A DNA stretch of 64,000 nucleotides, from NCBI RefSeq assembly GCF_037023755.1, contig NZ_CP146100.1, positions 4,681,501-4,745,500 on the forward strand, written 5' to 3'. The DNA comes from Saccharopolyspora sp. SCSIO 74807 (GTDB lineage: Bacteria > Actinomycetota > Actinomycetes > Mycobacteriales > Pseudonocardiaceae). Of the stretch, positions 1 through 64,000 are shown piece after piece. Numbering within the stretch: position 1 is the stretch's first letter; each line of letters opens with the position of its first letter. The position numbers and the translations under genes were made by a program. The notes beneath the pieces are model-generated. The model ran no database searches and had not been told where the DNA came from. It worked only from the letters and a program-made list of their open reading frames with translations.

Positions 1-258
1 GACCCGGCGGAGCGCGCCGCGGGCAAGTTGACGCTGGGCGTCATCCGGGACGAGCTGGCCAGGATCGTGCGCGAGCGTACCGCCGAGGACCCGAACCTGC
101 ACCACCTGGACGGCCGCGAGCTGTACGGCGAAGCGGACTTCGCCGAGCTGCCGCTGCCCGACGAGCTCCACCCGGACACGGCCGCCCACCGCCGCATCGG
201 CGAGCGCTTCACCGGACTGGCCTTCGATTCCGGTGGGCCGTTCGGCATCCAGCGCTAG
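1..258 (+). CDS. SGNH/GDSL-family hydrolase, C-terminal part only
   Basis: The reading frame is open from the first base of the window and stops at 258, so only the last 85 residues are seen. Near the end is a DELHPD motif followed by a helix (TAAHRRIGERF). This is the usual C-terminal block of SGNH esterases/lipases, where Asp and His of the triad sit as DxxH. The Ser block and the Gly and Asn oxyanion blocks lie outside the window, so substrate and secretion cannot be judged. The family assignment rests on this one block and is fairly good; the exact function is unknown. Confidence 0.7.
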   Translation, partial: DPAERAAGKLTLGVIRDELARIVRERTAEDPNLHHLDGRELYGEADFAELPLPDELHPDTAAHRRIGERFTGLAFDSGGPFGIQR

Positions 259-269
259 CCGGTGGCGGA

Positions 270-1484
270 TCACCACCCGACGTTGAGGTGCTGCAGCCCG
301 TAGATGGCTTGGTCGGCGGCGTAGGCGATCTCCTCGTCGACCACGTGCAGACCCGGGAATCGCTGCAGCAGCGCGGGAAACGCGATCCGCATCTCCATGC
401 GGGCCAGCGGAGCGCCGAGGCAGTGGTGGATGCCGTGCCCGAATCCGACGTGCGGCGCGGCGGAGCGGGTCACGTCGAACCGCTCCGGTTGCTCCAGCAG
501 GCCGGCGTCCCGGTTCGCCGCGGGCAGGTTCACGTTCACCAGATCGCCGCGGCGGATCGTGACCCCGTCGAGTTCGACGTCGCGCACGGCCATCCGCGGA
601 GAACCGCCGTTGACCACGCTGAGCCAGCGCATCAGTTCCTCGACCGCGCCGGGCACCGCGGCCGGATCGTCGCGGACGATCGCGAGCTGCTCGGGGTGGC
701 GCAGCAGCGCCAAGGTGCCGAGACCGAGCATGTTCGACGTCGTCTCGTGCCCCGCGACCAGCAGCAGGTTGGCGATGCCGATGAGTTCGCCGTTGCTCAG
801 CGCGTCGGCGTGGTCGCGGATCAGCATCCCGATCAGGTCCTCGCCGGGACGCTCGCGAGCCCGGTCGACCAGACCGGTCATGTAGGCGATGGATTCCTCG
901 GAGAGCTCGATCCGGTCGGCTTCGGGCGCTGTGGTGTCCAGCTGGCGCCGGGTGCGCTCCTGGAACTCCGCGCGGTCGGTGGTGGGCACCCCGAGCAGTT
1001 CGCAGATGACCAGCGACGGGATCGGCAGCGCGTACTCGGCGACGAGGTCGGCGGGCGGTCCGTGCCGTTCGAGGGCGTCCAGGTGCTCGTCGACGATCTC
1101 GGCGATCCGGGGTTGCAGCCGCCGCATCCGCCGCACCGTGAACTCCGGTGTGAGCAACCGCCGCAGCCGGGTGTGGTCGGGCGGGTCGAGCGAGAGGATG
1201 TTCCCGCTGCGGTGCCCGGACAGCTGCCGCGGATCCCGGGCGGGCCGCTGCCCGGCGTCGAGGTCGGCGGGCCCCCAGCCGTTGATGAAGGAGTCGGCGT
1301 CGCCGAGCATCCGCCGCACATCGGCGTGCCGGGTGAGCAGCCACGCCGGCGGGCCGAACGGGGTCGGCACCCGGACGATCCCTTCCGCCGCGCGCACCGC
1401 CGCCACCTCCGGGGCGGGGCCGAACCCGCTGCGGCGGGTGCTGATCGGCGTGGGCTCTCGGCCGGTGGTGGACGGCTGGGTCAC
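270..1484 (-). CDS. Cytochrome P450
   Basis: A 404-residue soluble bacterial P450. The I-helix oxygen-activation motif AGHETT is at residues 244-249, the K-helix ExxR is E283-R286, and the heme loop FGHGIHHCLG places the cysteine ligand at residue 355. Length and lack of a membrane anchor fit class I actinobacterial P450s that take electrons from a ferredoxin. The GTG start at 1484 has AGGAG six bases upstream. It lies downstream of an alpha/beta hydrolase on the same strand but has its own promoter with an embedded palindrome (1530-1558). No ferredoxin is adjacent. The substrate cannot be read from sequence. Confidence 0.95.
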   Translation of the reverse strand: MTQPSTTGREPTPISTRRSGFGPAPEVAAVRAAEGIVRVPTPFGPPAWLLTRHADVRRMLGDADSFINGWGPADLDAGQRPARDPRQLSGHRSGNILSLDPPDHTRLRRLLTPEFTVRRMRRLQPRIAEIVDEHLDALERHGPPADLVAEYALPIPSLVICELLGVPTTDRAEFQERTRRQLDTTAPEADRIELSEESIAYMTGLVDRARERPGEDLIGMLIRDHADALSNGELIGIANLLLVAGHETTSNMLGLGTLALLRHPEQLAIVRDDPAAVPGAVEELMRWLSVVNGGSPRMAVRDVELDGVTIRRGDLVNVNLPAANRDAGLLEQPERFDVTRSAAPHVGFGHGIHHCLGAPLARMEMRIAFPALLQRFPGLHVVDEEIAYAADQAIYGLQHLNVGW

Positions 1485-1529
1485 TGGCGCTCCTGCGTGG
1501 TCGGTGCTCGTCGCGGCATCCCCGGGCCA

Positions 1530-1558
1530 AGTTAATTCAGTTGCCTGACTGAATGCAA
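1530..1558 (-). promoter_or_regulatory. Promoter of the P450 with embedded 7+7 operator
   Basis: Read on the minus strand there is TTGCAT, 17 bases, then TTAACT, a plausible sigma-70-type promoter 46 bases before the P450 start. The spacer region holds a perfect inverted repeat ATTCAGT-6-ACTGAAT (1535-1554). A dyad between -35 and -10 is the usual place for a TetR or MarR repressor. No such regulator is adjacent, so the binding protein is unknown. Confidence 0.55.
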
Positions 1559-1623
1559 TCGCCTGGGCACGGCGTGAACTTCGGCCGAAGAATTCTCCGC
1601 GGTGCGCAGTCCCGCGAGCCGGA

Positions 1624-2349
1624 TCAGGACGGCGGGGAGATCTCGGCCGGGGCGCGCATCAGCATGTCGGCGACCAGCTCCGGCTCGGTGATCATGAGGT
1701 CGTGCCCGGTGTCGATCTCCCACAACCGGCCCGCCGCGCGGGCGGTGGCCAGCCGAGCGGGGTCGCGACCGTGCAGCGCCGAGGAGCACACGATCTGGGT
1801 CTGCGGGATCGCATTCAGCGCCGCCTCGTTCGTCAGCAGCAGCGGCTGTTCGAAGCACCGATACGGGTGCGGTGTGAGTTTGCTGCGCACCCATGCGGCG
1901 TCCTCCGGGTCGGTCACGCCGAAGATCGGGGACGACCCGGTGTCCGGGAAGTGGACGAGTTCGACCCCGTCGACCACCTGGGTGTGCTCGCGGATCGCGA
2001 CGGGTGCGAGATCGATGATCGCCTCCCCGTGCACCGGGGTCGCGGCGTCCAGGTAGACGAGGTGCCGGATGCGCTCGGGCGCCCGGTCGGCGACGCCGGT
2101 GACGACCATTCCGCCGTAGCTGTGCCCGGCCAGGACGACGTCGAACAGGTCCTCGGTCCGCAGCACCGCCAGGACGTCCTGGACGTGCAGGTCGAGATCG
2201 ACATCGGGACCGAGCAGATGCGCGCGTTCGCCGAGTCCGGTCAGCGTCGGTGCGTGCACGTCGTGCCCGGCCGCGCGCAGGATCCGCGCGACCCGTCGGT
2301 AGCACCACCCGCCGTGCGCCGCGCCGTGCACCAGGACGTAAGTGGACAT
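1624..2349 (-). CDS. Alpha/beta-fold hydrolase (esterase family)
   Basis: A 241-residue alpha/beta hydrolase resembling the salicylate esterase/hydroxynitrile lyase-like group. It opens with the oxyanion strand YVLVHGAAHGGWCY, has the nucleophile elbow GHSYGG and a C-terminal GHDLM that supplies the catalytic His. The open frame extends to 2451, but the ATG at 2349 is preferred because AAAGG lies eight bases upstream and the family core begins here. It is divergent from the acyl-CoA dehydrogenase gene and lies upstream of the P450 on the same strand. The substrate is unknown. Confidence 0.88.
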   Translation of the reverse strand: MSTYVLVHGAAHGGWCYRRVARILRAAGHDVHAPTLTGLGERAHLLGPDVDLDLHVQDVLAVLRTEDLFDVVLAGHSYGGMVVTGVADRAPERIRHLVYLDAATPVHGEAIIDLAPVAIREHTQVVDGVELVHFPDTGSSPIFGVTDPEDAAWVRSKLTPHPYRCFEQPLLLTNEAALNAIPQTQIVCSSALHGRDPARLATARAAGRLWEIDTGHDLMITEPELVADMLMRAPAEISPPS

Positions 2350-2525
2350 GCCCGCCTTTCGGCTCCGGATCTTCGCCAGCGGATCGGATCGCCCGGGCAG
2401 CGGCGTTCGGCGAACCCGGCCGCCAAATCCTAAGACAGCCAAGTGACTCATCCGTCGCCGCGGGCGGACCCGAGCGGGTGCTCCGATGTTGGACTCGCAC
2501 CCGCCGGACGCTCATCATCAACACC

Positions 2526-3689
2526 ATGAGCGAGGTGGCAGCAGAGGACTTCGAGGCCATCAGGCGGCAGGTGCGCGAGTTCGTCCGCTCCGCGGTGCTG
2601 CCGCGCGAGACCGAGATCATGAACGCCGACCGGGTTCCGGACGACCTGCGCTCGGCCGCCGCGCAGATGGGCCTGTTCGGCTACGCGATCCCCGCGGAAT
2701 GGGGCGGGCTCGGGCTCGACCTGGCCCAGGACGTCGAACTCGCGATGGAGTTCGGCTACACCACGCCGGCGCTGCGTTCGCTGTTCGGCACGAACAACGG
2801 CATCGCGGGGCAGGTGCTCGTCGGATTCGGCACCGATGCGCAGAAGCAGCGGTGGCTCGAACGCATCGCCTCCGGGGACGTGGTGACCTCGTTCGCGCTG
2901 ACCGAGCCGGGCGCCGGCTCGGACCCGGCGGGCCTGCGCACCCGCGCGCACCGGGACGGCGACGAGTGGGTGATCGACGGCAGCAAGCAGTTCATCACCA
3001 ACGCGCCGATCGCGGACCTGTTCGTCGTGTTCGCCCGCACCGCCGAGCCGCAGCCGGAGAACCCGGGCATCGCGGTGTTCCTGGTGCCCGCGGGCACGCC
3101 GGGAATCACCGTCGGCCCGAAGGACGCGAAGATGGGGCAGGAAGGCGCCTGGACCGCGGAGGTCGGCTTCGACCAGGTCCGGGTGCCCGCCGACGCGCTC
3201 GTGGGCGGCGACGAGGCCGCCGGGTACCGCGCGGCGATGACCTCGCTGGCGCGCGGGAGGGTGCACATCGCCGCGCTCGCGGTCGGCGCCGCCCAGCGCG
3301 CCCTCGACGAGTCCGTGTCCCACGCCGCCACGAACACCCAAGGCGGTCGGCGCATCGGCGAATTCCAGCTGGTGCAGGCGATGCTGGCCGATCAGCAGAC
3401 CGATGTCCTCGCCGGTCGCGCCATGGTCCGCGAAACGGCGCGCGCGCACGTCAGCGGCGAGGACCGCCGCATCGGCCCTTCCGCGGCGAAGCTGTTCTGC
3501 ACCGAGATGGCGGGCAGGGTCGCCGACTCGGCCGTGCAGGTGCACGGCGGCGCCGGCTACATGCGCGAGATCCCGGTCGAGCGGATCTACCGCGATGTGC
3601 GGTTGCTGCGGCTCTACGAAGGCACCAGCGAGATCCAGCGGCTCATCGTCGGCGGGGGACTGGTGCGCCAGGCGGTGCGCGGCTCGTGA
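2526..3689 (+). CDS. Acyl-CoA dehydrogenase
   Basis: A 387-residue FAD-dependent acyl-CoA dehydrogenase that would form the alpha,beta double bond of an acyl-CoA and pass electrons to ETF. FALTEPGAGSDPAG in the middle domain contacts flavin. The C-terminal VHGGAGYMRE and LYEGTSEIQ segments are typical, with the catalytic base Glu expected in YEGTSEIQ. The ATG at 2526 is chosen because the domain starts there; no strong ribosome site precedes it. Its stop overlaps the GTG of the CoA-transferase gene, so the two are translationally coupled in a catabolic operon. The acyl substrate is not determinable. Confidence 0.95.
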   Translation: MSEVAAEDFEAIRRQVREFVRSAVLPRETEIMNADRVPDDLRSAAAQMGLFGYAIPAEWGGLGLDLAQDVELAMEFGYTTPALRSLFGTNNGIAGQVLVGFGTDAQKQRWLERIASGDVVTSFALTEPGAGSDPAGLRTRAHRDGDEWVIDGSKQFITNAPIADLFVVFARTAEPQPENPGIAVFLVPAGTPGITVGPKDAKMGQEGAWTAEVGFDQVRVPADALVGGDEAAGYRAAMTSLARGRVHIAALAVGAAQRALDESVSHAATNTQGGRRIGEFQLVQAMLADQQTDVLAGRAMVRETARAHVSGEDRRIGPSAAKLFCTEMAGRVADSAVQVHGGAGYMREIPVERIYRDVRLLRLYEGTSEIQRLIVGGGLVRQAVRGS

Positions 3690-4867
3690 CCACCGGAGAG
3701 CTGCCGCTGGCCGGAACCACCGTCGTCGCGCTGGAGCAGGCCGTCGCGGGGCCGCTGGCCAGCCGCCACCTCGCCGACCTCGGCGCCCGCGTGATCAAGA
3801 TCGAGCGGCCGGGGCAGGGCGACTTCGCCCGCGACTACGACGCCGCGGTGCACGGTTTGTCCACCCACTTCGCCTGGCTCAACCGCGGTAAGGAATCGCT
3901 GGCGATCGACCTGAAGTCGGACGGCGGGCTGCGCGCTGCCCGCGAACTCATCGCCCGGGCCGATGTGTTCCTGCACAACACCGCGCCGGGAGCGCTCGAA
4001 CGGCTCGGGCTGGACGGCGAGACCTTGCGGGCCGCGCACCCGCGGCTGGTCGTGGTCAACATCTCCGGCTACGGGACCGGCGGACCGCGCCGCGACCGGA
4101 AGGCCTACGACATGCTCGTGCAGGCCGAGACCGGGATGGTCGCGGTGACCGGCACACCGGAGACGCCGTCCAAGACCGGAGTGCCCAACGCCGATATCGG
4201 CGCCGGTCTCTACGCGGCGATGTCCGCGATGAGCGCGTTGCTGCGGCGCGAACGCACCGGTGCAGGCGGCGTGGTCGACGTGTCGATGTTCGACGCGGCC
4301 GTCGAGTGGATGGGCCATCCGCTCTACATGCAGCTCTACGGCGGCGCGCAGATCCCGCGGATGGGACTGAGCCACGCGGCGATCGCGCCGTACGACGCCT
4401 ATCCGACCGCGGACGGGCAGATCCTCATCGGGGTGCAGAACGACCGCGGATGGCGCCGGCTGGTGACGGAAGTCTTCGGCGCCCCCGAACATGCGGAAGA
4501 TCCGCGGTTCGCCACCAACGTCGACCGGGTGCGCAACCGGGCCGAGTGCGACGCCTTGGTGGCTGCGTGCACCGCGCGGTTCGCCACGGCCGAACTCGAC
4601 GAGCGGCTCGCGGCCGCGGGCATCCCCGCCGCTCAGATCAACGGCACCGCGGAACTGGCCGAGCATCCCCAGCTCGCCGAGCGGGACCGGTGGCGCACGG
4701 TGCCGACCGAAGCGGGCGAGATCCGCGGGGTGCTGCCGCCGATGACGTTCCGCGACGCCGAACTGCCGATGGGGCGGATCCCGGCGCTCGGCGAGCACAA
4801 CGCGGCGATCCTCGCCGAACTGGAACTCGATGATCAACCCGACGGCGGAGGGGACGTTGATGGCTGA
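3686..4867 (+). CDS. CaiB/BaiF family (class III) CoA-transferase
   Basis: A 393-residue class III CoA-transferase. The N-terminal block VVALEQAVAGPLASRHLADLGA and the following IKIERPGQGD are hallmark sequences, and the catalytic Asp is expected in the KAYDMLVQAETG segment. It moves CoA between carboxylic acids and would activate the substrate used by the preceding acyl-CoA dehydrogenase. The GTG start overlaps that gene's stop (GTGA). The 3' end overlaps the start of the next SDR, giving a tight three-gene unit. Family call is secure; donor and acceptor acids are unknown. Confidence 0.93.
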   Translation: MTTGELPLAGTTVVALEQAVAGPLASRHLADLGARVIKIERPGQGDFARDYDAAVHGLSTHFAWLNRGKESLAIDLKSDGGLRAARELIARADVFLHNTAPGALERLGLDGETLRAAHPRLVVVNISGYGTGGPRRDRKAYDMLVQAETGMVAVTGTPETPSKTGVPNADIGAGLYAAMSAMSALLRRERTGAGGVVDVSMFDAAVEWMGHPLYMQLYGGAQIPRMGLSHAAIAPYDAYPTADGQILIGVQNDRGWRRLVTEVFGAPEHAEDPRFATNVDRVRNRAECDALVAACTARFATAELDERLAAAGIPAAQINGTAELAEHPQLAERDRWRTVPTEAGEIRGVLPPMTFRDAELPMGRIPALGEHNAAILAELELDDQPDGGGDVDG

Positions 4868-5627
4868 GCAGCTGTCCGCGCAGCGCGTGGCGATCGTGAC
4901 CGGCGCGGCCAGGGGAATCGGCGCGGCCACGGCGCTGCGCCTGGCCGCGGACGGGTTCGCGGTCGCCGCGCTCGATCTGGAGGAAGCGGCGGCCGAGGGC
5001 ACCGCCGCTGCGATCGCCGCAGCAGGCGGCACCTCGCTCGCGGTGGGTGCCGACGTCTCCGACGCCGCAGCCGTCGATGCCGCCGTCGCGCGGACCGCAG
5101 AGGCGCTCGGCTCGCCTTCCGTGCTGGTCAACAACGCCGGGATCACCAGGGACAACCTGCTGTTCAAGATGACCGAGCCGGACTGGGACGCGGTCATGTG
5201 CGTGCACCTGAAGGGTTCGTTCCTGATGAGCAGGGCCGTGCAGCAGCACATGGTCGCGGCCGGGTACGGGCGGATCGTGAACCTCTCGTCGACGGCTGCG
5301 CTGGGCAACCGCGGTCAGGCGAACTACTCGACCGCGAAGGCCGGGCTGCAAGGCTTCACCAAGACGCTCGCCGTGGAACTCGGCAAGTTCGGCGTGACCG
5401 CGAACTGCGTCGCGCCCGGCTTCATCGCCAGCGACATGACCAAAGCGACCGCGCAGCGCATCGGCGTGCCGTGGGAGCAGTACGCGGCCGACCGCGCCGA
5501 GGCGATCCCGGTGCGCAGAGCGGGTGAGGTGGACGACATCGCCAACGCGGTGTCGTTCTTCGCCGACGAGCGGTCCGGCTTCGTGTCCGGGCAGATCCTC
5601 TACGTCGCCGGCGGTCCCAAGGCTTGA
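4860..5627 (+). CDS. Short-chain dehydrogenase/reductase, FabG-like
   Basis: A 255-residue classical SDR. It has the cofactor motif TGAARGIG, the NNAGI structural motif, the catalytic Ser in NLSSTA and YSTAK with the catalytic Tyr and Lys, followed by a FabG-like PGFIASDMT. It likely oxidises or reduces a 3-hydroxyacyl/3-oxoacyl-CoA produced by the enzymes upstream. The ATG at 4860 is preferred over an in-frame upstream ATG because GGAGGGG precedes it at good spacing and it overlaps the CoA-transferase stop. It is the third gene of the operon. Confidence 0.93.
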   Translation: MAEQLSAQRVAIVTGAARGIGAATALRLAADGFAVAALDLEEAAAEGTAAAIAAAGGTSLAVGADVSDAAAVDAAVARTAEALGSPSVLVNNAGITRDNLLFKMTEPDWDAVMCVHLKGSFLMSRAVQQHMVAAGYGRIVNLSSTAALGNRGQANYSTAKAGLQGFTKTLAVELGKFGVTANCVAPGFIASDMTKATAQRIGVPWEQYAADRAEAIPVRRAGEVDDIANAVSFFADERSGFVSGQILYVAGGPKA

Positions 5628-5672
5628 GCCTGCGAAGCTCGGTGCCGTCACCGGGAAACGTATGCTGCGGGC

Positions 5673-6458
5673 ATGGCCCTCGTGGACACCTTCAGAGCGC
5701 TGCACCACCGCGGTGACGTGCTGCTCATGCCGAACCCGCCGGACGCGGGCGCGGCGAAGATCATGCAGTCGCTCGGGTTCTCGGCGCTTGCGACGACCAG
5801 CAGCGGTGCGGCCGCCGCCCGGGGACTGCCGGACGGCGGCTTGAACCGCGAGTCGGCGTTGCACGCCGCCGCCGAGATCGCGGCAGCGGTCGACGTGCCG
5901 GTCTCGGCGGACCTGGAGAACGGGTTCGCCGCGGAACCGGCCGGGGTCGCCGACACGATCCGGCTCGCGGTCGAGTGCGGGCTGGCGGGCGCCTCGGTCG
6001 AGGACTGGGACGGCACCGCGCTCTACGAGCCCGAACACGCCGCGGACCGGGTGCGCGCGGCCGCCTCGGCCGCGGCGGGTGAACTCGTGATCACCGCGCG
6101 GGCGGAGAACCACCTGCGCGGAGTGTCCGATCTGGACGACACCATCGCCCGGTTGCAGTCCTATGTGGAAGCCGGCGCCGATGTCGTGTTCGCCCCGGGG
6201 TTGAACACGGCCGAGCAGATCGGCGCGGTGGTGCGCAACGTAGATGTTCCGGTCAGCGTGCTGGCCGTGCCCGGCGTGCCGCCGGTGGCCGAGCTCGCGG
6301 AGCTGGGCGTGCGCCGCGTTTCGACCGGCGGTGCGCTGGCGTTCGCCGCGCACGCGGCACTGGCCGACGCGGCGCGGGAACTGCGCGAGCACGGCACCTT
6401 CGGCTATTTGGACGCGGGCGGGCGCGGGCGCGTCGCCCTCGACGAAGCGCTCGGCTGA
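5673..6458 (+). CDS. Isocitrate lyase/PEP mutase superfamily enzyme
   Basis: A 261-residue enzyme of the phosphoenolpyruvate mutase/isocitrate lyase superfamily (oxaloacetate decarboxylase-like or 2-methylisocitrate lyase-like). The SADLENGF motif supplies the Mg-binding acids, followed by the conserved ASVEDWDG strand and ITARAENHL. The isocitrate-lyase-type KKCGH loop was not seen, so a decarboxylase, hydrolase or C-C lyase on a small 2-oxo or 2-methyl acid is more likely than isocitrate lyase itself. It lies 45 bases after the SDR and probably shares its transcript. Confidence 0.85.
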
Positions 6459-6498
6459 CGCGGCCGCCGGCAACCACGGAGTACGGAGGAGACCTCTC

Positions 6499-7491
6499 AT
6501 GCCCACTGCACTGTCCCTTTTGGACCTCGCGCCGATCGCCCGTGGCGGTACCGCCCGGGAAAGCTTCGACGCCTCGATCGAGCTGGCGCAGGCCGCCGAA
6601 CGCACCGGATACCGGCGCGTGTGGTACGCCGAACACCACAACATGGGCTCCATCGCCTCCAGCGCCACGAGTGTCCTCATCGGACACATCGCGGCGCGCA
6701 CCGAGTCCATCCGGCTGGGCGCGGGCGGAATCATGCTGCCCAACCACGCGCCGCTGGTGATCGCCGAGCAGTTCGGCACGTTGGAGACGCTGTTCCCCGG
6801 GCGCATCGACCTCGGCCTCGGCAGGGCCCCCGGCAGCGACCAGAACACCGTGCTGGCGCTGCGCCGCGACCCCGCCCAGGCCGACGCGTTCCCGCAGGAC
6901 GTCCTCGAACTGCAGGCGTACCTGGGCGGAAAATCGGTTCGCGGCGTCCGCGCCGTGCCGCACGCGGAAACCGCGCCACCGCTGTACATCCTGGGCTCGT
7001 CGCTGTTCGGCGCGCGGCTGGCCGCGCAGCTGGGCCTGCCGTACGCGTTCGCCTCGCACTTCGCGCCGGACGCGCTGCACGAGGCGGTGTCGGTCTACCG
7101 CGCGGAATTCACGCCGTCCGAGCAGCTGACCGAGCCGTACGTGGTGGCGGGGGCCAACGTCTTCGCCGCCGAGGACCACGACGTCGCGGTGGAGCAGAAG
7201 ACCACCGCCTACCGCGCGCGGGCGCGCATGATGATCAAGTCCGGGCGGCCGGGGGTGAACCTGACCGATGCCGAGATCGACGCGTTCCTCGCCTCGCCGA
7301 GCGGGCGCCCGCTGGCTTCGATGACCAAGTACACCGCGGCCGGGACGGCCGACGAGGTCCGCGAATACCTGGAAGGTTTCGCCGAATCCAGCGGGGCCGA
7401 CGAGCTGATGCTCGCCCACCAGGCCATCGGCACCGCCGAGCGGGTGCTCTCGGTCGAGCTGACCGCAGGGGCGATGGCCGGGTCCCGCTGA
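6499..7491 (+). CDS. LLM-class flavin-dependent oxidoreductase (luciferase-like)
   Basis: A 330-residue luciferase-like monooxygenase of the MsnO8 type. Typical segments are VWYAEHHNM at residues 36-44, [17 protein letters not shown]-like text around 75-90 and [14 protein letters not shown] near 105. These proteins use reduced flavin supplied by a separate reductase, and none is adjacent. ATG 6499 has a GGAGGA ribosome site. It is the last gene of the plus-strand run that began at 2526 and is followed by a stem-loop. The role in the pathway is unknown. Confidence 0.9.
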
Positions 7492-7510
7492 CTCACCGGC
7501 ACGAGTTCGA

Positions 7511-7521
7511 TCCACTGTGGA
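7511..7521. repeat. Dispersed dyad TCCACTGTGGA, copy 1
   Basis: An 11-base near-perfect palindrome 20 bases after the monooxygenase stop. Related copies lie at 12024, 18747 and 52090, each in an intergenic gap and each followed by a purine-rich stretch (here TGGAAAGG). The stem is too short for a terminator, so a protein-binding site is a better guess. Confidence 0.4.
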
Positions 7522-7534
7522 TGGAAAGGCGGTC

Positions 7535-7572
7535 GGGAATCTCGGAGATCCGCGGCGATCCTGGAGGTTCCC
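7535..7572. terminator. Probable bidirectional terminator between convergent genes
   Basis: An imperfect, nearly symmetric stem: GGGAA/TTCCC outside, CTC/GAG, a short mismatched zone, then GATC/GATC around a six-base loop. It lies between the convergent monooxygenase and SnoaL-like genes. There is no T-tract, as is common in high-GC actinomycetes. Confidence 0.45.
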
Positions 7573-7614
7573 GCTGCCCGGCGGGCTCCGCGAAACCGGA
7601 TCGGGCGAAGGCGT

Positions 7615-8088
7615 TCAGCCGGTGCTCGCCCACATGTCGGCGGTGAGCCGGAAGCTCGGCAGGTCGGCGAACGACATCTTCGCCTCGTAGAGGCGGACGT
7701 AGCCGGTGTGCGCGATCTTCCACGCGCCGTCCACGCGGCGGTACCGGTCCTCGTAGTAGGCGGAACCGATGATCGCGACCTCGTAGCGCGGCACCAGAAC
7801 GGTGTCGCTCAGGCACCAGCTCCCGCTCGCGTGCTCGCCGTCGACGGTGATCTCCGGGCCGGTGCAGTGGTGCACGGTGGTCATCCCGGAGCCGAGCTGC
7901 TCGCGCATGTAGGACACGATCTCGTCGCGGCCGGTGAACGCCAGCGGGCGCCCGCCGGACGGCGACCCGTAGTCGGTGGTCGCGTCTTCGGCGAGGGTGG
8001 CTGCGAGCTCGTCCCACTGCTTGAGGTCGATGCTGCGCAGGTAGCGGTGTTTGAGGGCACGGATCTCTTCCAGCGCGATCAGGTCCAT
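7615..8088 (-). CDS. SnoaL-like/NTF2-fold protein
   Basis: A 157-residue NTF2-fold protein of the SnoaL_4 type. It begins with the helix IALEEIRALKHRYLRSIDLKQWDEL and continues with strands typical of small aromatic-ring dehydratase, isomerase or non-catalytic relatives (TTVHHCTGPEI, GAWKIAHTGYVRLYEA). ATG 8088 is the family-consistent start; the frame is open further upstream but has no similarity there. It is divergent from the DUF1214 operon with 169 bases between, so it could respond to the same operator. The reaction is unknown. Confidence 0.8.
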   Translation of the reverse strand: MDLIALEEIRALKHRYLRSIDLKQWDELAATLAEDATTDYGSPSGGRPLAFTGRDEIVSYMREQLGSGMTTVHHCTGPEITVDGEHASGSWCLSDTVLVPRYEVAIIGSAYYEDRYRRVDGAWKIAHTGYVRLYEAKMSFADLPSFRLTADMWASTG

Positions 8089-8193
8089 GCTCTCAGCCTG
8101 GAGCACCACCGGCGCGCGCACCAGACCCCGGATGCACCCGGTATCGCCCGGACCGAGCAAGCGCTCGGGGCGGCGATCACTGCGGACGCGGTA

Positions 8194-8222
8194 TTGAACC
8201 TCGCCGGGGATGACCTTAGAGT
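8194..8222 (+). promoter_or_regulatory. Promoter of the DUF1214 operon
   Basis: TTGAAC (8194-8199), a 17-base spacer and TAGAGT (8217-8222). The transcription start would fall inside the palindrome that follows. Confidence 0.5.
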
Positions 8223-8248
8223 CCTCGCTAGAACCTGTTCTAGCGAGG
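8223..8248. promoter_or_regulatory. KstR-type operator palindrome
   Basis: A perfect inverted repeat with 11-base arms (CCTCGCTAGAA and TTCTAGCGAGG) around CCTG. Its centre TAGAACCTGTTCTA matches the KstR consensus as I know it (TNNAACNNGTTNNA), the operator of the TetR repressor of sterol catabolism in mycobacteria and rhodococci. It covers the expected +1 and abuts the ribosome site of the downstream gene, a clear repression position. Confidence 0.7.
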
Positions 8249-8257
8249 GAGGTTCCG

Positions 8258-9355
8258 GTGAGCGGCTCCGAGGATGCGGTGCGTTCCGGCCAGGCGTGGT
8301 CGGAGTTCTGCCGCGCGCTGGAACGGGCGGGCGAGGTGGTGCTGTCCGGCAGCGCCCCGGACACCGCGTTCGACCGCGCCGAAGGCTTCCGCTACCTGAC
8401 CCGGCTCACCCGCGAGATGCTGTATTCGTGCGTCGACAACGCCGATCCCGACTTCCCGCGGCTGCACGAGCTGGACCTGGTCAAGATCGGCGCGGACAAC
8501 CCGGACAACGTCTACCTGTCGGCCAACATCCGCGGTGACCGCGAATACCGGATCACCGGCGAGCGCGGCACGATCAGCTACTTCAGCATCGGGTCGAAGG
8601 CCAACCGCTACGCCAAGGACGGCACCATGGCCTCCACCGGCGAGCTGACCGACGCCGATCTCGTCGCCGAACCGGACGGCACGATCGAGATCATCGCGAG
8701 TGCGACCCGTCGGGGCCGCAACTGGCTGCCGCTGGCGCCGGACTCGACCGGGCTCGTGGTTCGCCAGACCTACCTCGACCGCGCCGCCGAAGCACCCGGC
8801 CGATGGCACATCGAGCGGCTCGACGGTCCGGGCGAACCCGCCGAGTTGGCGCCGGACTTCCTCGCCGCGGCGCTGCGCCGCACCGCGCTGGCGGTGCACG
8901 GCACGGCGGCGACCTTCGCCGGGTGGGCGGAGCTGTTCGCGACCAAGCCGAACGAGCTGCCCGACTTCGGCCAGGAGATGTTCCAGCGCGCAGGCGGTGA
9001 CCCGGAGATCCACTACCTGCACGGCTACTGGACGTTGCGGCCCGGCGAGGCGTGGCTGATCGAGACCGACGTGCCCGAATGCCCGTACTGGAACTTCCAG
9101 CTGGACAACTGGTGGATGGAGTCGCTGGACAACCGGCGGCGCACCACCGTGAACAAGCACACCGCCCGGCTCGGCCCGGACGGCAGGCTGCGGATTGTCG
9201 TGGCCGACCGGGACCCGGGCGTGGGCAACTGGATCGACACCTGCGGGCACGATCGCGGCACCGCGCTGCTGCGCTGGCTCGGAGCCGATGAGCACCCGAT
9301 CCCGGAATGCCGGGTCGTGCCGCTGGCGTCGCTGAGCTCCGAGGGGGACCGGTGA
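8258..9355 (+). CDS. DUF1214 domain protein
   Basis: A 365-residue protein with the DUF1214 fold in its C-terminal half. Conserved parts include FSIGSKANRY-like text near residue 115, WLIETDVPECPYWNFQLDNWWMES around residues 265-290, and the closing IVVADRDPGVGNWIDTCGH region with WLDTAG-like chemistry. The catalytic role of the family is unknown. GTG 8258 is chosen for the GAGGGAGG ribosome site just after the operator. Its stop overlaps the start of the sulfotransferase gene. The context (KstR-type operator, sulfotransferase and SDR partners) suggests a sterol or related lipid pathway. Confidence 0.8.
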   Translation: MSGSEDAVRSGQAWSEFCRALERAGEVVLSGSAPDTAFDRAEGFRYLTRLTREMLYSCVDNADPDFPRLHELDLVKIGADNPDNVYLSANIRGDREYRITGERGTISYFSIGSKANRYAKDGTMASTGELTDADLVAEPDGTIEIIASATRRGRNWLPLAPDSTGLVVRQTYLDRAAEAPGRWHIERLDGPGEPAELAPDFLAAALRRTALAVHGTAATFAGWAELFATKPNELPDFGQEMFQRAGGDPEIHYLHGYWTLRPGEAWLIETDVPECPYWNFQLDNWWMESLDNRRRTTVNKHTARLGPDGRLRIVVADRDPGVGNWIDTCGHDRGTALLRWLGADEHPIPECRVVPLASLSSEGDR

Positions 9356-10500
9356 CGGGTACCGAACTACGCGTGGACGACCTGCTCGCGGCCGCACGGG
9401 ACAAGACCGGGTTGACGGAGTTCGGCGACGACTGGTTCCTCGAACCGCTCGGCGTACTGGTCACCTCGCTCAACGACGAGGCCCAGCTGTCCGCGACCGG
9501 TCTGGAACTGACCCGCCGCAGGCTCACCGCGCTGCTGGCCGACCGCCTGCGGCTGCGCGCCGTGCAGCGGGCGCACCCGGAGATCCTGGAGGTGCGGCCG
9601 GTGGTCGCCGCCGAGATCTGCGGACTGCCGCGGACCGGGTCGACCTTGCTGCACCGGCTGCTGGCCACCTCGCCGCAGCTGACTTCCACGATGTCCTGGG
9701 AGACGACCTACCCGCTGCCGTTCCCCGGCGAAGGCCCGGACGCGGCCGAGCGCAAACGCCGCGCGCAGGAACGGATGCGGGCGTTCCTGGAGCTTTCCCC
9801 GGATTTCGGCGACATCCACACCGTGGCCTGGGACGAGCCGGAGGAGGACGTGATCCTCGTCGACCGGTCGTTCACGTCGATGAGTTTCGAGTCGTTCCAC
9901 TGGGTGCCCGGCTACGGCGACTGGCTGCGCACCACCGATCAGACCAAGGCGTACGACGAGCTGCGCCAGTGGTTGCAGGTGCTGCAGTGGCAGCAGCCCG
10001 CGCGTTCCGGGCTGCGCTGGATCCTCAAGTCGCCGCACCACCTGACCGCGGTGGGCACCGTGCTGGACGCTTTCGAGGACTGCTCGATCGTGATGACGCA
10101 CCGCTCGCCGGTGCGGGCGGTGCCCTCCTACGCCTCGATGGTCAGCAATCTTTCCGCGCAGTACAGCGAAAACGTGGACGACGCCGGGCTCGGGCGGTAT
10201 TGGAGCGACCGGTTCGTCGCGTCGTTGCGGGAGTTCTGCGCGGTTCGCGAGGCGCGCCCGGACCGGTTCGTCGACGTGCGGTTCGACGCCTTGCTCGACG
10301 ATCCGGTCGCCGAAGCGCTGCGGGTGCTGCGCGCGCTGGGCCTGTCACCGGGGGAGAGCGACCGAGCCGCGTTCGAGTCCTATGTGGAGCGCGACCGCGC
10401 GAGTCGCACCGCTGCGCACCGGTACTCCCCGGAGGAGTTCGGATTGTCCGAGTCCCGGCTGGAACGGGACTTCGCGTTCTACCGGGAGGCTTACCTGTGA
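9352..10500 (+). CDS. Sulfotransferase-family protein
   Basis: A 382-residue protein of the sulfotransferase P-loop-like family (Sulfotransfer_3). CGLPRTGSTLLHRLL near residues 86-100 is the 5'-phosphosulfate-binding loop, and SPHHLTAV followed by VMTHRSPVRAVPSYASM carries the 3'-phosphate contacts. The GTG start overlaps the upstream stop (GTGA), so it is co-translated with the DUF1214 gene. Related proteins occur in actinobacterial lipid and sterol loci, where true PAPS-dependent activity is often unproven. Family call is good; acceptor unknown. Confidence 0.85.
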   Translation: MTGTELRVDDLLAAARDKTGLTEFGDDWFLEPLGVLVTSLNDEAQLSATGLELTRRRLTALLADRLRLRAVQRAHPEILEVRPVVAAEICGLPRTGSTLLHRLLATSPQLTSTMSWETTYPLPFPGEGPDAAERKRRAQERMRAFLELSPDFGDIHTVAWDEPEEDVILVDRSFTSMSFESFHWVPGYGDWLRTTDQTKAYDELRQWLQVLQWQQPARSGLRWILKSPHHLTAVGTVLDAFEDCSIVMTHRSPVRAVPSYASMVSNLSAQYSENVDDAGLGRYWSDRFVASLREFCAVREARPDRFVDVRFDALLDDPVAEALRVLRALGLSPGESDRAAFESYVERDRASRTAAHRYSPEEFGLSESRLERDFAFYREAYL

Positions 10501-11279
10501 TGCTCTCCGATGAAGTGGTGCTGATCTCCGGAGTCGGCGCGGGGCTCGGCGCGAAGCTCGCCACCCGCGCTGCGGCCGAGGGGGCGAAAGTGGTCGCCGC
10601 GGCCCGTTCCGGCGACGTGCTCGCACAGGTGGAGCAGGACGTTGCTGCAGCGGGAGGGGAAGCGCTGGGAGTGCGCTGCGATGTCCGCGATCCCGACGAC
10701 GTGAGCAGGGTGGTGCGCACCGCGACCGAGAGGTTCGGCCCGATCACCGGGCTGGTCAACTCCGCCTACGGGCACCCCGGGTTCACCGATCTGCTGGATA
10801 CGCCGGAGAAGAAGCTGCGCCGGTCGATGGACATCATCCTGTTCGGGGCGCTGAACATGGCGCGCGAGGTCGTGCCGCACATGCGCGCCGCCGGCCGCGG
10901 CTCGATCGTCAACATCGGCACCATGGCCACTCGCAAGCCCCTCCGCGGTGAAGGCGGTTATTCGGTCGCGAAGGAGGCGATGGCCGCGGCGACCCGGTTC
11001 CTCGCGCTGGAGCTCGGCGAGTCCGCCATCCGCGTCAACCAGGCCGTGCTGGGCTGGCTGGACGGGCCGGGCGTGCGGTTCTACCTGGAGATGACCGCGC
11101 AGCAGCGCGGGGTGGACGAACAGCAGGTCTACGACGAGATCGCGGCGCGCAACCCGCTCGGCCGGATCCCGACCGACGACGCGTGCACCGGCGGAATCCT
11201 GTTCCTGCTGTCCCGCTACGCCAGCGAGATCACCGGCGCGACCCTGGACGTCAACGGCGGGGAGTACATGCCTTCGTGA
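10500..11279 (+). CDS. Short-chain dehydrogenase/reductase (atypical active site)
   Basis: A 259-residue SDR with cofactor loop SGVGAGLG. Two classical motifs differ: NNAG is replaced by NSAYGHP, and the position 13 residues before the catalytic Tyr of YSVAK is Thr (GTMATRK) rather than Ser. Tyr and Lys are intact, so activity is possible. GTG 10497 or ATG 10500 could start it; both follow GGGAGG. It overlaps the end of the sulfotransferase gene and closes the operon, ending in a strong stem-loop. The substrate is unknown; operon context suggests a sterol-like or lipid alcohol. Confidence 0.85.
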   Translation: MLSDEVVLISGVGAGLGAKLATRAAAEGAKVVAAARSGDVLAQVEQDVAAAGGEALGVRCDVRDPDDVSRVVRTATERFGPITGLVNSAYGHPGFTDLLDTPEKKLRRSMDIILFGALNMAREVVPHMRAAGRGSIVNIGTMATRKPLRGEGGYSVAKEAMAAATRFLALELGESAIRVNQAVLGWLDGPGVRFYLEMTAQQRGVDEQQVYDEIAARNPLGRIPTDDACTGGILFLLSRYASEITGATLDVNGGEYMPS

Positions 11280-11311
11280 CGGCCGGAGGCAGCCGTTGCC
11301 GCCGGGCCGTC
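11278..11311 (+). terminator. Terminator of the DUF1214 operon
   Basis: A two-part hairpin starting inside the SDR stop codon: GACGGCC pairs with GGCCGTC, and inside it GGCA pairs with TGCC around GCCGT. No T-tract follows. Confidence 0.6.
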
Positions 11312-11473
11312 TCTGAGCGAACGGACCGTTTGACCAATCTAGTGGGACCAACAGGCCGTTCACTGTCTGCGAGGCATGGTTACCGCCCGGTGCGGGAACT
11401 CGACGGGCAGGATGACCGGACGGGGCGCGGCCGAGGTGATCGGCGCGGTCTCGCGACGTGAGGACCGCCGGAG

Positions 11474-12019
11474 ATGGTGCAGGTACTGACGTTCGGGCAC
11501 GGCACCGCCACGCAGGACGAGATCATCCGGCTGCTCGGCGGAGCTGGCGTGGCCGGAGTGGTCGACGTGCGTTCCGCGCCGGGCAGCAGGCGCCACCCGC
11601 ACGTGGCGAGGGGCGAGCTCGAGAGCTGGTTGCCGCAGCAGGGCATTTCCTACCGCTGGGACCGGCGCCTGGGCGGATTCCGGAAGCTGCCGCCGGATTC
11701 CCCGGACCCGGTGTGGAACAACGACGCGTTCCGGGCCTATGCGGCGCACATGCGGACTTCGGAGTTTCAGTCCGCAGTGGACGGACTCGTCGACCAGGCC
11801 GTTGGCCAGGTGACCGCGATCATGTGCGGCGAAACGGTGTGGTGGCGTTGTCACCGGCGGATGATCGCCGATTTCCTGCAACTCGCGCGGGGGGTCGAAG
11901 TGCGGCACCTGATGCACGACAGCTCGCTGGCCGAGAACCGGCCCATTTCCGGTGTCCGGCTGCGCGACGACGGCCTGCTCGTATACGACGGGGGCAAGCC
12001 GACGCCGCAGCACGGATGA
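11474..12019 (+). CDS. DUF488 family protein
   Basis: A 181-residue DUF488 protein. It starts with the strand VLTFGHGTATQDEIIRLL, has VVDVRSAPGSRRHPH and the highly conserved CGETVWWRCHRRMIAD motif with its Cys and His residues. The family is widespread, small and of unproven function; a role in DNA- or nucleotide-related chemistry has been suggested only by context. ATG 11474 follows a GGAG ribosome site. It stands alone on the plus strand and faces the MFS transporter gene; only 24 bases separate the two stops. Confidence 0.88.
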   Translation: MVQVLTFGHGTATQDEIIRLLGGAGVAGVVDVRSAPGSRRHPHVARGELESWLPQQGISYRWDRRLGGFRKLPPDSPDPVWNNDAFRAYAAHMRTSEFQSAVDGLVDQAVGQVTAIMCGETVWWRCHRRMIADFLQLARGVEVRHLMHDSSLAENRPISGVRLRDDGLLVYDGGKPTPQHG

Positions 12020-12023
12020 ACCA

Positions 12024-12034
12024 TCCACTATGGA
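12024..12034. repeat. Dispersed dyad TCCACTATGGA, copy 2
   Basis: An 11-base near-palindrome, five bases after the DUF488 stop, filling the gap between convergent genes. It is followed by CGAAGGGCG. It matches copy 3 in 13 consecutive bases, counting the CG after the dyad. Confidence 0.4.
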
Positions 12035-12043
12035 CGAAGGGCG

Positions 12044-14011
12044 TCAAGCGGTGCTCCGCCCGTGGCCGGCGCCGTGCAAAGCGAGGTCCGCCGTGAGCGG
12101 TTTTCCCCCGCTGAAGCGGATTTCCCGAACCGCGGGCGTGTAGAGGCTCGCCACCACCACGTAGTCGCCCGGCGCGAGTCCGCCGAGTTCGTAGCGGCCG
12201 TCGGCGTCGGTGCTGGTACTGCCGATGACGTTGCCGCCGCTGTCGGTCACGGCCACGGTCACCTCCGGCAGAACACGTCCGCCGGGCGCGGTCACGGTTC
12301 CGGCGATGGCACCGAGTCCGGCGAGCGTGAAGTCCTGAACGGCACCGGAACCGTCTATCTGGACCGACTCCGCTTCCGGGCGGCACTCGTCCGCGGTGGC
12401 GATGATCGTGTACTGACCCGGTTGCAACGCGGGCACCGCGTAATTGCCCTCGGCGTCGCTGCGAACTCGGCCGACCTGGCGGCCACCGGGCTCGGTCACC
12501 GTGACCACCCCGGCGACGGCGCTGCCGGACGCGGTCCGCAGCGTGCCCGCGATGCCGCCCGGCTCAGCGGCGGCGTCCTGCGCGTCGTCGCCGGATCGGC
12601 GCTGGGCGGGCAAGAACGCCGCGATCGCGAGGGCGACCAGCGCCGCGAGCGAACCGATGCCCAGCACGACGCGGAACCCGTTCTGCGCGGGCACGGCGAC
12701 CGGGCCGAGGTCGACGGTCATGTGCGCGAGGATCACACCGGCCACCGCGCTGGAGGTGGACGTGCCGATCGAGCGCATCAGGGTGTTGAGGCTGTTGGCC
12801 GCGGCGGTCTCCGAGACCGGCACCGCCGCCATCACCAGCGCGGGCATCGCGCCGTAGGCGAGCCCGACCCCGGCACCGATGATGCTGGAGGCCAGCATCA
12901 GCTCCCAGATGGCCGACATCAGCACCAGGTTCAGGCCGTAGCCGGCGGCGACCACGACCGCGCCGGTCATCAACGTCACCTTTGGGCCCATGGTCCGGGA
13001 GATCCACGCCGAGATCGGCGCCATCGCCATCATCACCAGCCCGTTCGGGGCCATCACCAGGCCGGCGGCGAGCACCGTCTGGCCGAGCCCGTAACCGGTC
13101 GCTTCCGGCAGCTGCAGCAGCTGCGGCAGCACCAGGGACATCGCGAACATCGCGAACCCGAACACCACCGATGCGATGTTGGTCAGCAGCACTTGCCGCC
13201 GGGCCGAGGTGCGCAGGTCCACCAGCGGCCGCGGGCTGCGCAGCTCCCACCAGCCCCACACCAGCAGCACGACCAGCGCGGTAGCCAGCAGGCCCAAGGT
13301 CATGCCGCTGCCGAAACCCCAGTCCGCGCCTTTCGAGATCGCCAGCAGCAGGCACAGCAGCGCGATCGACAAGCCCACTGCGCCGGGCAGGTCGAACCGG
13401 CCTCCGGTGCGGACCCTGGACTCCGGCACGAGACCGAGCACGCCGGCCGCCGCGATGGTGCCGAGCCCGGCGGCGACCCAGAACAAGACGTGCCAGTCGG
13501 CCGTCTCGGCGATGAACGCCGCCGCGGGCAGGCCGAGCGCGCCGCCGACGCCGAGCGAGGCGCTCATCAGCGCGGTCGCCCCGCCGAGCCGCTCCGGCGG
13601 CAGCTCGTCGCGCATGATGCTGATGCCCAGCGGGATCACGGCCGAGGACAACCCTTGCAGCGTCCGGCCGACGATCATCATCCCCAGCCCGGCCGACAGC
13701 GCGCACAGCGCCGAACCGAGCACCAGCATCGCGAGGCTGAACAGCAGCATCCGGCGCTTGCCGTACATGTCGCCGAGCCGCCCCACCGTCGGCACCGCCA
13801 CGGCGGCGGCCAGCAGGGTGGCGGTGATCGCCCACGCGGTGTCGGCCGCGGGTGCGCCCAGCAGCGCGGGCAATTGCGGCACCAGCGGGATCACCAGGGT
13901 CTGCATCAGCGAGACCACGATTCCGCTGAAGGCCAGCACCGGGACGACGACGCGCGGGTGCGCCGGTTGCGCCGGGTCGGCAACGGGCGGCGAGCTGAGC
14001 GTGCGGGTCAT
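12044..14011 (-). CDS. MFS drug exporter with two C-terminal beta-sandwich repeats
   Basis: A 655-residue protein. Residues 1-470 form a DHA2-type (about 14-helix) major facilitator: the GRLGDMYGKRRM loop and GRTLQGLSSAVIPLGISIMRD are classic drug:H+ antiporter motifs. Residues 485-562 and 565-645 are two tandem carboxypeptidase-regulatory/CnaB-like repeats (GTLRTASGSAVAGVVTV then DAEGNYAVPALQPGQY; GTVTAPGGRVLPEVTV then DADGRYELGGLAPGDY). Such domains are usually extracytoplasmic, yet the 14-helix topology would place the tail in the cytoplasm. An operator-like palindrome precedes the gene. Export of a drug or metabolite is inferred. Confidence 0.9.
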   Translation of the reverse strand: MTRTLSSPPVADPAQPAHPRVVVPVLAFSGIVVSLMQTLVIPLVPQLPALLGAPAADTAWAITATLLAAAVAVPTVGRLGDMYGKRRMLLFSLAMLVLGSALCALSAGLGMMIVGRTLQGLSSAVIPLGISIMRDELPPERLGGATALMSASLGVGGALGLPAAAFIAETADWHVLFWVAAGLGTIAAAGVLGLVPESRVRTGGRFDLPGAVGLSIALLCLLLAISKGADWGFGSGMTLGLLATALVVLLVWGWWELRSPRPLVDLRTSARRQVLLTNIASVVFGFAMFAMSLVLPQLLQLPEATGYGLGQTVLAAGLVMAPNGLVMMAMAPISAWISRTMGPKVTLMTGAVVVAAGYGLNLVLMSAIWELMLASSIIGAGVGLAYGAMPALVMAAVPVSETAAANSLNTLMRSIGTSTSSAVAGVILAHMTVDLGPVAVPAQNGFRVVLGIGSLAALVALAIAAFLPAQRRSGDDAQDAAAEPGGIAGTLRTASGSAVAGVVTVTEPGGRQVGRVRSDAEGNYAVPALQPGQYTIIATADECRPEAESVQIDGSGAVQDFTLAGLGAIAGTVTAPGGRVLPEVTVAVTDSGGNVIGSTSTDADGRYELGGLAPGDYVVVASLYTPAVREIRFSGGKPLTADLALHGAGHGRSTA

Positions 14012-14055
14012 CGGCGGAAGGCTCCCGTCGGTGCGGCGTGGCCGACTGGTGATTC

Positions 14056-14067
14056 AGTCACGTGACT
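14056..14067. promoter_or_regulatory. Perfect 12-base palindrome upstream of the MFS exporter
   Basis: AGTCACGTGACT, 45 bases before the transporter start. A weak minus-strand promoter (TTGCTA at 14073-14078, about 17-18 bases, AATCAC) would straddle it. The flanking ATTCAGTCA is shared with one half of the P450 operator at 1535-1554, so one repressor could see both. Confidence 0.5.
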
Positions 14068-14163
14068 TACGCTAGCAAGCCCGCCCGCGCTCTTCAGCCC
14101 TTCCGGATTGTTGTGCGGTGACTCAGGTCCGCTCGACGCGGCTTCACCGCACGGCTCCCGGCC

Positions 14164-15726
14164 TCACCGCCCGGCGCCGATCAGCCGCTCCCGCAGCCGG
14201 GAGGTCAGCCCGGCCAGCATCGACGAGCGTCGCTGCGGCTCGGGGAGTGCGCCCGAAACCGCGTCGTCGAGTAGCGTGCCGACCGTTTCCCGCGCGCATT
14301 CCCGGTTCGCGCCGATGCCGCCGGACGGGCCGCGCTTGATCCACCCGACGACGTAGGTGCCGGCTCGCCCCTCGACGCGCCCGCCGGAATGCGGGATCGT
14401 GCCGGTCTGCTCGTCGAAGGGCAGGCCCGGCAGCGCGGTCCCGCGATAGCCGATCGCCCGCACCACCTGCCCGGCCGGGATCTCCACGCCACCGGTGACT
14501 CGCAGCCCGCGTACCTCGGTGTCGCCGAGGAGTTCCTCCGGCGCGGAATGGAACCGCAGCACGATCCTGCGCTGCGAGGGGGTGGCGGCCCAGTCCACCT
14601 GCTCCCGCGGCACGGTCCGCAGCAGAGCCGCCTTGTCATCGGACGCGGCGGAATCGATGGCCGCCGCGATGCGCGGATCGTGGTCGTCGACCACCAGGGA
14701 TGCGCCCTGCTGCTGGGTCAGCGCCAGCATCTCCGGCCTGGTGTAGGCGGCCGATTCCGGGCCTCGCCTGCCGAGCAGCACGACCTCGCGGACCTTGCTG
14801 GAACGCAGCCGTTCCAAGGCTTCCGGGGAGATCGAGGTGCCCTGCAGCGCATCCGGGTCGCTGGTGAGGATCCGTGCCACGTCCAGCGCGACGTTGCCGT
14901 TGCCCACGATCGCCACCCGCTCATTGGAGAGGCCGACCGCGTCCGCGGGCACGTCCGGGTGGCCGTTGTACCAGGCCACCGCGCTCGTGGCGGTGATGCT
15001 GCCTGCCAGGTCCTCACCCGCGATGCCCATCCGCCGCGCGGAGGAGGCGCCGACCGCGTAGATCACCGCGTGGTGCTGGGCGCCGAGTTCCTCTGCGGTG
15101 ACGTCGCGGCCGACCTCGACGCCGAGGCGCAACCGCAGCCGCGGGTGGTCGTGGAAGCGCGCGAACGTCTCACCGATCTTCTTCGTCGACGGGTGGTCCG
15201 GAGCCACGCCGTAGCGCAGCAGGCCCCCGGCGACCGGCAGCCGGTCGATCAGCGTGACCTTGGCGTTGGTGTGCAGCAGCAGGTCCTCGACGGCGTACAT
15301 CCCCGCGGGCCCGGTCCCGACCACGGCGACATCCAGCGGCGCGAGGTCGCTGGGGATGTTGCGGTCGAAGACCGGTTGCTGCCAGGAGTGGAAGTTCGGC
15401 GAGGGCTGCGTATCCGCTGCTGCGGCCGGAGCTTCCGCCGCGGCCCGTCCCGGGGCCTCCGCCACCGGTGCCTTGTCCGCGAAGTAGTCCGCGTTGACTT
15501 CGGCGTACGCCTTCAGCGGCCCGGTGAGCCGGTCCACCGGGAAGATCGCCTCCACCGGGCAGGCATCGGCGCACGCCCCGCAGTCGATGCAGGTGGCCGG
15601 GTCGATGTAGAGCATCTCGGTGCTGCCGAAGTCCGGTTCGTCCGGCGTCGGGTGGATGCAGTTGACCGGGCACACCTTCACGCAGGAGGCGTCGTTGCAG
15701 CAGGTCTGGGTGATCGCGAAGGCCAT
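14164..15726 (-). CDS. fprB: Ferredoxin/ferredoxin-NADP+ reductase, FprB type
   Basis: A 520-residue fusion. Residues 1-75 are a 7Fe/8Fe ferredoxin with two Cys clusters (CVKVCPVNC and CIDCGACADACP). After an Ala/Pro-rich linker, an adrenodoxin-reductase-like flavoprotein follows with FAD loop VVGTGPAGMYA and NADP loop VGNGNVALDVARIL. It closes with GWIKRGPSGGIGANR. It would pass electrons from NADPH to an internal or partner ferredoxin. It lies 106 bases downstream of an AurF-like oxygenase on the same strand, a pairing also found in mycobacteria, which suggests it is the oxygenase's electron source. Confidence 0.92.
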   Translation of the reverse strand: MAFAITQTCCNDASCVKVCPVNCIHPTPDEPDFGSTEMLYIDPATCIDCGACADACPVEAIFPVDRLTGPLKAYAEVNADYFADKAPVAEAPGRAAAEAPAAAADTQPSPNFHSWQQPVFDRNIPSDLAPLDVAVVGTGPAGMYAVEDLLLHTNAKVTLIDRLPVAGGLLRYGVAPDHPSTKKIGETFARFHDHPRLRLRLGVEVGRDVTAEELGAQHHAVIYAVGASSARRMGIAGEDLAGSITATSAVAWYNGHPDVPADAVGLSNERVAIVGNGNVALDVARILTSDPDALQGTSISPEALERLRSSKVREVVLLGRRGPESAAYTRPEMLALTQQQGASLVVDDHDPRIAAAIDSAASDDKAALLRTVPREQVDWAATPSQRRIVLRFHSAPEELLGDTEVRGLRVTGGVEIPAGQVVRAIGYRGTALPGLPFDEQTGTIPHSGGRVEGRAGTYVVGWIKRGPSGGIGANRECARETVGTLLDDAVSGALPEPQRRSSMLAGLTSRLRERLIGAGR

Positions 15727-15832
15727 CGGTGCAATGCCTGTCTTCGAGTCCGGTCGGGCAGGTGGTCAGGTGGCGAAAGCGGGCCGCTCGCTCCCGCAGC
15801 AGGCTCGACGTCCGGCTCTGCCGAGCCGCGGC

Positions 15833-16780
15833 TCAGAGCAGGCTGGCGCGCTTGTAGAACCAGGTGGCGGGCTTGGTGAGCAGCCCGGCCGAGTGCAGGA
15901 ACTCCATCAGCCCGGAGCAGCTGGAGCGCAGCATCGACTTGTGCTGCTGGTTGGCCTTCGCCTCGCGCTTGGCGCGCTCGGGATCCAGCCCGGCGTTGGC
16001 GTAGACCTCGTCGTTGACCATGCTGGTGACGATGAAGTAGGCGGAACCGGCCACCACCACGGCGTTGATCTGCCGCCGCAGCCACCCGGCGGACTTGAGC
16101 CGCTCCTTGGTCTCCTCGCGGGCGAACTTCATGTGCCGCGATTCCTCGACCACGTGGATGTTGTTGATGGTCCGCACGAACGGCACCACCCGCTGGTCGC
16201 GCATCCAGTCGCGCTGCATGACGTCGAGGACCTCCTCGGCGACCAGGATCGCGGCGTAGGCGGCTTCACCTCCGGCCAGCGTCTTGAACACGCGGCCGAG
16301 TTCGACCACCGAGCGCTTCGGCCGGTACGCGGGTGCGCCCAGCTTCGCCGCACCGCGGGCGAACATGATCGAGTGCCTGCACTCGTCGGCGATCTCGGTC
16401 AGCGCCCACTGGAACGCCGGGTCGGTCGGGTCCTTCGCGTAGAAGTCCCGCAGCATCATCTGCTGCAGGATCATCTCGAACCAGATCCCGGTGCTGGCCA
16501 CCGATGCGGCTTCCTGGCGGGTCAGCTCGCGCTGCTGGGCCGGGGTCAGCTCGTCCCAGTAGGACGTCCCGTACAGCGTGCTCCACTCCGGGCTGGCGCC
16601 GTGGAAATCGGTGTCCAGCGGGGTTTCCCAGTCGACTTCCTGGGCGGGGTCGTAGGAGAGCTGCTCCGAGGAGTCCAGCAACCGGCGCGCGGTGCTGTCC
16701 CGCTCGGCGTCCGCGGGCGCGGCATCGTGGTCTTCGGACTGCGCCGGTCGCGTGTCCGTGCCGGTGATGTTGCTGCTCAT
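15833..16780 (-). CDS. AurF-family diiron oxygenase
   Basis: A 315-residue ferritin-like protein of the AurF (p-aminobenzoate N-oxygenase) family. The seven-ligand pattern is visible: Glu near 102, E133xxH136 (DECRH), Glu 182/183 (VAEEVLDV), His 209, and E213xxH216 (VEESRH). This matches the extra-His diiron site of AurF. The substrate could be an aromatic amine or a lipid; family members range widely. ATG 16780 follows a GAGG site. The neighbouring FprB is the probable reductant supply. Tandem operator-like repeats lie just upstream. Confidence 0.88.
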   Translation of the reverse strand: MSSNITGTDTRPAQSEDHDAAPADAERDSTARRLLDSSEQLSYDPAQEVDWETPLDTDFHGASPEWSTLYGTSYWDELTPAQQRELTRQEAASVASTGIWFEMILQQMMLRDFYAKDPTDPAFQWALTEIADECRHSIMFARGAAKLGAPAYRPKRSVVELGRVFKTLAGGEAAYAAILVAEEVLDVMQRDWMRDQRVVPFVRTINNIHVVEESRHMKFAREETKERLKSAGWLRRQINAVVVAGSAYFIVTSMVNDEVYANAGLDPERAKREAKANQQHKSMLRSSCSGLMEFLHSAGLLTKPATWFYKRASLL

Positions 16781-16816
16781 GGGTACTCCTCGAGAGGTCG
16801 CGTGACACCCATTACC

Positions 16817-16848
16817 GTTACCAGCGGTAACCTGTTACCAAACGTAAC
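16817..16848. promoter_or_regulatory. Tandem TetR-type operators upstream of the AurF-like gene
   Basis: Two adjacent dyads built from the same half-site: GTTACC-AGC-GGTAAC at 16817-16831 and GTTAC-CAAAC-GTAAC at 16834-16848. They lie 37-68 bases before the start of the oxygenase gene. Side-by-side dyads of this size are typical of TetR-family repressors. The regulator is not in the window. Confidence 0.6.
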
Positions 16849-17147
16849 ACATACTGCGGGCGTGGCAAGAGTGCGCGCGGAACAGCAGGTGGCGCCATGG
16901 TCAGGACGGCGAATCCGGCCGGGGGAGTGGAGCTCGCCGAGTGCGCGGTGCGGCGCTGCCGAACGAGCGGCGGAGTCGTTTGCGGGCCGGGACTCGGCAG
17001 GCGTCAGCCGCAGCCCTCGGCAGGCGTCGCCGCGGGGTCTTCGGCGTCCGCTCGTGAGGGAACCGGCCCAGGGCCGGTGTTCCGCGGCAAGCGCGTTCCC
17101 GGCGCGCGGCCGTTTGCCGCCACGGCCGGGAACGCCTTGCCGTCGGG
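16849..17147. other. Intergenic stretch without a recognised gene
   Basis: About 300 bases between the AurF-family promoter region and the end of the first amidase gene. Frames are open here, as expected from the GC content, but none has a family motif or ribosome site. I see no repeat, RNA or strong hairpin. Confidence 0.5.
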
Positions 17148-18650
17148 TCAGTCGTCCCCGGGGGCCAGCGGTGGCTCGTGGCCGGCCCACGGCCGGGCCC
17201 GCTCCAGCTGTCCTGCCAGCTGGAACAGCGTGCTCTCGCCCGCGAGCGGGGCGACGAACTGCACGCCGAGCGGCAAGCCCTCGGGCGTCCAGTGCAGCGG
17301 GACGGACATCGCCGGGCGGCCGGTGATGTTGGCCAATTGCGTGTAGGGCACCCGCGACATGCTGTCCTGCGCGAGCTTGTCGAGAATGCCCGAGCGGCGC
17401 ACCAGCCCTCCCGCGCGCAGCGCCAGCACGGCCTTCCCGAGCACCCGCGATGCCCGCGGGGTCTCGAGCTCGCCGACTCGCCACGGCGGGCTGGCAACGC
17501 TCGGCGTCAACAGCAGGTCGTAGTGCTCGTGAAACCGCGCCAGCCGCCGGGCGTGCCCGTGCCAGTTCTGGAGTGCGGACAGCAGCTGCGGGGCGCTGGT
17601 GCTGCGGCCGACCGCAGCGAGCAACCGGGTCTCGAGCTCGAAGGAGCTCTGCGGTGCGTGGGCGGAGGCGGCTTCGACCTCGGAAGCCAGGTGCACCGAC
17701 CAGGCACGCAGGAAATCCACGGATATCTCGGCGAAGTCCACCGGCGGCGGAACCTCCTCGACCTGGTGGCCCAGGGAGGTGAGCAGTTCCGCCGCGTCGG
17801 TCATGGCCCGGACCGCTTCCGGATGGGGTTCTCCCAGCGCCGCGGAGGCGTTGAACCCGATCCGCAAGGTCCCGGGCTCCCGGGTGACCTGCTCGGTGAA
17901 GCTGCGGTCCGGCGCCGCTGCCGCGAACGGCCCCGCGGGATCGAAGCCGGTGAGGCAGTCCAGGCCCGCCGCGCTGTCCCGCACGGTGCGCGAGAGCACA
18001 CCGTCCACCAGTCCACCGTGAAAGCCCTCCGCGCGCGCCGGCCCGGCGGGCACCACGCCCCGGCCCGCCTTGAACCCGAACACTCCGCAGCACGCGGCCG
18101 GGTTGCGCATCGAGCCGCCGCCGTCGTTCGCACCGGCCAGCGGGACGATCCCTGCTGCCACCGCGGCCGCGGCACCACCGGAGGAGCCGCCGGGGGTGCG
18201 GTCGAGCCGCCACGGGTTGCGCGCCGGGCCGAACGCGGCCGGCTCGGTAACGGCACTCGTGCCGAACTCCGGGGTGTTCGTCCGGCCGAACACGACGAGT
18301 CCGGCGTCGGTCCAGCGGCGCACCACCTCGGCGGTCTCGGCGGCGGGAACGTTGGCCAGTGCGCGTGATCCGGCGCTGGAGGACATTCCTGCCATCTCCT
18401 GGTACAGGTCCTTGAGCAGGAACGGGACTCCGGCAAAAGGGCCTCCGCTAGCAGCGGGGCCGTCGGATCCGCCGCGCACGCGCTCGCGGGCCTGGTCGTA
18501 GAGGCGCTGCGTGAGGGCGCCCAGCCGCGGGCCGACCTCCTCGGCGCGCGCCACCGCGGCTTCCAGCACCTCTTCGGCGGGCACCACGCCGGAACGGATC
18601 AACTCTGCCAGCCCGAGCCCGTCGTGCTCGCGGTACTCCGAATACTGCAC
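17148..18650 (-). CDS. Amidase (amidase signature family), duplicate A
   Basis: A 500-residue amidase-signature hydrolase. The triad is in place with standard spacing: Lys80 (LLKDL), cis-Ser156 (PGGSSGG) and nucleophile Ser180 ([10 protein letters not shown]). It would hydrolyse a carboxamide; the substrate is unknown and there is no signal peptide. The start is GTG 18650. It is a tandem copy of the gene at 18849-20339: most of the protein is the same, with clear divergence after residue 60 and in the middle. A GMC oxidoreductase lies upstream of the pair. GatA is unlikely because GatB and GatC are absent. Confidence 0.92.
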
Positions 18651-18746
18651 GCCACCACCTTGCGCATAGCACTTTCCGATTCGGTGGCAATTTTGCCGAA
18701 CCGTGCGCGGAATCCGGCGCCCGGACGCACGACTCCGGGGTTTTCC

Positions 18747-18757
18747 TCCACTATGGA
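18747..18757. repeat. Dispersed dyad TCCACTATGGA, copy 3
   Basis: The same dyad as copy 2, between the two tandem amidase genes and followed by CGAACGTGCG. Confidence 0.4.
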
Positions 18758-18848
18758 CGAACGTGCGCCCGCGGTGCGGGGAAATGCGCGTTTCGCCCGG
18801 AATCCAGGCTGGGTGTGAGTTGCGAGCGCATTCCTCGCCAGGGTCGGT

Positions 18849-20339
18849 TCAGCCGTGCGCGGCGGCGCGCAGCGGTGGCTCGTGACCGGCCCAGGGCCGA
18901 GCCTGTTCCAGCTGTCCTGCCAGCTGGAACAGCGTTCCTTCGCCCGCGAGCGGGGCGACGAACTGCACGCCGAGCGGCAAGCCCTCGGGCGTCCAGTGCA
19001 GCGGCACGGACATCGCCGGGCGGCCGGTGAGGTTGGCCAGCTGCGTGTAGGGCACGTGCCGCAGGTTGCCGCGCGCGACCCGGTCGACCACGCCGGAGCG
19101 GCGCAGCAGTCCGCCGCCGCGCATCGCCAGCGCGGCTCTGCCGAGGACCTGCAACGCCTTCGGGGTGTCCAGCTCGCCGATGCGCAGCGGCGGACCGGCC
19201 AGGCTGGGCGTCAACAGCAGGTCGTGGTGCCGGTGGAACTCCGCCAGCCGCCGGGTGTGCTGGTGCCAGCGATCCAACGTGGACACGTACTGCGCAGCGC
19301 CGGTGCTGCGGCCCGCCGCGGCGAGCAGCCGGGTGTCCAGCTCGAAGGAGCTGCGCGGCGCGTGGCGGGCGGCTTCGTCGAGCGCTGCGGCCAGCCGCAC
19401 CGACCACGCCTGCAGGAAGTCCACGGCGAGTGCGGAGAGGTCCACCGGCGGCGGGACTTCTTCGACGTGGTGGCCCAGGGAGGTGAGCAGTTCCGCCGCG
19501 TCGGTCATCGCCCGGACCGCTTCCGGATGCGGATCACCCAGCGCCGAGGCGGCGCTGAAGCCGATCCGCAGGGGCGCAGGCTCCCGCGTGACCTCCTCGG
19601 CGAAGCTGCGCTCCGGCGCCGCCGCCGCGAACGGGCCCGCGGGGTCGGGACCGGCGAGGCAGTCCAGCGCCGCCGCGCTGTCCCGGACGCTGCGCGAGAC
19701 CACGCCGTCCAGCGCGGCGCCGTGGAAGTTCTCGCCGCGCATCGGCCCGGCGGGCACCAAGCCCCGCCCGGCCTTGAGCCCGAACACCCCGCAGCAGGCG
19801 GCCGGGATGCGGATCGAGCCACCGCCGTCGCTGGCACCGGCCAGCGGGACGATCCCCGCGGCGACCGCGGCAGCGGCGCCACCGGACGAGCCGCCGGGCG
19901 TGCGGTCGAGCTGCCACGGGTTGCGCGCCGGGCCGAACGCGGTCGGCTCGGTGATGGGTTTCGCGCCGAACTCAGGGGTGTTCGTGCGGCCGAACACGAC
20001 GAGCCCGGCGTCGGTCCAGCGGCGCACCACCTCGGCGGTCTCCGCGGCGGGAACCGTGCGCAGCGCGCGTGATCCGCCGCTGGACGGCAGCCCGGCCACT
20101 TCCTGGTGCAGGTCTTTGAGCAGGAACGGGACTCCTGCGAACGGACCTTCGGGTGCGCCGCCGCGGACGCGCTCGCGGGCTTGGTCGTAGAGCCGTTGCG
20201 TCAGCGCCCCGAGTCGCGGGCCGACGTCCTCGGCGCGCGCCACCGCGGCTTCCAGCACCTCGGCGGCGGGCACCGCACCGGTACGGATCAACTCCGCCAG
20301 GCCGAGCCCGTCGTGTTCGCGGTACTCCGAGTACTGCAC
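18849..20339 (-). CDS. Amidase (amidase signature family), duplicate B
   Basis: A 496-residue paralogue of the amidase at 17148-18650 with the same catalytic set: Lys75 in LLKDL, cis-Ser in PGGSSGG and nucleophile Ser in DGGGSIRIPA. It lacks about five residues near position 60 relative to its twin. The open frame reaches 20498, but GTG 20339 is clearly the start: it aligns with the twin and has ATAGGAGG just upstream. Catalytic residues are intact in both copies, so both are likely active, perhaps with different substrates. The GMC oxidoreductase lies directly upstream on the same strand. Confidence 0.92.
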   Translation of the reverse strand: MQYSEYREHDGLGLAELIRTGAVPAAEVLEAAVARAEDVGPRLGALTQRLYDQARERVRGGAPEGPFAGVPFLLKDLHQEVAGLPSSGGSRALRTVPAAETAEVVRRWTDAGLVVFGRTNTPEFGAKPITEPTAFGPARNPWQLDRTPGGSSGGAAAAVAAGIVPLAGASDGGGSIRIPAACCGVFGLKAGRGLVPAGPMRGENFHGAALDGVVSRSVRDSAAALDCLAGPDPAGPFAAAAPERSFAEEVTREPAPLRIGFSAASALGDPHPEAVRAMTDAAELLTSLGHHVEEVPPPVDLSALAVDFLQAWSVRLAAALDEAARHAPRSSFELDTRLLAAAGRSTGAAQYVSTLDRWHQHTRRLAEFHRHHDLLLTPSLAGPPLRIGELDTPKALQVLGRAALAMRGGGLLRRSGVVDRVARGNLRHVPYTQLANLTGRPAMSVPLHWTPEGLPLGVQFVAPLAGEGTLFQLAGQLEQARPWAGHEPPLRAAAHG

Positions 20340-20469
20340 GCAGCCTCCTATCGCGTCCGGCGAGACGCGGCCGATCTTGCCGGGCCGCCATCGGAGTCCG
20401 GCATCGGGTCTCCGGGCTGAGCGACCCGGCGCACGACGGTAATCGACGTGGCCGCTGCGAAGATCCGGC

Positions 20470-22011
20470 TCAGCGCAGGCGGTCGGCCATGAGTTCACCG
20501 GCCATGATCGCGGCCAGGTTCGTGTTGGCCCGCGGCACCGACGGGAAGATCGACGCGTCGATCACCCGCAAGCCATCGAACCCGAGCACGCGGCAGTCCG
20601 GGTCGACCACCGCGTCGCGGTCACCGGCGCCGCCCATCCTGCAGGTGCTCGTGGCGTGCTGCGCGTCGGCGACCGCGCTCAGCAGGTACCGATCCAGCGC
20701 GCGGTCGTCGTCGAGCGCGGCGAACAAGGCGCTGTTGTGCGAATCCGGCGAGTCCTCGGTGATCTTCGCGGTGGCCGGGGCGCGCGCCAGCTCGACCAGC
20801 TCGCGCAGCCCGTCGCGCATCCGCGCGAGGTCCCGCTCGTCGGAGAGCATCCGCTCCTGCACCCGCGGCTGCGCCTCCGGATCGAGCGAGGTCAGCCGCA
20901 GCAAGCCGCGGGAGTGGCACTGGTTGACCCACACTCCGAACGCGCCCGCTCCGGCGCCGGTGTCGGCTCCGGCCATCGACAGCACGTTGCGGTTCATGGC
21001 GGTCAGCAGCATGTCGTTGCTCGCCGTCGGCGAGCTGGCGTAGCGCACGCAGACGTTGGTGTGCCGGGCGTCCGGGTCCGTGGCGGTGGCTTCGGCGGTC
21101 AGCGGGATCTCGACGAGCGCCAGCGGATGGTCCTGCAGCCCGCGCCCGACCGGCAGGTCCGCGCGCACCTCGACGCCCAGCGCCCGCAGCTCGGCACCGG
21201 GACCGATCCCGGAACGCAGCAGGATCGCGGGCGAGTGGATCGCTCCGGCGCTGAGCACGATCTCGTCGGCGTACTCGGTGACGGTCTTCCCGCCAACGCG
21301 CACGTCGACCCCAGTCGCCCGTTCCCCGGCGAAGACGACGCGCTCGACCAGAGCATCGCCGCGCACCGTGAGCCCGCCACCGTCCCGGTTCGCTTCCAGA
21401 TATGCGTCGTTGACCGAAACCCGTCGCCCGGAACGCGAATTGATCGGGTAGGGCGAGACCCCGGTGGCGCCCGGCGCGTTGACGTTCCCGGACCACGGGT
21501 ACCCGGCGTCCAGCGCCGATCGGCACAGCGCGGCGTCGACCGCACCCCACTCGTGGTCCGGCGTCCGGTAGATGGGCGTCGGGCCACCACGGCCGTGGTA
21601 GGGGAGGTGGCCGTAGGACTCGTCGTCCTCCAGCTTCACGAAGTACGGCAGCACGTCGTCGCGCGACCAGCCCGCGAGGGCCCAGTCGTCGAAGTCCTCC
21701 AGCGGCGGGCGGATCGCGATCTGGCCGTTGACCGCGGAACTCCCGCCCGCGCCCTTGCCGCGCCAGTACGGCGCAGGCGGCTGCTCGTCCGTGCGAGTCG
21801 CGTCGAGACCCGCCCACAGCAGGTGCGCGGCCGCCGCGGGATCCAGCAACGCCCGGCCCGGGTTGGGGGAGCGCCAGGCCTCGGGCATCTCGGCCGAGCG
21901 GTAGTCCGATCCCGCTTCCAGCAGCAGCACCCGCTTGCCCCGCTGCGCGGAACGCGTCGCGAGCGGTGCGCCCGAAGAACCGGCGCCGACGACGATCAGA
22001 TCCCAGCCCAT
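20470..22011 (-). CDS. GMC family FAD-dependent oxidoreductase
   Basis: A 513-residue glucose-methanol-choline oxidoreductase. The N-terminal FAD loop is VVGAGSSGAPLA, followed by the GMC signature around WRGKGAGGSSAVNG, AGAIHSPAILLRSGIGP and the C-terminal HATSTCRMGG, which holds the catalytic His. The closing VIDASIFPSVPRANTNLAAIM is also typical. It would oxidise a primary alcohol (choline dehydrogenase/alcohol oxidase-like). An Lrp/AsnC regulator lies 87 bases upstream and two amidases follow 130 bases downstream. The substrate is not predictable. Confidence 0.93.
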   Translation of the reverse strand: MGWDLIVVGAGSSGAPLATRSAQRGKRVLLLEAGSDYRSAEMPEAWRSPNPGRALLDPAAAAHLLWAGLDATRTDEQPPAPYWRGKGAGGSSAVNGQIAIRPPLEDFDDWALAGWSRDDVLPYFVKLEDDESYGHLPYHGRGGPTPIYRTPDHEWGAVDAALCRSALDAGYPWSGNVNAPGATGVSPYPINSRSGRRVSVNDAYLEANRDGGGLTVRGDALVERVVFAGERATGVDVRVGGKTVTEYADEIVLSAGAIHSPAILLRSGIGPGAELRALGVEVRADLPVGRGLQDHPLALVEIPLTAEATATDPDARHTNVCVRYASSPTASNDMLLTAMNRNVLSMAGADTGAGAGAFGVWVNQCHSRGLLRLTSLDPEAQPRVQERMLSDERDLARMRDGLRELVELARAPATAKITEDSPDSHNSALFAALDDDRALDRYLLSAVADAQHATSTCRMGGAGDRDAVVDPDCRVLGFDGLRVIDASIFPSVPRANTNLAAIMAGELMADRLR

Positions 22012-22098
22012 GCGAACCTCCGCACTCCGGCGCAGGCGCGGCCGGTGTCCGGAAGCGTGCGGTGCGCGCGGTGTCAGGTCAAGAGTCGGCCGGGCACC

Positions 22099-22599
22099 TC
22101 AGCCACCGCTGTCGGCGGGATCGTTGCGGATGTCGTCGAAGATCAAGTGGGTGCGGGTGCCGCGCACACCGGGCAGGCTCGGCAGCTGTTCGAGCACCAC
22201 GCGCCGGAGGTGTTCGTTGTCGGTCGTGTGCACCAGCAGCATCACGTCGAATTCCCCGCCGACCAGCGCCATGTGCCGGACCTCCGGGATGCGCCGCAGG
22301 TGCTGCGTCAGGTCGCGCCAGGAGTTCTGCCGCACGGTGAGGGTGACGTAGGCCGATGTGGACAGTCCCGCTCGCGCGGGGTCGATCACCGCGGTGAAAC
22401 CGGTCAGCACGCCGGATCGCTTGAGCCGTTCCAGTCGGGTGTAGGCGTTCGCGCGCGAGATGTTCAACCGCTGGGCCAGCATCCGCACCGCCATCCGGCC
22501 GTCGCGGCTGAGCTCGCGCAGGATGTTCTGATCGAGTTCGTCCAGGCCCGGAGCAATCTGTCCGCCCGCGCCTTCCGGAGTGCCGCCGTTGCTGGACAT
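22099..22599 (-). CDS. Lrp/AsnC family regulator, likely BkdR-type
   Basis: A 166-residue feast/famine regulator. The N-terminal winged helix-turn-helix (LDELDQNILRELSRDGRMAVRMLAQRLNISRANAYTRLERL, in part) is followed by an AsnC ligand-binding domain with VGGEFDVMLLV. ATG 22599 is chosen because GGGAGGAG lies just upstream; the longer open frame is not supported. It is divergent from the branched-chain 2-oxoacid dehydrogenase operon, the classic position of BkdR, and probably senses a branched-chain amino acid or oxoacid. It could also act on the GMC gene on its own strand. Confidence 0.9.
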   Translation of the reverse strand: MSSNGGTPEGAGGQIAPGLDELDQNILRELSRDGRMAVRMLAQRLNISRANAYTRLERLKRSGVLTGFTAVIDPARAGLSTSAYVTLTVRQNSWRDLTQHLRRIPEVRHMALVGGEFDVMLLVHTTDNEHLRRVVLEQLPSLPGVRGTRTHLIFDDIRNDPADSGG

Positions 22600-22715
22600 C
22601 TGACTCCTCCCGAAGTGCTTTTTCGGCACTGTGTCTGCGAAATCGCCGCACTTGTGGGCAGAACATAGCAGTGCTGCGCACAATCCCGGGAGATCTGTTC
22701 GACGCGGAGGTGCGC
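22600..22715. promoter_or_regulatory. Divergent control region of the Lrp-type regulator and bkd operon
   Basis: The 116 bases between the two divergent starts. They hold an AT-richer stretch (AAGTGCTTTTTCGGCACTG) with a GTGC/GCAC-type dyad, and a second weak dyad around CAGTGCTGCGCAC. Lrp-family regulators bind such loosely repeated sites. No unique -10/-35 can be assigned. Confidence 0.4.
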
Positions 22716-23786
22716 ATGACGCGGGATGGGCCGATCCGGCTGCTGGCGGCGGACGGAGCAGTGGTCGAGGACCAGCGCCATTCGTTGCCACCGGCGGAAT
22801 CGCTGCTGGCGCACTACCGCACGATGGTGCTGGGCAGGCGGCTCAACGAACTGGCCGGTGCCTTGGTCCGCCAGGGCAGGCTCGCGGTTTACCCGTCTTC
22901 GCGCGGCCAGGAAGCCTGCCAGGTCGTCGCGGCCGGTGCGCTGCGCCCGGGCGACTGGTTGTTCCCGACCTACCGCGACTCGGTCGCGGCCGCCGCCCGC
23001 GGTGTGGACGCGGTCGAAGTCCTGACGCTGCTGGCGGGCGACTGGCATTGCGGTTACGACCCGCTGCGGCACCGGGTGGCTCCGCAGGCGACACCGTTGG
23101 CCACGCAGCTGCCGCACGCGGTCGGCGTGGCGCACGCCGCGCGGCTCAAGGGCGAGGACACCGTGGTCATGGCGTTGTGCGGGGACGGGGCGACCAGCGA
23201 GGGCGATTTCCACGAGGCGCTCAACTTCGCCGCGGTGCTGCGGGCGCCGGTCGTGTTCCTGGTGCAGAACAACAAGTACGCGATCTCAGTTCCGCTGGCG
23301 CGGCAGTCGGTGGCGCCTTCGCTGGCGGACAAGGGCGTCGGCTACGGGATGCCGGGTGTGCTGGTCGACGGCAACGACGCCGCGGCGCTTTCGGTGGTGC
23401 TGCAGGAGGCGGTCGAGCGAGCCGCGGCCGGTGCGGGCCCGACGCTCGTCGAGGCCGACACCTACCGACTTGAAGCGCACACCAACGCCGACGACGCGGC
23501 GCGGTACCGCGCCGACGCGGAGGTCTCGGAATGGCAACCGCGGGACCCGCTGATCCGGCTGCGCGCGCACTTGCGCGCCGAAGGGGTGCTCGACGACCGG
23601 GCCGACGCCGAAATCGCTGAGGCGGCCGAGGCCGAGGCAGAGCGCGTCCGCACCGCACTGGCGGCGGACTCCCCGGTCGACCCGGCCGAGCTGTTCGCCC
23701 ACGTGCACGCGAGGCCGACACCGGACGTGGCCGCGCAGGCCGCGTTGTTGCAAGCGGAATTGGCTGCACAGGAGGAGATCCGGTGA
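22716..23786 (+). CDS. bkdA: Branched-chain 2-oxoacid dehydrogenase E1 alpha subunit
   Basis: A 356-residue thiamine-diphosphate E1 alpha subunit. The ThDP fold motif runs from GDGATSEGDFHEALNFA to VQNNKYAIS (GDG...NN), and QLPHAVGVAHA precedes it. With E1 beta and E2 it decarboxylates 2-oxoacids from Val, Leu and Ile to branched acyl-CoA. ATG 22716 has GGAGG five bases upstream; an upstream GTG at 22671 lacks a site. Its stop overlaps the E1 beta start. The divergent Lrp regulator supports bkd rather than pyruvate dehydrogenase. Confidence 0.9.
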   Translation: MTRDGPIRLLAADGAVVEDQRHSLPPAESLLAHYRTMVLGRRLNELAGALVRQGRLAVYPSSRGQEACQVVAAGALRPGDWLFPTYRDSVAAAARGVDAVEVLTLLAGDWHCGYDPLRHRVAPQATPLATQLPHAVGVAHAARLKGEDTVVMALCGDGATSEGDFHEALNFAAVLRAPVVFLVQNNKYAISVPLARQSVAPSLADKGVGYGMPGVLVDGNDAAALSVVLQEAVERAAAGAGPTLVEADTYRLEAHTNADDAARYRADAEVSEWQPRDPLIRLRAHLRAEGVLDDRADAEIAEAAEAEAERVRTALAADSPVDPAELFAHVHARPTPDVAAQAALLQAELAAQEEIR

Positions 23787-24793
23787 CCGCGACGACTGCG
23801 ATCCCGGGCGTGGAGACACAACTGTCCATGGCCGGAGCGCTCAACACGGCACTGCGCGACGCGATGACCGCCGACGATTCGGTGGTCGTGTTCGGCGAGG
23901 ACGTCGGCCCGCTCGGCGGGGTCTTCCGGGTGACCGACGGGCTGACCGCGACGTTCGGCGAACAGCGCTGCTTCGACACGCCGCTGGCCGAGGCGGGCAT
24001 CGCCGGGCTCGCGATCGGGATGGCGATGAACGGGCTGCGCCCGGTCGTGGAGATGCAGTTCGACGCGTTCGCCTACCCCGCGTTCGAGCAGATCACCAGC
24101 CACTTGGCGAAGATGGCCAACCGCACGCGCGGACGCGTCCGGCTGCCCGTGGTGGTGCGCGTGCCCTACGCCGGAGGCATCGGCGGGGTCGAGCACCACT
24201 GCGACTCGTCCGAGGCGTACTACGCGCACACTCCGGGACTCACCGTGGTGGCGCCTTCGTCCAACGCGGACGCTTACGGGCTGCTGCGGGCGGCGATCGA
24301 GCATCCGGACCCGGTCATCTTCCTCGAGCCGAAGAAGCACTACTTCAGCGCCGAGCAGGTCGACACCACGCGCGAAGTGCCGCCGATCGGCCGGGCGGTG
24401 GTGCGCAGGCCCGGCGCGGACGCCACGCTGATCGCCTACGGCCCGTCCGTGCCGGTCGCGCTCGGCGCCGCCGAGATGGCCGCCGCGGAAGGGCGCGACC
24501 TGGGCGTGGTCGACCTGCGCTCGATCGTGCCGTTCGACGACGCGACCGTGCTTGCCGAGGTGCGCCGGACCGGGCGCGCGGTCGTGGTGGCCGAAGCGCC
24601 CGGGTTCGCCTCGGTGGCCTCCGAGATCGCCGCGCGGGTCGCCGAGGGGTGCTTCCACCACCTCGAAGCGCCGGTCCGGCGGGTCACCGGGTTCGACGTG
24701 CCGTACCCGCCGCCGAAGCTCGAACGGCACTACCTGCCCGGCGCCGAGCGCGTCCTGGACACCGTCGACGAACTGCAATGGGATCACCGATGA
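23783..24793 (+). CDS. bkdB: Branched-chain 2-oxoacid dehydrogenase E1 beta subunit
   Basis: A 336-residue transketolase-like E1 beta subunit. GEDVGPLGGVFRVTDGL and FGEQRCFDTPLAEAGIAGLAIGMA are diagnostic, as are VRVPYAGGIGGVEHHCDS and EPKKHYF. It forms the active site together with E1 alpha. The GTG start overlaps the E1 alpha stop (GTGA), and its stop overlaps the E2 start (ATGA), so the three subunits are translationally coupled. Confidence 0.93.
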   Translation: MTATTAIPGVETQLSMAGALNTALRDAMTADDSVVVFGEDVGPLGGVFRVTDGLTATFGEQRCFDTPLAEAGIAGLAIGMAMNGLRPVVEMQFDAFAYPAFEQITSHLAKMANRTRGRVRLPVVVRVPYAGGIGGVEHHCDSSEAYYAHTPGLTVVAPSSNADAYGLLRAAIEHPDPVIFLEPKKHYFSAEQVDTTREVPPIGRAVVRRPGADATLIAYGPSVPVALGAAEMAAAEGRDLGVVDLRSIVPFDDATVLAEVRRTGRAVVVAEAPGFASVASEIAARVAEGCFHHLEAPVRRVTGFDVPYPPPKLERHYLPGAERVLDTVDELQWDHR

Positions 24794-26082
24794 GCACCCG
24801 CACCTTCGCCCTGCCCGACCTCGGGGAAGGGCTCACCGAAGCGCAGCTGGTCCGCTGGCTGGTCGAACCCGGCGGCGCGGTCGCGATCGACGCGCCGGTG
24901 GCCGAGGTGGAGACCGCCAAGGCGATGGTCGAGGTGCCATCGCCCTACGCCGGGGTTGTCGCCGAACTGCACGGTGCAGAAGGCGCCACGATCGCCGTGG
25001 GCGCACCGCTGATCACGGTGGAAACCGCGCGGGCCGAAGCCGACGGCGCGCCCTCCGGTGGGGACGAGCAGCGCGGCGGTTCCGGGAACGTCCTCATCGG
25101 GTACGGGACCGGACCTGCCGCTGATGCTCCGCCGCGTCGTCGCCGCCGATCCGCTCCGGCGCCCGAGCGGGCGGCGGGGGAGCGGCCCGCGGTCGTGTCC
25201 CCGCTGGTGCGCAAGCTCGCCAAGGATCGCAGTGTCGATCTCACCGCGATCCGCGGGAGCGGTGCGAACGGCCTGATCACGAGGTCCGATGTGGAGTCCG
25301 CCGCGACATCGGCGGACATGGGCACTGCGGCACCGGTGGACGCGGGCGCCGTGGCACCGGCGGACACGGGAGCTGTGGCATCGGCGGACGCGGGAGCCGA
25401 CGCGCGTACCGGCTTGCCGATCCGTGAACGCATCCCCCTGACCGGCACGCGCGGAGCCATCGCCGCCGCGCTCTCCCGCAGCAGGCAGGAGATCCCGGAA
25501 GCAACGACCTGGGTGGACGTGGACGCGACCGAACTGGTGGCGCACCGCGCCGCCGACGCGGGCGGACCCGGCCTGCTGGCCCTCGTCGCGCGGTTCGCGC
25601 TCGCCGGCCTGGCCCGCTTCCCGGTGCTCAACGCGCGGGTCGCGGGCGGGGAGATCCAGGTGCTCGACGGGATCAACCTCGGCATCGCCACGCACACCGA
25701 TCGCGGACTGGTGGTGCCCGTGGTGCGCGACGCGCACCGGCTCAGCGCCCGCGGGCTCGACGCGGAGATCCGCAGCGCGACCGCCGCGGCGAAGGACGGC
25801 TCGGCCGGGCTCACCGGCGGGTCGTTCACGCTCAACAACTACGGGTCGTTCGGCGTCGACGGCAGCGCGGCGATCATCAACCACCCCGAGGTGGCGATCC
25901 TCGGCATGGGGCGCATCCTGCCGCGGCCGTGGGTCGTGGACGGGCGGCTGGAGCCGCGGCGGATCACTCAGCTGTCGCTGGTGTTCGACCACCGCGTGTG
26001 CGACGGCGGGACCGCCGCCGGCTTCCTGCGGTTCGTGGCCGATGCCGTCGAGTCGCCCGTTTCCGCGCTCGCCGACCTCTGA
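24790..26082 (+). CDS. bkdC: Branched-chain 2-oxoacid dehydrogenase E2 (lipoyl acyltransferase)
   Basis: A 430-residue E2 component. Residues 1-80 form one lipoyl domain with the modified Lys in VETAKAMVEVPS. A peripheral-subunit-binding domain follows around residues 137-172 (VVSPLVRKLAKDRSVDL, GLITRSDVE). Next is an Ala/Asp-rich linker made of four 8-residue repeats, then the catalytic acyltransferase domain ending with DHRVCDGG, which supplies the His and Asp. No E3 (lipoamide dehydrogenase) gene follows, so the complex must borrow one from elsewhere. The ATG overlaps the E1 beta stop. Confidence 0.93.
   Translation: MSTRTFALPDLGEGLTEAQLVRWLVEPGGAVAIDAPVAEVETAKAMVEVPSPYAGVVAELHGAEGATIAVGAPLITVETARAEADGAPSGGDEQRGGSGNVLIGYGTGPAADAPPRRRRRSAPAPERAAGERPAVVSPLVRKLAKDRSVDLTAIRGSGANGLITRSDVESAATSADMGTAAPVDAGAVAPADTGAVASADAGADARTGLPIRERIPLTGTRGAIAAALSRSRQEIPEATTWVDVDATELVAHRAADAGGPGLLALVARFALAGLARFPVLNARVAGGEIQVLDGINLGIATHTDRGLVVPVVRDAHRLSARGLDAEIRSATAAAKDGSAGLTGGSFTLNNYGSFGVDGSAAIINHPEVAILGMGRILPRPWVVDGRLEPRRITQLSLVFDHRVCDGGTAAGFLRFVADAVESPVSALADL
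25309..25404 (+). repeat. Four 24-base tandem repeats in the E2 linker
   Basis: Four in-frame copies coding for SADMGTAA, PVDAGAVA, PADTGAVA and SADAGADA. This is a flexible Ala/Pro-type hinge, usual for E2 proteins, but here clearly built by duplication of a 24-base unit. Confidence 0.8.
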
Positions 26083-26220
26083 GTTCCTCGCTTTGCACGT
26101 CGTTCTGCGCAGGTGATCGGGAACCGCAGGCGCCGCCTCCCGCCGGACCAGGGGAATCGCGGGCAGCGGCCCGCCGGTTCCGGCACGTCCGCGGCCCGCA
26201 CGCCGACCCCGGTTGCCGGT

Positions 26221-26235
26221 GTCAACTAAGTTGAC
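26221..26235. promoter_or_regulatory. Operator-like palindrome GTCAACTAAGTTGAC
   Basis: A perfect 7-1-7 dyad 48 bases before the SDR start. It has the size and position of a TetR- or MarR-family operator. The TetR gene two positions downstream is the obvious candidate. Confidence 0.55.
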
Positions 26236-26282
26236 AATAACCTGCCCGGGGCAGTCGCAGCCGGACTTCTCGAGGAGACGAC

Positions 26283-27326
26283 ATGGCGCAGGAACCCGGG
26301 ACGGCGCAGGAACCCCGGCCGGTGCGGGCGGCCAGCACGGTCGACGAGTGGCTCACCCACCCCGAGGGCGGCGTGCTGCTGCGCGAGATGCTCGCGCAGG
26401 CGGGCTTCGACGAGCAGGCGCTGGCGCCGGTCCGGCAGCTCTCGTTGCGGCAGCTGGCCGAGCTCAGCCAGGGCGCCCTGCCCGAGGACGTCGTCGACGA
26501 CCTGGTGCGGCGTGCGAACGGCGGCACGATCCCGGACGAGGACGTTCCGGACGACCGGCCCGCCTGGCAGGAACGGATCACGCCGGGCCGCTTCGAGGGC
26601 CGGACCGTGATCGTCACCGGTGCCGGTTCCGGCATCGGCAGGGCCACCACGTCCCGGGTGGCCAGGGAAGGCGGGCGAGTGGTCGCGGTGGACATCTCCG
26701 CCGACCGGCTGGCCGAGATCGCCGAGCTGCCGGACGTGGTGACCGTGCAGGCCGACCTCACCGACCCCGGCCACACCGAGCGGATCCTGGAAGCCGCCGG
26801 CGAGCGGATCGACGGGCTGGCCAACGTCGCGGGCGTGGTCGACGACTTCAGCCCGATCCACGAAGTCTCCGACGAGGTCTGGGAGCGGATCTTCGCGATC
26901 AACGTGGACGGGGTGTTCCGGCTGACCCGCGCGGTCGTGCCCGCGATGCTCGCGGCCGGGAGCGGTTCGATCGTCAACGTCGCCTCCGAAGCCGCGCTGC
27001 GCGGATCGGCCGCGGGCGTCGCCTACACCGCCTCGAAGCACGCCGTCGTCGGCATCACGCGCAGTGCGGCGTTCATGTACGGGCCACAGGGTGTGCGGGT
27101 CAACGCGGTCGCGCCCGGTGGCGTCGCCACCGGCATCGGCGGCGGCATCGGCAGCGGCGAGATGTCCGAGTTCGGGCGGGGGCGCGTCCGCGATTTCGTG
27201 GCGCTGATGCCGTCGGTCGCCACCGCGCAGCAGCTCGCCGCCTCGATCAGCTTCCTGCTCAGCGATGACGGGGTGAACATCTCCGGGGCGGTGGTGCCGT
27301 CCGACGGCGGCTGGTCGGCGCAGTGA
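26283..27326 (+). CDS. SDR oxidoreductase with about 95-residue N-terminal helical extension
   Basis: A 347-residue protein. Residues 100-347 form a classical SDR: TGAGSGIG, the NVAGVV motif, NVASEAALRGS and YTASK. Residues 18-85 are a separate, charged helical region (DEWLTHPEGGVLLREML, LRQLAELSQGALPEDVVDDLVRR) that most SDRs lack; similar segments occur at the ends of some beta-glucosidases and related actinobacterial SDRs. GAGGAG precedes ATG 26283. An operator-like palindrome lies upstream and a TetR gene downstream. The substrate is unknown. Confidence 0.88.
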   Translation: MAQEPGTAQEPRPVRAASTVDEWLTHPEGGVLLREMLAQAGFDEQALAPVRQLSLRQLAELSQGALPEDVVDDLVRRANGGTIPDEDVPDDRPAWQERITPGRFEGRTVIVTGAGSGIGRATTSRVAREGGRVVAVDISADRLAEIAELPDVVTVQADLTDPGHTERILEAAGERIDGLANVAGVVDDFSPIHEVSDEVWERIFAINVDGVFRLTRAVVPAMLAAGSGSIVNVASEAALRGSAAGVAYTASKHAVVGITRSAAFMYGPQGVRVNAVAPGGVATGIGGGIGSGEMSEFGRGRVRDFVALMPSVATAQQLAASISFLLSDDGVNISGAVVPSDGGWSAQ

Positions 27327-27446
27327 CGTTCGGGTGCGGACGCTCGGGTGCGGCGACGTCCGGGCCCGGCGACGTTCGTCTCGGCAACATGCGGGGCGCG
27401 GCGGCTCCCGGCCGTGCGCGGCCGGTGATCGCCTAGCCTGGCGGAC

Positions 27447-27995
27447 ATGCCCCGACCCGGTACCGCGCTGCCAGCGGCGATCCACGCGGCCGCGACCCGG
27501 TTGTTCCAGGAACGCGGATTCGCCGGGACCACCGTGCGGGAGATCGCGGCCGCGGCCGGTGCCGACCCGGCGCTGGTGATCCGCCACTTCGGCAGCAAGG
27601 AACTGCTGTTCCTGGAGACCATGCACCTGACGCTGGACGACGAGCCGCTGCTGGACGTGCCGCTGGAACAGCTCGGGGAGAAGTTCGTCGAGCTGCTGCT
27701 GGACCTGCAGCACGAGTCCGGCGGCGTGTTCGTGGCGCTGCTGCGCGGCAGCAACGAACCGCACATCGCCGACCGGCTCAAGGCCACCCACGAAGGCACG
27801 TTCGTCGAACCGCTGCGCGCCCGGTTGTCCGGGCCGGACGCGGACCTGCGCGCCCGGCTCGCGGGATCGCTGCTGGCGGGGCTGCTGTACGGGCTGCTGG
27901 TGGTCGGTGACGAGCGGCTGCTGGCCGCCGACCGCGGTGAGCTGGTGTCCCGGTACGGCGCCTTGCTGCAGGACCTGCTGACTCCGCGGGCCTGA
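27447..27995 (+). CDS. TetR/AcrR family regulator
   Basis: A 182-residue TetR-type repressor. The N-terminal helix-turn-helix reads [41 protein letters not shown]-like and is typical. The C-terminal ligand domain resembles the TetR_C_17 type ([15 protein letters not shown]). It lies 120 bases after the SDR gene on the same strand and may control it through the palindrome at 26221. Its stop is four bases from the end of the convergent cydB gene. Confidence 0.92.
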   Translation: [182 protein letters not shown]

Positions 27996-28004
27996 GCGCT
28001 CAGG
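27991..28004. other. Perfect 14-base palindrome spanning two stop codons
   Basis: CCTGAGCGCTCAGG contains the TGA stop of the TetR gene and, on the other strand, the TGA stop of cydB. It may act as a minimal hairpin on both transcripts, but there is no real loop. Confidence 0.4.
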
Positions 28005-29007
28005 TCCGGGACCGCCGCGGGGATCGCTGGAACAGCACGAACATCCACAGCAGCGAAGGCACCAGCAGAACCGCTCCCACCGCCGAGGAGATCAGCGCCG
28101 CCAGCAGCACCGACGGGTTCGCCGCGGCCATCCGGATCGTGGTGTCCGGCAGCAGCACCAGCGGATATTGCGCGACCGCCCATCCCCACAGCAGTGCGGT
28201 GACCGCGAGCGCGGCCGCGACCCGGCAGGCCACGTAGCGCCGGATCAGCAGCAGCGCCAAGGAGGCCACCCCGGTCACGACCGAGACGATGATGATCGGC
28301 AGACCGGGCCCGATCAGTCCCCGGTAGAGCACCGGCGCGTCGGCGTGCAGCACGGCGATGCCCGCGAGCGCTACGACTCCGGTGACCGCCGCGGTCACCA
28401 GCGCCTTCGCGCGGAACGCGGTGGCGAGGTCGTCGGCGCCTTCGCGCACCGCGTCCGCGCACAGGTAGACCGCGGCCAGGTACGCGGCGGCCGCGACGGC
28501 CAGCACCCCGCCCAGCATCGAGGTCGGGTTGATCCAGCTGGTGATGATGTCGCCCTGCGCGATGCCCAGCGACGCGCGCCCGGACGCGATCCCGCCGGCG
28601 ACGGTGCCCAGGAAGAACGGCGTGAGCACCGACGAGAGCGCGAACACGGAGCCGTAGGCGTGCCGCTGGGCGGTCGCGGTGCTGGCCTTGCGGAACGCGA
28701 AGGCGGAACCGCGCGCGATGATGCCCAGCGCCACCAGCGTCAACGGGATGTACATGGTGGACGAGACGGAGGCGAACACGGCGGGGAACCCGCTCCAGCA
28801 GAGCACGATCACGAAGATCAGCCATACGTGGTTGGCCTCCCACACCGGGCCGATCGAGTGGTCGATCAGCTCCCGCTGCCGGGAGCCGTACCGGCTCCGG
28901 CCGGTCAGCAGCGCCCACCAGCCCGCGCCGAAGTCGGCGCCACCGAGCAGGACGTAGGCGGTCAGCGCCACCCACATCGTCCCGATCAGCAGGTTCGCGA
29001 GGATCAC
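28000..29007 (-). CDS. cydB: Cytochrome bd oxidase subunit II
   Basis: A 335-residue membrane protein with about eight to nine hydrophobic helices. It opens with a helix ending YVLLGGADFGAGWW, then HSIGPVWEANHVWLIF, both signatures of CydB. Further on is GIAQGDIITSWINPTSMLGG. It pairs with CydA to form the quinol oxidase that reduces oxygen without pumping protons. The GTG start overlaps the cydA stop. No cydDC exporter genes follow, unlike in many bacteria; they would have to be elsewhere. Confidence 0.95.
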   Translation of the reverse strand: MILANLLIGTMWVALTAYVLLGGADFGAGWWALLTGRSRYGSRQRELIDHSIGPVWEANHVWLIFVIVLCWSGFPAVFASVSSTMYIPLTLVALGIIARGSAFAFRKASTATAQRHAYGSVFALSSVLTPFFLGTVAGGIASGRASLGIAQGDIITSWINPTSMLGGVLAVAAAAYLAAVYLCADAVREGADDLATAFRAKALVTAAVTGVVALAGIAVLHADAPVLYRGLIGPGLPIIIVSVVTGVASLALLLIRRYVACRVAAALAVTALLWGWAVAQYPLVLLPDTTIRMAAANPSVLLAALISSAVGAVLLVPSLLWMFVLFQRSPRRSRT

Positions 29008-30389
29008 GGCACGTCCTCGTCCTGCGCCAGCGGCACCTTCGCCAGCCTGCGCAGCACGTACACGCTGGTGATCGTGAGCACCAGGTAGACCGCCAGCACC
29101 GCCAGCAGCCCCACCACGAGACCCGGCACCGGCGAAACGGCGTCCTCGGTGCGCATGTGGCCCCACACGATCCACGGCTGCCTGCCGACCTCGGTGGTGA
29201 TCCACCCGGATTCCACCGCGATCGGGGCGGCCACCCCGGCGAGGGCCGCGCCCGCGAAGAACCAGCTCGAACGCGGCAGGTTCCGGCGCCGCCACCAGGT
29301 GATCGCGAACCAGACCCCGAGCGCCAGCAGCGCGAACCCGATCGCCACCATGATCTGGAATGACCAGTGCACGATGTTGACCGGCGGGCGGTCGGCCGCT
29401 GGGAACTCCGCGAGCCCGATGATCGTGGCGCCCGGATCCCAGTGCGCCAGCAGCGACAGCCCGTCGGGGATCTCCAGCGCGTAGTGCATCTCGCCGTCGC
29501 GGTAGACCCCGCCGACGTGCAGCGGGACTCCGCTGGCCGTGCGGTACACGCCCTCGATCGCGGCGAGCTTCGCGGGCTGGTTCGTCGCGAGGAACTTCGC
29601 CGCCCAGTCACCGACTCCGATCTGCACCGGGGCGAGCACGGCGCCCACGGTGAACGGCAGCCGGAAACCCAGCCGGTGGTAGCGGTCGTTTCGGCCGCGC
29701 AGGATCGCCACCGCGTAGACGGCGGCCATGCCGAAACCCGCCACCATGAACGCGGCGATGATCATGTGCACGGTCTGCGGCCAGGCGGCCGGGTTGAACA
29801 TCGCCGCCCACGGGTCGACCTGCACGACCCGGCCGTCGTCGACGTCGAACCCGCGCGGCTGGTTCATCCAGGCGTTCGCGGTGACCACGAAGAACGCCGA
29901 GGCGACCCCGGCGATGCAGATCGGGACGGCGGTGAGCATGTGCACGCGGGGCGGCAACCGGTCCCACGCGTACAGGTAGATCCCGAGGAAGATCGCCTCG
30001 ATGAAGAACGCGAACCCCTCGAGGGTGAACGGCAGCCCGATGACTTCGCCGTAGGTGTACATCATCCCCGGCCACAGCAGCCCCATCTCGAAGCTCAGGA
30101 TGGTGCCGGAGACCGCTCCCACGGCGAACAGCACACCCATCGCCCTGGCCCACCGGTGCGCGAGCAGGCGGTAGGTGGGGTCGTCGTAGCGGTGGCCGCG
30201 CCATTCGGCGATGAGCGTGATCGCGGGCATCCCCACCCCGAAGCAGGCGATCACGATGTGCCAGCCGAGCGAGAACCCCATCTGCGTGCGGGCCGCGGCC
30301 AGATCGGCGGGGGAGTGCGCCACCGCGAGGACCGCGGCCTGCGCCGGGGTGCCCGGCACCGCCGCGCTCACGGCCTCCGCCGCGCTCAC
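29004..30389 (-). CDS. cydA: Cytochrome bd oxidase subunit I
   Basis: A 461-residue quinol-oxidizing subunit. The heme-ligand His is in MGFSLGWHIV near the N terminus; GEVIGLPFTLEGFAFFIEAIFLGIYLYAWDR and GRQPWIVWGHMRTEDAVSP are diagnostic of CydA. The frame is open to 30473, but that would put an AAGGAGG site inside the gene. I choose GTG 30389, which overlaps the stop of an 18-codon leader ORF (GTGA). Starts further in (GTG near 30323) are possible. It forms the cydAB operon with the next gene. Confidence 0.92.
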   Translation of the reverse strand: MSAAEAVSAAVPGTPAQAAVLAVAHSPADLAAARTQMGFSLGWHIVIACFGVGMPAITLIAEWRGHRYDDPTYRLLAHRWARAMGVLFAVGAVSGTILSFEMGLLWPGMMYTYGEVIGLPFTLEGFAFFIEAIFLGIYLYAWDRLPPRVHMLTAVPICIAGVASAFFVVTANAWMNQPRGFDVDDGRVVQVDPWAAMFNPAAWPQTVHMIIAAFMVAGFGMAAVYAVAILRGRNDRYHRLGFRLPFTVGAVLAPVQIGVGDWAAKFLATNQPAKLAAIEGVYRTASGVPLHVGGVYRDGEMHYALEIPDGLSLLAHWDPGATIIGLAEFPAADRPPVNIVHWSFQIMVAIGFALLALGVWFAITWWRRRNLPRSSWFFAGAALAGVAAPIAVESGWITTEVGRQPWIVWGHMRTEDAVSPVPGLVVGLLAVLAVYLVLTITSVYVLRRLAKVPLAQDEDVP

Positions 30390-30442
30390 GGACGCACCCC
30401 GCACCGCCGGAAGCGTCGCCGGCGTTCGCTGAACCCGCCCAT
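30386..30442 (-). CDS. Putative 18-residue leader peptide of cydAB
   Basis: Starts at ATG 30442 directly behind AAGGAGGGGG, the best ribosome site in this region, and stops at TGA 30386-30388, which overlaps the cydA GTG. The peptide MGGFSERRRRFRRCGVRP has seven arginines and one cysteine. Its position suggests translational coupling or an attenuator-type leader. There is no independent proof that it is translated. Confidence 0.45.
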   Translation of the reverse strand: MGGFSERRRRFRRCGVRP

Positions 30443-30469
30443 CCCCCTCCTTCCGGCGGCGGCCGGGCA

Positions 30470-30487
30470 GCACGGCCGCTCCCGTGC
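30470..30487 (-). promoter_or_regulatory. Hairpin in the cydAB leader
   Basis: GCACGG pairs with CCGTGC around a six-base loop, 28 bases upstream of the leader ORF start. It would form in the cydAB leader RNA, or terminate read-through from the DJ-1 gene. Confidence 0.35.
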
Positions 30488-30543
30488 CGAGGGTGTCCCG
30501 CGGCGGGGATCGACTAACTCGCGCGGCGTCGATGCGACCGCGG

Positions 30544-31239
30544 TCAGCGCAGCTTGGCGACCACTGCCTCGGCGACGGCCTTGGCGCTACCGGGGTTCTG
30601 GCCGGTGATCAACCGGTCGTCCTCGCGAACGTACGTGGCGAAGGGCTGCTCGGCCGTCGAATACTCGGCGCCCCGCTGCTTGAGCTCGTCCTGCAGGCTG
30701 TAGGGCACGGCCCGGTCGCGTTGCGCCAGTTCTTCCTCCGGCCATGAGAAGCCGGTGACGTCCTTGCCGTCGACCAGGTACCGCCCGTCGGAAAGCTGCG
30801 CGCCGAGCAGCCCGCACGGGCCGTGGCAGACCGCGGAGACGACCTTCCCGGACTCGTGGAACTCCCGCAGCAGCCCGGCCAGCCGGTCGCTCTGGGCGAA
30901 GTCGAACATCACGCCGTGGCCGCCGGTGAGATAGATCGCGTCGTAGTGGGCCGGGTCGACCTCGGCCACGGACCTGGTCTCGCGCAGCTGGTCCATGAAC
31001 TGCCGGTCGGCGTAGCGCCGGTCGGTGCCCAGCTCGCCGAGCACGTCGTGGGACAGGCTTTCCGGGTCGATGGGCACATGTCCGCCCGCGATGCTGGCGA
31101 TGACGGGTTCGTATCCGGCCTGTTCGACCACGTCGTAGAAGTGGGTCAGCTCGCCGAGCCACAGCCCGGTGCGGAATCCGGCCTTCTCGTACTCGCCGAC
31201 GCTCGTGACGATGATCAGTACCCGGTTGGTGTTGGCCAT
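30544..31239 (-). CDS. DJ-1/PfpI family (type 1 glutamine amidotransferase-like) protein
   Basis: A 231-residue protein of the Hsp31/DJ-1 group. The nucleophile Cys followed by His is in VSAVCHGPCGLL, the supporting Glu is in the TSVGEYEKAGFRTGLWLGE segment, and LTGGHGVMFDF is the conserved glycine loop. Relatives act as glyoxalase III, deglycase or chaperone. ATG 31239 is preferred to a TTG six codons upstream because GAGGA lies in that stretch. It lies between an aldo/keto reductase and cydAB, which fits aldehyde or oxidative stress defence. Confidence 0.88.
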   Translation of the reverse strand: MANTNRVLIIVTSVGEYEKAGFRTGLWLGELTHFYDVVEQAGYEPVIASIAGGHVPIDPESLSHDVLGELGTDRRYADRQFMDQLRETRSVAEVDPAHYDAIYLTGGHGVMFDFAQSDRLAGLLREFHESGKVVSAVCHGPCGLLGAQLSDGRYLVDGKDVTGFSWPEEELAQRDRAVPYSLQDELKQRGAEYSTAEQPFATYVREDDRLITGQNPGSAKAVAEAVVAKLR

Positions 31240-31362
31240 GTTGGAGTCCTCGTTCAAGTTCGGTCGTCGCCTCGCCGGTACTGATCGGCGAGTGCTTTCC
31301 GCGCGCGAGCATTCCCCAGCGCCGGGTGGTGCAAACCCGTCGCGGAGAGCCGGTTCGGGTTC

Positions 31363-32205
31363 TCAGAGCACTTCGAGCGGCTGCGGGCTCGTCGGCGGCG
31401 GGAACGCCTCGTCGAGTTCGGCGAAGTCCTGTTCGGACAGCCGCAACCGCAGCGCCGCGTGGTTCTCCTGCACGTGCGCCCGGCTGCTCGCGCGCGGGAT
31501 GGCGCAGACGCCCTCGTTGCGCAGCAGCCAGGCCAGTCCGATCTGCGCGGGGCTCGCGTCGTGGCGCTCGGCCACCTGCCGCAGCGCGGGCGAATCCAGC
31601 ATCCGGCCCTGTTCGATCGGGGAGTAGGCCATCACCGGCAACTCGCGCTGCCTGCACCACGGCAGCAGGTCGTACTCGACGCCGCGGCGGGTGAGGTTGT
31701 AGAGCACCTGGTCGGTGCCGACGCCTTCGCCGCCGCGGGTGCGGGCGAGCTCGGACATGTCCTCGGGGTCGAAGTTGCTCACGCCCCAATACCGGATCCG
31801 GCCGGACCGCACCAGCTCGGCGAACGCCTCCAGCGTTTCTTCCAGCGGTGTCCGGCCGCGCCAGTGCAGCAGGTACAGGTCGATGCGGTCGGTTCGCAGC
31901 CGCCGCAGGCTCCGCTCGCAGGCGTCGATCACGCCCTGCTTCGTGGCGTGCTGCGGCAGCACCTTGTCGACGAGGAAGACCTCGTCGCGGCGGCCGCCGA
32001 GTGCCGAACCGAGCAGTTCCTCGGCCGCGCCGTCGCCGTACATCTCCGCGGTGTCGACCAGCGTCATGCCCAGGTCGATTCCGGCGTGCAGCGCATCGAT
32101 CTCGCCTTCGCGGCGCTCGGGGCGCTCGGCCCAGCCCCAGGTGCCCTGGCCCAGCGCCGGGATCACCTCGCCGGAGGGCAGCGCGATCGTCGGGGTTGCG
32201 GACAC
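31363..32205 (-). CDS. Aldo/keto reductase
   Basis: A 280-residue NADPH-dependent aldo/keto reductase. The tetrad is visible: Asp and Tyr in VDTAEMYG, Lys in VDKVLPQ and His in LLHWRG. The TIM barrel ends with PRASSRAHVQENHAAL, which binds the cofactor phosphate. It reduces aldehydes or ketones; the in vivo substrate is unknown. It is followed 123 bases later by the DJ-1 gene on the same strand, suggesting a small carbonyl-detoxification group. Confidence 0.93.
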   Translation of the reverse strand: MSATPTIALPSGEVIPALGQGTWGWAERPERREGEIDALHAGIDLGMTLVDTAEMYGDGAAEELLGSALGGRRDEVFLVDKVLPQHATKQGVIDACERSLRRLRTDRIDLYLLHWRGRTPLEETLEAFAELVRSGRIRYWGVSNFDPEDMSELARTRGGEGVGTDQVLYNLTRRGVEYDLLPWCRQRELPVMAYSPIEQGRMLDSPALRQVAERHDASPAQIGLAWLLRNEGVCAIPRASSRAHVQENHAALRLRLSEQDFAELDEAFPPPTSPQPLEVL

Positions 32206-32275
32206 GGCCCGGACCTCCTTCCCGCAGGTTCCGCGCCGACGCTACCCACGCCGCCGAGGGCGGCAAACCGCGGCG

Positions 32276-33769
32276 TCAGCTCGCGGATCGCGCGGCGGTG
32301 CCGATGCGGTTCCGGCCTTCCCGCTTCGCCCGGTACAGCGCGTTGTCGGCAGCTTGCACGAGGTCTGGCAGCGCGCCTGCCGCGGAAGCCACGCCGATGC
32401 TCACGGTCACCTCCGCACCGGCCGCGCTGTCGCCGAGAACACCGCGCCAGTCGTGTTCGCCGACGCGGCGCCGGATCCGTTCCGCCGCGGCCGCACCTGC
32501 CGGTGGGCAGCCCGCCGCGCGGCTGTCGACGGCCAGCACGACGAACTCGTCACCCGACCACCTGCACACCAGGTCCTGATCGCGGCATTCGCGCCGCAGC
32601 AGCCTGCTCATCTCCTGCAGCGTCCGATCGCCCGCGGCGTGTCCCGCGCGGTCGTTGATGTCCTTGAAGTGGTCGACGTCGATCAGCACCAGCCACGGCA
32701 CGACGGTTCCCCCGGCCCGGTCGAACAGCACCGTCGCGCGGTGCTCCAGGCCCCGGCGGTTGAGCAGGCCGGTCAGCGGGTCGCGGTCGGCCGCCTTCCG
32801 CGCGGCCTCTTCGCGCCGCTGCTCCCGCATGGACAGGTGGCGCTGTTCCAGCGCCTGCCCGAGACCCTCGTGCAAGGCGCGCACGGTCGTGCGCCCGGCC
32901 CCGATCATGCGGTGCAGCGCGGCGGCCTCGCCTGCCGGGTCGTCCAGCTCCCGGCACAGCGTCGCCAGCTGCCACGAGAACCGCCGGAACAGCCGGTATT
33001 CGCGAGTGCGCTGCACCGCGTCCACCGCCCGGTCGGCGAAGGCCCTGGCTTCGTGCAGGCGCCCCTGGCGCTTGCGGACCTCCACGAGGACGCGGTTCGC
33101 GAACGACAGCGTGTAGCAGTCCTCCGTCCGGCGGCTGAGCTCGAGTGCTCGCGTGGCGCGGCTCTCGGCCTCCTCCAGGGAGTCCAAGCTGGCCAGCACC
33201 CGCGCGCTCGCGGTCAGCGCCCGGCGGCGGGTCTGGCTCGGCGAGGCCAGCGACAGCGATTCCTCGCAGAGCGCCTGCACCGCGGTGAAATCGGCGCGGG
33301 TGGCGTCGGGGTCGTCGATCAGCCCGGCCAGCCGCGTGCCCGCCTCGCGCAGCAGGCAGTGCGCCAAGGTGTCGGGATCACCGCAACGGCGCGCCAGCCG
33401 CACCGCCGAGGTGCCCATCGCCACCGCGGAATCGTGGCTGCCCACCGACCCCAGCAGATAACCGAGCATCCCGACCGCGTGCGCCGAGCTCGCGTCGTCT
33501 GCGCTTTCCAGGTCGAGCCGGGACCACCCTTCGGCGGCCAGCTGGATCGTCCGCGGGATGCGGTCCAGCCGCGCGGCCAGCAGCGCCCGGTTCACCAGGA
33601 CCACGGCCCGGGCGTATCCGGCCTCGTCCGGCGCGGCCGGTATGCGGTCGAACGCGGCTTCGGCCTCCTCGAAGCGGCCGGCGTCCAGCAACAGCCAGAT
33701 CCGCCGCTCCGCTGCGGGAACGACCCCTGCCAGCAGCGGATCCTCGGGTTCGTCCTGGCAGCTGCTCAC
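32276..33769 (-). CDS. TPR-like repeat protein with GGDEF domain (SGDEF variant)
   Basis: A 497-residue protein. Residues 20-310 are helical repeats of the TPR kind, as in actinobacterial diguanylate cyclases without membrane segments. Residues 335-490 form a GGDEF domain: DPLTGLLNRRGL, DVDHFKDIND and the catalytic loop at 405-409, which reads SGDEF instead of GGDEF. The inhibitory RxxD (396-399) lies exactly five residues before the loop. It probably makes cyclic di-GMP with product feedback, but the first Gly is replaced. GTG 33769 is the chosen start. The gene is divergent from a DUF574 methyltransferase. Confidence 0.85.
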   Translation of the reverse strand: MSSCQDEPEDPLLAGVVPAAERRIWLLLDAGRFEEAEAAFDRIPAAPDEAGYARAVVLVNRALLAARLDRIPRTIQLAAEGWSRLDLESADDASSAHAVGMLGYLLGSVGSHDSAVAMGTSAVRLARRCGDPDTLAHCLLREAGTRLAGLIDDPDATRADFTAVQALCEESLSLASPSQTRRRALTASARVLASLDSLEEAESRATRALELSRRTEDCYTLSFANRVLVEVRKRQGRLHEARAFADRAVDAVQRTREYRLFRRFSWQLATLCRELDDPAGEAAALHRMIGAGRTTVRALHEGLGQALEQRHLSMREQRREEAARKAADRDPLTGLLNRRGLEHRATVLFDRAGGTVVPWLVLIDVDHFKDINDRAGHAAGDRTLQEMSRLLRRECRDQDLVCRWSGDEFVVLAVDSRAAGCPPAGAAAAERIRRRVGEHDWRGVLGDSAAGAEVTVSIGVASAAGALPDLVQAADNALYRAKREGRNRIGTAARSAS

Positions 33770-33965
33770 CTGTCGACCCCCCGCGTCGCGGCTGGTCCAA
33801 GGATAGGTGGCTCGCGACCCGGGGTACCGGCTGCGAGCGGTAGCGAATTGCTCGCCGGCGGTCGTTCTCGGCATTTCGGGCGATGTGGCACGCAGTGTCG
33901 AGACGGCGCGGTGATCCGTTCTATGATCGACACTCTGCCCGCGGTACGAGCAACAGGTGGTGGAC

Positions 33966-34802
33966 GTGAGCGACCCGGTCTTTTCCCGGCTTTCCAGCGG
34001 GCGGGCGCCGGTCCCGTCGCAGATCGACACGAGCGTTCCTTCGATCGCGCGGGTCTACGACTACCTGCTCGGCGGGAAGGACCACTACGAGGCGGATCGG
34101 CAGTCGTGCCGGACGATGATCGAGGCGGTCCCGGAGACACCGCTGCTGGCGAAGGCCAACCGCGCGTTCCTGCGCCGGGCGGTGCGGTACCTGGTCGGTG
34201 AGGCCGGCGTGCGCCAGCTCGTCGACATCGGCTCCGGCCTGCCCACCGCGGGCAACGTGCACGAGGTCGCGCAGCGCATCGATCCGGAAGTCCGGGTGCT
34301 CTACACCGACAACGACCCGATCGTGCTCGCGCACGGGCGCGCGTTGCTGCCCGCCGACGAGACCACCGGACTCATCCACGCGGACCTGCGCGACCCGGAC
34401 GCGATCTTCGACGACCCCGAGACTCATCGGCTGATCGACCCCGACCAGCCGTTCGCAGTGCTGCTCGGCGGAATCCTCATGCACCTCGAAGCCGAGGAGG
34501 ACCCGGACGGCGTCGCCGCCCGCATCCGCGACCGGCTGCCCTCGGGCGGCTACCTGATGGCCTCGAACACCTGCGACACCGGCGAGCCGCACGCCCGCGA
34601 CCTCGCCCGCGCGTTCGCCGAAGGCGGCATGGGCTCGAACTGCTTCCGCACCCGCGAGCAGCAGTTGCACTACTTCGACGGCCTCGAACTGATCGAACCC
34701 GGCCTGGTGCCGAACAACCAATGGCGACCGGACGAGGACTTCCCGGACCCGCAGAACCCGGCACACGCCCTGCACATCGGCGCCATCGGCCGGAAACCCT
34801 GA
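33966..34802 (+). CDS. S-adenosyl methyltransferase family protein (DUF574)
   Basis: A 278-residue protein of the DUF574 family, abundant in Actinobacteria. ARVYDYLLGGKDHYEADR is the family signature. VDIGSGLPTAGNVHEVA is the SAM-binding loop, followed by the acidic strand end YTDNDP. Targets of the family are largely unknown. The GTG at 33966 has AGGTGG upstream; GTGs at 33957 and 33960 are alternatives. It is divergent from the GGDEF gene and convergent with the immunity gene. Confidence 0.9.
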   Translation: MSDPVFSRLSSGRAPVPSQIDTSVPSIARVYDYLLGGKDHYEADRQSCRTMIEAVPETPLLAKANRAFLRRAVRYLVGEAGVRQLVDIGSGLPTAGNVHEVAQRIDPEVRVLYTDNDPIVLAHGRALLPADETTGLIHADLRDPDAIFDDPETHRLIDPDQPFAVLLGGILMHLEAEEDPDGVAARIRDRLPSGGYLMASNTCDTGEPHARDLARAFAEGGMGSNCFRTREQQLHYFDGLELIEPGLVPNNQWRPDEDFPDPQNPAHALHIGAIGRKP

Positions 34803-34908
34803 GCGGCCCTCGGTACGCCCGGGTGGGAAGGTTCCGACCTAGCGCTGAGGGACATCCCGCACGTCGCTTGCTGCCGGGATTCAGCGTGTTCGACGAGTGG
34901 GAATCTGC

Positions 34909-35388
34909 TTAGTCGATATACGGAGAGGGAAAGTTTTCCGTCACAAAAAGACCGGATTCTCTTATTTCTGAGATTTCGCTTGCATCGTTTCCGCTGGAGC
35001 CGATGTACATGTAGTAATCATATCCGACATGTACGTAGAACCGCTCTCCGTTCTCCAGCTTGCACCAAACCGGCCCTTCGCGAAGCATCATCCTGCAGAG
35101 CTCCAAGCCCTGATCAATGGTGACGAGTCCCCCCTCCCGCACGGAGACTCCGCTGTCCTCGTCGACCTCCAGGTCCCGGACTTCTAGTGAGCTAACCCCA
35201 GATGAGGAAGCCAGCAAGCGAATCGCTTCCAGGTAAGCGGACTCGGTGCGGCGATAATCCGAATGTGTCAGGATCGCACCGTCGAACTCCTTTCCTATCT
35301 CGGACATCGAAGTCCAGTCGTCGCCCTCGTAAGCGCCACCCGCACCGTATAGTTCGGGGTCGTACTTGGTGATCTTGTATTGGTGCAT
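34909..35388 (-). CDS. Presumed immunity protein for the Rhs toxin
   Basis: A 159-residue acidic protein with no signal peptide, transmembrane segment or well-known motif. It starts MHQYKITKYDPE, with EGDDWTSMSEIGKEF following, and ends in aromatic strands (YVHVGYDYYMYIGS). The ATG lies three bases after the rhs stop, the usual place of the cognate immunity gene in polymorphic toxin loci. Base composition is clearly more AT-rich than the surrounding genes. Its function is inferred from position; I do not recognise the family with certainty. Confidence 0.7.
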   Translation of the reverse strand: MHQYKITKYDPELYGAGGAYEGDDWTSMSEIGKEFDGAILTHSDYRRTESAYLEAIRLLASSSGVSSLEVRDLEVDEDSGVSVREGGLVTIDQGLELCRMMLREGPVWCKLENGERFYVHVGYDYYMYIGSSGNDASEISEIRESGLFVTENFPSPYID

Positions 35389-35391
35389 CTG

Positions 35392-35715
35392 TCAATCCCC
35401 GACCTGGTAGAGTTCCCATGGCTCGTCCGTCCCCCGTGGTCGCCCCAGACCGAGGGTTCCGTCACGAGTTTGCTTCGAGCCGAGCGCCCGCACACTCTTG
35501 GCAACCTTGAAAAGGCCACCACTGTGGCCGTCCACATCATAACTGTAGTATTTCTTGCCGTCGGTGAACACGGGCTGGCCGTGACTCTTGTTGGGCTTCG
35601 ATTCGAGTGGCTTGAGCCCTACGAACTTGGCGAGATCTTTCTGCTGCGCTGGACTGAGCTTCCCCGCAGGGCTAGCTGGCCCTGTGTGTCGGACTGCATT
35701 TTCTATGCATTCCTT
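35392..35715 (-). other. C-terminal toxin tip, Ntox21-like
   Basis: The 107 residues after DPLGLAP. GQPVFTDGKKYYSYDVDGHS, then GGLFKVAKSV, TRDGT and a final QVGD match my memory of the Ntox21 pattern (GQ-VF, D-D-H-GG-K, R-GT, GD at the end), a predicted RNase toxin. The conserved Asp, His, Lys and Arg are present. The family call is tentative. Confidence 0.6.
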
Positions 35716-38700
35716 GGGGGCGAGACCGAGCGGATCGATCCACACTTGCGGGTTGATCACGTACCGGTGTGCGTCAGGGCCACCAGCAAGACCCACCGGA
35801 TCAGCGCTCGAATATCTTCCGATGGAAGAATCATAATGGCGGTAAAAGTTGTAATTAAATCCTGTTTCGGGGTCGAAATACTGGCCGGGAAACCGCAGCG
35901 GCACGCGCGTTGCGACAGAATTTTGCAGGACGGTTCCGCCCCACAATGCCGTCCGATCGATCCAGTCAATGCTACCGCGGCCATCGACTGTTTCCGACGG
36001 GCTTCCGGAGAGATCGGCGACAATGGAAAAGAAATTCTCGTCCACCCACTGCTGAGGCGCGTCGTGCGCGGCGGTGCGTCCATTCTGGGTCAATGGCCGA
36101 AACGTTCCAGGTTGATAGTCCCATGCGGTCGCCTTCGCATCCGTAAGAACGGTCCCGCCAGGATCGAATTCAGTGTGCTCTTGCTCTGCCAGAACCGTGC
36201 CGTCCCAACTGAATTTGATCTGCTCGACGACTTCGGGGCCTTCTGGATCAAAACGTTCCTTCGCCACTCGCCGTCCCAGGGCATCGTATCGATATCGCCA
36301 TCGTTGTCCGTCGGGAGTTACTACGGCGGTCAATCGGTCGTCGGTGTCCCAGAAGTACTGCCAAGTGGCCGGCTTTCGCGACAGACGCTTCTGCTGACGG
36401 AGCACCATCCGTCCTTGGTCGTCGTGTTCGTAACGGACCTTGCCCGCTCGGCGGATCAAGGTTCCCGTGTACTCGCGTTCTCCGTGGGCTTCGGAGTCGT
36501 AGGACTGCTCCGGGCTCGGCCACGCCGCGTTCGTGACATTGCCCGCAGAGTCGTATGCGTAGCGCTCGGTCCAACCCCGGCCCTGTACTGCCGTCACTCG
36601 CCCAGCTCGGTCGAGGGTGAAGGTGCGGTCGCCGGTGAGTCGGTCTTCGATGCCGGTGAGGTAGCCGTCGGCGCGGTATTGGTAGGCGCGGTGCTGGGTT
36701 CGTTTACCGCCTTGACCGATCAACGTTTGTGACTTGAGCTGATGGTTCGCATCCCATGCCTGGGTAAGGACCGCCTCGCCGCCGATGGAGCGGTGGATCT
36801 CGCGACCCGCCGCGTCGTGGTCGAACCGAATCGTGCGGCCTGCGGTGTGCAGCGCGACCGGGTTGCTGTTCGCGTCGTATTCCCAGTCGGTTTCCGCCCC
36901 GGACGGGGTGACGCGCCGGGTTCGACGCCCCAACATGTCATAGGCCGAAGTCAGGGTGCGCCCGTTGATGGTTTCGCTCAGCACACGTCCTGCCGGATCG
37001 CGTTCAAAGGTCACGTACGCATCCGAGTTGATCGCATGGCGGAGCCTTCCGGCTTCGTCATACGTGAACGTGGCACTCGTGTCGCCCCCACGGCGTTCGA
37101 CGACGTCGCCGAGCAAGTTGTGGTTGAACGTCGTCGTCTCGCCCGCCCCATTGGTTCGTTCGACGAGTTGGCCCGCAGCGTCGTGACGGTAGGTGAGAGT
37201 GCGGTCGTTGAAGTCCGTCTCGGAGACCAGACAACCCGTGGCGTCGTAGTCGTAGCGCCAGACGAGGCCCTGCTCGTTGGTCACGTTTACGAGGCGGAGT
37301 TCGGTGTCATAGCGAAATTCGAGCCGCGTGCCGTCCGGGCGCACCTCCGCTGAGGGCAGGTCGAAATGAGTTACGTCTGTGGACGTGCACTGCCCGAGCG
37401 CGTCGACATGGGTGCGGAGATTGCCCTCCCCGTCGTAGAGCCACCGCTCAGTGGCGCCATCAGGCAGGATGCGCCACGCGGGTTTGCCGTCGACGGTCCA
37501 GCCCAAGCGGGTCGCCCCGCCGACCGGGTCGGTGATCACGACGACGCGACCGAATGCGTCACGTTCGTACCAGGTCGTGGCGCCGAGCGGGTCAGTGATC
37601 GCGGTCGCCAAGCCCGTAGCATCTATCTCAACGCGAGTGGTGTTCCCCAGTGCGTCGGTGACGTTGACGAGATGGCCATTCCGATCGTATTCACAGGTAG
37701 TGGCCGCATCCGCCGGATCGACAGACCGGGTCAGGTTCCCGCGTTCGTCGTATTCGTTACGCGTAATCGCACCGTCCGGAGCGATAAGCGTGATCGGGAG
37801 TCGGAGGTCGTTGTATTCGGCTCGGATGCGGCTTCCGTCCGGGCGGATGACGGAGGCGACGTTGCCGTCCTCGTCGTACTCGTAGTTGGTGGTGCGGCCC
37901 AGCGGGTCGGTGCGGGCGAGGAGGCGGCGGTGTTCGTCCCATTCGGAGTGGGTTTCGGCGCCGTGTGGGTCGATTTCGCGGGTGACTTGGCCGTCGTTGT
38001 CGAGGTGGTAGGCGGTGGTGTGGCCGAGGGAGTCGGTGACGTGGGTGATCGCGTTGTCGAGGTCGTAGTCGAAGGTGGCCGACAGCGAGCCGCCGGAGCC
38101 TTCGGTGCGCACGCACCTGCCCTCGGCGTCGTAGGTGTAGCGGTACCAGCAGTCGTTGCGGTCGGTCCAACCCGTGATGCGCCCGGCGTCGTCGTAGTCG
38201 AGCGTCAACGGTTGGCCGGAGGCGTTGATGACTTCGGTGAGCCGCTCGCCGTGGTAGCGGTAGCGCATCAGGGCCACGTCCGCACCGTTGTCGGCGTCGC
38301 ACAGGTACAGCGCGGTCACCAGGCGGTTGGTGGTCTCGATCCGGATGCGGTAGCCACCACTGTGCTCGATCTCGGTGGGTAATCCGGTGTCGTCGTGGTG
38401 AAAGTCGATGCGGTGGCCGTTGCGGTCGGTGATCGCCGTGAGCGGCCAGTGGGTGTCGTGCTGGGTGAAGTGCAGCTGCTGGCCCAGGGGCACGTCGGTG
38501 ATCGTGTAGCCGCCGTCGTCGGTGCGGGTCAGCGGCCAGCGCGGGCCCTCGGCCGGGTAGACCTCCACACCGGGCATCGGGTCCGGGTAGCACAGGGCGA
38601 GCCCGTCTTCGGAAGCGAAGTACACGCCCTCGGCGTCGACCTCGAGCCGCTGGTCCAAAGTGGACGCCCAGCTGGGGCCGAACGCGAGCCCGATCCGATA

Positions 38701-39834
38701 CGACGACAGATGGGTGCGGCGCAGGATCAGCGGCAGCAGCCCGCCGAGTTCGACATCGGTCTGGGTCATCACCATGCGGCCGCTGTCGATGTCGATCGGG
38801 TCCTTGCACAGCGGCATCTCCCGGGTCGTCTTCGACAACCCCGCCGCATCACCCGCGTGTTTGGTGCCGCGCAGGCCCTTGGCGGCCTTCGACAAGCCCC
38901 CGATGGCTTTGCTGCCGAGTTTCGCGACTCGTCCGAACGGTATGACGGTTAATGCGGTGTCGACGAGTATCGAGGTGAGGCTGCCTTCGCCGGTGGCGGC
39001 GTAGATACCGGCGTCGATGGCCAGCGCGGCGCCGCCGGTGATGCCGGCGGCGATGAGGAAGGCGCCGCCGACGGCGTTGCCGACGACCGGGATCGCCTGC
39101 AGGACCAGACCGACGACCGCGAGCGCGCCCGAGACGACCTTCAGCGCCGAGGAGATCTCCTTGAGCACATCCTTGTTCTCGCGGATGAAGTCCTGCCCCT
39201 GCCCGATGAGGTCGTAGCTGGCCGGGGGCTCTTTGAACCGCATCCCCTTGGCCTCGTGGATGCGATTCGTGCACTCACGGGCCGCAGCGGTCATCTCCGT
39301 GCGCAGGCCGTTGGCCTTGTCCACGCAGTCCTGCCACGCCGCCCGCGCCGACGACAACGCCGCCGAGGCGTCCCCGGTATCCGACTCATACGCAGGGCCC
39401 GGCGGCGGAGCCTGCCCGGCCGGAGCATGAGCCGCCTTCTCCCGCTCCGCCTGGGCATGAGCACGGTCGGCCGACTCCGCCCGCTCCACACGACCCTCGC
39501 TGGCCTTGAGCTGCTCCCACAAGCCAGGCGCCTGATGCGCTAGCGGTCGCATCTTGCCCTGCAGCTCCGACAACCGCGACGAGAAGGTGTTCAGCGCCGT
39601 GCCGACCTGGCTGAACGCCGTGCCGGTCACCCGCAGGTCCGGCGGCAACTCCGAATCGATCTTCTCCCGGAACTGCTCCGCCTCCGGACCCTGGAACTGA
39701 CCCGTGTCCATGCTGGTGATCCGCTCGGCCGCGTGCGCCGCGGACTCGCCGAAACGGTCATACCGGCGGGCCGAACCCGCGATCGCCTCCGGCGACCCGC
39801 CCAGCGAGAACAAATGCTCCGGAAAATCCGCCAT
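35392..39834 (-). CDS. Rhs/YD-repeat polymorphic toxin with type VII-like N terminus
   Basis: A 1480-residue protein. Residues 1-130 are helical and resemble WXG100/type VII putative-secretion domains (FSLGGSPEAIAG; Gln/Ser-rich heptads), with an Ala/Pro linker near 140. Residues 230-282 are a hydrophobic stretch. A DUF6531-like block starts near 342 (CKDPIDIDSGRMVM). Many YD repeats follow (YDAAGR-type) to the RHS core end RYSSADPVGLAGG...WIDPLGL at about 1373. The last 107 residues are the toxin tip. ATG 39834 follows GGTGGGGG. It likely kills or inhibits neighbours and needs the downstream protein for self-protection. Confidence 0.9.
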   Translation of the reverse strand: MADFPEHLFSLGGSPEAIAGSARRYDRFGESAAHAAERITSMDTGQFQGPEAEQFREKIDSELPPDLRVTGTAFSQVGTALNTFSSRLSELQGKMRPLAHQAPGLWEQLKASEGRVERAESADRAHAQAEREKAAHAPAGQAPPPGPAYESDTGDASAALSSARAAWQDCVDKANGLRTEMTAAARECTNRIHEAKGMRFKEPPASYDLIGQGQDFIRENKDVLKEISSALKVVSGALAVVGLVLQAIPVVGNAVGGAFLIAAGITGGAALAIDAGIYAATGEGSLTSILVDTALTVIPFGRVAKLGSKAIGGLSKAAKGLRGTKHAGDAAGLSKTTREMPLCKDPIDIDSGRMVMTQTDVELGGLLPLILRRTHLSSYRIGLAFGPSWASTLDQRLEVDAEGVYFASEDGLALCYPDPMPGVEVYPAEGPRWPLTRTDDGGYTITDVPLGQQLHFTQHDTHWPLTAITDRNGHRIDFHHDDTGLPTEIEHSGGYRIRIETTNRLVTALYLCDADNGADVALMRYRYHGERLTEVINASGQPLTLDYDDAGRITGWTDRNDCWYRYTYDAEGRCVRTEGSGGSLSATFDYDLDNAITHVTDSLGHTTAYHLDNDGQVTREIDPHGAETHSEWDEHRRLLARTDPLGRTTNYEYDEDGNVASVIRPDGSRIRAEYNDLRLPITLIAPDGAITRNEYDERGNLTRSVDPADAATTCEYDRNGHLVNVTDALGNTTRVEIDATGLATAITDPLGATTWYERDAFGRVVVITDPVGGATRLGWTVDGKPAWRILPDGATERWLYDGEGNLRTHVDALGQCTSTDVTHFDLPSAEVRPDGTRLEFRYDTELRLVNVTNEQGLVWRYDYDATGCLVSETDFNDRTLTYRHDAAGQLVERTNGAGETTTFNHNLLGDVVERRGGDTSATFTYDEAGRLRHAINSDAYVTFERDPAGRVLSETINGRTLTSAYDMLGRRTRRVTPSGAETDWEYDANSNPVALHTAGRTIRFDHDAAGREIHRSIGGEAVLTQAWDANHQLKSQTLIGQGGKRTQHRAYQYRADGYLTGIEDRLTGDRTFTLDRAGRVTAVQGRGWTERYAYDSAGNVTNAAWPSPEQSYDSEAHGEREYTGTLIRRAGKVRYEHDDQGRMVLRQQKRLSRKPATWQYFWDTDDRLTAVVTPDGQRWRYRYDALGRRVAKERFDPEGPEVVEQIKFSWDGTVLAEQEHTEFDPGGTVLTDAKATAWDYQPGTFRPLTQNGRTAAHDAPQQWVDENFFSIVADLSGSPSETVDGRGSIDWIDRTALWGGTVLQNSVATRVPLRFPGQYFDPETGFNYNFYRHYDSSIGRYSSADPVGLAGGPDAHRYVINPQVWIDPLGLAPKECIENAVRHTGPASPAGKLSPAQQKDLAKFVGLKPLESKPNKSHGQPVFTDGKKYYSYDVDGHSGGLFKVAKSVRALGSKQTRDGTLGLGRPRGTDEPWELYQVGD

Positions 39835-40160
39835 CGCAACCCCCACCACACGAACCCACGCCGAGACGGCGCGCACAGACGATCCGGCCAACGGCAACAG
39901 GCACGAACAAAGCGCATTGAGCAAGCGCTCGCACGCGACTGCACCCGTGATCACGACAGATCATCGCGAGTCTACGACACCACCCGGACCCGCCGAGGCC
40001 GAACGGAAATCCCGCGATCCACGACCGCAGCGACGTAGCCGAACCGATGCCGGCCGCGAGGTGCCGCCTCCGAGTGGTCGATCATCCGCGCAGCCTTGAC
40101 AACATGTCGACACAGGGCACAATCAGGCAACAACAAATCTTGAAGCGGAGGAAAACGGGC
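39835..40160. other. Divergent intergenic region between rhs and the fructose operon
   Basis: 326 bases. The half nearest the fructose operon contains a TTGACA promoter (40096-40123). The rest holds no convincing gene, repeat or hairpin; open frames here lack ribosome sites. No clear promoter for rhs was found. Confidence 0.5.
40096..40123 (+). promoter_or_regulatory. Promoter of the fructose operon
   Basis: Perfect TTGACA at 40096-40101, then 16 bases to CACAAT (or 17 to ACAATC), 37 bases before the DeoR gene start. The CAGGCAACAACAA stretch immediately downstream could hold the FruR-type operator. Confidence 0.6.
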
Positions 40161-40919
40161 ATGTACGGGGCCGAGCGGCAGCAGCTGCTGGCGCAGCGGG
40201 CGCGGCGCGACGGGCGCATCGACGTCATGGCCGCGGCGGCCGAGCTCGAGGTCGCACCGGAGACGATCCGGCGCGATCTCGGCGCGCTCGAACGGCAGGG
40301 GCTGGTGCGCCGCGTCTACGGCGGAGCCATCCCGGTGGGCCGCATCGACTTCGAACCGGGCGTGACCCAGCGCGACAAGACCAACGCCGCGGAGAAGGAA
40401 CGCATCGCCCGCGCCGCGGTCGACCTGCTGCCGCAGCGCGGCACGCTGCTGCTCGACGCGGGCACCACCACCGGCAGGCTGGCCGGGCTGCTGCCCAGCG
40501 ATCGCGAATACACCGTCGTGACGAACTCGCTGCCGGTGGCCACCCAGCTCGCCAACCGGACCAACTGCACGCTGCACATGCTCGGCGGGCGCATCCGAGG
40601 CACCACGTTGGCCTCGGTCGAGTCGTGGGCGCTGGACGTGCTGGCGGGGCTGACCGTGGACGTCGGGTTCTTCGGCACCAACGGCTTCTCCGCTCACCGC
40701 GGATGCACCACGCCGGACACCGCGGAAGCGGCGGTGAAGGCGGCGATGGTCGCGGCCAGCCGCAGGCGCGTGCTGCTGGCCGACCACAGCAAGTACGGCG
40801 ACGACCAGTTCAGCCGCTTCGCCCGGATCTGCGAGATGGACGCCGTGGTGAGCGATGAGGCGTTGGACGCCGAGGCCCGCGCCGAACTCGCCGCGGAGAC
40901 CGAAGTGGTCCCGGCATGA
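40161..40919 (+). CDS. fruR: DeoR family regulator of the fructose operon
   Basis: A 252-residue DeoR-type repressor. The N-terminal winged helix has VMAAAAELEVAPETIRRDLGALERQGLVRRVYGGA-type sequence, the canonical DeoR signature. The C-terminal sugar-phosphate isomerase-like domain has DAGTTTGRLA and GTNGFSAHRG. It very probably senses fructose-1-phosphate. ATG 40161 follows GGAGGAAA; an upstream frame extension lacks support. Its stop overlaps the fruK start (ATGA), so it is the first gene of the operon and likely autoregulated. Confidence 0.92.
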   Translation: MYGAERQQLLAQRARRDGRIDVMAAAAELEVAPETIRRDLGALERQGLVRRVYGGAIPVGRIDFEPGVTQRDKTNAAEKERIARAAVDLLPQRGTLLLDAGTTTGRLAGLLPSDREYTVVTNSLPVATQLANRTNCTLHMLGGRIRGTTLASVESWALDVLAGLTVDVGFFGTNGFSAHRGCTTPDTAEAAVKAAMVAASRRRVLLADHSKYGDDQFSRFARICEMDAVVSDEALDAEARAELAAETEVVPA

Positions 40920-41863
40920 TCGTCACGGTCACCCCGAACCCGAGCCTGGACCGCACCGTCGCGGTGGACCGGCTGGTTCCGGGCACGATCCACCACGCCG
41001 GTGCCGCGCGCCTGGACCCGGGCGGCAAGGGCGTGAACGTGGCCCGGGCGCTGGCGGCGGCGGGCAGCCGCACCGTGGCCGTGCTGCCCACCGGCGGTGC
41101 CGAGGGCGCCGAGCTGGCCGAACTGCTCACGTCCGAAGGCGTCCCGGTGGCCGAGGTGCCGATCGCGCGGTCGATCCGCAGCAACCTCGCCGTCGTCGAA
41201 GCCGACGGGACCACGAGCAAGTTCAACGAGCCCGGCCCGGAACTGACCGGGACCGAACAAGCCGCGCTCGAAGCGCGTTCCGCCGAACTCGCCGAAACGG
41301 CGGATTGGCTGGTCACCTGCGGGAGCCTGCCCGCGGGCGGCGCGGACGACCTGCACGCGCGGCTTGTGGCCGCCGGGCGCGCCGCGGGCACGCGCGTGGC
41401 GGTCGACGCTTCCGGCGCGGCGCTGACCGCTGCCTGCGCGGCCGGGCCGGACCTGATCAAGCCGAACCTGCAGGAACTGTCCGGGCACGTCGGCAGACCG
41501 CTGCCGCGGCTCGGCGACGTGCTCGACGCCGCTGGCGAGATCCGGTCGTGCGGGGTGCGGGCGGTCCTGGTCAGCCTCGGCGAGCACGGGGCGCTCCTGG
41601 CGGAGTGCGGCGGAGCCTGGCACGCGACGAGCCGGGCGGTTCCGGCGGTGCTCAGCACCGTCGGAGCGGGAGACGCGACGCTCGCGGGTTTCCTGCGAGC
41701 GGGGGGATCCGGGCCCGCGGCCCTGCGCGCGGCGGTCGCCTACGGCACCGCCGCGGTCGGGCTGGCGGGCTCCCGGATGCCCGCCCCGCACCAGGTGCGC
41801 ACGGCACGGGTGCGGGTGCACGAAGTGGACGAGACGTTGAGCCTCACTGGAGCGGCGGCATGA
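40916..41863 (+). CDS. fruK: 1-phosphofructokinase
   Basis: A 315-residue PfkB-family kinase that converts fructose-1-phosphate to fructose-1,6-bisphosphate. The start ITVTPNPSLDRTV-like sequence (VTVTPNPSLDRT) and LDPGGKGVNVARAL are diagnostic of 1-phosphofructokinase, with the catalytic-base signature STVGAGDATLAGFL at residues 243-256. It overlaps the regulator gene upstream and the EIIA gene downstream by four bases each, so it belongs to the fructose PTS operon. Confidence 0.95.
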   Translation: MIVTVTPNPSLDRTVAVDRLVPGTIHHAGAARLDPGGKGVNVARALAAAGSRTVAVLPTGGAEGAELAELLTSEGVPVAEVPIARSIRSNLAVVEADGTTSKFNEPGPELTGTEQAALEARSAELAETADWLVTCGSLPAGGADDLHARLVAAGRAAGTRVAVDASGAALTAACAAGPDLIKPNLQELSGHVGRPLPRLGDVLDAAGEIRSCGVRAVLVSLGEHGALLAECGGAWHATSRAVPAVLSTVGAGDATLAGFLRAGGSGPAALRAAVAYGTAAVGLAGSRMPAPHQVRTARVRVHEVDETLSLTGAAA

Positions 41864-42315
41864 CCCCCACCGAACTGATCACGCCCGGCCTGGTCGACCT
41901 CGACCTCGCGGCCGACGACCGGCGCGCGGCCGTGCGCTCGATGGCGCAGCGGGCCGTCGACGCCGGGCGGATCACCGACCTCGAACGGTTCCTGGCCGAT
42001 GTGCGGGCCCGGGAGGAGCAGATGGCGACCGGGCTGGAAGGCGGCATCGGCATCCCGCACTGCCGCTCGGCCGCGGTGACCGAGCCGACGCTGGTGTTCG
42101 CCCGCAGCACCGCGGGGGTCGATTTCGGCGCCGACGACGGCCCGGCGACGCTGATCTTCCTCATCGCCGCGCCGGAAGGTGGCGGGGAGGAGCACATGAC
42201 CGTGCTCGCCGCGCTCGCCCGGCGGCTGGTGCGCGAGGAGTTCACCACGGCGCTGCGCCGGGCCGACGATCCGGCGGCGCTGGCGCAGTACGTGCGCCAG
42301 GAGGTCTCGCCGTGA
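41860..42315 (+). CDS. PTS fructose-specific EIIA component
   Basis: A 151-residue EIIA of the fructose/mannitol type. His67 in GIGIPHCRS is the phosphorylation site; ATGLEGGIG and EEHMTVLAALARRL are conserved around it. It takes phosphate from HPr and passes it to EIIB. It is a separate polypeptide here, overlapping fruK and the EIIBC gene. Confidence 0.93.
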   Translation: MTPTELITPGLVDLDLAADDRRAAVRSMAQRAVDAGRITDLERFLADVRAREEQMATGLEGGIGIPHCRSAAVTEPTLVFARSTAGVDFGADDGPATLIFLIAAPEGGGEEHMTVLAALARRLVREEFTTALRRADDPAALAQYVRQEVSP

Positions 42316-43775
42316 AGTTCGTGGCCGTCACCGCCTGCCCCACCGGAATCGCGCACACCTACATGGCGGCCGAAGCCCTGGAGCAGGCGGCGAAGGACGC
42401 AGGCGCCGAGATCCGGGTGGAGACGCAAGGCTCGGCCGGGTCGAGCCCGCTTTCCGAGGCCGACGTGCGGGCGGCGGACGCGGTGATCTTCGCTGCTGAC
42501 GTCGGCGTGCGGGACCGCGAGCGTTTCGCGGGAAAACCGATCGTCGAAGCCGGCGTCAAGCAGGCCATCAACGACGCCGCGGGTCTGCTCGAACGCGCAG
42601 ACACGGCAGCCGAGCACAAGCCCGAAGCCGCCGAAGCGGCGGCGCCGGACGATTCCGGAGCAGCCGAACTGGGCAGCAAGGTGCAGGCGGGCGCAGGTCC
42701 GGCCGCACGGCTGCGCCAATGGCTGATGACCGGCGTGAGCTACATGCTGCCGTTCGTGGCCGCGGGCGGACTGCTCATCGCGCTGAGCTACGCGCTCGGC
42801 GGCTACCAGATCACCGAGGCACCACCGGTCACCGAGCACTTCGACGCGGCGAGCGCGCAGAGCTGGGCGGCACTGGCCAACCAGATCGGTCAGCAGGCGT
42901 TCGACTTCCTGGTGCCGGTGCTCGCCGGCTTCATCGCGTTCGCGATGGCCGAGCGCCCGGCGATCGCGCCCGGGTTCGTCGGCGGCGCGGTCGCGGTGAC
43001 CGTCGGCGCCGGGTTCCTCGGCGGGCTCGTCGCGGGCCTGCTGGCCGGTGCCGTGGTCGCCGCGCTGGTGCGGATTCCGGTGCCGCGGGCGGTCGCCGGG
43101 ATCATGCCGGTGGTGGTGCTGCCGCTGCTGGGCTCGCTGCTGGTCGGCGCGATCATGTTCGTGCTGGTCGGCAAGCCGATCGCCGCGGCGATGAGCGGGC
43201 TGACCGGCTGGCTCAGCGGCCTGTCCGGAACCAACGCCGCGCTGTTCGGGGCGCTGCTGGGCGCGATGATCGCGTTCGACATGGGCGGACCGGTCAACAA
43301 GGTCGCCTACACCTTCGCCGTCGGCGGGCTGAGCATCGCCAGCGAGACCTCGCTGGAGGTCATGGCCGCGGCGATGGCTGCGGGGATGGTGCCGCCGTTG
43401 GCGCTGGCGCTGGCCTCTGCGGTGCGCGCGAAGCTGTTCACCGCGGCCGAGCGCAACGCCGGTCGAACGGCGTGGTTGCTGGGCGCATCGTTCATCACCG
43501 AAGGCGCGATCCCGTTCGCGGCGGGCGACCCGCTGCGCGTGATCCCGCCGGTCGTGCTCGGCTCGGCCACCACGGGTGCGCTGTCGATGGCCGCAGGTGC
43601 CACGTTGCGCGCCCCGCACGGCGGGGTGTTCGTGCTGCCGCTCGCCGGGCACCTGTTGCCGTACCTGGGTGCGATCGTCGCGGGCGTCGTGGTCGCGGCG
43701 GGGGCGGTGCTGCTGGCCAAGCGGCTCCGGCGGACCGAGCGGACCGGCGCCGCCGAAACCGCCGTCGCAGCCTGA
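42312..43775 (+). CDS. fruA: PTS fructose-specific EIIBC permease
   Basis: A 487-residue fusion. Residues 1-100 are EIIB with the phosphocysteine Cys9 in TACPTGIAHTYMAAEAL. After an Ala-rich linker, residues 135-475 form the EIIC channel with about nine to ten hydrophobic helices, including MTGVSYMLPFVAAGGLLIALSYALGG (split here: the MLPFVAAGG core), FDMGGPVNKVAY and FITEGAIPFAAGDP, which holds the conserved substrate-site Glu. It imports fructose as fructose-1-phosphate. The GTG start overlaps the EIIA stop. Confidence 0.95.
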   Translation: MKFVAVTACPTGIAHTYMAAEALEQAAKDAGAEIRVETQGSAGSSPLSEADVRAADAVIFAADVGVRDRERFAGKPIVEAGVKQAINDAAGLLERADTAAEHKPEAAEAAAPDDSGAAELGSKVQAGAGPAARLRQWLMTGVSYMLPFVAAGGLLIALSYALGGYQITEAPPVTEHFDAASAQSWAALANQIGQQAFDFLVPVLAGFIAFAMAERPAIAPGFVGGAVAVTVGAGFLGGLVAGLLAGAVVAALVRIPVPRAVAGIMPVVVLPLLGSLLVGAIMFVLVGKPIAAAMSGLTGWLSGLSGTNAALFGALLGAMIAFDMGGPVNKVAYTFAVGGLSIASETSLEVMAAAMAAGMVPPLALALASAVRAKLFTAAERNAGRTAWLLGASFITEGAIPFAAGDPLRVIPPVVLGSATTGALSMAAGATLRAPHGGVFVLPLAGHLLPYLGAIVAGVVVAAGAVLLAKRLRRTERTGAAETAVAA

Positions 43776-43834
43776 ATTCGCTGCGCGGGAAGCAGCTCGA
43801 GGGTTTTCGCACCGACGGACTGAGAGGCATTTCC

Positions 43835-44116
43835 ATGAATCGTCGCGCCACGATCGCCGCCGCGGTCGGCCTGCACGCCCGGCCCGCCGCCCTGCTGGCT
43901 TCGGCCGCTGCCGGGCAGCCCGCCGCGGTGACCATCGCGAAGGTCACCGATGATCGTCCCGGCGACCCGGTCGACGCGAGCAGCGTGCTCGGCTTGATGA
44001 CGCTCGGCGCCCGGCAGGGCGAGCAGGTGGAGCTGAGCTCGGAAAGCGCCGAAGCGCTCGACGAGCTGGTCGCGCTGCTCGAACGGGACCTCGACGAGGA
44101 ACCCGCGGCCACCTAG
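43835..44116 (+). CDS. ptsH: Phosphocarrier protein HPr
   Basis: A 93-residue HPr. His14 in VGLHARPAALL is the phosphate carrier residue. The SSVLGLMTLG segment corresponds to the regulatory-serine region (Ser46 in Firmicutes), where serines are present but the surrounding sequence is weak. ATG 43835 follows GAGAGG. It is encoded 59 bases after the permease. Enzyme I is not in the window. Confidence 0.93.
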   Translation: MNRRATIAAAVGLHARPAALLASAAAGQPAAVTIAKVTDDRPGDPVDASSVLGLMTLGARQGEQVELSSESAEALDELVALLERDLDEEPAAT

Positions 44117-44137
44117 GCCTCCCCAGGAATCCGAGTT

Positions 44138-44175
44138 CCTGCGTCAAGCAGCTGATGCTCCTCAGCGAACGCAGG
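44138..44175 (+). terminator. Two-step hairpin between HPr and GH32 genes
   Basis: CCTGCGT (44138-44144) pairs with ACGCAGG (44169-44175), and inside it GCTGA pairs with TCAGC around TGCTCC. It begins 22 bases after the HPr stop and could end the PTS transcript or tune read-through into the fructosidase gene. Confidence 0.4.
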
Positions 44176-44257
44176 TTCCGAGAACGCGCGGTGATGTCGG
44201 CCGAGTCCCAACCGCAGCACAACGCTCTGATCGGAAGGCTTGATCAAGGAGGATCGA

Positions 44258-45823
44258 GTGCGCGACCAACCCGCATGGCAGCAGCGATCGGACGCTTTCA
44301 GGGCCGCAACGACACCCGGTGGCCGGGCGCTGAACCGCCGCGGTTTCCTCGTCGGCACCGGAGCCCTGCTCGGCCTGGGCCTCGCCCCGGCACCGGCTCG
44401 CGCCGCGGCGACGCCGCATTGGCGACCGGCGGTGCACTTCACCCCGGCGCGCAACTGGATGAACGACCCGAACGGCCTGGTGCACCACGACGGCGAGTAC
44501 CACCTCTTCTTCCAGCACAACCCGGAAAGCACGGCGCACGCGAACCTGAGCTGGGGGCACGCGGTCAGCACCGACCTGGTCCGCTGGCAGGAGCTGGACG
44601 TCGCGCTGCGGCCGGACGAGCTCGGCGAGGTCTACTCGGGCAGCGCCGTGGTCGACCACCACGACACCAGCGGGTTCTTCGACGGCGGCGCGGGACTGGT
44701 CGCCATCTACACCAGCGCGGGCGAAACCCAGCAGCAGAGCATCGCGCACAGCGCCGACCGCGGGCGCACCTGGACCAAGTACGAGGGCAACCCGGTCATC
44801 CCGAACCCGGGCGTCGAAGACTTCCGCGACCCGAAGGTCTTCTGGCACGAGCGGTCCGCGCAGTGGATCCTGCTGCTCGCGGCCGGGGACCGCATCGTGT
44901 TCTACGGCTCGCCGAACCTCCGGGAATGGCACCGGCTCAGCGAGTTCGGCGCCGCAGAAGGCGCGCACGGCGGCGTGTGGGAGTGCCCGGACCTGTTCGA
45001 GCTGCCAATGGACGGTGATCCGGCGGACACGCGGTGGGTGCTGATCGTCAGCATCAACCCCGGCGGTCCCGCCGGCGGTTCGGCGACGCAGTACTTCCTC
45101 GGCGACTTCGACGGGACGACCTTTTCCGCGCAGGGCCCGGCCGACGGGGTGCGCTGGGCGGAGCGGGGAGCCGACTTTTACGCTCCGCAGTCCTTTTCGG
45201 ACGTTCCAGCCGCGGATGGCAGGCGGCTGTTGATCGGCTGGCTGAGCAACTGGGACTACGCCGAGCAGGTGCCCACGGATCCCTGGCGCGGAGCGATGAC
45301 CGTGCCGCGGCAGGTCGGCCTCACCGCGACCGCTTCCGGGGTGCTGCTGACCCAGCAGCCGGTCGCCGAGCTGGAGTCCCGGCGTGCGGGGGTGCGGCGA
45401 TGGCGAGGCGTCCTCGGCGAATCGGCGCCGGAGTTCACCGGAACCGCGCTCGACGTCGTCGCCGAGTTCCGGCTCGGGACGGCGAGCGCGTTCGGGTTCG
45501 ACGTGTTCGCCGGCGGTGGACGGCGCACCCGAGTGGGCTACGACGCGGATGCGGGCGAGCTCTTCGTCGATCGCACGCAGTCCGGATCGGCACCGGTCGG
45601 CCCCACGTTCCCGGCACGGCACGGCACGCCGCTGGACCCGGCGGGCGAGGTGCTGCGGATCCGGTTGCTCGCGGACCGCTGCTGCGTGGAGGTGTTCGGG
45701 GACCGGGGGCAGGCGGTGCTCACCGACCTGGTGCTGCCGGATGCGGGTGCGGACCGCCTGTGCTTGTTCTCCGATGGAGGCCGGGTCGAGGTCATCTCGC
45801 TGGAAGTGCACGAACTCGCTTGA
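44258..45823 (+). CDS. Secreted GH32 beta-fructosidase (levanase/inulinase/invertase)
   Basis: A 521-residue GH32 hydrolase. The N terminus has a Tat signal: RR at residues 27-28 in NRRGFLVG, a hydrophobic run and APARAAA. The five-blade propeller carries the nucleophile Asp70 in WMNDPNG, the FRDPK transition-state motif and the acid Glu in WECPDLF. A C-terminal beta-sandwich follows. It would release fructose from levan, inulin or sucrose outside the cell, feeding the PTS upstream. GTG 44258 has AAGGAGG five bases before it. The Tat route suggests export in a folded state. Confidence 0.93.
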   Translation: MRDQPAWQQRSDAFRAATTPGGRALNRRGFLVGTGALLGLGLAPAPARAAATPHWRPAVHFTPARNWMNDPNGLVHHDGEYHLFFQHNPESTAHANLSWGHAVSTDLVRWQELDVALRPDELGEVYSGSAVVDHHDTSGFFDGGAGLVAIYTSAGETQQQSIAHSADRGRTWTKYEGNPVIPNPGVEDFRDPKVFWHERSAQWILLLAAGDRIVFYGSPNLREWHRLSEFGAAEGAHGGVWECPDLFELPMDGDPADTRWVLIVSINPGGPAGGSATQYFLGDFDGTTFSAQGPADGVRWAERGADFYAPQSFSDVPAADGRRLLIGWLSNWDYAEQVPTDPWRGAMTVPRQVGLTATASGVLLTQQPVAELESRRAGVRRWRGVLGESAPEFTGTALDVVAEFRLGTASAFGFDVFAGGGRRTRVGYDADAGELFVDRTQSGSAPVGPTFPARHGTPLDPAGEVLRIRLLADRCCVEVFGDRGQAVLTDLVLPDAGADRLCLFSDGGRVEVISLEVHELA

Positions 45824-45949
45824 CGAGACGGTTTCGCCGCCCGGCGCCCGCCGAACCGGGAACTGCGCCGCGAACCCGGTATTGACTGAACCCGTGACAG
45901 AGTGTTGGCTCTCCGGCTGTTCGTGCCGGCCCAGGACAAAGGTGTCTCC

Positions 45950-48607
45950 ATGCGACTGACGCGCTTCGGGGGAGTGTTCGGCGGCACCGTGCTGGCGATC
46001 GCGACCACGGTGGCCCCCACTCCGATGCAAGCCGTTCCGGCCCAGCCGCCCGCCGATTGCGCCGCCGGGCCGGGGTGGGAGCTGTCCACCGGCGAGTTCG
46101 ACAACACCTACACCCGGCACGCCTTCGTCGGCAACGGCTACCTCGGGCAGCGGGTTCCGCCCGCCGGGATGGGCTACATGGCCACCGGCGAGGAGACCGG
46201 GTATCCGCTGAAGACGCCGCGGCTCGACGGTGCTTTCGTCGCCGGGCTCTACGGGCTCGCGCCGACGGACCAGACGCCGAAGGACCGGCACTCGATCGCG
46301 GCGATCCCGACCTGGTCGACGCTCGGTGTCGGCGTCGGCGACCAGGAATACGGCGCATACACGCCGCCGGAGCAGATCTCGCACTACCGGCAGACCCTCA
46401 ACGTCCGATGTGGACTGCTGCGCACCGAGCTGACCTGGACCGCCCCGGACGGCCGGGCCACCGACCTGGTCTACGAGGTGGTGGCCGACCGCGCGCACGA
46501 GCGCGTGGGCGCGGTGCGGGTCCGGATGACCCCGCGCTGGGACGGCCAGGCGCGGGTCACCGACGCGATCGACGGCGCAGGCGCGCGCCGGATGCAGCCG
46601 ACCGGTGGTGACGCGAACGGCGACACGGTCCGGGTCGGGTTCTCCACCGACGGTGTCGGCGCCAAGGGGACCGTGGCGTCGACGCTGCGGCCGGGCTCGG
46701 GCGTCGACGTCACCGAGCACCGGCGCAGCGTCGACGGGCTGACCGCCGAGCACACCGTGGATTTCCCCGTCGAACAGGGCGAAACCTACGAGCTCGGCAA
46801 GTTCGTCGGAGTCGACACCTCGCCGCAGCACGCCACTTCGGCCGTGTCGGCCTCGCACGACGCCGCCCGCCGCGGCTGGCAGGACCTGTTCAGCGAGCAC
46901 GTCCAGCGGTGGCTGCGGCTGTGGGACAGCGACATCCGCGTCCCGGGGCGCCCGGACCTGCAGAACTCGTTGCGCTCGACGCAGTACGCGCTGCTGTCGA
47001 GCGTGCGCGAAGGGCAGGACACCAGCATCCCGCCCGCCGGGCTCAGCAGCGACAACTACGCGGGCCTGATCTTCTGGGACACCGAGCTGTGGATGTACCC
47101 GAGCCTGCTGCTGCAACACCCGGAACTGGCCAAATCGGTGGTCGAGTACCGCGAGAAGACGCTGCCCGCCGCGCGCGCCAACGCGGCCGCTCTCGGCCAG
47201 CGCGGCGCCTTCTACCCGTGGACCAGCGCGGACACCGGTGATCTGGAGAAGGACTGCCACAGCTGGGATCCGCCGCACTGCCGGACGCAGAACCACCTGC
47301 AAAGCGACGTGGCGCTGGCGGCGTGGCAGTACTACCTGGCCACCGGTGACCGGCAGTGGCTGCGCGAGCACGGGTGGCCGGTGCTGCAGAGCATCGCGGA
47401 GTACTGGACCGGCCGGGTCACCCCGAACCCGGACGGCAGCTACTCGATCAACAACGTCGCCGGGCCCGACGAATACAGCAACGGCGTCAACGACGGGGTT
47501 TTCACCAACGCCGGAGCGGCCACCGCGCTGCGCCAGGCGGCGGAAGCCGCTCGCGTGCTGGGCGGGCAGGCACCCCCGCAGTGGACCGAGATCGCCGACA
47601 AGCTGCGCATCCCGTTCGACCCGCAGCAGCAGGTGTTCCAGCAGTACGACGGCTACCAGGGGGGCAAGATCAAGCAGGCCGACACGGTGCTGCTGCAATA
47701 CCCGCTGGAATGGCCGATGTCGCCGGAGGCGGCGGCGAACACGCTGGACTACTACGCGCCGCGCACCGATCCGGACGGCCCGGCGATGACCGACGCGGTG
47801 CACGCGATCGACGCCGCCGCGGCAGGCGAACCCGGCTGCGCCACCAACACCTACCTGAACCGCTCGATCCGGCCGTTCGTGCGGGAACCGTTCGCGCAGT
47901 TCTCCGAGGCGCGCGGGGATCAGGCGGGGGAGGGCGCCGGTGCGCCCGCGCTGAACTTCCTGACCGGAGGCGGCGGGTATTCGCAGGTGTTCACCTTCGG
48001 GCTGACCGGCCTGCGCTGGCGCGCGGACGGCGTCGCGCTCGACCCGATGCTGCCGCCGCAGCTGCCGCGAGGCGTCGAGCTGACCGAATTGCATTGGCAG
48101 GGCAGGACTTTCGACGTCCGCGTCGGCCCGGAGACGAGCACCGTCGAACTCCGCGGGGGAGAGCCGTTCACGGTGCACGCGCCCGACGGTGCGCACGTCG
48201 TGAGCGAGGCGGCGCCGCTGAGCCTCAAGACCCGCCGCCCGGACCGTGCTCCGACCGACGACCTCGCCCGCTGCAAGACCGCGACCGCCACGTCCGAGGA
48301 CGCGGGCAAGTACGCCGAAGCCGCGGTCGACGGCAGCCCCGCCACGACGTGGGAACTGGACGCCACCGGCCCGGGATCGCTGACCGTCGATCTCGGCGCA
48401 CCGCAGCAGATCTCCCGCATAACGCCACAGTGGACGGACACGAAGCCGGTGTCGTCGCGCCTGCTGACCTCTGTGGACGGTGTGCACTTCCGGGAAGCCG
48501 CGCCGGAAATGCCGGAAGGCCGCACGGCGCGGTTCGTCCGCGTCGAGCTCACCAACCCGGAAGGCGAGGGCAACGCGGGCCTGCGGGAGGTGACGGTGCA
48601 GCCGTGA
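45950..48607 (+). CDS. Secreted GH65 family hydrolase with F5/8C-type C-terminal domain
   Basis: An 885-residue protein with a Sec signal (1-31). An N-terminal super-sandwich runs to about 300, then an (alpha/alpha)6 barrel follows with FWDTELWMYPSLLLQHPE and the catalytic acid Glu508 in AGPDEYSNGVNDG. Residues 765-885 form a discoidin-like domain (EAAVDGSPATTWELD, FVRVELTNPEGEG). GH65 contains acid trehalases and disaccharide phosphorylases; export favours a hydrolase of trehalose, kojibiose or a similar alpha-glucoside. It is followed by a convergent LacI gene. It may share the GH32 transcript. Confidence 0.88.
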   Translation: MRLTRFGGVFGGTVLAIATTVAPTPMQAVPAQPPADCAAGPGWELSTGEFDNTYTRHAFVGNGYLGQRVPPAGMGYMATGEETGYPLKTPRLDGAFVAGLYGLAPTDQTPKDRHSIAAIPTWSTLGVGVGDQEYGAYTPPEQISHYRQTLNVRCGLLRTELTWTAPDGRATDLVYEVVADRAHERVGAVRVRMTPRWDGQARVTDAIDGAGARRMQPTGGDANGDTVRVGFSTDGVGAKGTVASTLRPGSGVDVTEHRRSVDGLTAEHTVDFPVEQGETYELGKFVGVDTSPQHATSAVSASHDAARRGWQDLFSEHVQRWLRLWDSDIRVPGRPDLQNSLRSTQYALLSSVREGQDTSIPPAGLSSDNYAGLIFWDTELWMYPSLLLQHPELAKSVVEYREKTLPAARANAAALGQRGAFYPWTSADTGDLEKDCHSWDPPHCRTQNHLQSDVALAAWQYYLATGDRQWLREHGWPVLQSIAEYWTGRVTPNPDGSYSINNVAGPDEYSNGVNDGVFTNAGAATALRQAAEAARVLGGQAPPQWTEIADKLRIPFDPQQQVFQQYDGYQGGKIKQADTVLLQYPLEWPMSPEAAANTLDYYAPRTDPDGPAMTDAVHAIDAAAAGEPGCATNTYLNRSIRPFVREPFAQFSEARGDQAGEGAGAPALNFLTGGGGYSQVFTFGLTGLRWRADGVALDPMLPPQLPRGVELTELHWQGRTFDVRVGPETSTVELRGGEPFTVHAPDGAHVVSEAAPLSLKTRRPDRAPTDDLARCKTATATSEDAGKYAEAAVDGSPATTWELDATGPGSLTVDLGAPQQISRITPQWTDTKPVSSRLLTSVDGVHFREAAPEMPEGRTARFVRVELTNPEGEGNAGLREVTVQP

Positions 48608-48634
48608 CCCGGAGATTCCGTCCACGAAGGACCT

Positions 48635-49630
48635 TCACTCCCGCGGCGGTCCCGTGGTGTCCCGCACGACCAGGCGCGTCGGCACCACCACGTCCTGCCC
48701 GGACGGTTCCTCTCCCTCGGTGGTCGCGAGTTCGACCGCGGTCCGGGCCAGCCGGGCCGCGTCCTGGCTCACCGAAGTGAGCCGGACCGTCGCCAGCGCG
48801 GCGGTCCGGGTGTCGTCGTAGCCGACGACGGAAACCTCGCCGGGCACCGCGATTCCCCGCGAACGCAGGGTCAGCAGCAGGCCGAGCGCGATCATGTCGT
48901 TGTGCGCGAGCACCGCCGTGGGCGGGCCGCCCTGCGCGAGCAGGTGCTCCGCGATCCCGATCCCGGATTCCTCGGTGGGTGCACCGCCGATGACCCGGGG
49001 CTCGAGTCCGCGCGTTCGCATCGCCTCGGCGTACGCCGCGCGGCGGACCGCGCTCATGGCGCAGTCCCCGCCGTCGGCGTAGGCGATGTCGCGATGGCCC
49101 AGCGAGACGAGGTGCTCGACGGCGTCGGTGATGCCCTGCTGATCGTCGGCGCGCACCGAATCCGCCCGGCCCGCCCGCAGTTGCGAGCCGATGGTGACCA
49201 CTGATGCCCGAGTGGTCAGCTCGGCCAGCTGCCGCTCGGACAGCGCCGGGCTGATCAGCAGCAGCGTGCGGGCCCGGTCCCGCAACAGGCTCTCGGCGGC
49301 GTCGGTCTCCGAGCGGGTCGCGGTCGCCGCGCTGAGCACGAGGTCGTGCTCGCAGCCGTCCGCGGCGCGGTAGAGGTTGTCCACCACGTCGGTGTGGAAG
49401 GGCTGGTCCAGGGCGAAGGTCACGCCCAGCACCCGCGGCTGCTGCCTGCGCAGCAGGCTGGCTTGCCGGTCGGCGCGGAAGCCGAGCCGTCGCGCGGCTT
49501 CCAGGATGCGTTCCCTGGTCGGCTCCGAGACGCCGGAAGCGCCGCGCAGCGCGACCGAGGCCGAGGAGACCGAGGTCCCGGCGGCGCGGGCGACGTCCAC
49601 GATCGTCGCCCGGCCGGAGTTGGTGGGCAC
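48635..49630 (-). CDS. LacI family regulator
   Basis: A 331-residue LacI repressor. The N-terminal helix-turn-helix is TIVDVARAAGTSVSSASVALRG and the hinge is ERILEAARRLGFRADRQAS. The periplasmic-binding-like domain follows, with AVLAHNDMIALGLLLTLRSRGIAVPGEVSVVGYDD near its end (quoted only as the HNDMIALG and VSVVGYDD motifs). GTG 49630 has CAGGAGG upstream. It is divergent from the Gfo/Idh and isomerase genes, with a perfect LacI-type operator between. The effector sugar is unknown. Confidence 0.92.
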   Translation of the reverse strand: MPTNSGRATIVDVARAAGTSVSSASVALRGASGVSEPTRERILEAARRLGFRADRQASLLRRQQPRVLGVTFALDQPFHTDVVDNLYRAADGCEHDLVLSAATATRSETDAAESLLRDRARTLLLISPALSERQLAELTTRASVVTIGSQLRAGRADSVRADDQQGITDAVEHLVSLGHRDIAYADGGDCAMSAVRRAAYAEAMRTRGLEPRVIGGAPTEESGIGIAEHLLAQGGPPTAVLAHNDMIALGLLLTLRSRGIAVPGEVSVVGYDDTRTAALATVRLTSVSQDAARLARTAVELATTEGEEPSGQDVVVPTRLVVRDTTGPPRE

Positions 49631-49679
49631 TTGGCTGACCTCCTGTGTGCGGAGCCCCCGGAGCCCCGCTGAGTATGTA

Positions 49680-49708
49680 TTGACATAAGGACCATAGCTG
49701 CCTAATGC
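49680..49708 (+). promoter_or_regulatory. Promoter of the Gfo/Idh-isomerase operon
   Basis: TTGACA (49680-49685), 17-base spacer, TAATGC (49703-49708). The LacI-type palindrome starts 14 bases further on, so bound repressor would block elongation or open complex formation. Confidence 0.6.
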
Positions 49709-49722
49709 CCGCCGTCGCAGGT

Positions 49723-49740
49723 TACCGAAACGTTTCGGTA
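49723..49740. promoter_or_regulatory. LacI-family operator, perfect 18-base palindrome
   Basis: TACCGAAACGTTTCGGTA, with the central CG usual for LacI/GalR operators. It lies between the divergent LacI and Gfo/Idh genes and probably represses the latter and the regulator itself. Confidence 0.8.
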
Positions 49741-49820
49741 GAACTCTTCCCGCTCCCGCACCTCCCCGACTCCGGTCGCCCCTCCGGGCCCGGCCTCGGG
49801 CGACGAGAGGACTCCACCCG

Positions 49821-51002
49821 ATGTCCGAGCAACCGCTGTCGGTCGCCGTGATCGGCGCCGGCATGGCCGGGCGCAGCCACGCGGCCGGTTATCGGCAGGT
49901 CAACACGGTTTTCGGCGCGGGGCTGCCGCCGGTGCGGCTGGCCGCGATCGCCGACGCCGACCCCGATCTCGCCGCCGACGCTGCCCGCCGCTACGGCTAC
50001 GAGCGGGCGGTCTCCGGCTGGGAGACGATCGCCGCGGACCCGTCGATCGACGCGGTCAGCATCGTCGTCGGCAACGACCTGCACCGGCCGATCGCCGAAG
50101 AGCTGATCCGCGCGGGCAAGCACGTGCTGTGCGAGAAGCCGCTGGCCGGTTCGATCGCCGACGCGGAGGCGATGGTGGCCGCCGAACGAGCCGGCGACGT
50201 GGTGACCTCGGTCGGCTACACCTACCGCCGCTCACCGGCGCTCGCCGCGATCCGCGGGCACGTGCGCGACGGCGAACTGGGCGAGCTGAGCCTGTTCAAC
50301 GGCCGCTACTGGGCCGACTACGCCGCCGACCCGCGCGGTCCGCTTAGCTGGCGGTTCAAGGGCGGCCCCGGCAGCGGCGCGCTCGGCGACCTCGGGGCGC
50401 ACCTCATCGACGTCGCCGAGCACGTCTGCGGCCCGATCTCGTCGGTCACCGGCGGGCTGCTGTCCACGCAGATCCCGCAGCGGCCGGTTCCGCTCGGCCC
50501 GGTGGTCGGGCACGAACCGGCTCCGGTCGGTGCCGAGCTGGGAGAGGTCGGCAACGAGGACACCGCGGCGTTCACCGCGCGGTTCGGCTCCGGGATCACC
50601 GGCTCGTTCTCCGTTTCGCGCACCGCGTTCGGAATGCCCAACGGGCTGGCCGTCGATGCCTGCGGGGTGTCCGGGCGGGCGTCGTTCGACTGGCACCGCC
50701 CGGCGGAGTACACCTTCGACGACGCGCAGCCCGAAGCGCGCACCCGCGGTGCCCGGCAGGTCATCGCCGGGCCGCAGCTGCCCTACTTCGCGGGCGGCTA
50801 CCCGATGCAGGCGCCGGGCAACGGCGGCGGCAACGCGGAGATGTTCGTTTACCAGTGCCGCGCGTTCCTCGATCAGATCGCGGGCATCGCCGACCCGCTG
50901 CCCGCGTGCGCCACCTTCGCCGACGCCCTGCACACCATGAACGTGATCCGCGCCGTCGTGCGTTCCGCCGAGGACGGCGGCGCCGCGGTCGAGGTCGCCT
51001 GA
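49821..51002 (+). CDS. Gfo/Idh/MocA family oxidoreductase
   Basis: A 393-residue NAD(P)-dependent sugar dehydrogenase. The Rossmann loop is VIGAGMAGRSHAAGY and EKPLAG carries the conserved Lys. The C-terminal part has GALGDLGAHLIDVAEHV with the substrate-binding His. The substrate is probably a sugar or inositol-like polyol that also induces the LacI regulator. It is followed 15 bases later by a sugar isomerase, a common pair in inositol- and sugar-degrading operons. Confidence 0.92.
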   Translation: MSEQPLSVAVIGAGMAGRSHAAGYRQVNTVFGAGLPPVRLAAIADADPDLAADAARRYGYERAVSGWETIAADPSIDAVSIVVGNDLHRPIAEELIRAGKHVLCEKPLAGSIADAEAMVAAERAGDVVTSVGYTYRRSPALAAIRGHVRDGELGELSLFNGRYWADYAADPRGPLSWRFKGGPGSGALGDLGAHLIDVAEHVCGPISSVTGGLLSTQIPQRPVPLGPVVGHEPAPVGAELGEVGNEDTAAFTARFGSGITGSFSVSRTAFGMPNGLAVDACGVSGRASFDWHRPAEYTFDDAQPEARTRGARQVIAGPQLPYFAGGYPMQAPGNGGGNAEMFVYQCRAFLDQIAGIADPLPACATFADALHTMNVIRAVVRSAEDGGAAVEVA

Positions 51003-51017
51003 ACCGGAGGTACCGCG

Positions 51018-52016
51018 ATGCCGCTGAAACTCGGTGCTTACACCGCCTGTCTGCACGACCGCCCGCTCGGAGACGTCCTCGACGTGCTCGCGGCCAACGG
51101 GTTGAGCTCGGTCGAGGTCAACACCGGTGGTTTCCTGCCAGCGCCGCACTGCCCGGTGGACCTGCTGCTGTCCTCGGAGGCCGCCAGGCGGGACTACCTG
51201 GCGGGCTTCGCCGCGCGAGGCATGGAGCTGACCGGGCTCAACTGCAACGGAAACCCGCTCAACCCGCTACCCGGCGTCGGCCCGAAGCACGCGAACGACC
51301 TGCGCCGCACCATCGAACTCGCCGGGCTGCTCGGGGTGCGCAACGTGGTGACCATGTCCGGCACTCCCGGCTCCGACCCGGCGGCGAAATACCCGTCGTG
51401 GGTGGTGAACCCGTGGGACGGCGTCTACCTGGACGTGCTGGACTACCAGTGGGGCGTGGCCGCCGAGTTCTGGACGGAGATCGACGGGCTGGCGCGGGCC
51501 CGCGACGTGCGGGTCGCGGTCGAGATGCACCCGCACAACCTGGTGTTCTCCCCGGTGACGCTGACCAGGCTGGTCGAGCTGACCGGTGCGACCAACGTCG
51601 GTGCCGAGATGGACCCTTCGCACCTGATGTGGCAGGGCATGGACGTCGCGGCCTGCATCCGCCACCTCGGGCCGCTGGTGTTCCACGCTGCGGCCAAGGA
51701 CGCCGAGATCTGCCCTGGGGCCGATGTGCGCGGCGTGCTGGACACGTCGTTCTCCCGGGTGCCGGCCGATGCGCCCGGCAAGGTCCCGACCGGTATCGGG
51801 CACTGGGCCAACGCTTGGCCGCAGGACCCGGCCTGGAAGTTCGTCGCAGTGGGCGTCGGGCACGACGTCGCGTACTGGAGCGGATTCCTGACCGCTCTGT
51901 CCGAAGTGGACCCCGACATGGCCGTCAACATCGAGCACGAGGACGCCGACTACTCCCAGCTCGACGGGCTCGGGATGGCCGCGGAGACGCTGCACGCCGC
52001 GGTGGCGAAGATGTGA
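51018..52016 (+). CDS. Sugar phosphate isomerase/epimerase (AP endonuclease 2-like TIM barrel)
   Basis: A 332-residue xylose-isomerase-like TIM barrel. It begins LGAYTACLHDRPLGDVLDVLAANGLSSVEV (in part) and includes metal-binding segments VAVEMHPHNLVFSP, GAEMDPSHLMWQGMD and FHAAAKDAEI, followed by VNIEHEDADYSQLDG. It probably isomerises or epimerises the oxidised sugar made by the preceding dehydrogenase. ATG 51018 has GGAGG upstream. Confidence 0.9.
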   Translation: MPLKLGAYTACLHDRPLGDVLDVLAANGLSSVEVNTGGFLPAPHCPVDLLLSSEAARRDYLAGFAARGMELTGLNCNGNPLNPLPGVGPKHANDLRRTIELAGLLGVRNVVTMSGTPGSDPAAKYPSWVVNPWDGVYLDVLDYQWGVAAEFWTEIDGLARARDVRVAVEMHPHNLVFSPVTLTRLVELTGATNVGAEMDPSHLMWQGMDVAACIRHLGPLVFHAAAKDAEICPGADVRGVLDTSFSRVPADAPGKVPTGIGHWANAWPQDPAWKFVAVGVGHDVAYWSGFLTALSEVDPDMAVNIEHEDADYSQLDGLGMAAETLHAAVAKM

Positions 52017-52089
52017 GGCCCGGTCCTTGCTCGTTGCCTGAAAGCTCTGCTGGGCGGCTCCGCCGCGGTGGGTTCGGATTCCGATTCGA

Positions 52090-52100
52090 TCCATTGTGGA
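52090..52100. repeat. Dispersed dyad TCCATTGTGGA, copy 4
   Basis: An 11-base near-palindrome 74 bases after the isomerase stop. The flanks resemble copy 1: TTCGA before and a T/A-A-A-G-rich run after (TAAAGGTCGG). Confidence 0.4.
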
Positions 52101-52168
52101 TAAAGGTCGGTCGCGCTTCGCGAGCATCCGATCATTCGCAGTGGTGTTCGGCGGAATACGCTGGGCTG

Positions 52169-52597
52169 ATGGACACGACCTGGGACCCTGCGGCGACCGG
52201 TGTGCTGCGCTTGCCGTCCGGACGGCTGGTGCGCGGCCGCGGGCTGCGAAATGGGTTGCCCGCCGGACCGAAACCCGACTTCGCGCTGTACCTGCGCGGG
52301 CGCAGGCCGCCGGAGACGGAGTGGGAGAGCCGCTGGCTGCGCTGGCCGGACTTCTGGTTGCCGACCGACCGCGCCGTTTTCGGCGCGGCGCTGCGGGAGG
52401 CGCTGGAGCGTTCGGAGACCGAGCGGGTCGAGATCGCCTGCGGCGCCGGGTTCGGCCGCACCGGTACGGCGCTGGCCTGCTTGGTGGCGATGGACGGGCC
52501 GTCCGAGCACGATCCGATCTCCTACGTGCGCGAGAACTACTCGAAGCGCGCCGTGGAGACGCCTTGGCAGAAGCGGTTCGTCGGCCGCTTCTCGTGA
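52169..52597 (+). CDS. Small tyrosine/dual-specificity phosphatase-like protein
   Basis: A 142-residue protein. IACGAGFGRTGTALACLVA near residues 90-108 has the CX5R(T/S) P-loop of protein tyrosine phosphatases (Cys-GAGFG-Arg-Thr). The general-acid Asp cannot be placed with confidence. It lacks a signal peptide. It could act on a phosphotyrosine, an inositol phosphate or mRNA cap-like substrate; related small proteins are common in actinomycetes. ATG 52169 has only a weak GGCGGA site. It is isolated between the sugar operon and an opposing enoyl-CoA hydratase gene. Confidence 0.7.
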   Translation: MDTTWDPAATGVLRLPSGRLVRGRGLRNGLPAGPKPDFALYLRGRRPPETEWESRWLRWPDFWLPTDRAVFGAALREALERSETERVEIACGAGFGRTGTALACLVAMDGPSEHDPISYVRENYSKRAVETPWQKRFVGRFS

Positions 52598-52613
52598 GCC
52601 GGGGCGCGTGCGC

Positions 52614-53387
52614 TCAGCCTGCTTCCGGAGCGGGTCGACTCGGCCGGCGGCTGCTGCGGTAAGCCGCGACGGCTTCGGCGGTCGCGGGCTCGCGGAAGAC
52701 CTCGGCGAACACGTCGACGCTGGTGTCGACGCTGCGCTGCAAGCCGTCGTTGAGCCAGGTCTCGAACAGCGACTTCTGCGCGGCGATCACCTCGGCCGTG
52801 TGCGCGGTGACCGATGCCAGCAGTTCCAGCGCCACCGTCCGCAACCGTCCCGGTTCCACCGTGCGGTTGGCGAGGTCGTGGCCCGCGAAGGTGCCCAGCG
52901 GGTAGAGCTCGCCGGTCAGAACGAGTTCTTTGGCCTTGGACAGGCCGATGTACTGGTGCAGCAGCGCGGCCTCGACCACCGACGGGATGCCGAGCTTGAC
53001 CTCGGGCAACCCGACGCGCACCCCGTGGTGGGCGACCCGCAGATCGCAGGCCAGCGCCAGCTCGAACGCCGCGCCCACGCAGTGGCCGTTGAGCACCGCG
53101 ACGGTCGGCACCGCGCAGTGCCGGACTTCGGCGAGGCAGTCGCGCACCCGCGAGATCACCGCTCGCCCGTCGTCCGGGCCTGCTTCGGCGAAGGTGTCCA
53201 CGTGCATCCCGCCGGAGAACACGTGCCCGCTGCCGGTGAACGCGATCGCCCGCGCCCGGCCGTGCACGCCGCGGACGGCTTCGGCGACCTGCTCCAGATC
53301 GTCCAGGTGCAGGGCGTTGCCGCTTTCCGGGCGGTCGAAGGTGATCCAGCGGACGTCGGCTTCGTCCGCAACACGAGGCTGTCCCAC
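52614..53387 (-). CDS. Enoyl-CoA hydratase/isomerase family protein
   Basis: A 257-residue crotonase-fold protein. ITFDRPESGNALHLDDL opens the fold. The oxyanion-hole segments are HVFSGGMHVD and VGAAFELALACDLRVA. The hydratase Glu pair is not obvious, so isomerase, hydrolase or lyase activity is equally possible. The longer open frame to 53573 is rejected; GTG 53387 has GGAGG and begins the family homology. It is divergent from a thioesterase gene. Confidence 0.88.
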   Translation of the reverse strand: MGQPRVADEADVRWITFDRPESGNALHLDDLEQVAEAVRGVHGRARAIAFTGSGHVFSGGMHVDTFAEAGPDDGRAVISRVRDCLAEVRHCAVPTVAVLNGHCVGAAFELALACDLRVAHHGVRVGLPEVKLGIPSVVEAALLHQYIGLSKAKELVLTGELYPLGTFAGHDLANRTVEPGRLRTVALELLASVTAHTAEVIAAQKSLFETWLNDGLQRSVDTSVDVFAEVFREPATAEAVAAYRSSRRPSRPAPEAG

Positions 53388-53596
53388 GGTGCCTCCACAA
53401 CGTGCCGGGTGAAGCGTCCAGTTCTGCTCCTCGGTGCCCGCCACGGTCAAGTGCCGGGGCCGTCGAATGCCGGAGCCCTCGATGACGGCGCAGCCCCCAA
53501 TGATGCCGAGGCCCACCAAAACACCGCGTCCCTCGAAGACACGGTGCGCGATCGGGTAGGAAGGTGCCGGCAAGCATCCGCGCGAAAGGTTCAGCA

Positions 53597-54367
53597 GTGG
53601 CAGACGCGTTCTACGTGCCCAGTGGCGACGGCTTCAGCTCGACCGACAGCACGGCCGGGCCGTGGGCGCCGGACGCGCAGCACTTCGGACCACCGGCGGC
53701 GCTGCTGACCAGGGAACTGGAAGGCTGCGGCGACGACGGTGGGGCGCTGGCGCGCATCACCGTCGAGATCCTCGGCCCGGTCCCGATCGCTGAACTGCGG
53801 ACCGGCGCGCAGGTGGACCGGCCCGGCAAGTCGGTGCAACTGCTGTCCGCCGAGCTGCGCACCGCCGACCGGGCGGTGGCGAGGGCTTCGGCGTGGCGGT
53901 TGGCGAGCACCGACACCTCGGCGCAGGCCAGCGGAGCGGCACCGGCTTTGGCGCCGCCGCAGGACGGCGTGCCGTTCGGGCGTCCGGAGGGCTGGTCGCC
54001 CGGCTACATCGACGCGGTCGAATGGTGCGCCCTGTCCGGTTCGTTCCAAGAGCCCGGCCCGGCGACCGTCTGGGCCAGGCAACGGATTCCGCTCGTGTCC
54101 GGGGAAGAGCCGACGCCGCTGCAACGGCTGATGACGATCGCCGACTCCGCCAGCGGCGTGTCCACCTGGCTCGACCCCACCCGATTCCTGTTCATCAACA
54201 CCGAACTCACCGTGCACGTCCAGCGCGAACCGGTCGGCGAGTGGATCGGCCTGGACGCGCGCACCGTTCTGGGGCCGAACGGCACGGGCACGGCCGTCTC
54301 GGTGATCCACGACGAGCAGGGCCAGGTGGCCAACAGCAGCCAAACCCTGCTGGTCCGGCCGCGCTAG
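53597..54367 (+). CDS. Acyl-CoA thioesterase-like (TesB-type double hotdog) protein
   Basis: A 256-residue protein with two hotdog halves. The first includes GPPAALLTRELEGC and RITVEILGPVPIAELRTGA. The second includes RLMTIADSASGVSTWLDPTRFLFINTELTVH (quoted in parts), typical of TesB-like thioesterases in which an Asp activates water. It would hydrolyse an acyl-CoA. GTG 53597 has AAAGG upstream. Its end is seven bases from the convergent asparaginase gene. A link to the divergent enoyl-CoA hydratase is likely. Confidence 0.82.
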   Translation: MADAFYVPSGDGFSSTDSTAGPWAPDAQHFGPPAALLTRELEGCGDDGGALARITVEILGPVPIAELRTGAQVDRPGKSVQLLSAELRTADRAVARASAWRLASTDTSAQASGAAPALAPPQDGVPFGRPEGWSPGYIDAVEWCALSGSFQEPGPATVWARQRIPLVSGEEPTPLQRLMTIADSASGVSTWLDPTRFLFINTELTVHVQREPVGEWIGLDARTVLGPNGTGTAVSVIHDEQGQVANSSQTLLVRPR

Positions 54368-54374
54368 CGCGCGT

Positions 54375-55352
54375 TCACGGTTCCGCTGCGAACCGCGCCT
54401 TGATGGCCGGGCGATCGGCGTCCGCCGCGAGCAGGACGGTCAGCAGCAGCCGCGCTTTGACCCCGTCGAAGGCGACGCCGCTGATCAATCCGCGGCCGAG
54501 CAGGTCCTGCTCGGAACCGGGGAATCCGTAGGTCGCCTCGTAGAGTTCACCGCCACCGGTCCGGCCGGCGAACACGACCGGGATCCGCTCGTTCAGCTCC
54601 GCGAGCGAGTCCACGGCGAAGCTCGGCACGTGCCCACCGCCGAACACTTCGAGCACCATCCCGTCGTGCCCGGCGGCGTGCTGCGGCAACAGCGGGCCGG
54701 ACCCCAGCCCGAACTTGACGATCCCCACCGACGGCACCCGCTCGCCCAGGACCTGCAGCGGCGGCGGGTGGTGGCGCGGCGCCAGCGGGATCCGCACCTT
54801 GCCTTCGTGCACCCGGCCGACGGGCCCGGCGTTCGGCGAGTCGAACGCGGTGACGCTGGAGCTGTGGGATTTCCGCACGTAGCGCGCCAAGTGGATCTCG
54901 TCGGCCAACACGACCAGCGGCCCGAGCCCCTCGGCTTGCGGCGCGGCGGCCACGCGGACCGCGGCCAGCAGGTTGGCCGGGCCGTCCGCTCCCGGCAGGG
55001 AAGGGTTGCGCATCGCCCCGGTGAGCACGACCGGCGGGCCGCCCGCGCCGAGCAGCAGGTCGAGCAGGTAGGACGTCTCTTCCAGCGTGTCGGTGCCCTG
55101 CGTGATCACGAACCCGTCGGCGGGCCGGGTGCGGATCACCTCGGCGAGCTCGGTCACGTCGCGGACCGTCAGGTCGCCGGACGGGGACGTGCGCAACGAC
55201 TCCGCTTCGATCCGGGCGGATTCGCCGATGCCGGGCACGGCCGCGAGGAGTTCCTCCGGGCCGAGCCGGGGGACGGCTGCGCTCCGGCCGGACTCCGGCA
55301 CCGACGCGATGGTTCCACCCAGCGCCAGCACGAGAACGCGCGGTTTCGGCAT
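54375..55352 (-). CDS. Asparaginase/glutaminase
   Basis: A 325-residue asparaginase. The first catalytic Thr is in LALGGTIAS and the second block TQGTDTLEET carries the Thr-Asp pair. LTGAMRNPSLPGADGPANL is the third conserved region. It converts asparagine to aspartate and ammonia; there is no clear signal peptide, so it is probably cytosolic (type I-like). ATG 55352 has AGGTGG upstream. A NodB-fold deacetylase gene ends 19 bases before it, which suggests joint nitrogen scavenging. Confidence 0.93.
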   Translation of the reverse strand: MPKPRVLVLALGGTIASVPESGRSAAVPRLGPEELLAAVPGIGESARIEAESLRTSPSGDLTVRDVTELAEVIRTRPADGFVITQGTDTLEETSYLLDLLLGAGGPPVVLTGAMRNPSLPGADGPANLLAAVRVAAAPQAEGLGPLVVLADEIHLARYVRKSHSSSVTAFDSPNAGPVGRVHEGKVRIPLAPRHHPPPLQVLGERVPSVGIVKFGLGSGPLLPQHAAGHDGMVLEVFGGGHVPSFAVDSLAELNERIPVVFAGRTGGGELYEATYGFPGSEQDLLGRGLISGVAFDGVKARLLLTVLLAADADRPAIKARFAAEP

Positions 55353-55371
55353 CGATCGCCACCTCGTCGCT

Positions 55372-56286
55372 TCAGGGCAGTTCGCGGTCGAAAGGATAGC
55401 GTTGGTTCGTGTCGAACGGGAAGCGCTCGCGGAAATCCTCGGCGATGTTCGCGAACGTGTCGAATGCCACGCCTTCGTGGCCGAGGATGTGCTCGATGAG
55501 CCGTTCCAGCATGAGCAGCACTTGCGGGCGTCCGGAAACGTCCGGGTGAATCGTGATGGGGAAAATCGCGTACTCGTATTCGCGGTGCACCCAGTCGAAC
55601 TGGTCCCGCCAGATCTGCTCGACATCCCGCGGGTTGACGAATCCGTGGCTGTTCGGGCTGCCCTTGATGAACAGCATAGGCGGCAGGTCGTCGACGAACC
55701 AGTTGAAATTGATCTCCACCAGGTCGATCTCCCGGCCGCGCTGCAACGGTCGCATCCAGGACGAGGCGGGCAGGTTCAGATCGATCTTGGTCCAGCTGTC
55801 CCCGGTCCGGGCGTAGAACGGCTGGAAGTCGTGCAGCGCTTGGCTGTGGTCGTAGCGGAACCCGTTCTTCAGCAGCAGGTCCGCGGTGACCGGCGAGAGC
55901 TCGCACCACGGTGCGATGTAGCCGCGCGGCTTGGCTCCGGTGAACCGCTCGATCAGCTCGATCGAGCGGTTCAGCACGTCCTCCTCCTGCTGCGGGCTCA
56001 GCTTGATCGGATTTTCGTGCGAGTACCCGTGCGCGCCGATCTCGTGGCCTGCCGCGACGATCTGCTCGATCCGGTGTGGGAAGGTCTCGATGGAATGCCC
56101 GGGCGCGAACCAGGTAGTGGTCAGGCCGTATTCGCGGAAAAGCTGCAGCAACCGCGGGACGCCGACTTCACCGGCGAACATGCCGCGCTGGATGTCCGCG
56201 GGCGAATCCTCGCCACCGTAGGATCCGAGCCATCCGGAAACGGCGTCGATGTCGGTTCCGATGCAGACCTTGATTTCCTTCGCCAT
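55372..56286 (-). CDS. Polysaccharide deacetylase (NodB-fold) family protein
   Basis: A 304-residue CE4/NodB-fold protein without signal peptide. GTDIDA holds the metal Asp, and [10 protein letters not shown] supplies the H-x3-H motif; PDVSGRPQ and HPDV segments close the barrel. Cytosolic members of this type (PuuE/HpPgdA-like) act on small amides rather than cell wall. Its operon with asparaginase (19-base gap) fits hydrolysis of a small nitrogen compound. ATG 56286 is the first in-frame start with a site (AGGAGA). Confidence 0.87.
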
Positions 56287-56518
56287 TGTTTCTCCTAGCG
56301 GTGTGCCGCTGCGGGCGAGTCGTGGCGCGGGTCGTCGAGAAATCCCGTTCGGTCGTTGCGCGTGACGAAAGTCAGGCTAAGCCGTGCGGCGGCACCGCGC
56401 ATGGAGCGTTCCCGCGGCTCGCGCCGCGTCGGACCGGCCGGTTCAAGTGGGTACTGTCGGTCCGGCAGGGGCCGCTGCCCGAGCGCAGTCCGGCTTCGTC
56501 GGGGAGTGGAGAGGTGTC

Positions 56519-57487
56519 ATGAGCAACATCGAGGCAGCGCCCGCGGAGTTCGAGTGCGGCTCGGCAGCGGACGATCGGGTGCGCGGCCAGCTGATCGAAC
56601 CGCGCGAGGTGCCGCTGGGCGGCCCGCGCGGAATGCAGGTTCGGCGCACGTTGCCGCGGCGCGCGCGGTCGTTGATCGGTGCTTGGTGCTTCGTGGACCA
56701 CTACGGTCCCGAAGACGTCGCGGCGACCGGTGGGATGCGCGTCGCGGGGCATCCGCACACCGGGCTGCAGACGGTGTCGTGGCTGTTCAGCGGCGAGATC
56801 GAGCACCGCGACACCACCGGTGCGCACGCGCGCGTGCGACCCGGCGAGGTCAAGCTGATGACCGCCGGTGCGGGAATCGCCCACTCCGAGTACTCCACTG
56901 CGGACACGACCGTGCTGCACGGTGTTCAGCTGTGGGTGGCGTTGCCGGAGCGAAGTCGTTTCACCGCACCGGGTTTCGAGCACTTCGCACCGCCGGTGGT
57001 CGAGCACGAAGGCGCTCGTGCACTGGTGTTCATCGGTTCGCTGCTGGGGTGCACCGCACCGGTGCGCACGCACACCCCGTTGCTGGGCGCGGAGATCACG
57101 TTGCCCGCGGAGCGGGAAGTGCGGATCGAAGTGGATCCGGCGTTCGAGCACGGCGTGCTCGTGGACACCGGCGCGGTGGCCGCGTCCGGAGTCGAGGCGA
57201 CCGCGGGCGGGCTCGTGTACCAGCCGCCCGGAGCGGGCGAGCTGTCGCTGCGGTCCGCGGACGGCGCGCGGGTGTTGCTGCTCGGCGGGCCGCCGCTGGG
57301 CGAGCAGATCGTGATGTGGTGGAACTTCGTCGGGCGCTCGCACGAGGAGATCGTCGAGTTCCGCGAGCAGTGGCAGGCCGAACGCGACGGTGCGGGAACG
57401 GGCCGGTTCGGGCCGTTCCCGCAGCAATGGGCCCAGACGCTGCCCGCACCGGCGTTGCCGAACGCCAGGCTCCGCCGGCGCGGATAG
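56519..57487 (+). CDS. Pirin family protein
   Basis: A 322-residue bicupin. The N-terminal cupin has HPHTGLQTVSWLFSGEIEHRDTTG, whose His and Glu residues bind a metal, and GAGIAHSEYS. Some pirins have quercetinase activity, others act as redox-linked regulators. ATG 56519 has GGAGAGG. It stands alone and ends in a strong terminator facing the siderophore operon. Confidence 0.9.
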   Translation: MSNIEAAPAEFECGSAADDRVRGQLIEPREVPLGGPRGMQVRRTLPRRARSLIGAWCFVDHYGPEDVAATGGMRVAGHPHTGLQTVSWLFSGEIEHRDTTGAHARVRPGEVKLMTAGAGIAHSEYSTADTTVLHGVQLWVALPERSRFTAPGFEHFAPPVVEHEGARALVFIGSLLGCTAPVRTHTPLLGAEITLPAEREVRIEVDPAFEHGVLVDTGAVAASGVEATAGGLVYQPPGAGELSLRSADGARVLLLGGPPLGEQIVMWWNFVGRSHEEIVEFREQWQAERDGAGTGRFGPFPQQWAQTLPAPALPNARLRRRG

Positions 57488-57502
57488 GTCCTCGACGGCG
57501 GA

Positions 57503-57533
57503 GCCCGGGCCGCGCCCGAGTCGCGGCCCGGGC
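57503..57533. terminator. Bidirectional terminator between pirin and siderophore operon
   Basis: A perfect 11-base stem (GCCCGGGCCGC with GCGGCCCGGGC) around a nine-base loop, 15 bases after the pirin stop and 18 bases past the end of the NIS synthetase gene on the other strand. Confidence 0.8.
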
Positions 57534-57551
57534 GCGCCGGCTATCGGGAAC

Positions 57552-59336
57552 TCACCGCGCCCCGGGATCGTGCAGCGGGTTCACGACGTGGCCGTGCACC
57601 GCCGCGTGCGGCCGCTCCGGGCGGTCCCGGTAGGAGTCCAGCAGCAGCCGGTTGCGGTTCAGGCACAGCCGCTCGATCTCCGGGGTCAGCAGGTCGAACA
57701 TCGCGAACCGGTCGGCGAGTTCGGGGGCCTTCGCCTGGTAGTTCAGCACCTCGTCGCGCACCATCTCCCAGAACCGCTGCTGGGCGAGCCCGAGGTGATC
57801 CTCCACCAGCGGGGCGAGGTAGCGGAAATGCCCGACGAACAGTCCACTTTGGATGAACTGGCACAGGAACTGCGGCTGCTCGCGCAGCAGCACTTCGGAG
57901 ACCTCATCGGGAATGCCCGCCAGTTCGGGCAGCGGCGCGTCGGCGACGTTGACGTCGTCGACGAAGTCCTTCACGGCCAGCCTGCTGGGCACGTCGGCTT
58001 CGTCGAACACGACGATCACGTTCTCCCCGTGCGGGGAGAACACCAGCCCGTAGCGGTACAGGAAGTGCAGCAGCGGCGGCAGCAGCGCGCTGAACAGCCG
58101 CTGCAGCCAGGTTTCCGCGTCCAATCCGGACCGGTCGACGAGCTCGCGCACGAACGCGCGGCCGTCGTCGTCGACGTGCAGCAGCGAAGCGAGCGTGCGG
58201 GCGCGTTCGGACTCGTCGAGCTTGCCGCTGATCGGTTGGCGCCAGATCGCGCCGAGCAGTTCCCGGTATTGGTAGGGGACGTCCGGGATCTCCTCCAGCA
58301 CCGGGTGCCGCACGGTGACCGAGGCGACCTCGCCGAGCAGCACCACGCGGGCTTCGTCCCGCAGGTACGGGTCGTTGTCCGCGAGCCCGAGCACCCACGC
58401 GGTCAGCGCTGGCGCGGCGACGGTGCGCTCGGTCGGCAGCCCGCGCCAGACCAAAGTGTTCAGAATGGACACCGGCAGCTTCACGTGGTGGCGCTGCGGG
58501 TCGTCGACGTTGGTGAAGGTGCGGATGGACTGCTGCGGGCGGTAGTGGTCCGGTCCTTCGCCGAGCGCCACGATTCGGCCCGCCGCGATGTCCGCGGCGA
58601 AGGTGGGCAGCACGATCTCGTCCCACTGCCAGGGATGCACCGGCAGCCAGCTGTAATCGGCCGGGTCGAGGCCGCGTTCGCCGAGCTGGTCGCGGAATCG
58701 CTGCCGCGTCGGCTCGTCGAGCTCGTCCTCGATCAACCGCTCGCTGGGCAGCCAGTCGACTCCGCGGTACGCGGCCAGCGAGGTGTGCACCGCGATCCAC
58801 GGCAGCCGCATCGCCGATCGCGCCTCCGGCGCGTAGCGGGACGTGTCCGAGGCGGAAAAGCCGACGCGGCCCTTGTTCGGCACGATCCACGGGTGCCCGG
58901 TCTGGTGCCCCTCCAAGTCCACATAGGACAGGTCGGCGAGTTCGGCCGAGCTGCGGCCCGATCCGAGCAACCGGGTGTCCGCGGCCAGCGTCGCGCTGAG
59001 CTCCCGCGCGAGATGCCCGGCGGTGTCGCCGGTGATGCCCAGCGTCGAGCGCGCGTCGAGCAGGAACCGCAGCGGGTCCGAAGCGGGCTGCTCGCCGTCC
59101 GCGGTGCGGCGCACGATCGAGTCCGGGCGCACCGTCCAGTGCCCGAACGCTCCGCGGCGGGCGGAAAAGCCGTAGGAGATGCCGTCCGGCAGGTCGAGCC
59201 GGTACCGGCCCGGTTCCACCTCCTCCGGTTGCAGCAGCAGCTCGTAGGAGAACTCGGCCAGCGACTTGGCCAGCATGTCGCGCCCGGCGCGGTTCCAGCG
59301 GCCGGCGTCGAGTTCAGCGGGTACGGACAAGAACAT
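57552..59336 (-). CDS. NIS siderophore synthetase, IucC/DesD type
   Basis: A 594-residue IucA/IucC-family ligase. Signature regions are GHQTGHPWIVPNKGRVGFSA (split: GHPWIVPNKGR), LPVHPWQWDE, QQSIRTFTN and HHVKLPVSILNT, then FSPHGENVIVVFDEADVP. It activates a carboxylate as acyl-adenylate and joins it to an amine or hydroxylamine. The closest look is to DesD/AlcC-type synthetases, which oligomerise or cyclise. ATG 59336 has GGAGG. It overlaps the MFS gene upstream by 23 bases. It is the last gene of the siderophore operon. Confidence 0.9.
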   Translation of the reverse strand: MFLSVPAELDAGRWNRAGRDMLAKSLAEFSYELLLQPEEVEPGRYRLDLPDGISYGFSARRGAFGHWTVRPDSIVRRTADGEQPASDPLRFLLDARSTLGITGDTAGHLARELSATLAADTRLLGSGRSSAELADLSYVDLEGHQTGHPWIVPNKGRVGFSASDTSRYAPEARSAMRLPWIAVHTSLAAYRGVDWLPSERLIEDELDEPTRQRFRDQLGERGLDPADYSWLPVHPWQWDEIVLPTFAADIAAGRIVALGEGPDHYRPQQSIRTFTNVDDPQRHHVKLPVSILNTLVWRGLPTERTVAAPALTAWVLGLADNDPYLRDEARVVLLGEVASVTVRHPVLEEIPDVPYQYRELLGAIWRQPISGKLDESERARTLASLLHVDDDGRAFVRELVDRSGLDAETWLQRLFSALLPPLLHFLYRYGLVFSPHGENVIVVFDEADVPSRLAVKDFVDDVNVADAPLPELAGIPDEVSEVLLREQPQFLCQFIQSGLFVGHFRYLAPLVEDHLGLAQQRFWEMVRDEVLNYQAKAPELADRFAMFDLLTPEIERLCLNRNRLLLDSYRDRPERPHAAVHGHVVNPLHDPGAR

Positions 59337-60468
59337 CAGATACCTCCGGAGACAGCGGTCGGTCGGGCACGGCGGTGCGCAGCAGCGGGATGGCGGCCAC
59401 GGCCAGCACGGCGAACAAGGCGGCACCCATCGCCAGTGGCGCTGCCAGGTCCGCGTCGGCCCCGGACGCGGCGATCATCGGCGCCACCAGCAGTCCCGCG
59501 TGCTGCGCGGCGGCCACCAGGCCGTAGCCGGTGCCGGATCCGCGGGCGGCGCCCAGCACCCGCAAGTCGAGTCCGACCTGGGCGAGCCCGAGGCCGACTC
59601 CGAACACCACCCGGCCGAGCGCGAGCAACAACGGTTCGGTCGCGACCGCCTGCACCGCCAGGCCGACCGCGGCCAGCGCCACCGGCCCGGTCAGACCGGG
59701 GGCCGTGCGCGCTCGGATCGCCGCGAACACGGCAGCAGCGTGCGCGAGCGCGAACAGCAGGGCACCGCCCACTTCGGACGCTCCCCGCGCCGCGGCGAAT
59801 TCGGTGAAGAAGGGGCGCACCACCGCACCGGCCAGTGCGAACAACAACACCGCGACCGCCAGCGGTGGCAGCGCGAGCCGCGGCGCCCGGTACGCGGGTG
59901 TTGCGGTGTCCGGCGCCTGCGGAACGCCGGTTCGGCGGAACGCCGTGATGCAGGCGAGCAGCAGTGCCACTTCGGCGACCGCGAGAGCGGGCAGCGCCCG
60001 CATCGGGTCGGGAACGGTCACGATCGTCGTGCCGAGCGCGGCGGCCAGCACGATCGCGCCTTGCAGCACCGCGACGTATTGGCGCACCCCCGGCAGCAGT
60101 CCGTCCGGGTGCGTCCCCGCGGTGCTCGGGTGCGCCACGAGCACCACCGACTTCACCGCGACCAGCGCCACACCGATCGCGGTGAACGCCGCGAACGTCG
60201 GTGCGAGCGCGAGCGCGATGGTCAGCAGCACCGCCGCGGACTGTCCGAACAGGACCAGTGAGTGCAGCCGCCAGCGCCGGGTGGCCAAGCCCCACAGCGG
60301 CAGCGCCAGCACGGCGGCGACCCGGGTGAAGGTGATGAACCAACCGGTGGCGGCGAAGTCCTGCACCCCGAACGCCGCCCGGAACAACGCCGGGTAGAAC
60401 GGGGCCAGCGCCGTCTCGGTCACCATGTGCATTCCGGCCGCTGCCAGCAGAACCGTGCGCGAATGCAT
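59314..60468 (-). CDS. MFS transporter, probable siderophore exporter
   Basis: A 384-residue transporter with about 10-12 hydrophobic helices (APFYPALFRAAFGV, LALPLWGLATRRWRLHSLVLFG motif A region, VALVAVKSVVLVAHPS). Its location between the N-hydroxylase and the final synthetase gene suggests it exports the finished siderophore. Its ATG overlaps the hydroxylase stop (TGATG), and its 3' end overlaps the next gene. Import is a less likely alternative because MFS proteins in NIS operons are usually exporters. Confidence 0.85.
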   Translation of the reverse strand: MHSRTVLLAAAGMHMVTETALAPFYPALFRAAFGVQDFAATGWFITFTRVAAVLALPLWGLATRRWRLHSLVLFGQSAAVLLTIALALAPTFAAFTAIGVALVAVKSVVLVAHPSTAGTHPDGLLPGVRQYVAVLQGAIVLAAALGTTIVTVPDPMRALPALAVAEVALLLACITAFRRTGVPQAPDTATPAYRAPRLALPPLAVAVLLFALAGAVVRPFFTEFAAARGASEVGGALLFALAHAAAVFAAIRARTAPGLTGPVALAAVGLAVQAVATEPLLLALGRVVFGVGLGLAQVGLDLRVLGAARGSGTGYGLVAAAQHAGLLVAPMIAASGADADLAAPLAMGAALFAVLAVAAIPLLRTAVPDRPLSPEVSDVLVRTR

Positions 60469-61763
60469 CAGGTGACGCCGAAGGTCGTGAACGAGTTGCG
60501 CTCCGGCAGCCGGTAGACCTTCCGCCCGGATGCGGAGTTGACGATCGACGCCGCCCGGTGCGCACCCAGCCCGAGGTCCGGGGCGCCGACGCCGTGGCTG
60601 TGCATCTCGGCGTTCTGCACGTATAGCCCACCGGTGACCTCTGCGGACAGCGCCACCCGGTAGTCGTCGTCCACTTTGTACCGACCCTTGCCGTCCCAGT
60701 CCACCAAGTCGCTCATGGTGTCCAGAAAGGACGGTCGCCGTGCGGTGTAGCCAGTGGCGAGCACGACCTTGTCGGTGCGGACATCGAACTCGCGGTCCTG
60801 CTCGGTGTGATGGCAACGCAGCTCGACCCGTCCCGCGGCGCGCTGGGCGCCGGTGACGGCCACGTTCGGCATCAGCGTCGAGTCCGGCTCGCGGCCGCCC
60901 ACGCAACGTTCGTAGAGCACGTCGTGGATCGCACCGAGCGTCCCGGCACTGCCCGCCTTGTAGAGCTGCCACTGCGACGGCACCACCTGGTCCCGGGTTT
61001 CCTGCGGCAGCGTGCGGAAGTAGCCGGTGTAGTCCGGGGTGAAGTGCTCCAGCCCGAGCTTCGAGTACTCCATCGGCGCGAACGCGGGGGAGCGCGTCAG
61101 CCACCGCGTCCGCCGCCCGGTCCCTTCGCGCTCGCTGAGCAGGTCCAGCGCGACCTCCGCGCCGGACTGCCCGGAGCCGATCACGGTCACGTCCCCGGCC
61201 GCGCGCAACGACTCCCGGCGGTCCAGGTATTCGGCGGCGTGGAAGACGTCGTCGCCGAGCACGTCGCGGAACGCTTCGGGCACCACGGGCCCGGTCCCGA
61301 CGCCCAGCACGACGTTGCGCGCCGCGAAGTCCTGGTGCTGCCCGGTTTCGACGTCCTCGGCGCGGACCAGGAACAGCTCCTGCTCGGAGTCCCACCGCAC
61401 CGCGGTCACCCGGCGCCCGAACCGGCAGGAGTCCAGCGAGTCGGCGACCCACCGGCAGTAGTGCTCGTACTCGCGGCGCGAGATGTGGAACTTCTCCGCG
61501 AAGTAGAAGGGGAACAGCCGGTCGTGCTCGCGCAGGTAGGACAGGAACGACCACCGGCTGGTCGGGTCGGCCATCGTGACCAGATCCGCCAGGAACGGCA
61601 CCTGCAGCGTGGTGCCTTCGATGAGCAGCCCGGGATGCCAGCTGAACTCCGGCTTCTCGTCCAGGAACGCCGCCGAAACACCGGGTACCTCCGCGGCGAG
61701 CGCGGCCAGCGACAGGTTGAACGGGCCGAGACCGACCCCGAGCAGGTCGTAGCTGCGGCTCAT
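60468..61763 (-). CDS. L-lysine/L-ornithine or diamine N-monooxygenase
   Basis: A 431-residue flavin-dependent N-hydroxylating monooxygenase (SidA/IucD/DesB group). FAD loop GVGLGPFNLSLA, FSWHPGLLIEG and the NADPH loop VIGSGQSGAEVALDLL are visible, with the ATGY box near residue 335. It adds the hydroxyl that later becomes a hydroxamate. The decarboxylase in the operon suggests it acts on a free diamine such as cadaverine, putrescine or diaminopropane. It overlaps its neighbours on both sides. Confidence 0.92.
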   Translation of the reverse strand: MSRSYDLLGVGLGPFNLSLAALAAEVPGVSAAFLDEKPEFSWHPGLLIEGTTLQVPFLADLVTMADPTSRWSFLSYLREHDRLFPFYFAEKFHISRREYEHYCRWVADSLDSCRFGRRVTAVRWDSEQELFLVRAEDVETGQHQDFAARNVVLGVGTGPVVPEAFRDVLGDDVFHAAEYLDRRESLRAAGDVTVIGSGQSGAEVALDLLSEREGTGRRTRWLTRSPAFAPMEYSKLGLEHFTPDYTGYFRTLPQETRDQVVPSQWQLYKAGSAGTLGAIHDVLYERCVGGREPDSTLMPNVAVTGAQRAAGRVELRCHHTEQDREFDVRTDKVVLATGYTARRPSFLDTMSDLVDWDGKGRYKVDDDYRVALSAEVTGGLYVQNAEMHSHGVGAPDLGLGAHRAASIVNSASGRKVYRLPERNSFTTFGVT

Positions 61764-63499
61764 GCGGCTGATTCCCCTTCTGCGAACGGGTTCGCGATGT
61801 CCACGTAGACCGACTGGGTCTCCAGCGGGCCCACCAGCTCGTCCATCCCGCCGAGCCGGGTCAGCAGGTTCGCCTTGCACCGCAACGAGGACGACTCGGC
61901 GAGTCCCGCCGCGAGCGGGAGATCGGAGAACTCGCGCAGCCTCGCCCGCAGCAGCGCGAGCAACCGCCGCTCGTCGGCGAGGCCTTGCGAGCCGAACGCG
62001 CCGACCAGGCCGATCAGGTTGTTGATGCCGATGTAGTAGCCCAGCCGCTCGTCGATGACCGCGTCGTCCACCCGGTTCTCCCCGGCGATGCCGACGCCGG
62101 GCAGGAACCGCTCCAGCTCTGCCACCCGGGTTTCGGACAGGTAGTAGCCCTGGTTGTCCCGGTACCAGCCGCCGTTTGGCCAGCCGTCGCCGTCGAGTCC
62201 GATCAGGGAGTTCTGCTGGTGCGCCTCCAGCCCCACGCCGTGCTCGCGGTAGAGCCACAGCACCGGAGCCACCAGGTGGTCGAAGTAGCGCGCGCACCAC
62301 TGCTCGGCGACCTGCTGACGGGACTCACCGGTGCGCTCGACCAGCCCGCCGATCACCTGCTGCAGCGCGGATCCGCCCAGTTCCGGGCGTTCCGCGAGCA
62401 GCCCGGCGACGCAGGCCGCGCGCTGCTGCGCGCCGAACGGGTTGTCCCGCAGCAGGACTTCCCAACCGCTTTCCGCGCCATCGGGCGAATCGCTGGGCAC
62501 GTCCACGGTGAGCCACGCCGGATCCCGCACGATCGAGAAGTCCGGATGCGCCGCGGCGAGCTCACCGGCCAGGCCCGCGTCCAGCAGCCGGTCGATCTCC
62601 ACGCCGCGGTGCAGTTCCTTGCGCAGGTTCTCCCGCTTCGAGTTGGTGATCGGCAGGCCCAGCGAGAACTTGAGCATCACCGGCGCATCGGGGTGGTAGA
62701 CCGTGCGGATCGACGAGGTGGGAAACCAGCGCGGACCCTGCACGCCGAGGTCGTGCAACAGCCCCGCATCCAGCAGAGCTCGCACGCCCTTGGTCCCGAG
62801 CAGCGACCGCGCCTGCCACGGGTGCACCGGCACCGGCACCGTGCCTTCCGGAACCTCCGGCGCGAAGCCTTCGAGGCGCGCTTGCGGCCCGCCGTCGGAG
62901 GAGACCACCGACCGGTCGGCGGCGAACCAGTGCAGCGCGAAGCTCCCGCGCAGTTCCGGCGAGTAGGCGGCCGCCTCCTGCTCGCTCCAGCCGTTGCGGC
63001 TGTTCGGCGTCGGGTGCATCGGGTGCCCGAGCACCAGCGCCTGCTCGGCGGCGAGGAACGGGGTGCTCGCGCCCTCCGGCGAGTCCCGGCGTTCCCGCAG
63101 GTGCCGGGTGGTCCGCTGCTGCGAATCGGCGACCCGCGCGAGCAGCTCGGTGACCTCGGCGGCGTTCCCGGCCGAGCCTTCCAGCGACAGCAGCGCGGCG
63201 ACGGTCACGGCGTTCGGGCTCGCACCCCCGGGCAAGCGCACGGAACCGAAGCGGTGGTGCCCGGTCGGGGACCGGTGCAGCACCTCGGCCACCAGCGCGG
63301 TGCCGCTGGCAGGCAGCGGGATCCGCACCTCGCCGGTGTCCGGCACCGGCACGCCCGTCTCGCGGAACCAGCACCGCAACAAGCCGCCGGTGGTCGCCGC
63401 GTCCGCAATCGCCGCATCCGACTGAGCTGCGTCCGGCAGGGCTGCGTCCGGCGCGGCTGTGTCCGGCGAAGCCTCGTGGTCCGCCCAGCGGCCGGTCAT
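61760..63499 (-). CDS. NIS siderophore synthetase, IucA type
   Basis: A 579-residue IucA/IucC-family ligase. GHPMHPTPNSRNGWS, PVHPWQARSL, TSSIRTVYHPDAPVMLKFSLG (split: TSSIRTV and MLKFSLGLPITNS) and LEAHQQNSLIG are the expected ATP- and substrate-binding blocks. Residues 12-36 are an unusual Ala/Asp pentapeptide run. ATG 63499 follows AAGGAGG and overlaps the decarboxylase stop. With the second synthetase at 57552 it forms an A-plus-C pair as in aerobactin and rhizobactin biosynthesis, suggesting a citrate or dicarboxylate backbone carrying two arms. Confidence 0.9.
   Translation of the reverse strand: MTGRWADHEASPDTAAPDAALPDAAQSDAAIADAATTGGLLRCWFRETGVPVPDTGEVRIPLPASGTALVAEVLHRSPTGHHRFGSVRLPGGASPNAVTVAALLSLEGSAGNAAEVTELLARVADSQQRTTRHLRERRDSPEGASTPFLAAEQALVLGHPMHPTPNSRNGWSEQEAAAYSPELRGSFALHWFAADRSVVSSDGGPQARLEGFAPEVPEGTVPVPVHPWQARSLLGTKGVRALLDAGLLHDLGVQGPRWFPTSSIRTVYHPDAPVMLKFSLGLPITNSKRENLRKELHRGVEIDRLLDAGLAGELAAAHPDFSIVRDPAWLTVDVPSDSPDGAESGWEVLLRDNPFGAQQRAACVAGLLAERPELGGSALQQVIGGLVERTGESRQQVAEQWCARYFDHLVAPVLWLYREHGVGLEAHQQNSLIGLDGDGWPNGGWYRDNQGYYLSETRVAELERFLPGVGIAGENRVDDAVIDERLGYYIGINNLIGLVGAFGSQGLADERRLLALLRARLREFSDLPLAAGLAESSSLRCKANLLTRLGGMDELVGPLETQSVYVDIANPFAEGESAA
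63392..63466 (-). repeat. Five 15-base repeats in the IucA-type synthetase gene
   Basis: Residues 12-36 read PDTAA, PDAAL, PDAAQ, SDAAI, ADAAT. The DNA shows the matching 15-base units with a repeated GCTGCGTCCG core on the plus strand. It lies before the catalytic fold and is likely flexible. Confidence 0.75.
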
Positions 63500-64000
63500 C
63501 GGACCTCCTTGTTGCCGGCGGCCAGCACGTCGGCCAGCAGGGCGTCGATGTCGCCACCGGTCGTGTTCGGGTTCAGCAGGGTGAGCTTCAGCCACACCGA
63601 GCCGTCCAGTTCGGTGCGGCCGACCACGGCGGTGCCCTCGTCCAGCAGCCTCCGGCGCAGCCGCGCGTTGACCGGATCCGGATCACCGGACTCCGGCAGG
63701 TACCGGAAGACGACCGTGGTCAGCACCGGATCCCGGTACAGCTGCATCCGGGGGTGCGCGCGCACCGCCGCGGCGGCGTGCCGAGCCTGGTCGTGGCAGC
63801 TGTCCACCAGCTCGCCGAGCCCGCGGCGGCCGAGAGCGCGGAAGGTCGTGAGGATCTTGACCGCGTCCGGCCGCCGAGTCGTGCGCAGCGAACGGCCGAG
63901 CAGGCTGCGGAACCCGGCGTCCTCGTCATCGGCGGTGTTCAAATAGGCCACCCGCCGTTCCACCGGCTCGAACGATGCGGCTCGCCGGGTCAGGAACACC
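63496..64000 (-). CDS. PLP-dependent decarboxylase (lysine/diaminobutyrate type), C-terminal part
   Basis: The last 168 residues of a group II PLP decarboxylase; the rest lies beyond the right edge. RRPDAVKILTTFRALGRRGLGELVDSCHDQARHAA and FRYLPESGDPDPVN are typical of DesA/RhbB-type enzymes. It would supply the diamine for the hydroxylase. Its stop overlaps the start of the IucA-type gene (ATGA). The PLP lysine is not in the visible part. Lysine and 2,4-diaminobutyrate are both possible substrates. Confidence 0.85.
   Translation of the reverse strand, partial: VFLTRRAASFEPVERRVAYLNTADDEDAGFRSLLGRSLRTTRRPDAVKILTTFRALGRRGLGELVDSCHDQARHAAAAVRAHPRMQLYRDPVLTTVVFRYLPESGDPDPVNARLRRRLLDEGTAVVGRTELDGSVWLKLTLLNPNTTGGDIDALLADVLAAGNKEVR

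Follow-up and report, generated by a model that had tools for sequence, protein, structure and literature searches.

A two-gene locus of Saccharopolyspora sp. SCSIO 74807 probably encodes a polymorphic antibacterial toxin together with its immunity protein, the toxin being exported by an EccC/EccD-type type VII secretion system (T7SS) and carrying a C-terminal tip that would cut 16S rRNA. The locus lies on the minus strand of the 64,000-nucleotide stretch of DNA analyzed here (the window). Its features are as follows.

35392..39834, minus strand: Rhs polymorphic toxin of 1480 amino acids (ATG at 39834, stop codon ending at 35392; open reading frame, translation and Pfam/NCBIfam domains).
39304..39798, minus strand: T7SS_signal domain PF21725, residues 13-177, a helical export module with an FQG hinge at residues 47-49 (Pfam).
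38596..38802, minus strand: DUF6531 (PF20148), the N-terminal plug of the Rhs shell, residues 345-413 (Pfam).
35722..38595, minus strand: shell of RHS/YD repeats (PF05593, 19 copies; Pfam) and Rhs-associated core (TIGR03696, residues 1298-1371; NCBIfam).
35725..35802, minus strand: DPVG-X18-DPLG, the Rhs aspartyl autoprotease motif, residues 1345-1370 (exact motif match).
35395..35721, minus strand: toxin tip past the predicted cleavage site, residues 1372-1480, with the Ntox21 match at 1402-1461 (Pfam, PDB searches and fold).
34909..35388, minus strand: candidate immunity gene, 159 amino acids, new family, with conserved GYDYYMYIG and SPY; its start is 3 nt past the Rhs stop codon.
34806..37950, minus strand: segment in which a conspecific genome has a different sequence (remainder of the core, tip and immunity gene); the upper boundary is approximate.

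The first-pass annotation had placed a 1480-residue Rhs protein at 34909-39834. These coordinates are correct, and they cover an intact Rhs frame plus the 159-aa candidate immunity open reading frame. The G+C content falls from 71% in the window to 59% in the toxin tip and 54% in the immunity gene, as expected for an exchanged cassette. On one side, the cassette is flanked by an S-adenosyl methyltransferase gene (PF04672; window 33957-34802). The other flank (window 40047-43775) appears, judged only by its sequence, to contain a DeoR-type regulator and a fructose-PTS operon. A plasmid-borne origin of the locus was rejected, as plasmid searches returned only distant homologues of the tip and the immunity protein.

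All Pfam matches of the Rhs protein (T7SS_signal, DUF6531, RHS repeats and Ntox21) were above their respective cut-offs. The 19 RHS repeats were detected at an E-value of 1.6e-76 and the Rhs-associated core at 9e-19. The autoprotease motif agrees with the published definition, DPxG-X18-DPxG (PMC10684867). With repeats and core, this motif preceding the tip, and a variable tip with a linked immunity gene, the protein is by its sequence features an Rhs polymorphic toxin. The shell, the DUF6531 plug and the DPxG-X18/19-DPxG self-cleavage motif are shared with the type VI secretion system (T6SS) effectors RhsA, Rhs1 and Tse5 (PMC10684867), but those proteins have T6SS-type N termini, whereas the window protein has PF21725.

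The tip was assigned to the Ntox21 family by three approaches. PF15526 (Ntox21) matched residues 1402-1461 with 55.8 bits against a cut-off of 25. A phmmer search of the PDB with the tip gave a single match, 4NTQ, the CdiA-CT toxin of Enterobacter cloacae (E = 4e-5), and a profile built from 15 tips reached the same entry at E = 4.3e-16 across the entire domain. The AlphaFold2 model of the tip (pLDDT 80) also had 4NTQ as its top Foldseek match (probability 1.00, E = 4e-3), the next match having an E-value of about 1. E. cloacae CdiA-CT, a member of the Ntox21 family, is a colicin-E3-like nuclease: its catalytic residues are D203, D205, H207 and K214, and it cleaves 16S rRNA between A1493 and G1494 (PMC9086364). 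These four residues align with D1433, D1435, H1437 and K1443 of the tip, which also has R1457 and R1467-x-x-D1470. Zhang et al. (2012) listed the motifs of the family as K, [DS]xDxxxH, K, RxG[ST] and RxxD (PMC3482391), and the list is matched in the tip by SYDVDGH, K1443, RDGT and RGTD, with RxGT and RxxD at the family spacing. An Ntox21-like tip with conserved Asp, His, Lys and Arg had been proposed from the sequence by the first-pass annotation, and the toxin-family match that it called for was thus found, by profile and by fold.

Family membership predicts the decoding site of 16S rRNA as the target of the tip. It is unlikely that the tip, while an RNase with the colicin-E3 fold, acts on another RNA instead, be it a tRNA or rRNA at some other site. 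Zhang et al. entered Ntox21 as a tRNAse with a predicted BECR fold (PMC3482391), other BECR CdiA tips are tRNases (PMC9086364), and this tip has an atypical C-terminal end. However, the 16S rRNA activity, which was described in a later structural review, belongs to the sole member that has been characterized and solved (PMC9086364), and this member (4NTQ) is the only solved structure clearly matched by the tip in both sequence and fold.

Compared with the family consensus, the C-terminal end of the tip has 10 extra residues, F in place of a conserved W, and RDGTLGLG instead of RxGTYDxxL. With its last 24 residues off consensus, there is some doubt that the tip is active. A frameshift at this divergent end was rejected, as RDGT and RGTD are in frame at the family spacing. 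The divergent end, together with the frequency of orphan immunity homologues described below, would fit a degenerate tip in a locus retained as a relic for its immunity gene. We consider this very unlikely: the 4.4-kb frame is intact, every catalytic position is kept, and the toxin gene has its antidote gene right beside it.

The 159-aa gene was evaluated through its homologues. Among 84,980 species genomes scanned, 62 loci had immunity homologues, from many phyla, and further homologues were found in plasmids and genomes of the same order. At 13 loci, from Dependentiae to Clostridia, an Ntox21 tip is located immediately upstream of the immunity homologue, and the two mostly overlap or nearly touch. 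On the strength of these homologues directly behind Ntox21 tips, the 159-aa gene is, by comparative sequence analysis, a genuine partner of the tip and a candidate antidote. Most of the remaining homologues are orphan copies, which are usual for immunity genes. In Streptococcus sp. 121, an Ntox21 toxin frame is followed by several tandem immunity homologues, forming a multi-immunity array (locus positions 1-7068). In Aquisphaera insulae (locus positions 5696-6504), all that is left of an Ntox21 tip is about its last 19 residues, in frame directly before the immunity homologue, a toxin remnant.

GYDYYMYI was invariant in an alignment of 38 members of the immunity family. No Pfam family was found for the protein. 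An Imm41/barstar-type protein, as listed for Ntox21, was rejected: the window protein had no such Pfam match, and only one of the 38 homologues matched Imm41, at E = 0.049. A PDB profile search with the family found no relative. The structural model of the protein was confident (pLDDT 93.7), and Foldseek gave no clear fold match with it (best E 0.13, probability 0.14). With VIA, ribosomal protein S6 and designed ferredoxin folds scored best (Z 5.1), a likeness that may be only a common arrangement. CdiI, the E. cloacae immunity protein in 4NTQ, was not recovered by sequence and was absent from the Foldseek and VIA-align lists, neither of which held a clear fold match. An immunity-like domain was also detected inside longer proteins of actinomycete genomes and a Streptomyces plasmid; in one actinomycete genome and in the plasmid it is followed by S1 RNA-binding domains. 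A search for an Ntox21 tip at these loci gave no match. These longer proteins are possibly ribosome- or RNA-linked protection factors.

Another genome of the species was compared at this locus, and its flanks there are 99-100% identical. The Rhs genes of the two genomes share 92-100% identity per 150-bp bin to about position 37950 and then diverge, and identity returns at 34805. The tip and the following antidote gene of the conspecific allele are unrelated to those in the window. This comparison is direct evidence that tip and antidote are exchanged by recombination within the shell gene. The genome encodes four Rhs proteins including the window copy, whose tips are unrelated to one another; one of them is an AHH nuclease. 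The three paralogues are 89-93% identical to the window protein over about residues 1-330, and their shells are 73% identical. Rhs proteins from other species in the genus, with shells 63-65% identical, start with a Ser/Pro/Gly-rich stretch in place of the T7SS_signal module, so that the delivery part is swapped as well.

The N terminus had been described in the first-pass annotation as a WXG100-like helical domain. The type-VII character of this description held, as PF21725 (T7SS_signal) matched with 33.5 bits against a cut-off of 27, covering positions 71-229 of the 241 in the profile. Membership of the WXG100 family itself was rejected: PF06013 had no match to the Rhs protein at E<=1, and a motif scan identified the hinge as FQG and not WxG. 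The domain is thus T7SS-signal-like in sequence and not a WXG100 protein. A motif scan of residues 1-330 detected no YxxxD/E signal, a point against the mechanism proposed below, as is the lack of a WXG100 or ESX gene beside this copy. Outside the Rhs proteins, the same N-terminal module is present in a 487-aa frame whose C-terminal domain is a glutamine-deamidase toxin (PF15644; own genome 5361619-5362581) and in a 608-aa open frame (6055752-6056765). A decayed copy, a fragment of the module with an in-frame TGA, is located at 5397307-5397816 and is also present in the conspecific genome.

The earlier statement that secretion genes are lacking nearby is accurate for the window, where tblastn detected no homologue of EccC, EccD or WXG100. 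The search for ESX loci that it proposed revealed two with EccB elsewhere in the genome, plus a third cluster with EccC and EccD. The locus at 1.15 Mb encodes EccB, EccC, EccE and a mycosin-type protease, and that at 0.83 Mb encodes EccB, EccD and an EccC homologue. In the third, T7SS-like cluster at 6.04-6.06 Mb, EccC and EccD were above the NCBIfam cut-offs (EccC above both) and are accompanied by a WXG100 pair, of which one member was above the cut-off. No match to EccB was obtained in this cluster by Pfam search. A 66-aa single-pass membrane protein without a Pfam match is encoded there, and in our reading its layout resembles the N terminus of EccB. The cluster (positions 6654-16148 within own genome 6039500-6059000) also encodes a MinD-like protein and a 98-aa helical protein.

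Two effectors bearing the N-terminal module are encoded in the 6.04-6.06 Mb cluster: the 608-aa open frame and an Rhs paralogue, the latter directly downstream of eccC and 91% identical to the window protein at the N terminus. Neighboring genes for a WXG100-type partner or for the ESX core, absent at the window copy, are thus present at one paralogue, and also in relatives, where WXG100 homologues are located immediately upstream of the module at five loci. Among 250 genomes of the order, nine have a match to the module at E<=1e-20. When 299 genomes were ranked by their match to the 66-aa protein, these nine came first (E<=1.1e-6), and EccC and/or EccD lie nearby in each of them. These E-value lines were drawn after the results had been seen, and weak matches lie beyond them (three genomes for the module and eight for the 66-aa protein). 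The nine genomes represent three families and about three independent lineages, and the naive p-value of 1e-16 for the co-occurrence overstates the support, as seven of the nine belong to one genus. Clusters resembling the one at 6.04-6.06 Mb, in which EccC and/or EccD accompany the small proteins, were seen in eight of the order's sampled genomes.

Judged from these sequences, the most likely delivery route is a T7SS of the EccC/EccD/WXG100 type, since clusters of this kind contain genes with the same N-terminal module, both here and in relatives. Export of the same toxin through either of the more complete ESX loci (1.15 or 0.83 Mb) is improbable: both are present and have more of the classical ESX core, but tblastn located the module inside the EccC/EccD cluster (in this genome and in relatives) and not at either ESX locus, and its co-occurrence with that cluster likewise counts against them. 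As a tentative reading, to which we give somewhat less than even credence, the module may mark effectors of an undescribed actinobacterial T7SS subtype. Its components would be EccC and EccD, two WXG100 proteins and one further small helical protein, with EccB replaced by a tiny single-pass membrane protein, and scattered Rhs toxins would be loaded in trans by the WXG100 pair of the machine locus. The 6.04-6.06 Mb cluster, with EccC, EccD and no Pfam-recognized EccB, is not among the T7SS subtypes described in the available portion of PMC11217815.

Taken with the favored EccC/EccD route, the proposed mechanism is as follows. The N-terminal helical module would target the Rhs protein to the EccC/EccD-type T7SS, and the EccC locus at 6.04-6.06 Mb would probably provide the WXG100 pair in trans. 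The tip would be enclosed by the Rhs shell and cut free by it at the DPxG-X18-DPxG site. On entering a sensitive neighbor, we infer, the Ntox21 tip would cut 16S rRNA at the A1493/G1494 decoding site and translation would stop, while in the producer the 159-aa protein would bind the tip and confer protection.

Two known systems are close to this one. CdiA-CT/CdiI of E. cloacae, whose toxin (4NTQ) is the founding member of Ntox21, shares the toxin family, the catalytic Asp/Asp/His/Lys and the predicted 16S cut; it differs in its CdiA carrier, two-partner secretion and Gram-negative host, and the tip of the window protein ends differently. LrhA of Listeria monocytogenes likewise combines DUF6531 and Rhs repeats with a helical N terminus, a T7SS association and WXG100-type partners (PMC10327511). 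However, it belongs to a T7SSb of Bacillota, its N terminus has no recognized domain, its tip is not assigned, and its WXG100-type partners are encoded alongside (PMC10327511), whereas none adjoins the window Rhs gene.

T7SS-linked Rhs toxins have already been reported (PMC10327511 and PMC11217815); the latter associates them with several T7SS types, T7SSa and T7SSc-j. Zhang et al. had also listed Ntox21 with T7SS and Actinobacteria (PMC3482391). The present analysis adds an immunity family that has no name yet, an allelic exchange documented at this locus, and a specific cluster as a candidate for export. In this actinobacterial locus, a tip of the colicin-E3-type, ribosome-cutting family is combined with a type VII export module, and tip and antidote are seen to be exchanged at one locus between conspecific genomes. 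The delivery question is narrowed to eccC of the 6.04-6.06 Mb cluster, and the candidate antidote family, which has no Pfam entry, is widespread in bacteria and can be tested against Ntox21 toxins.
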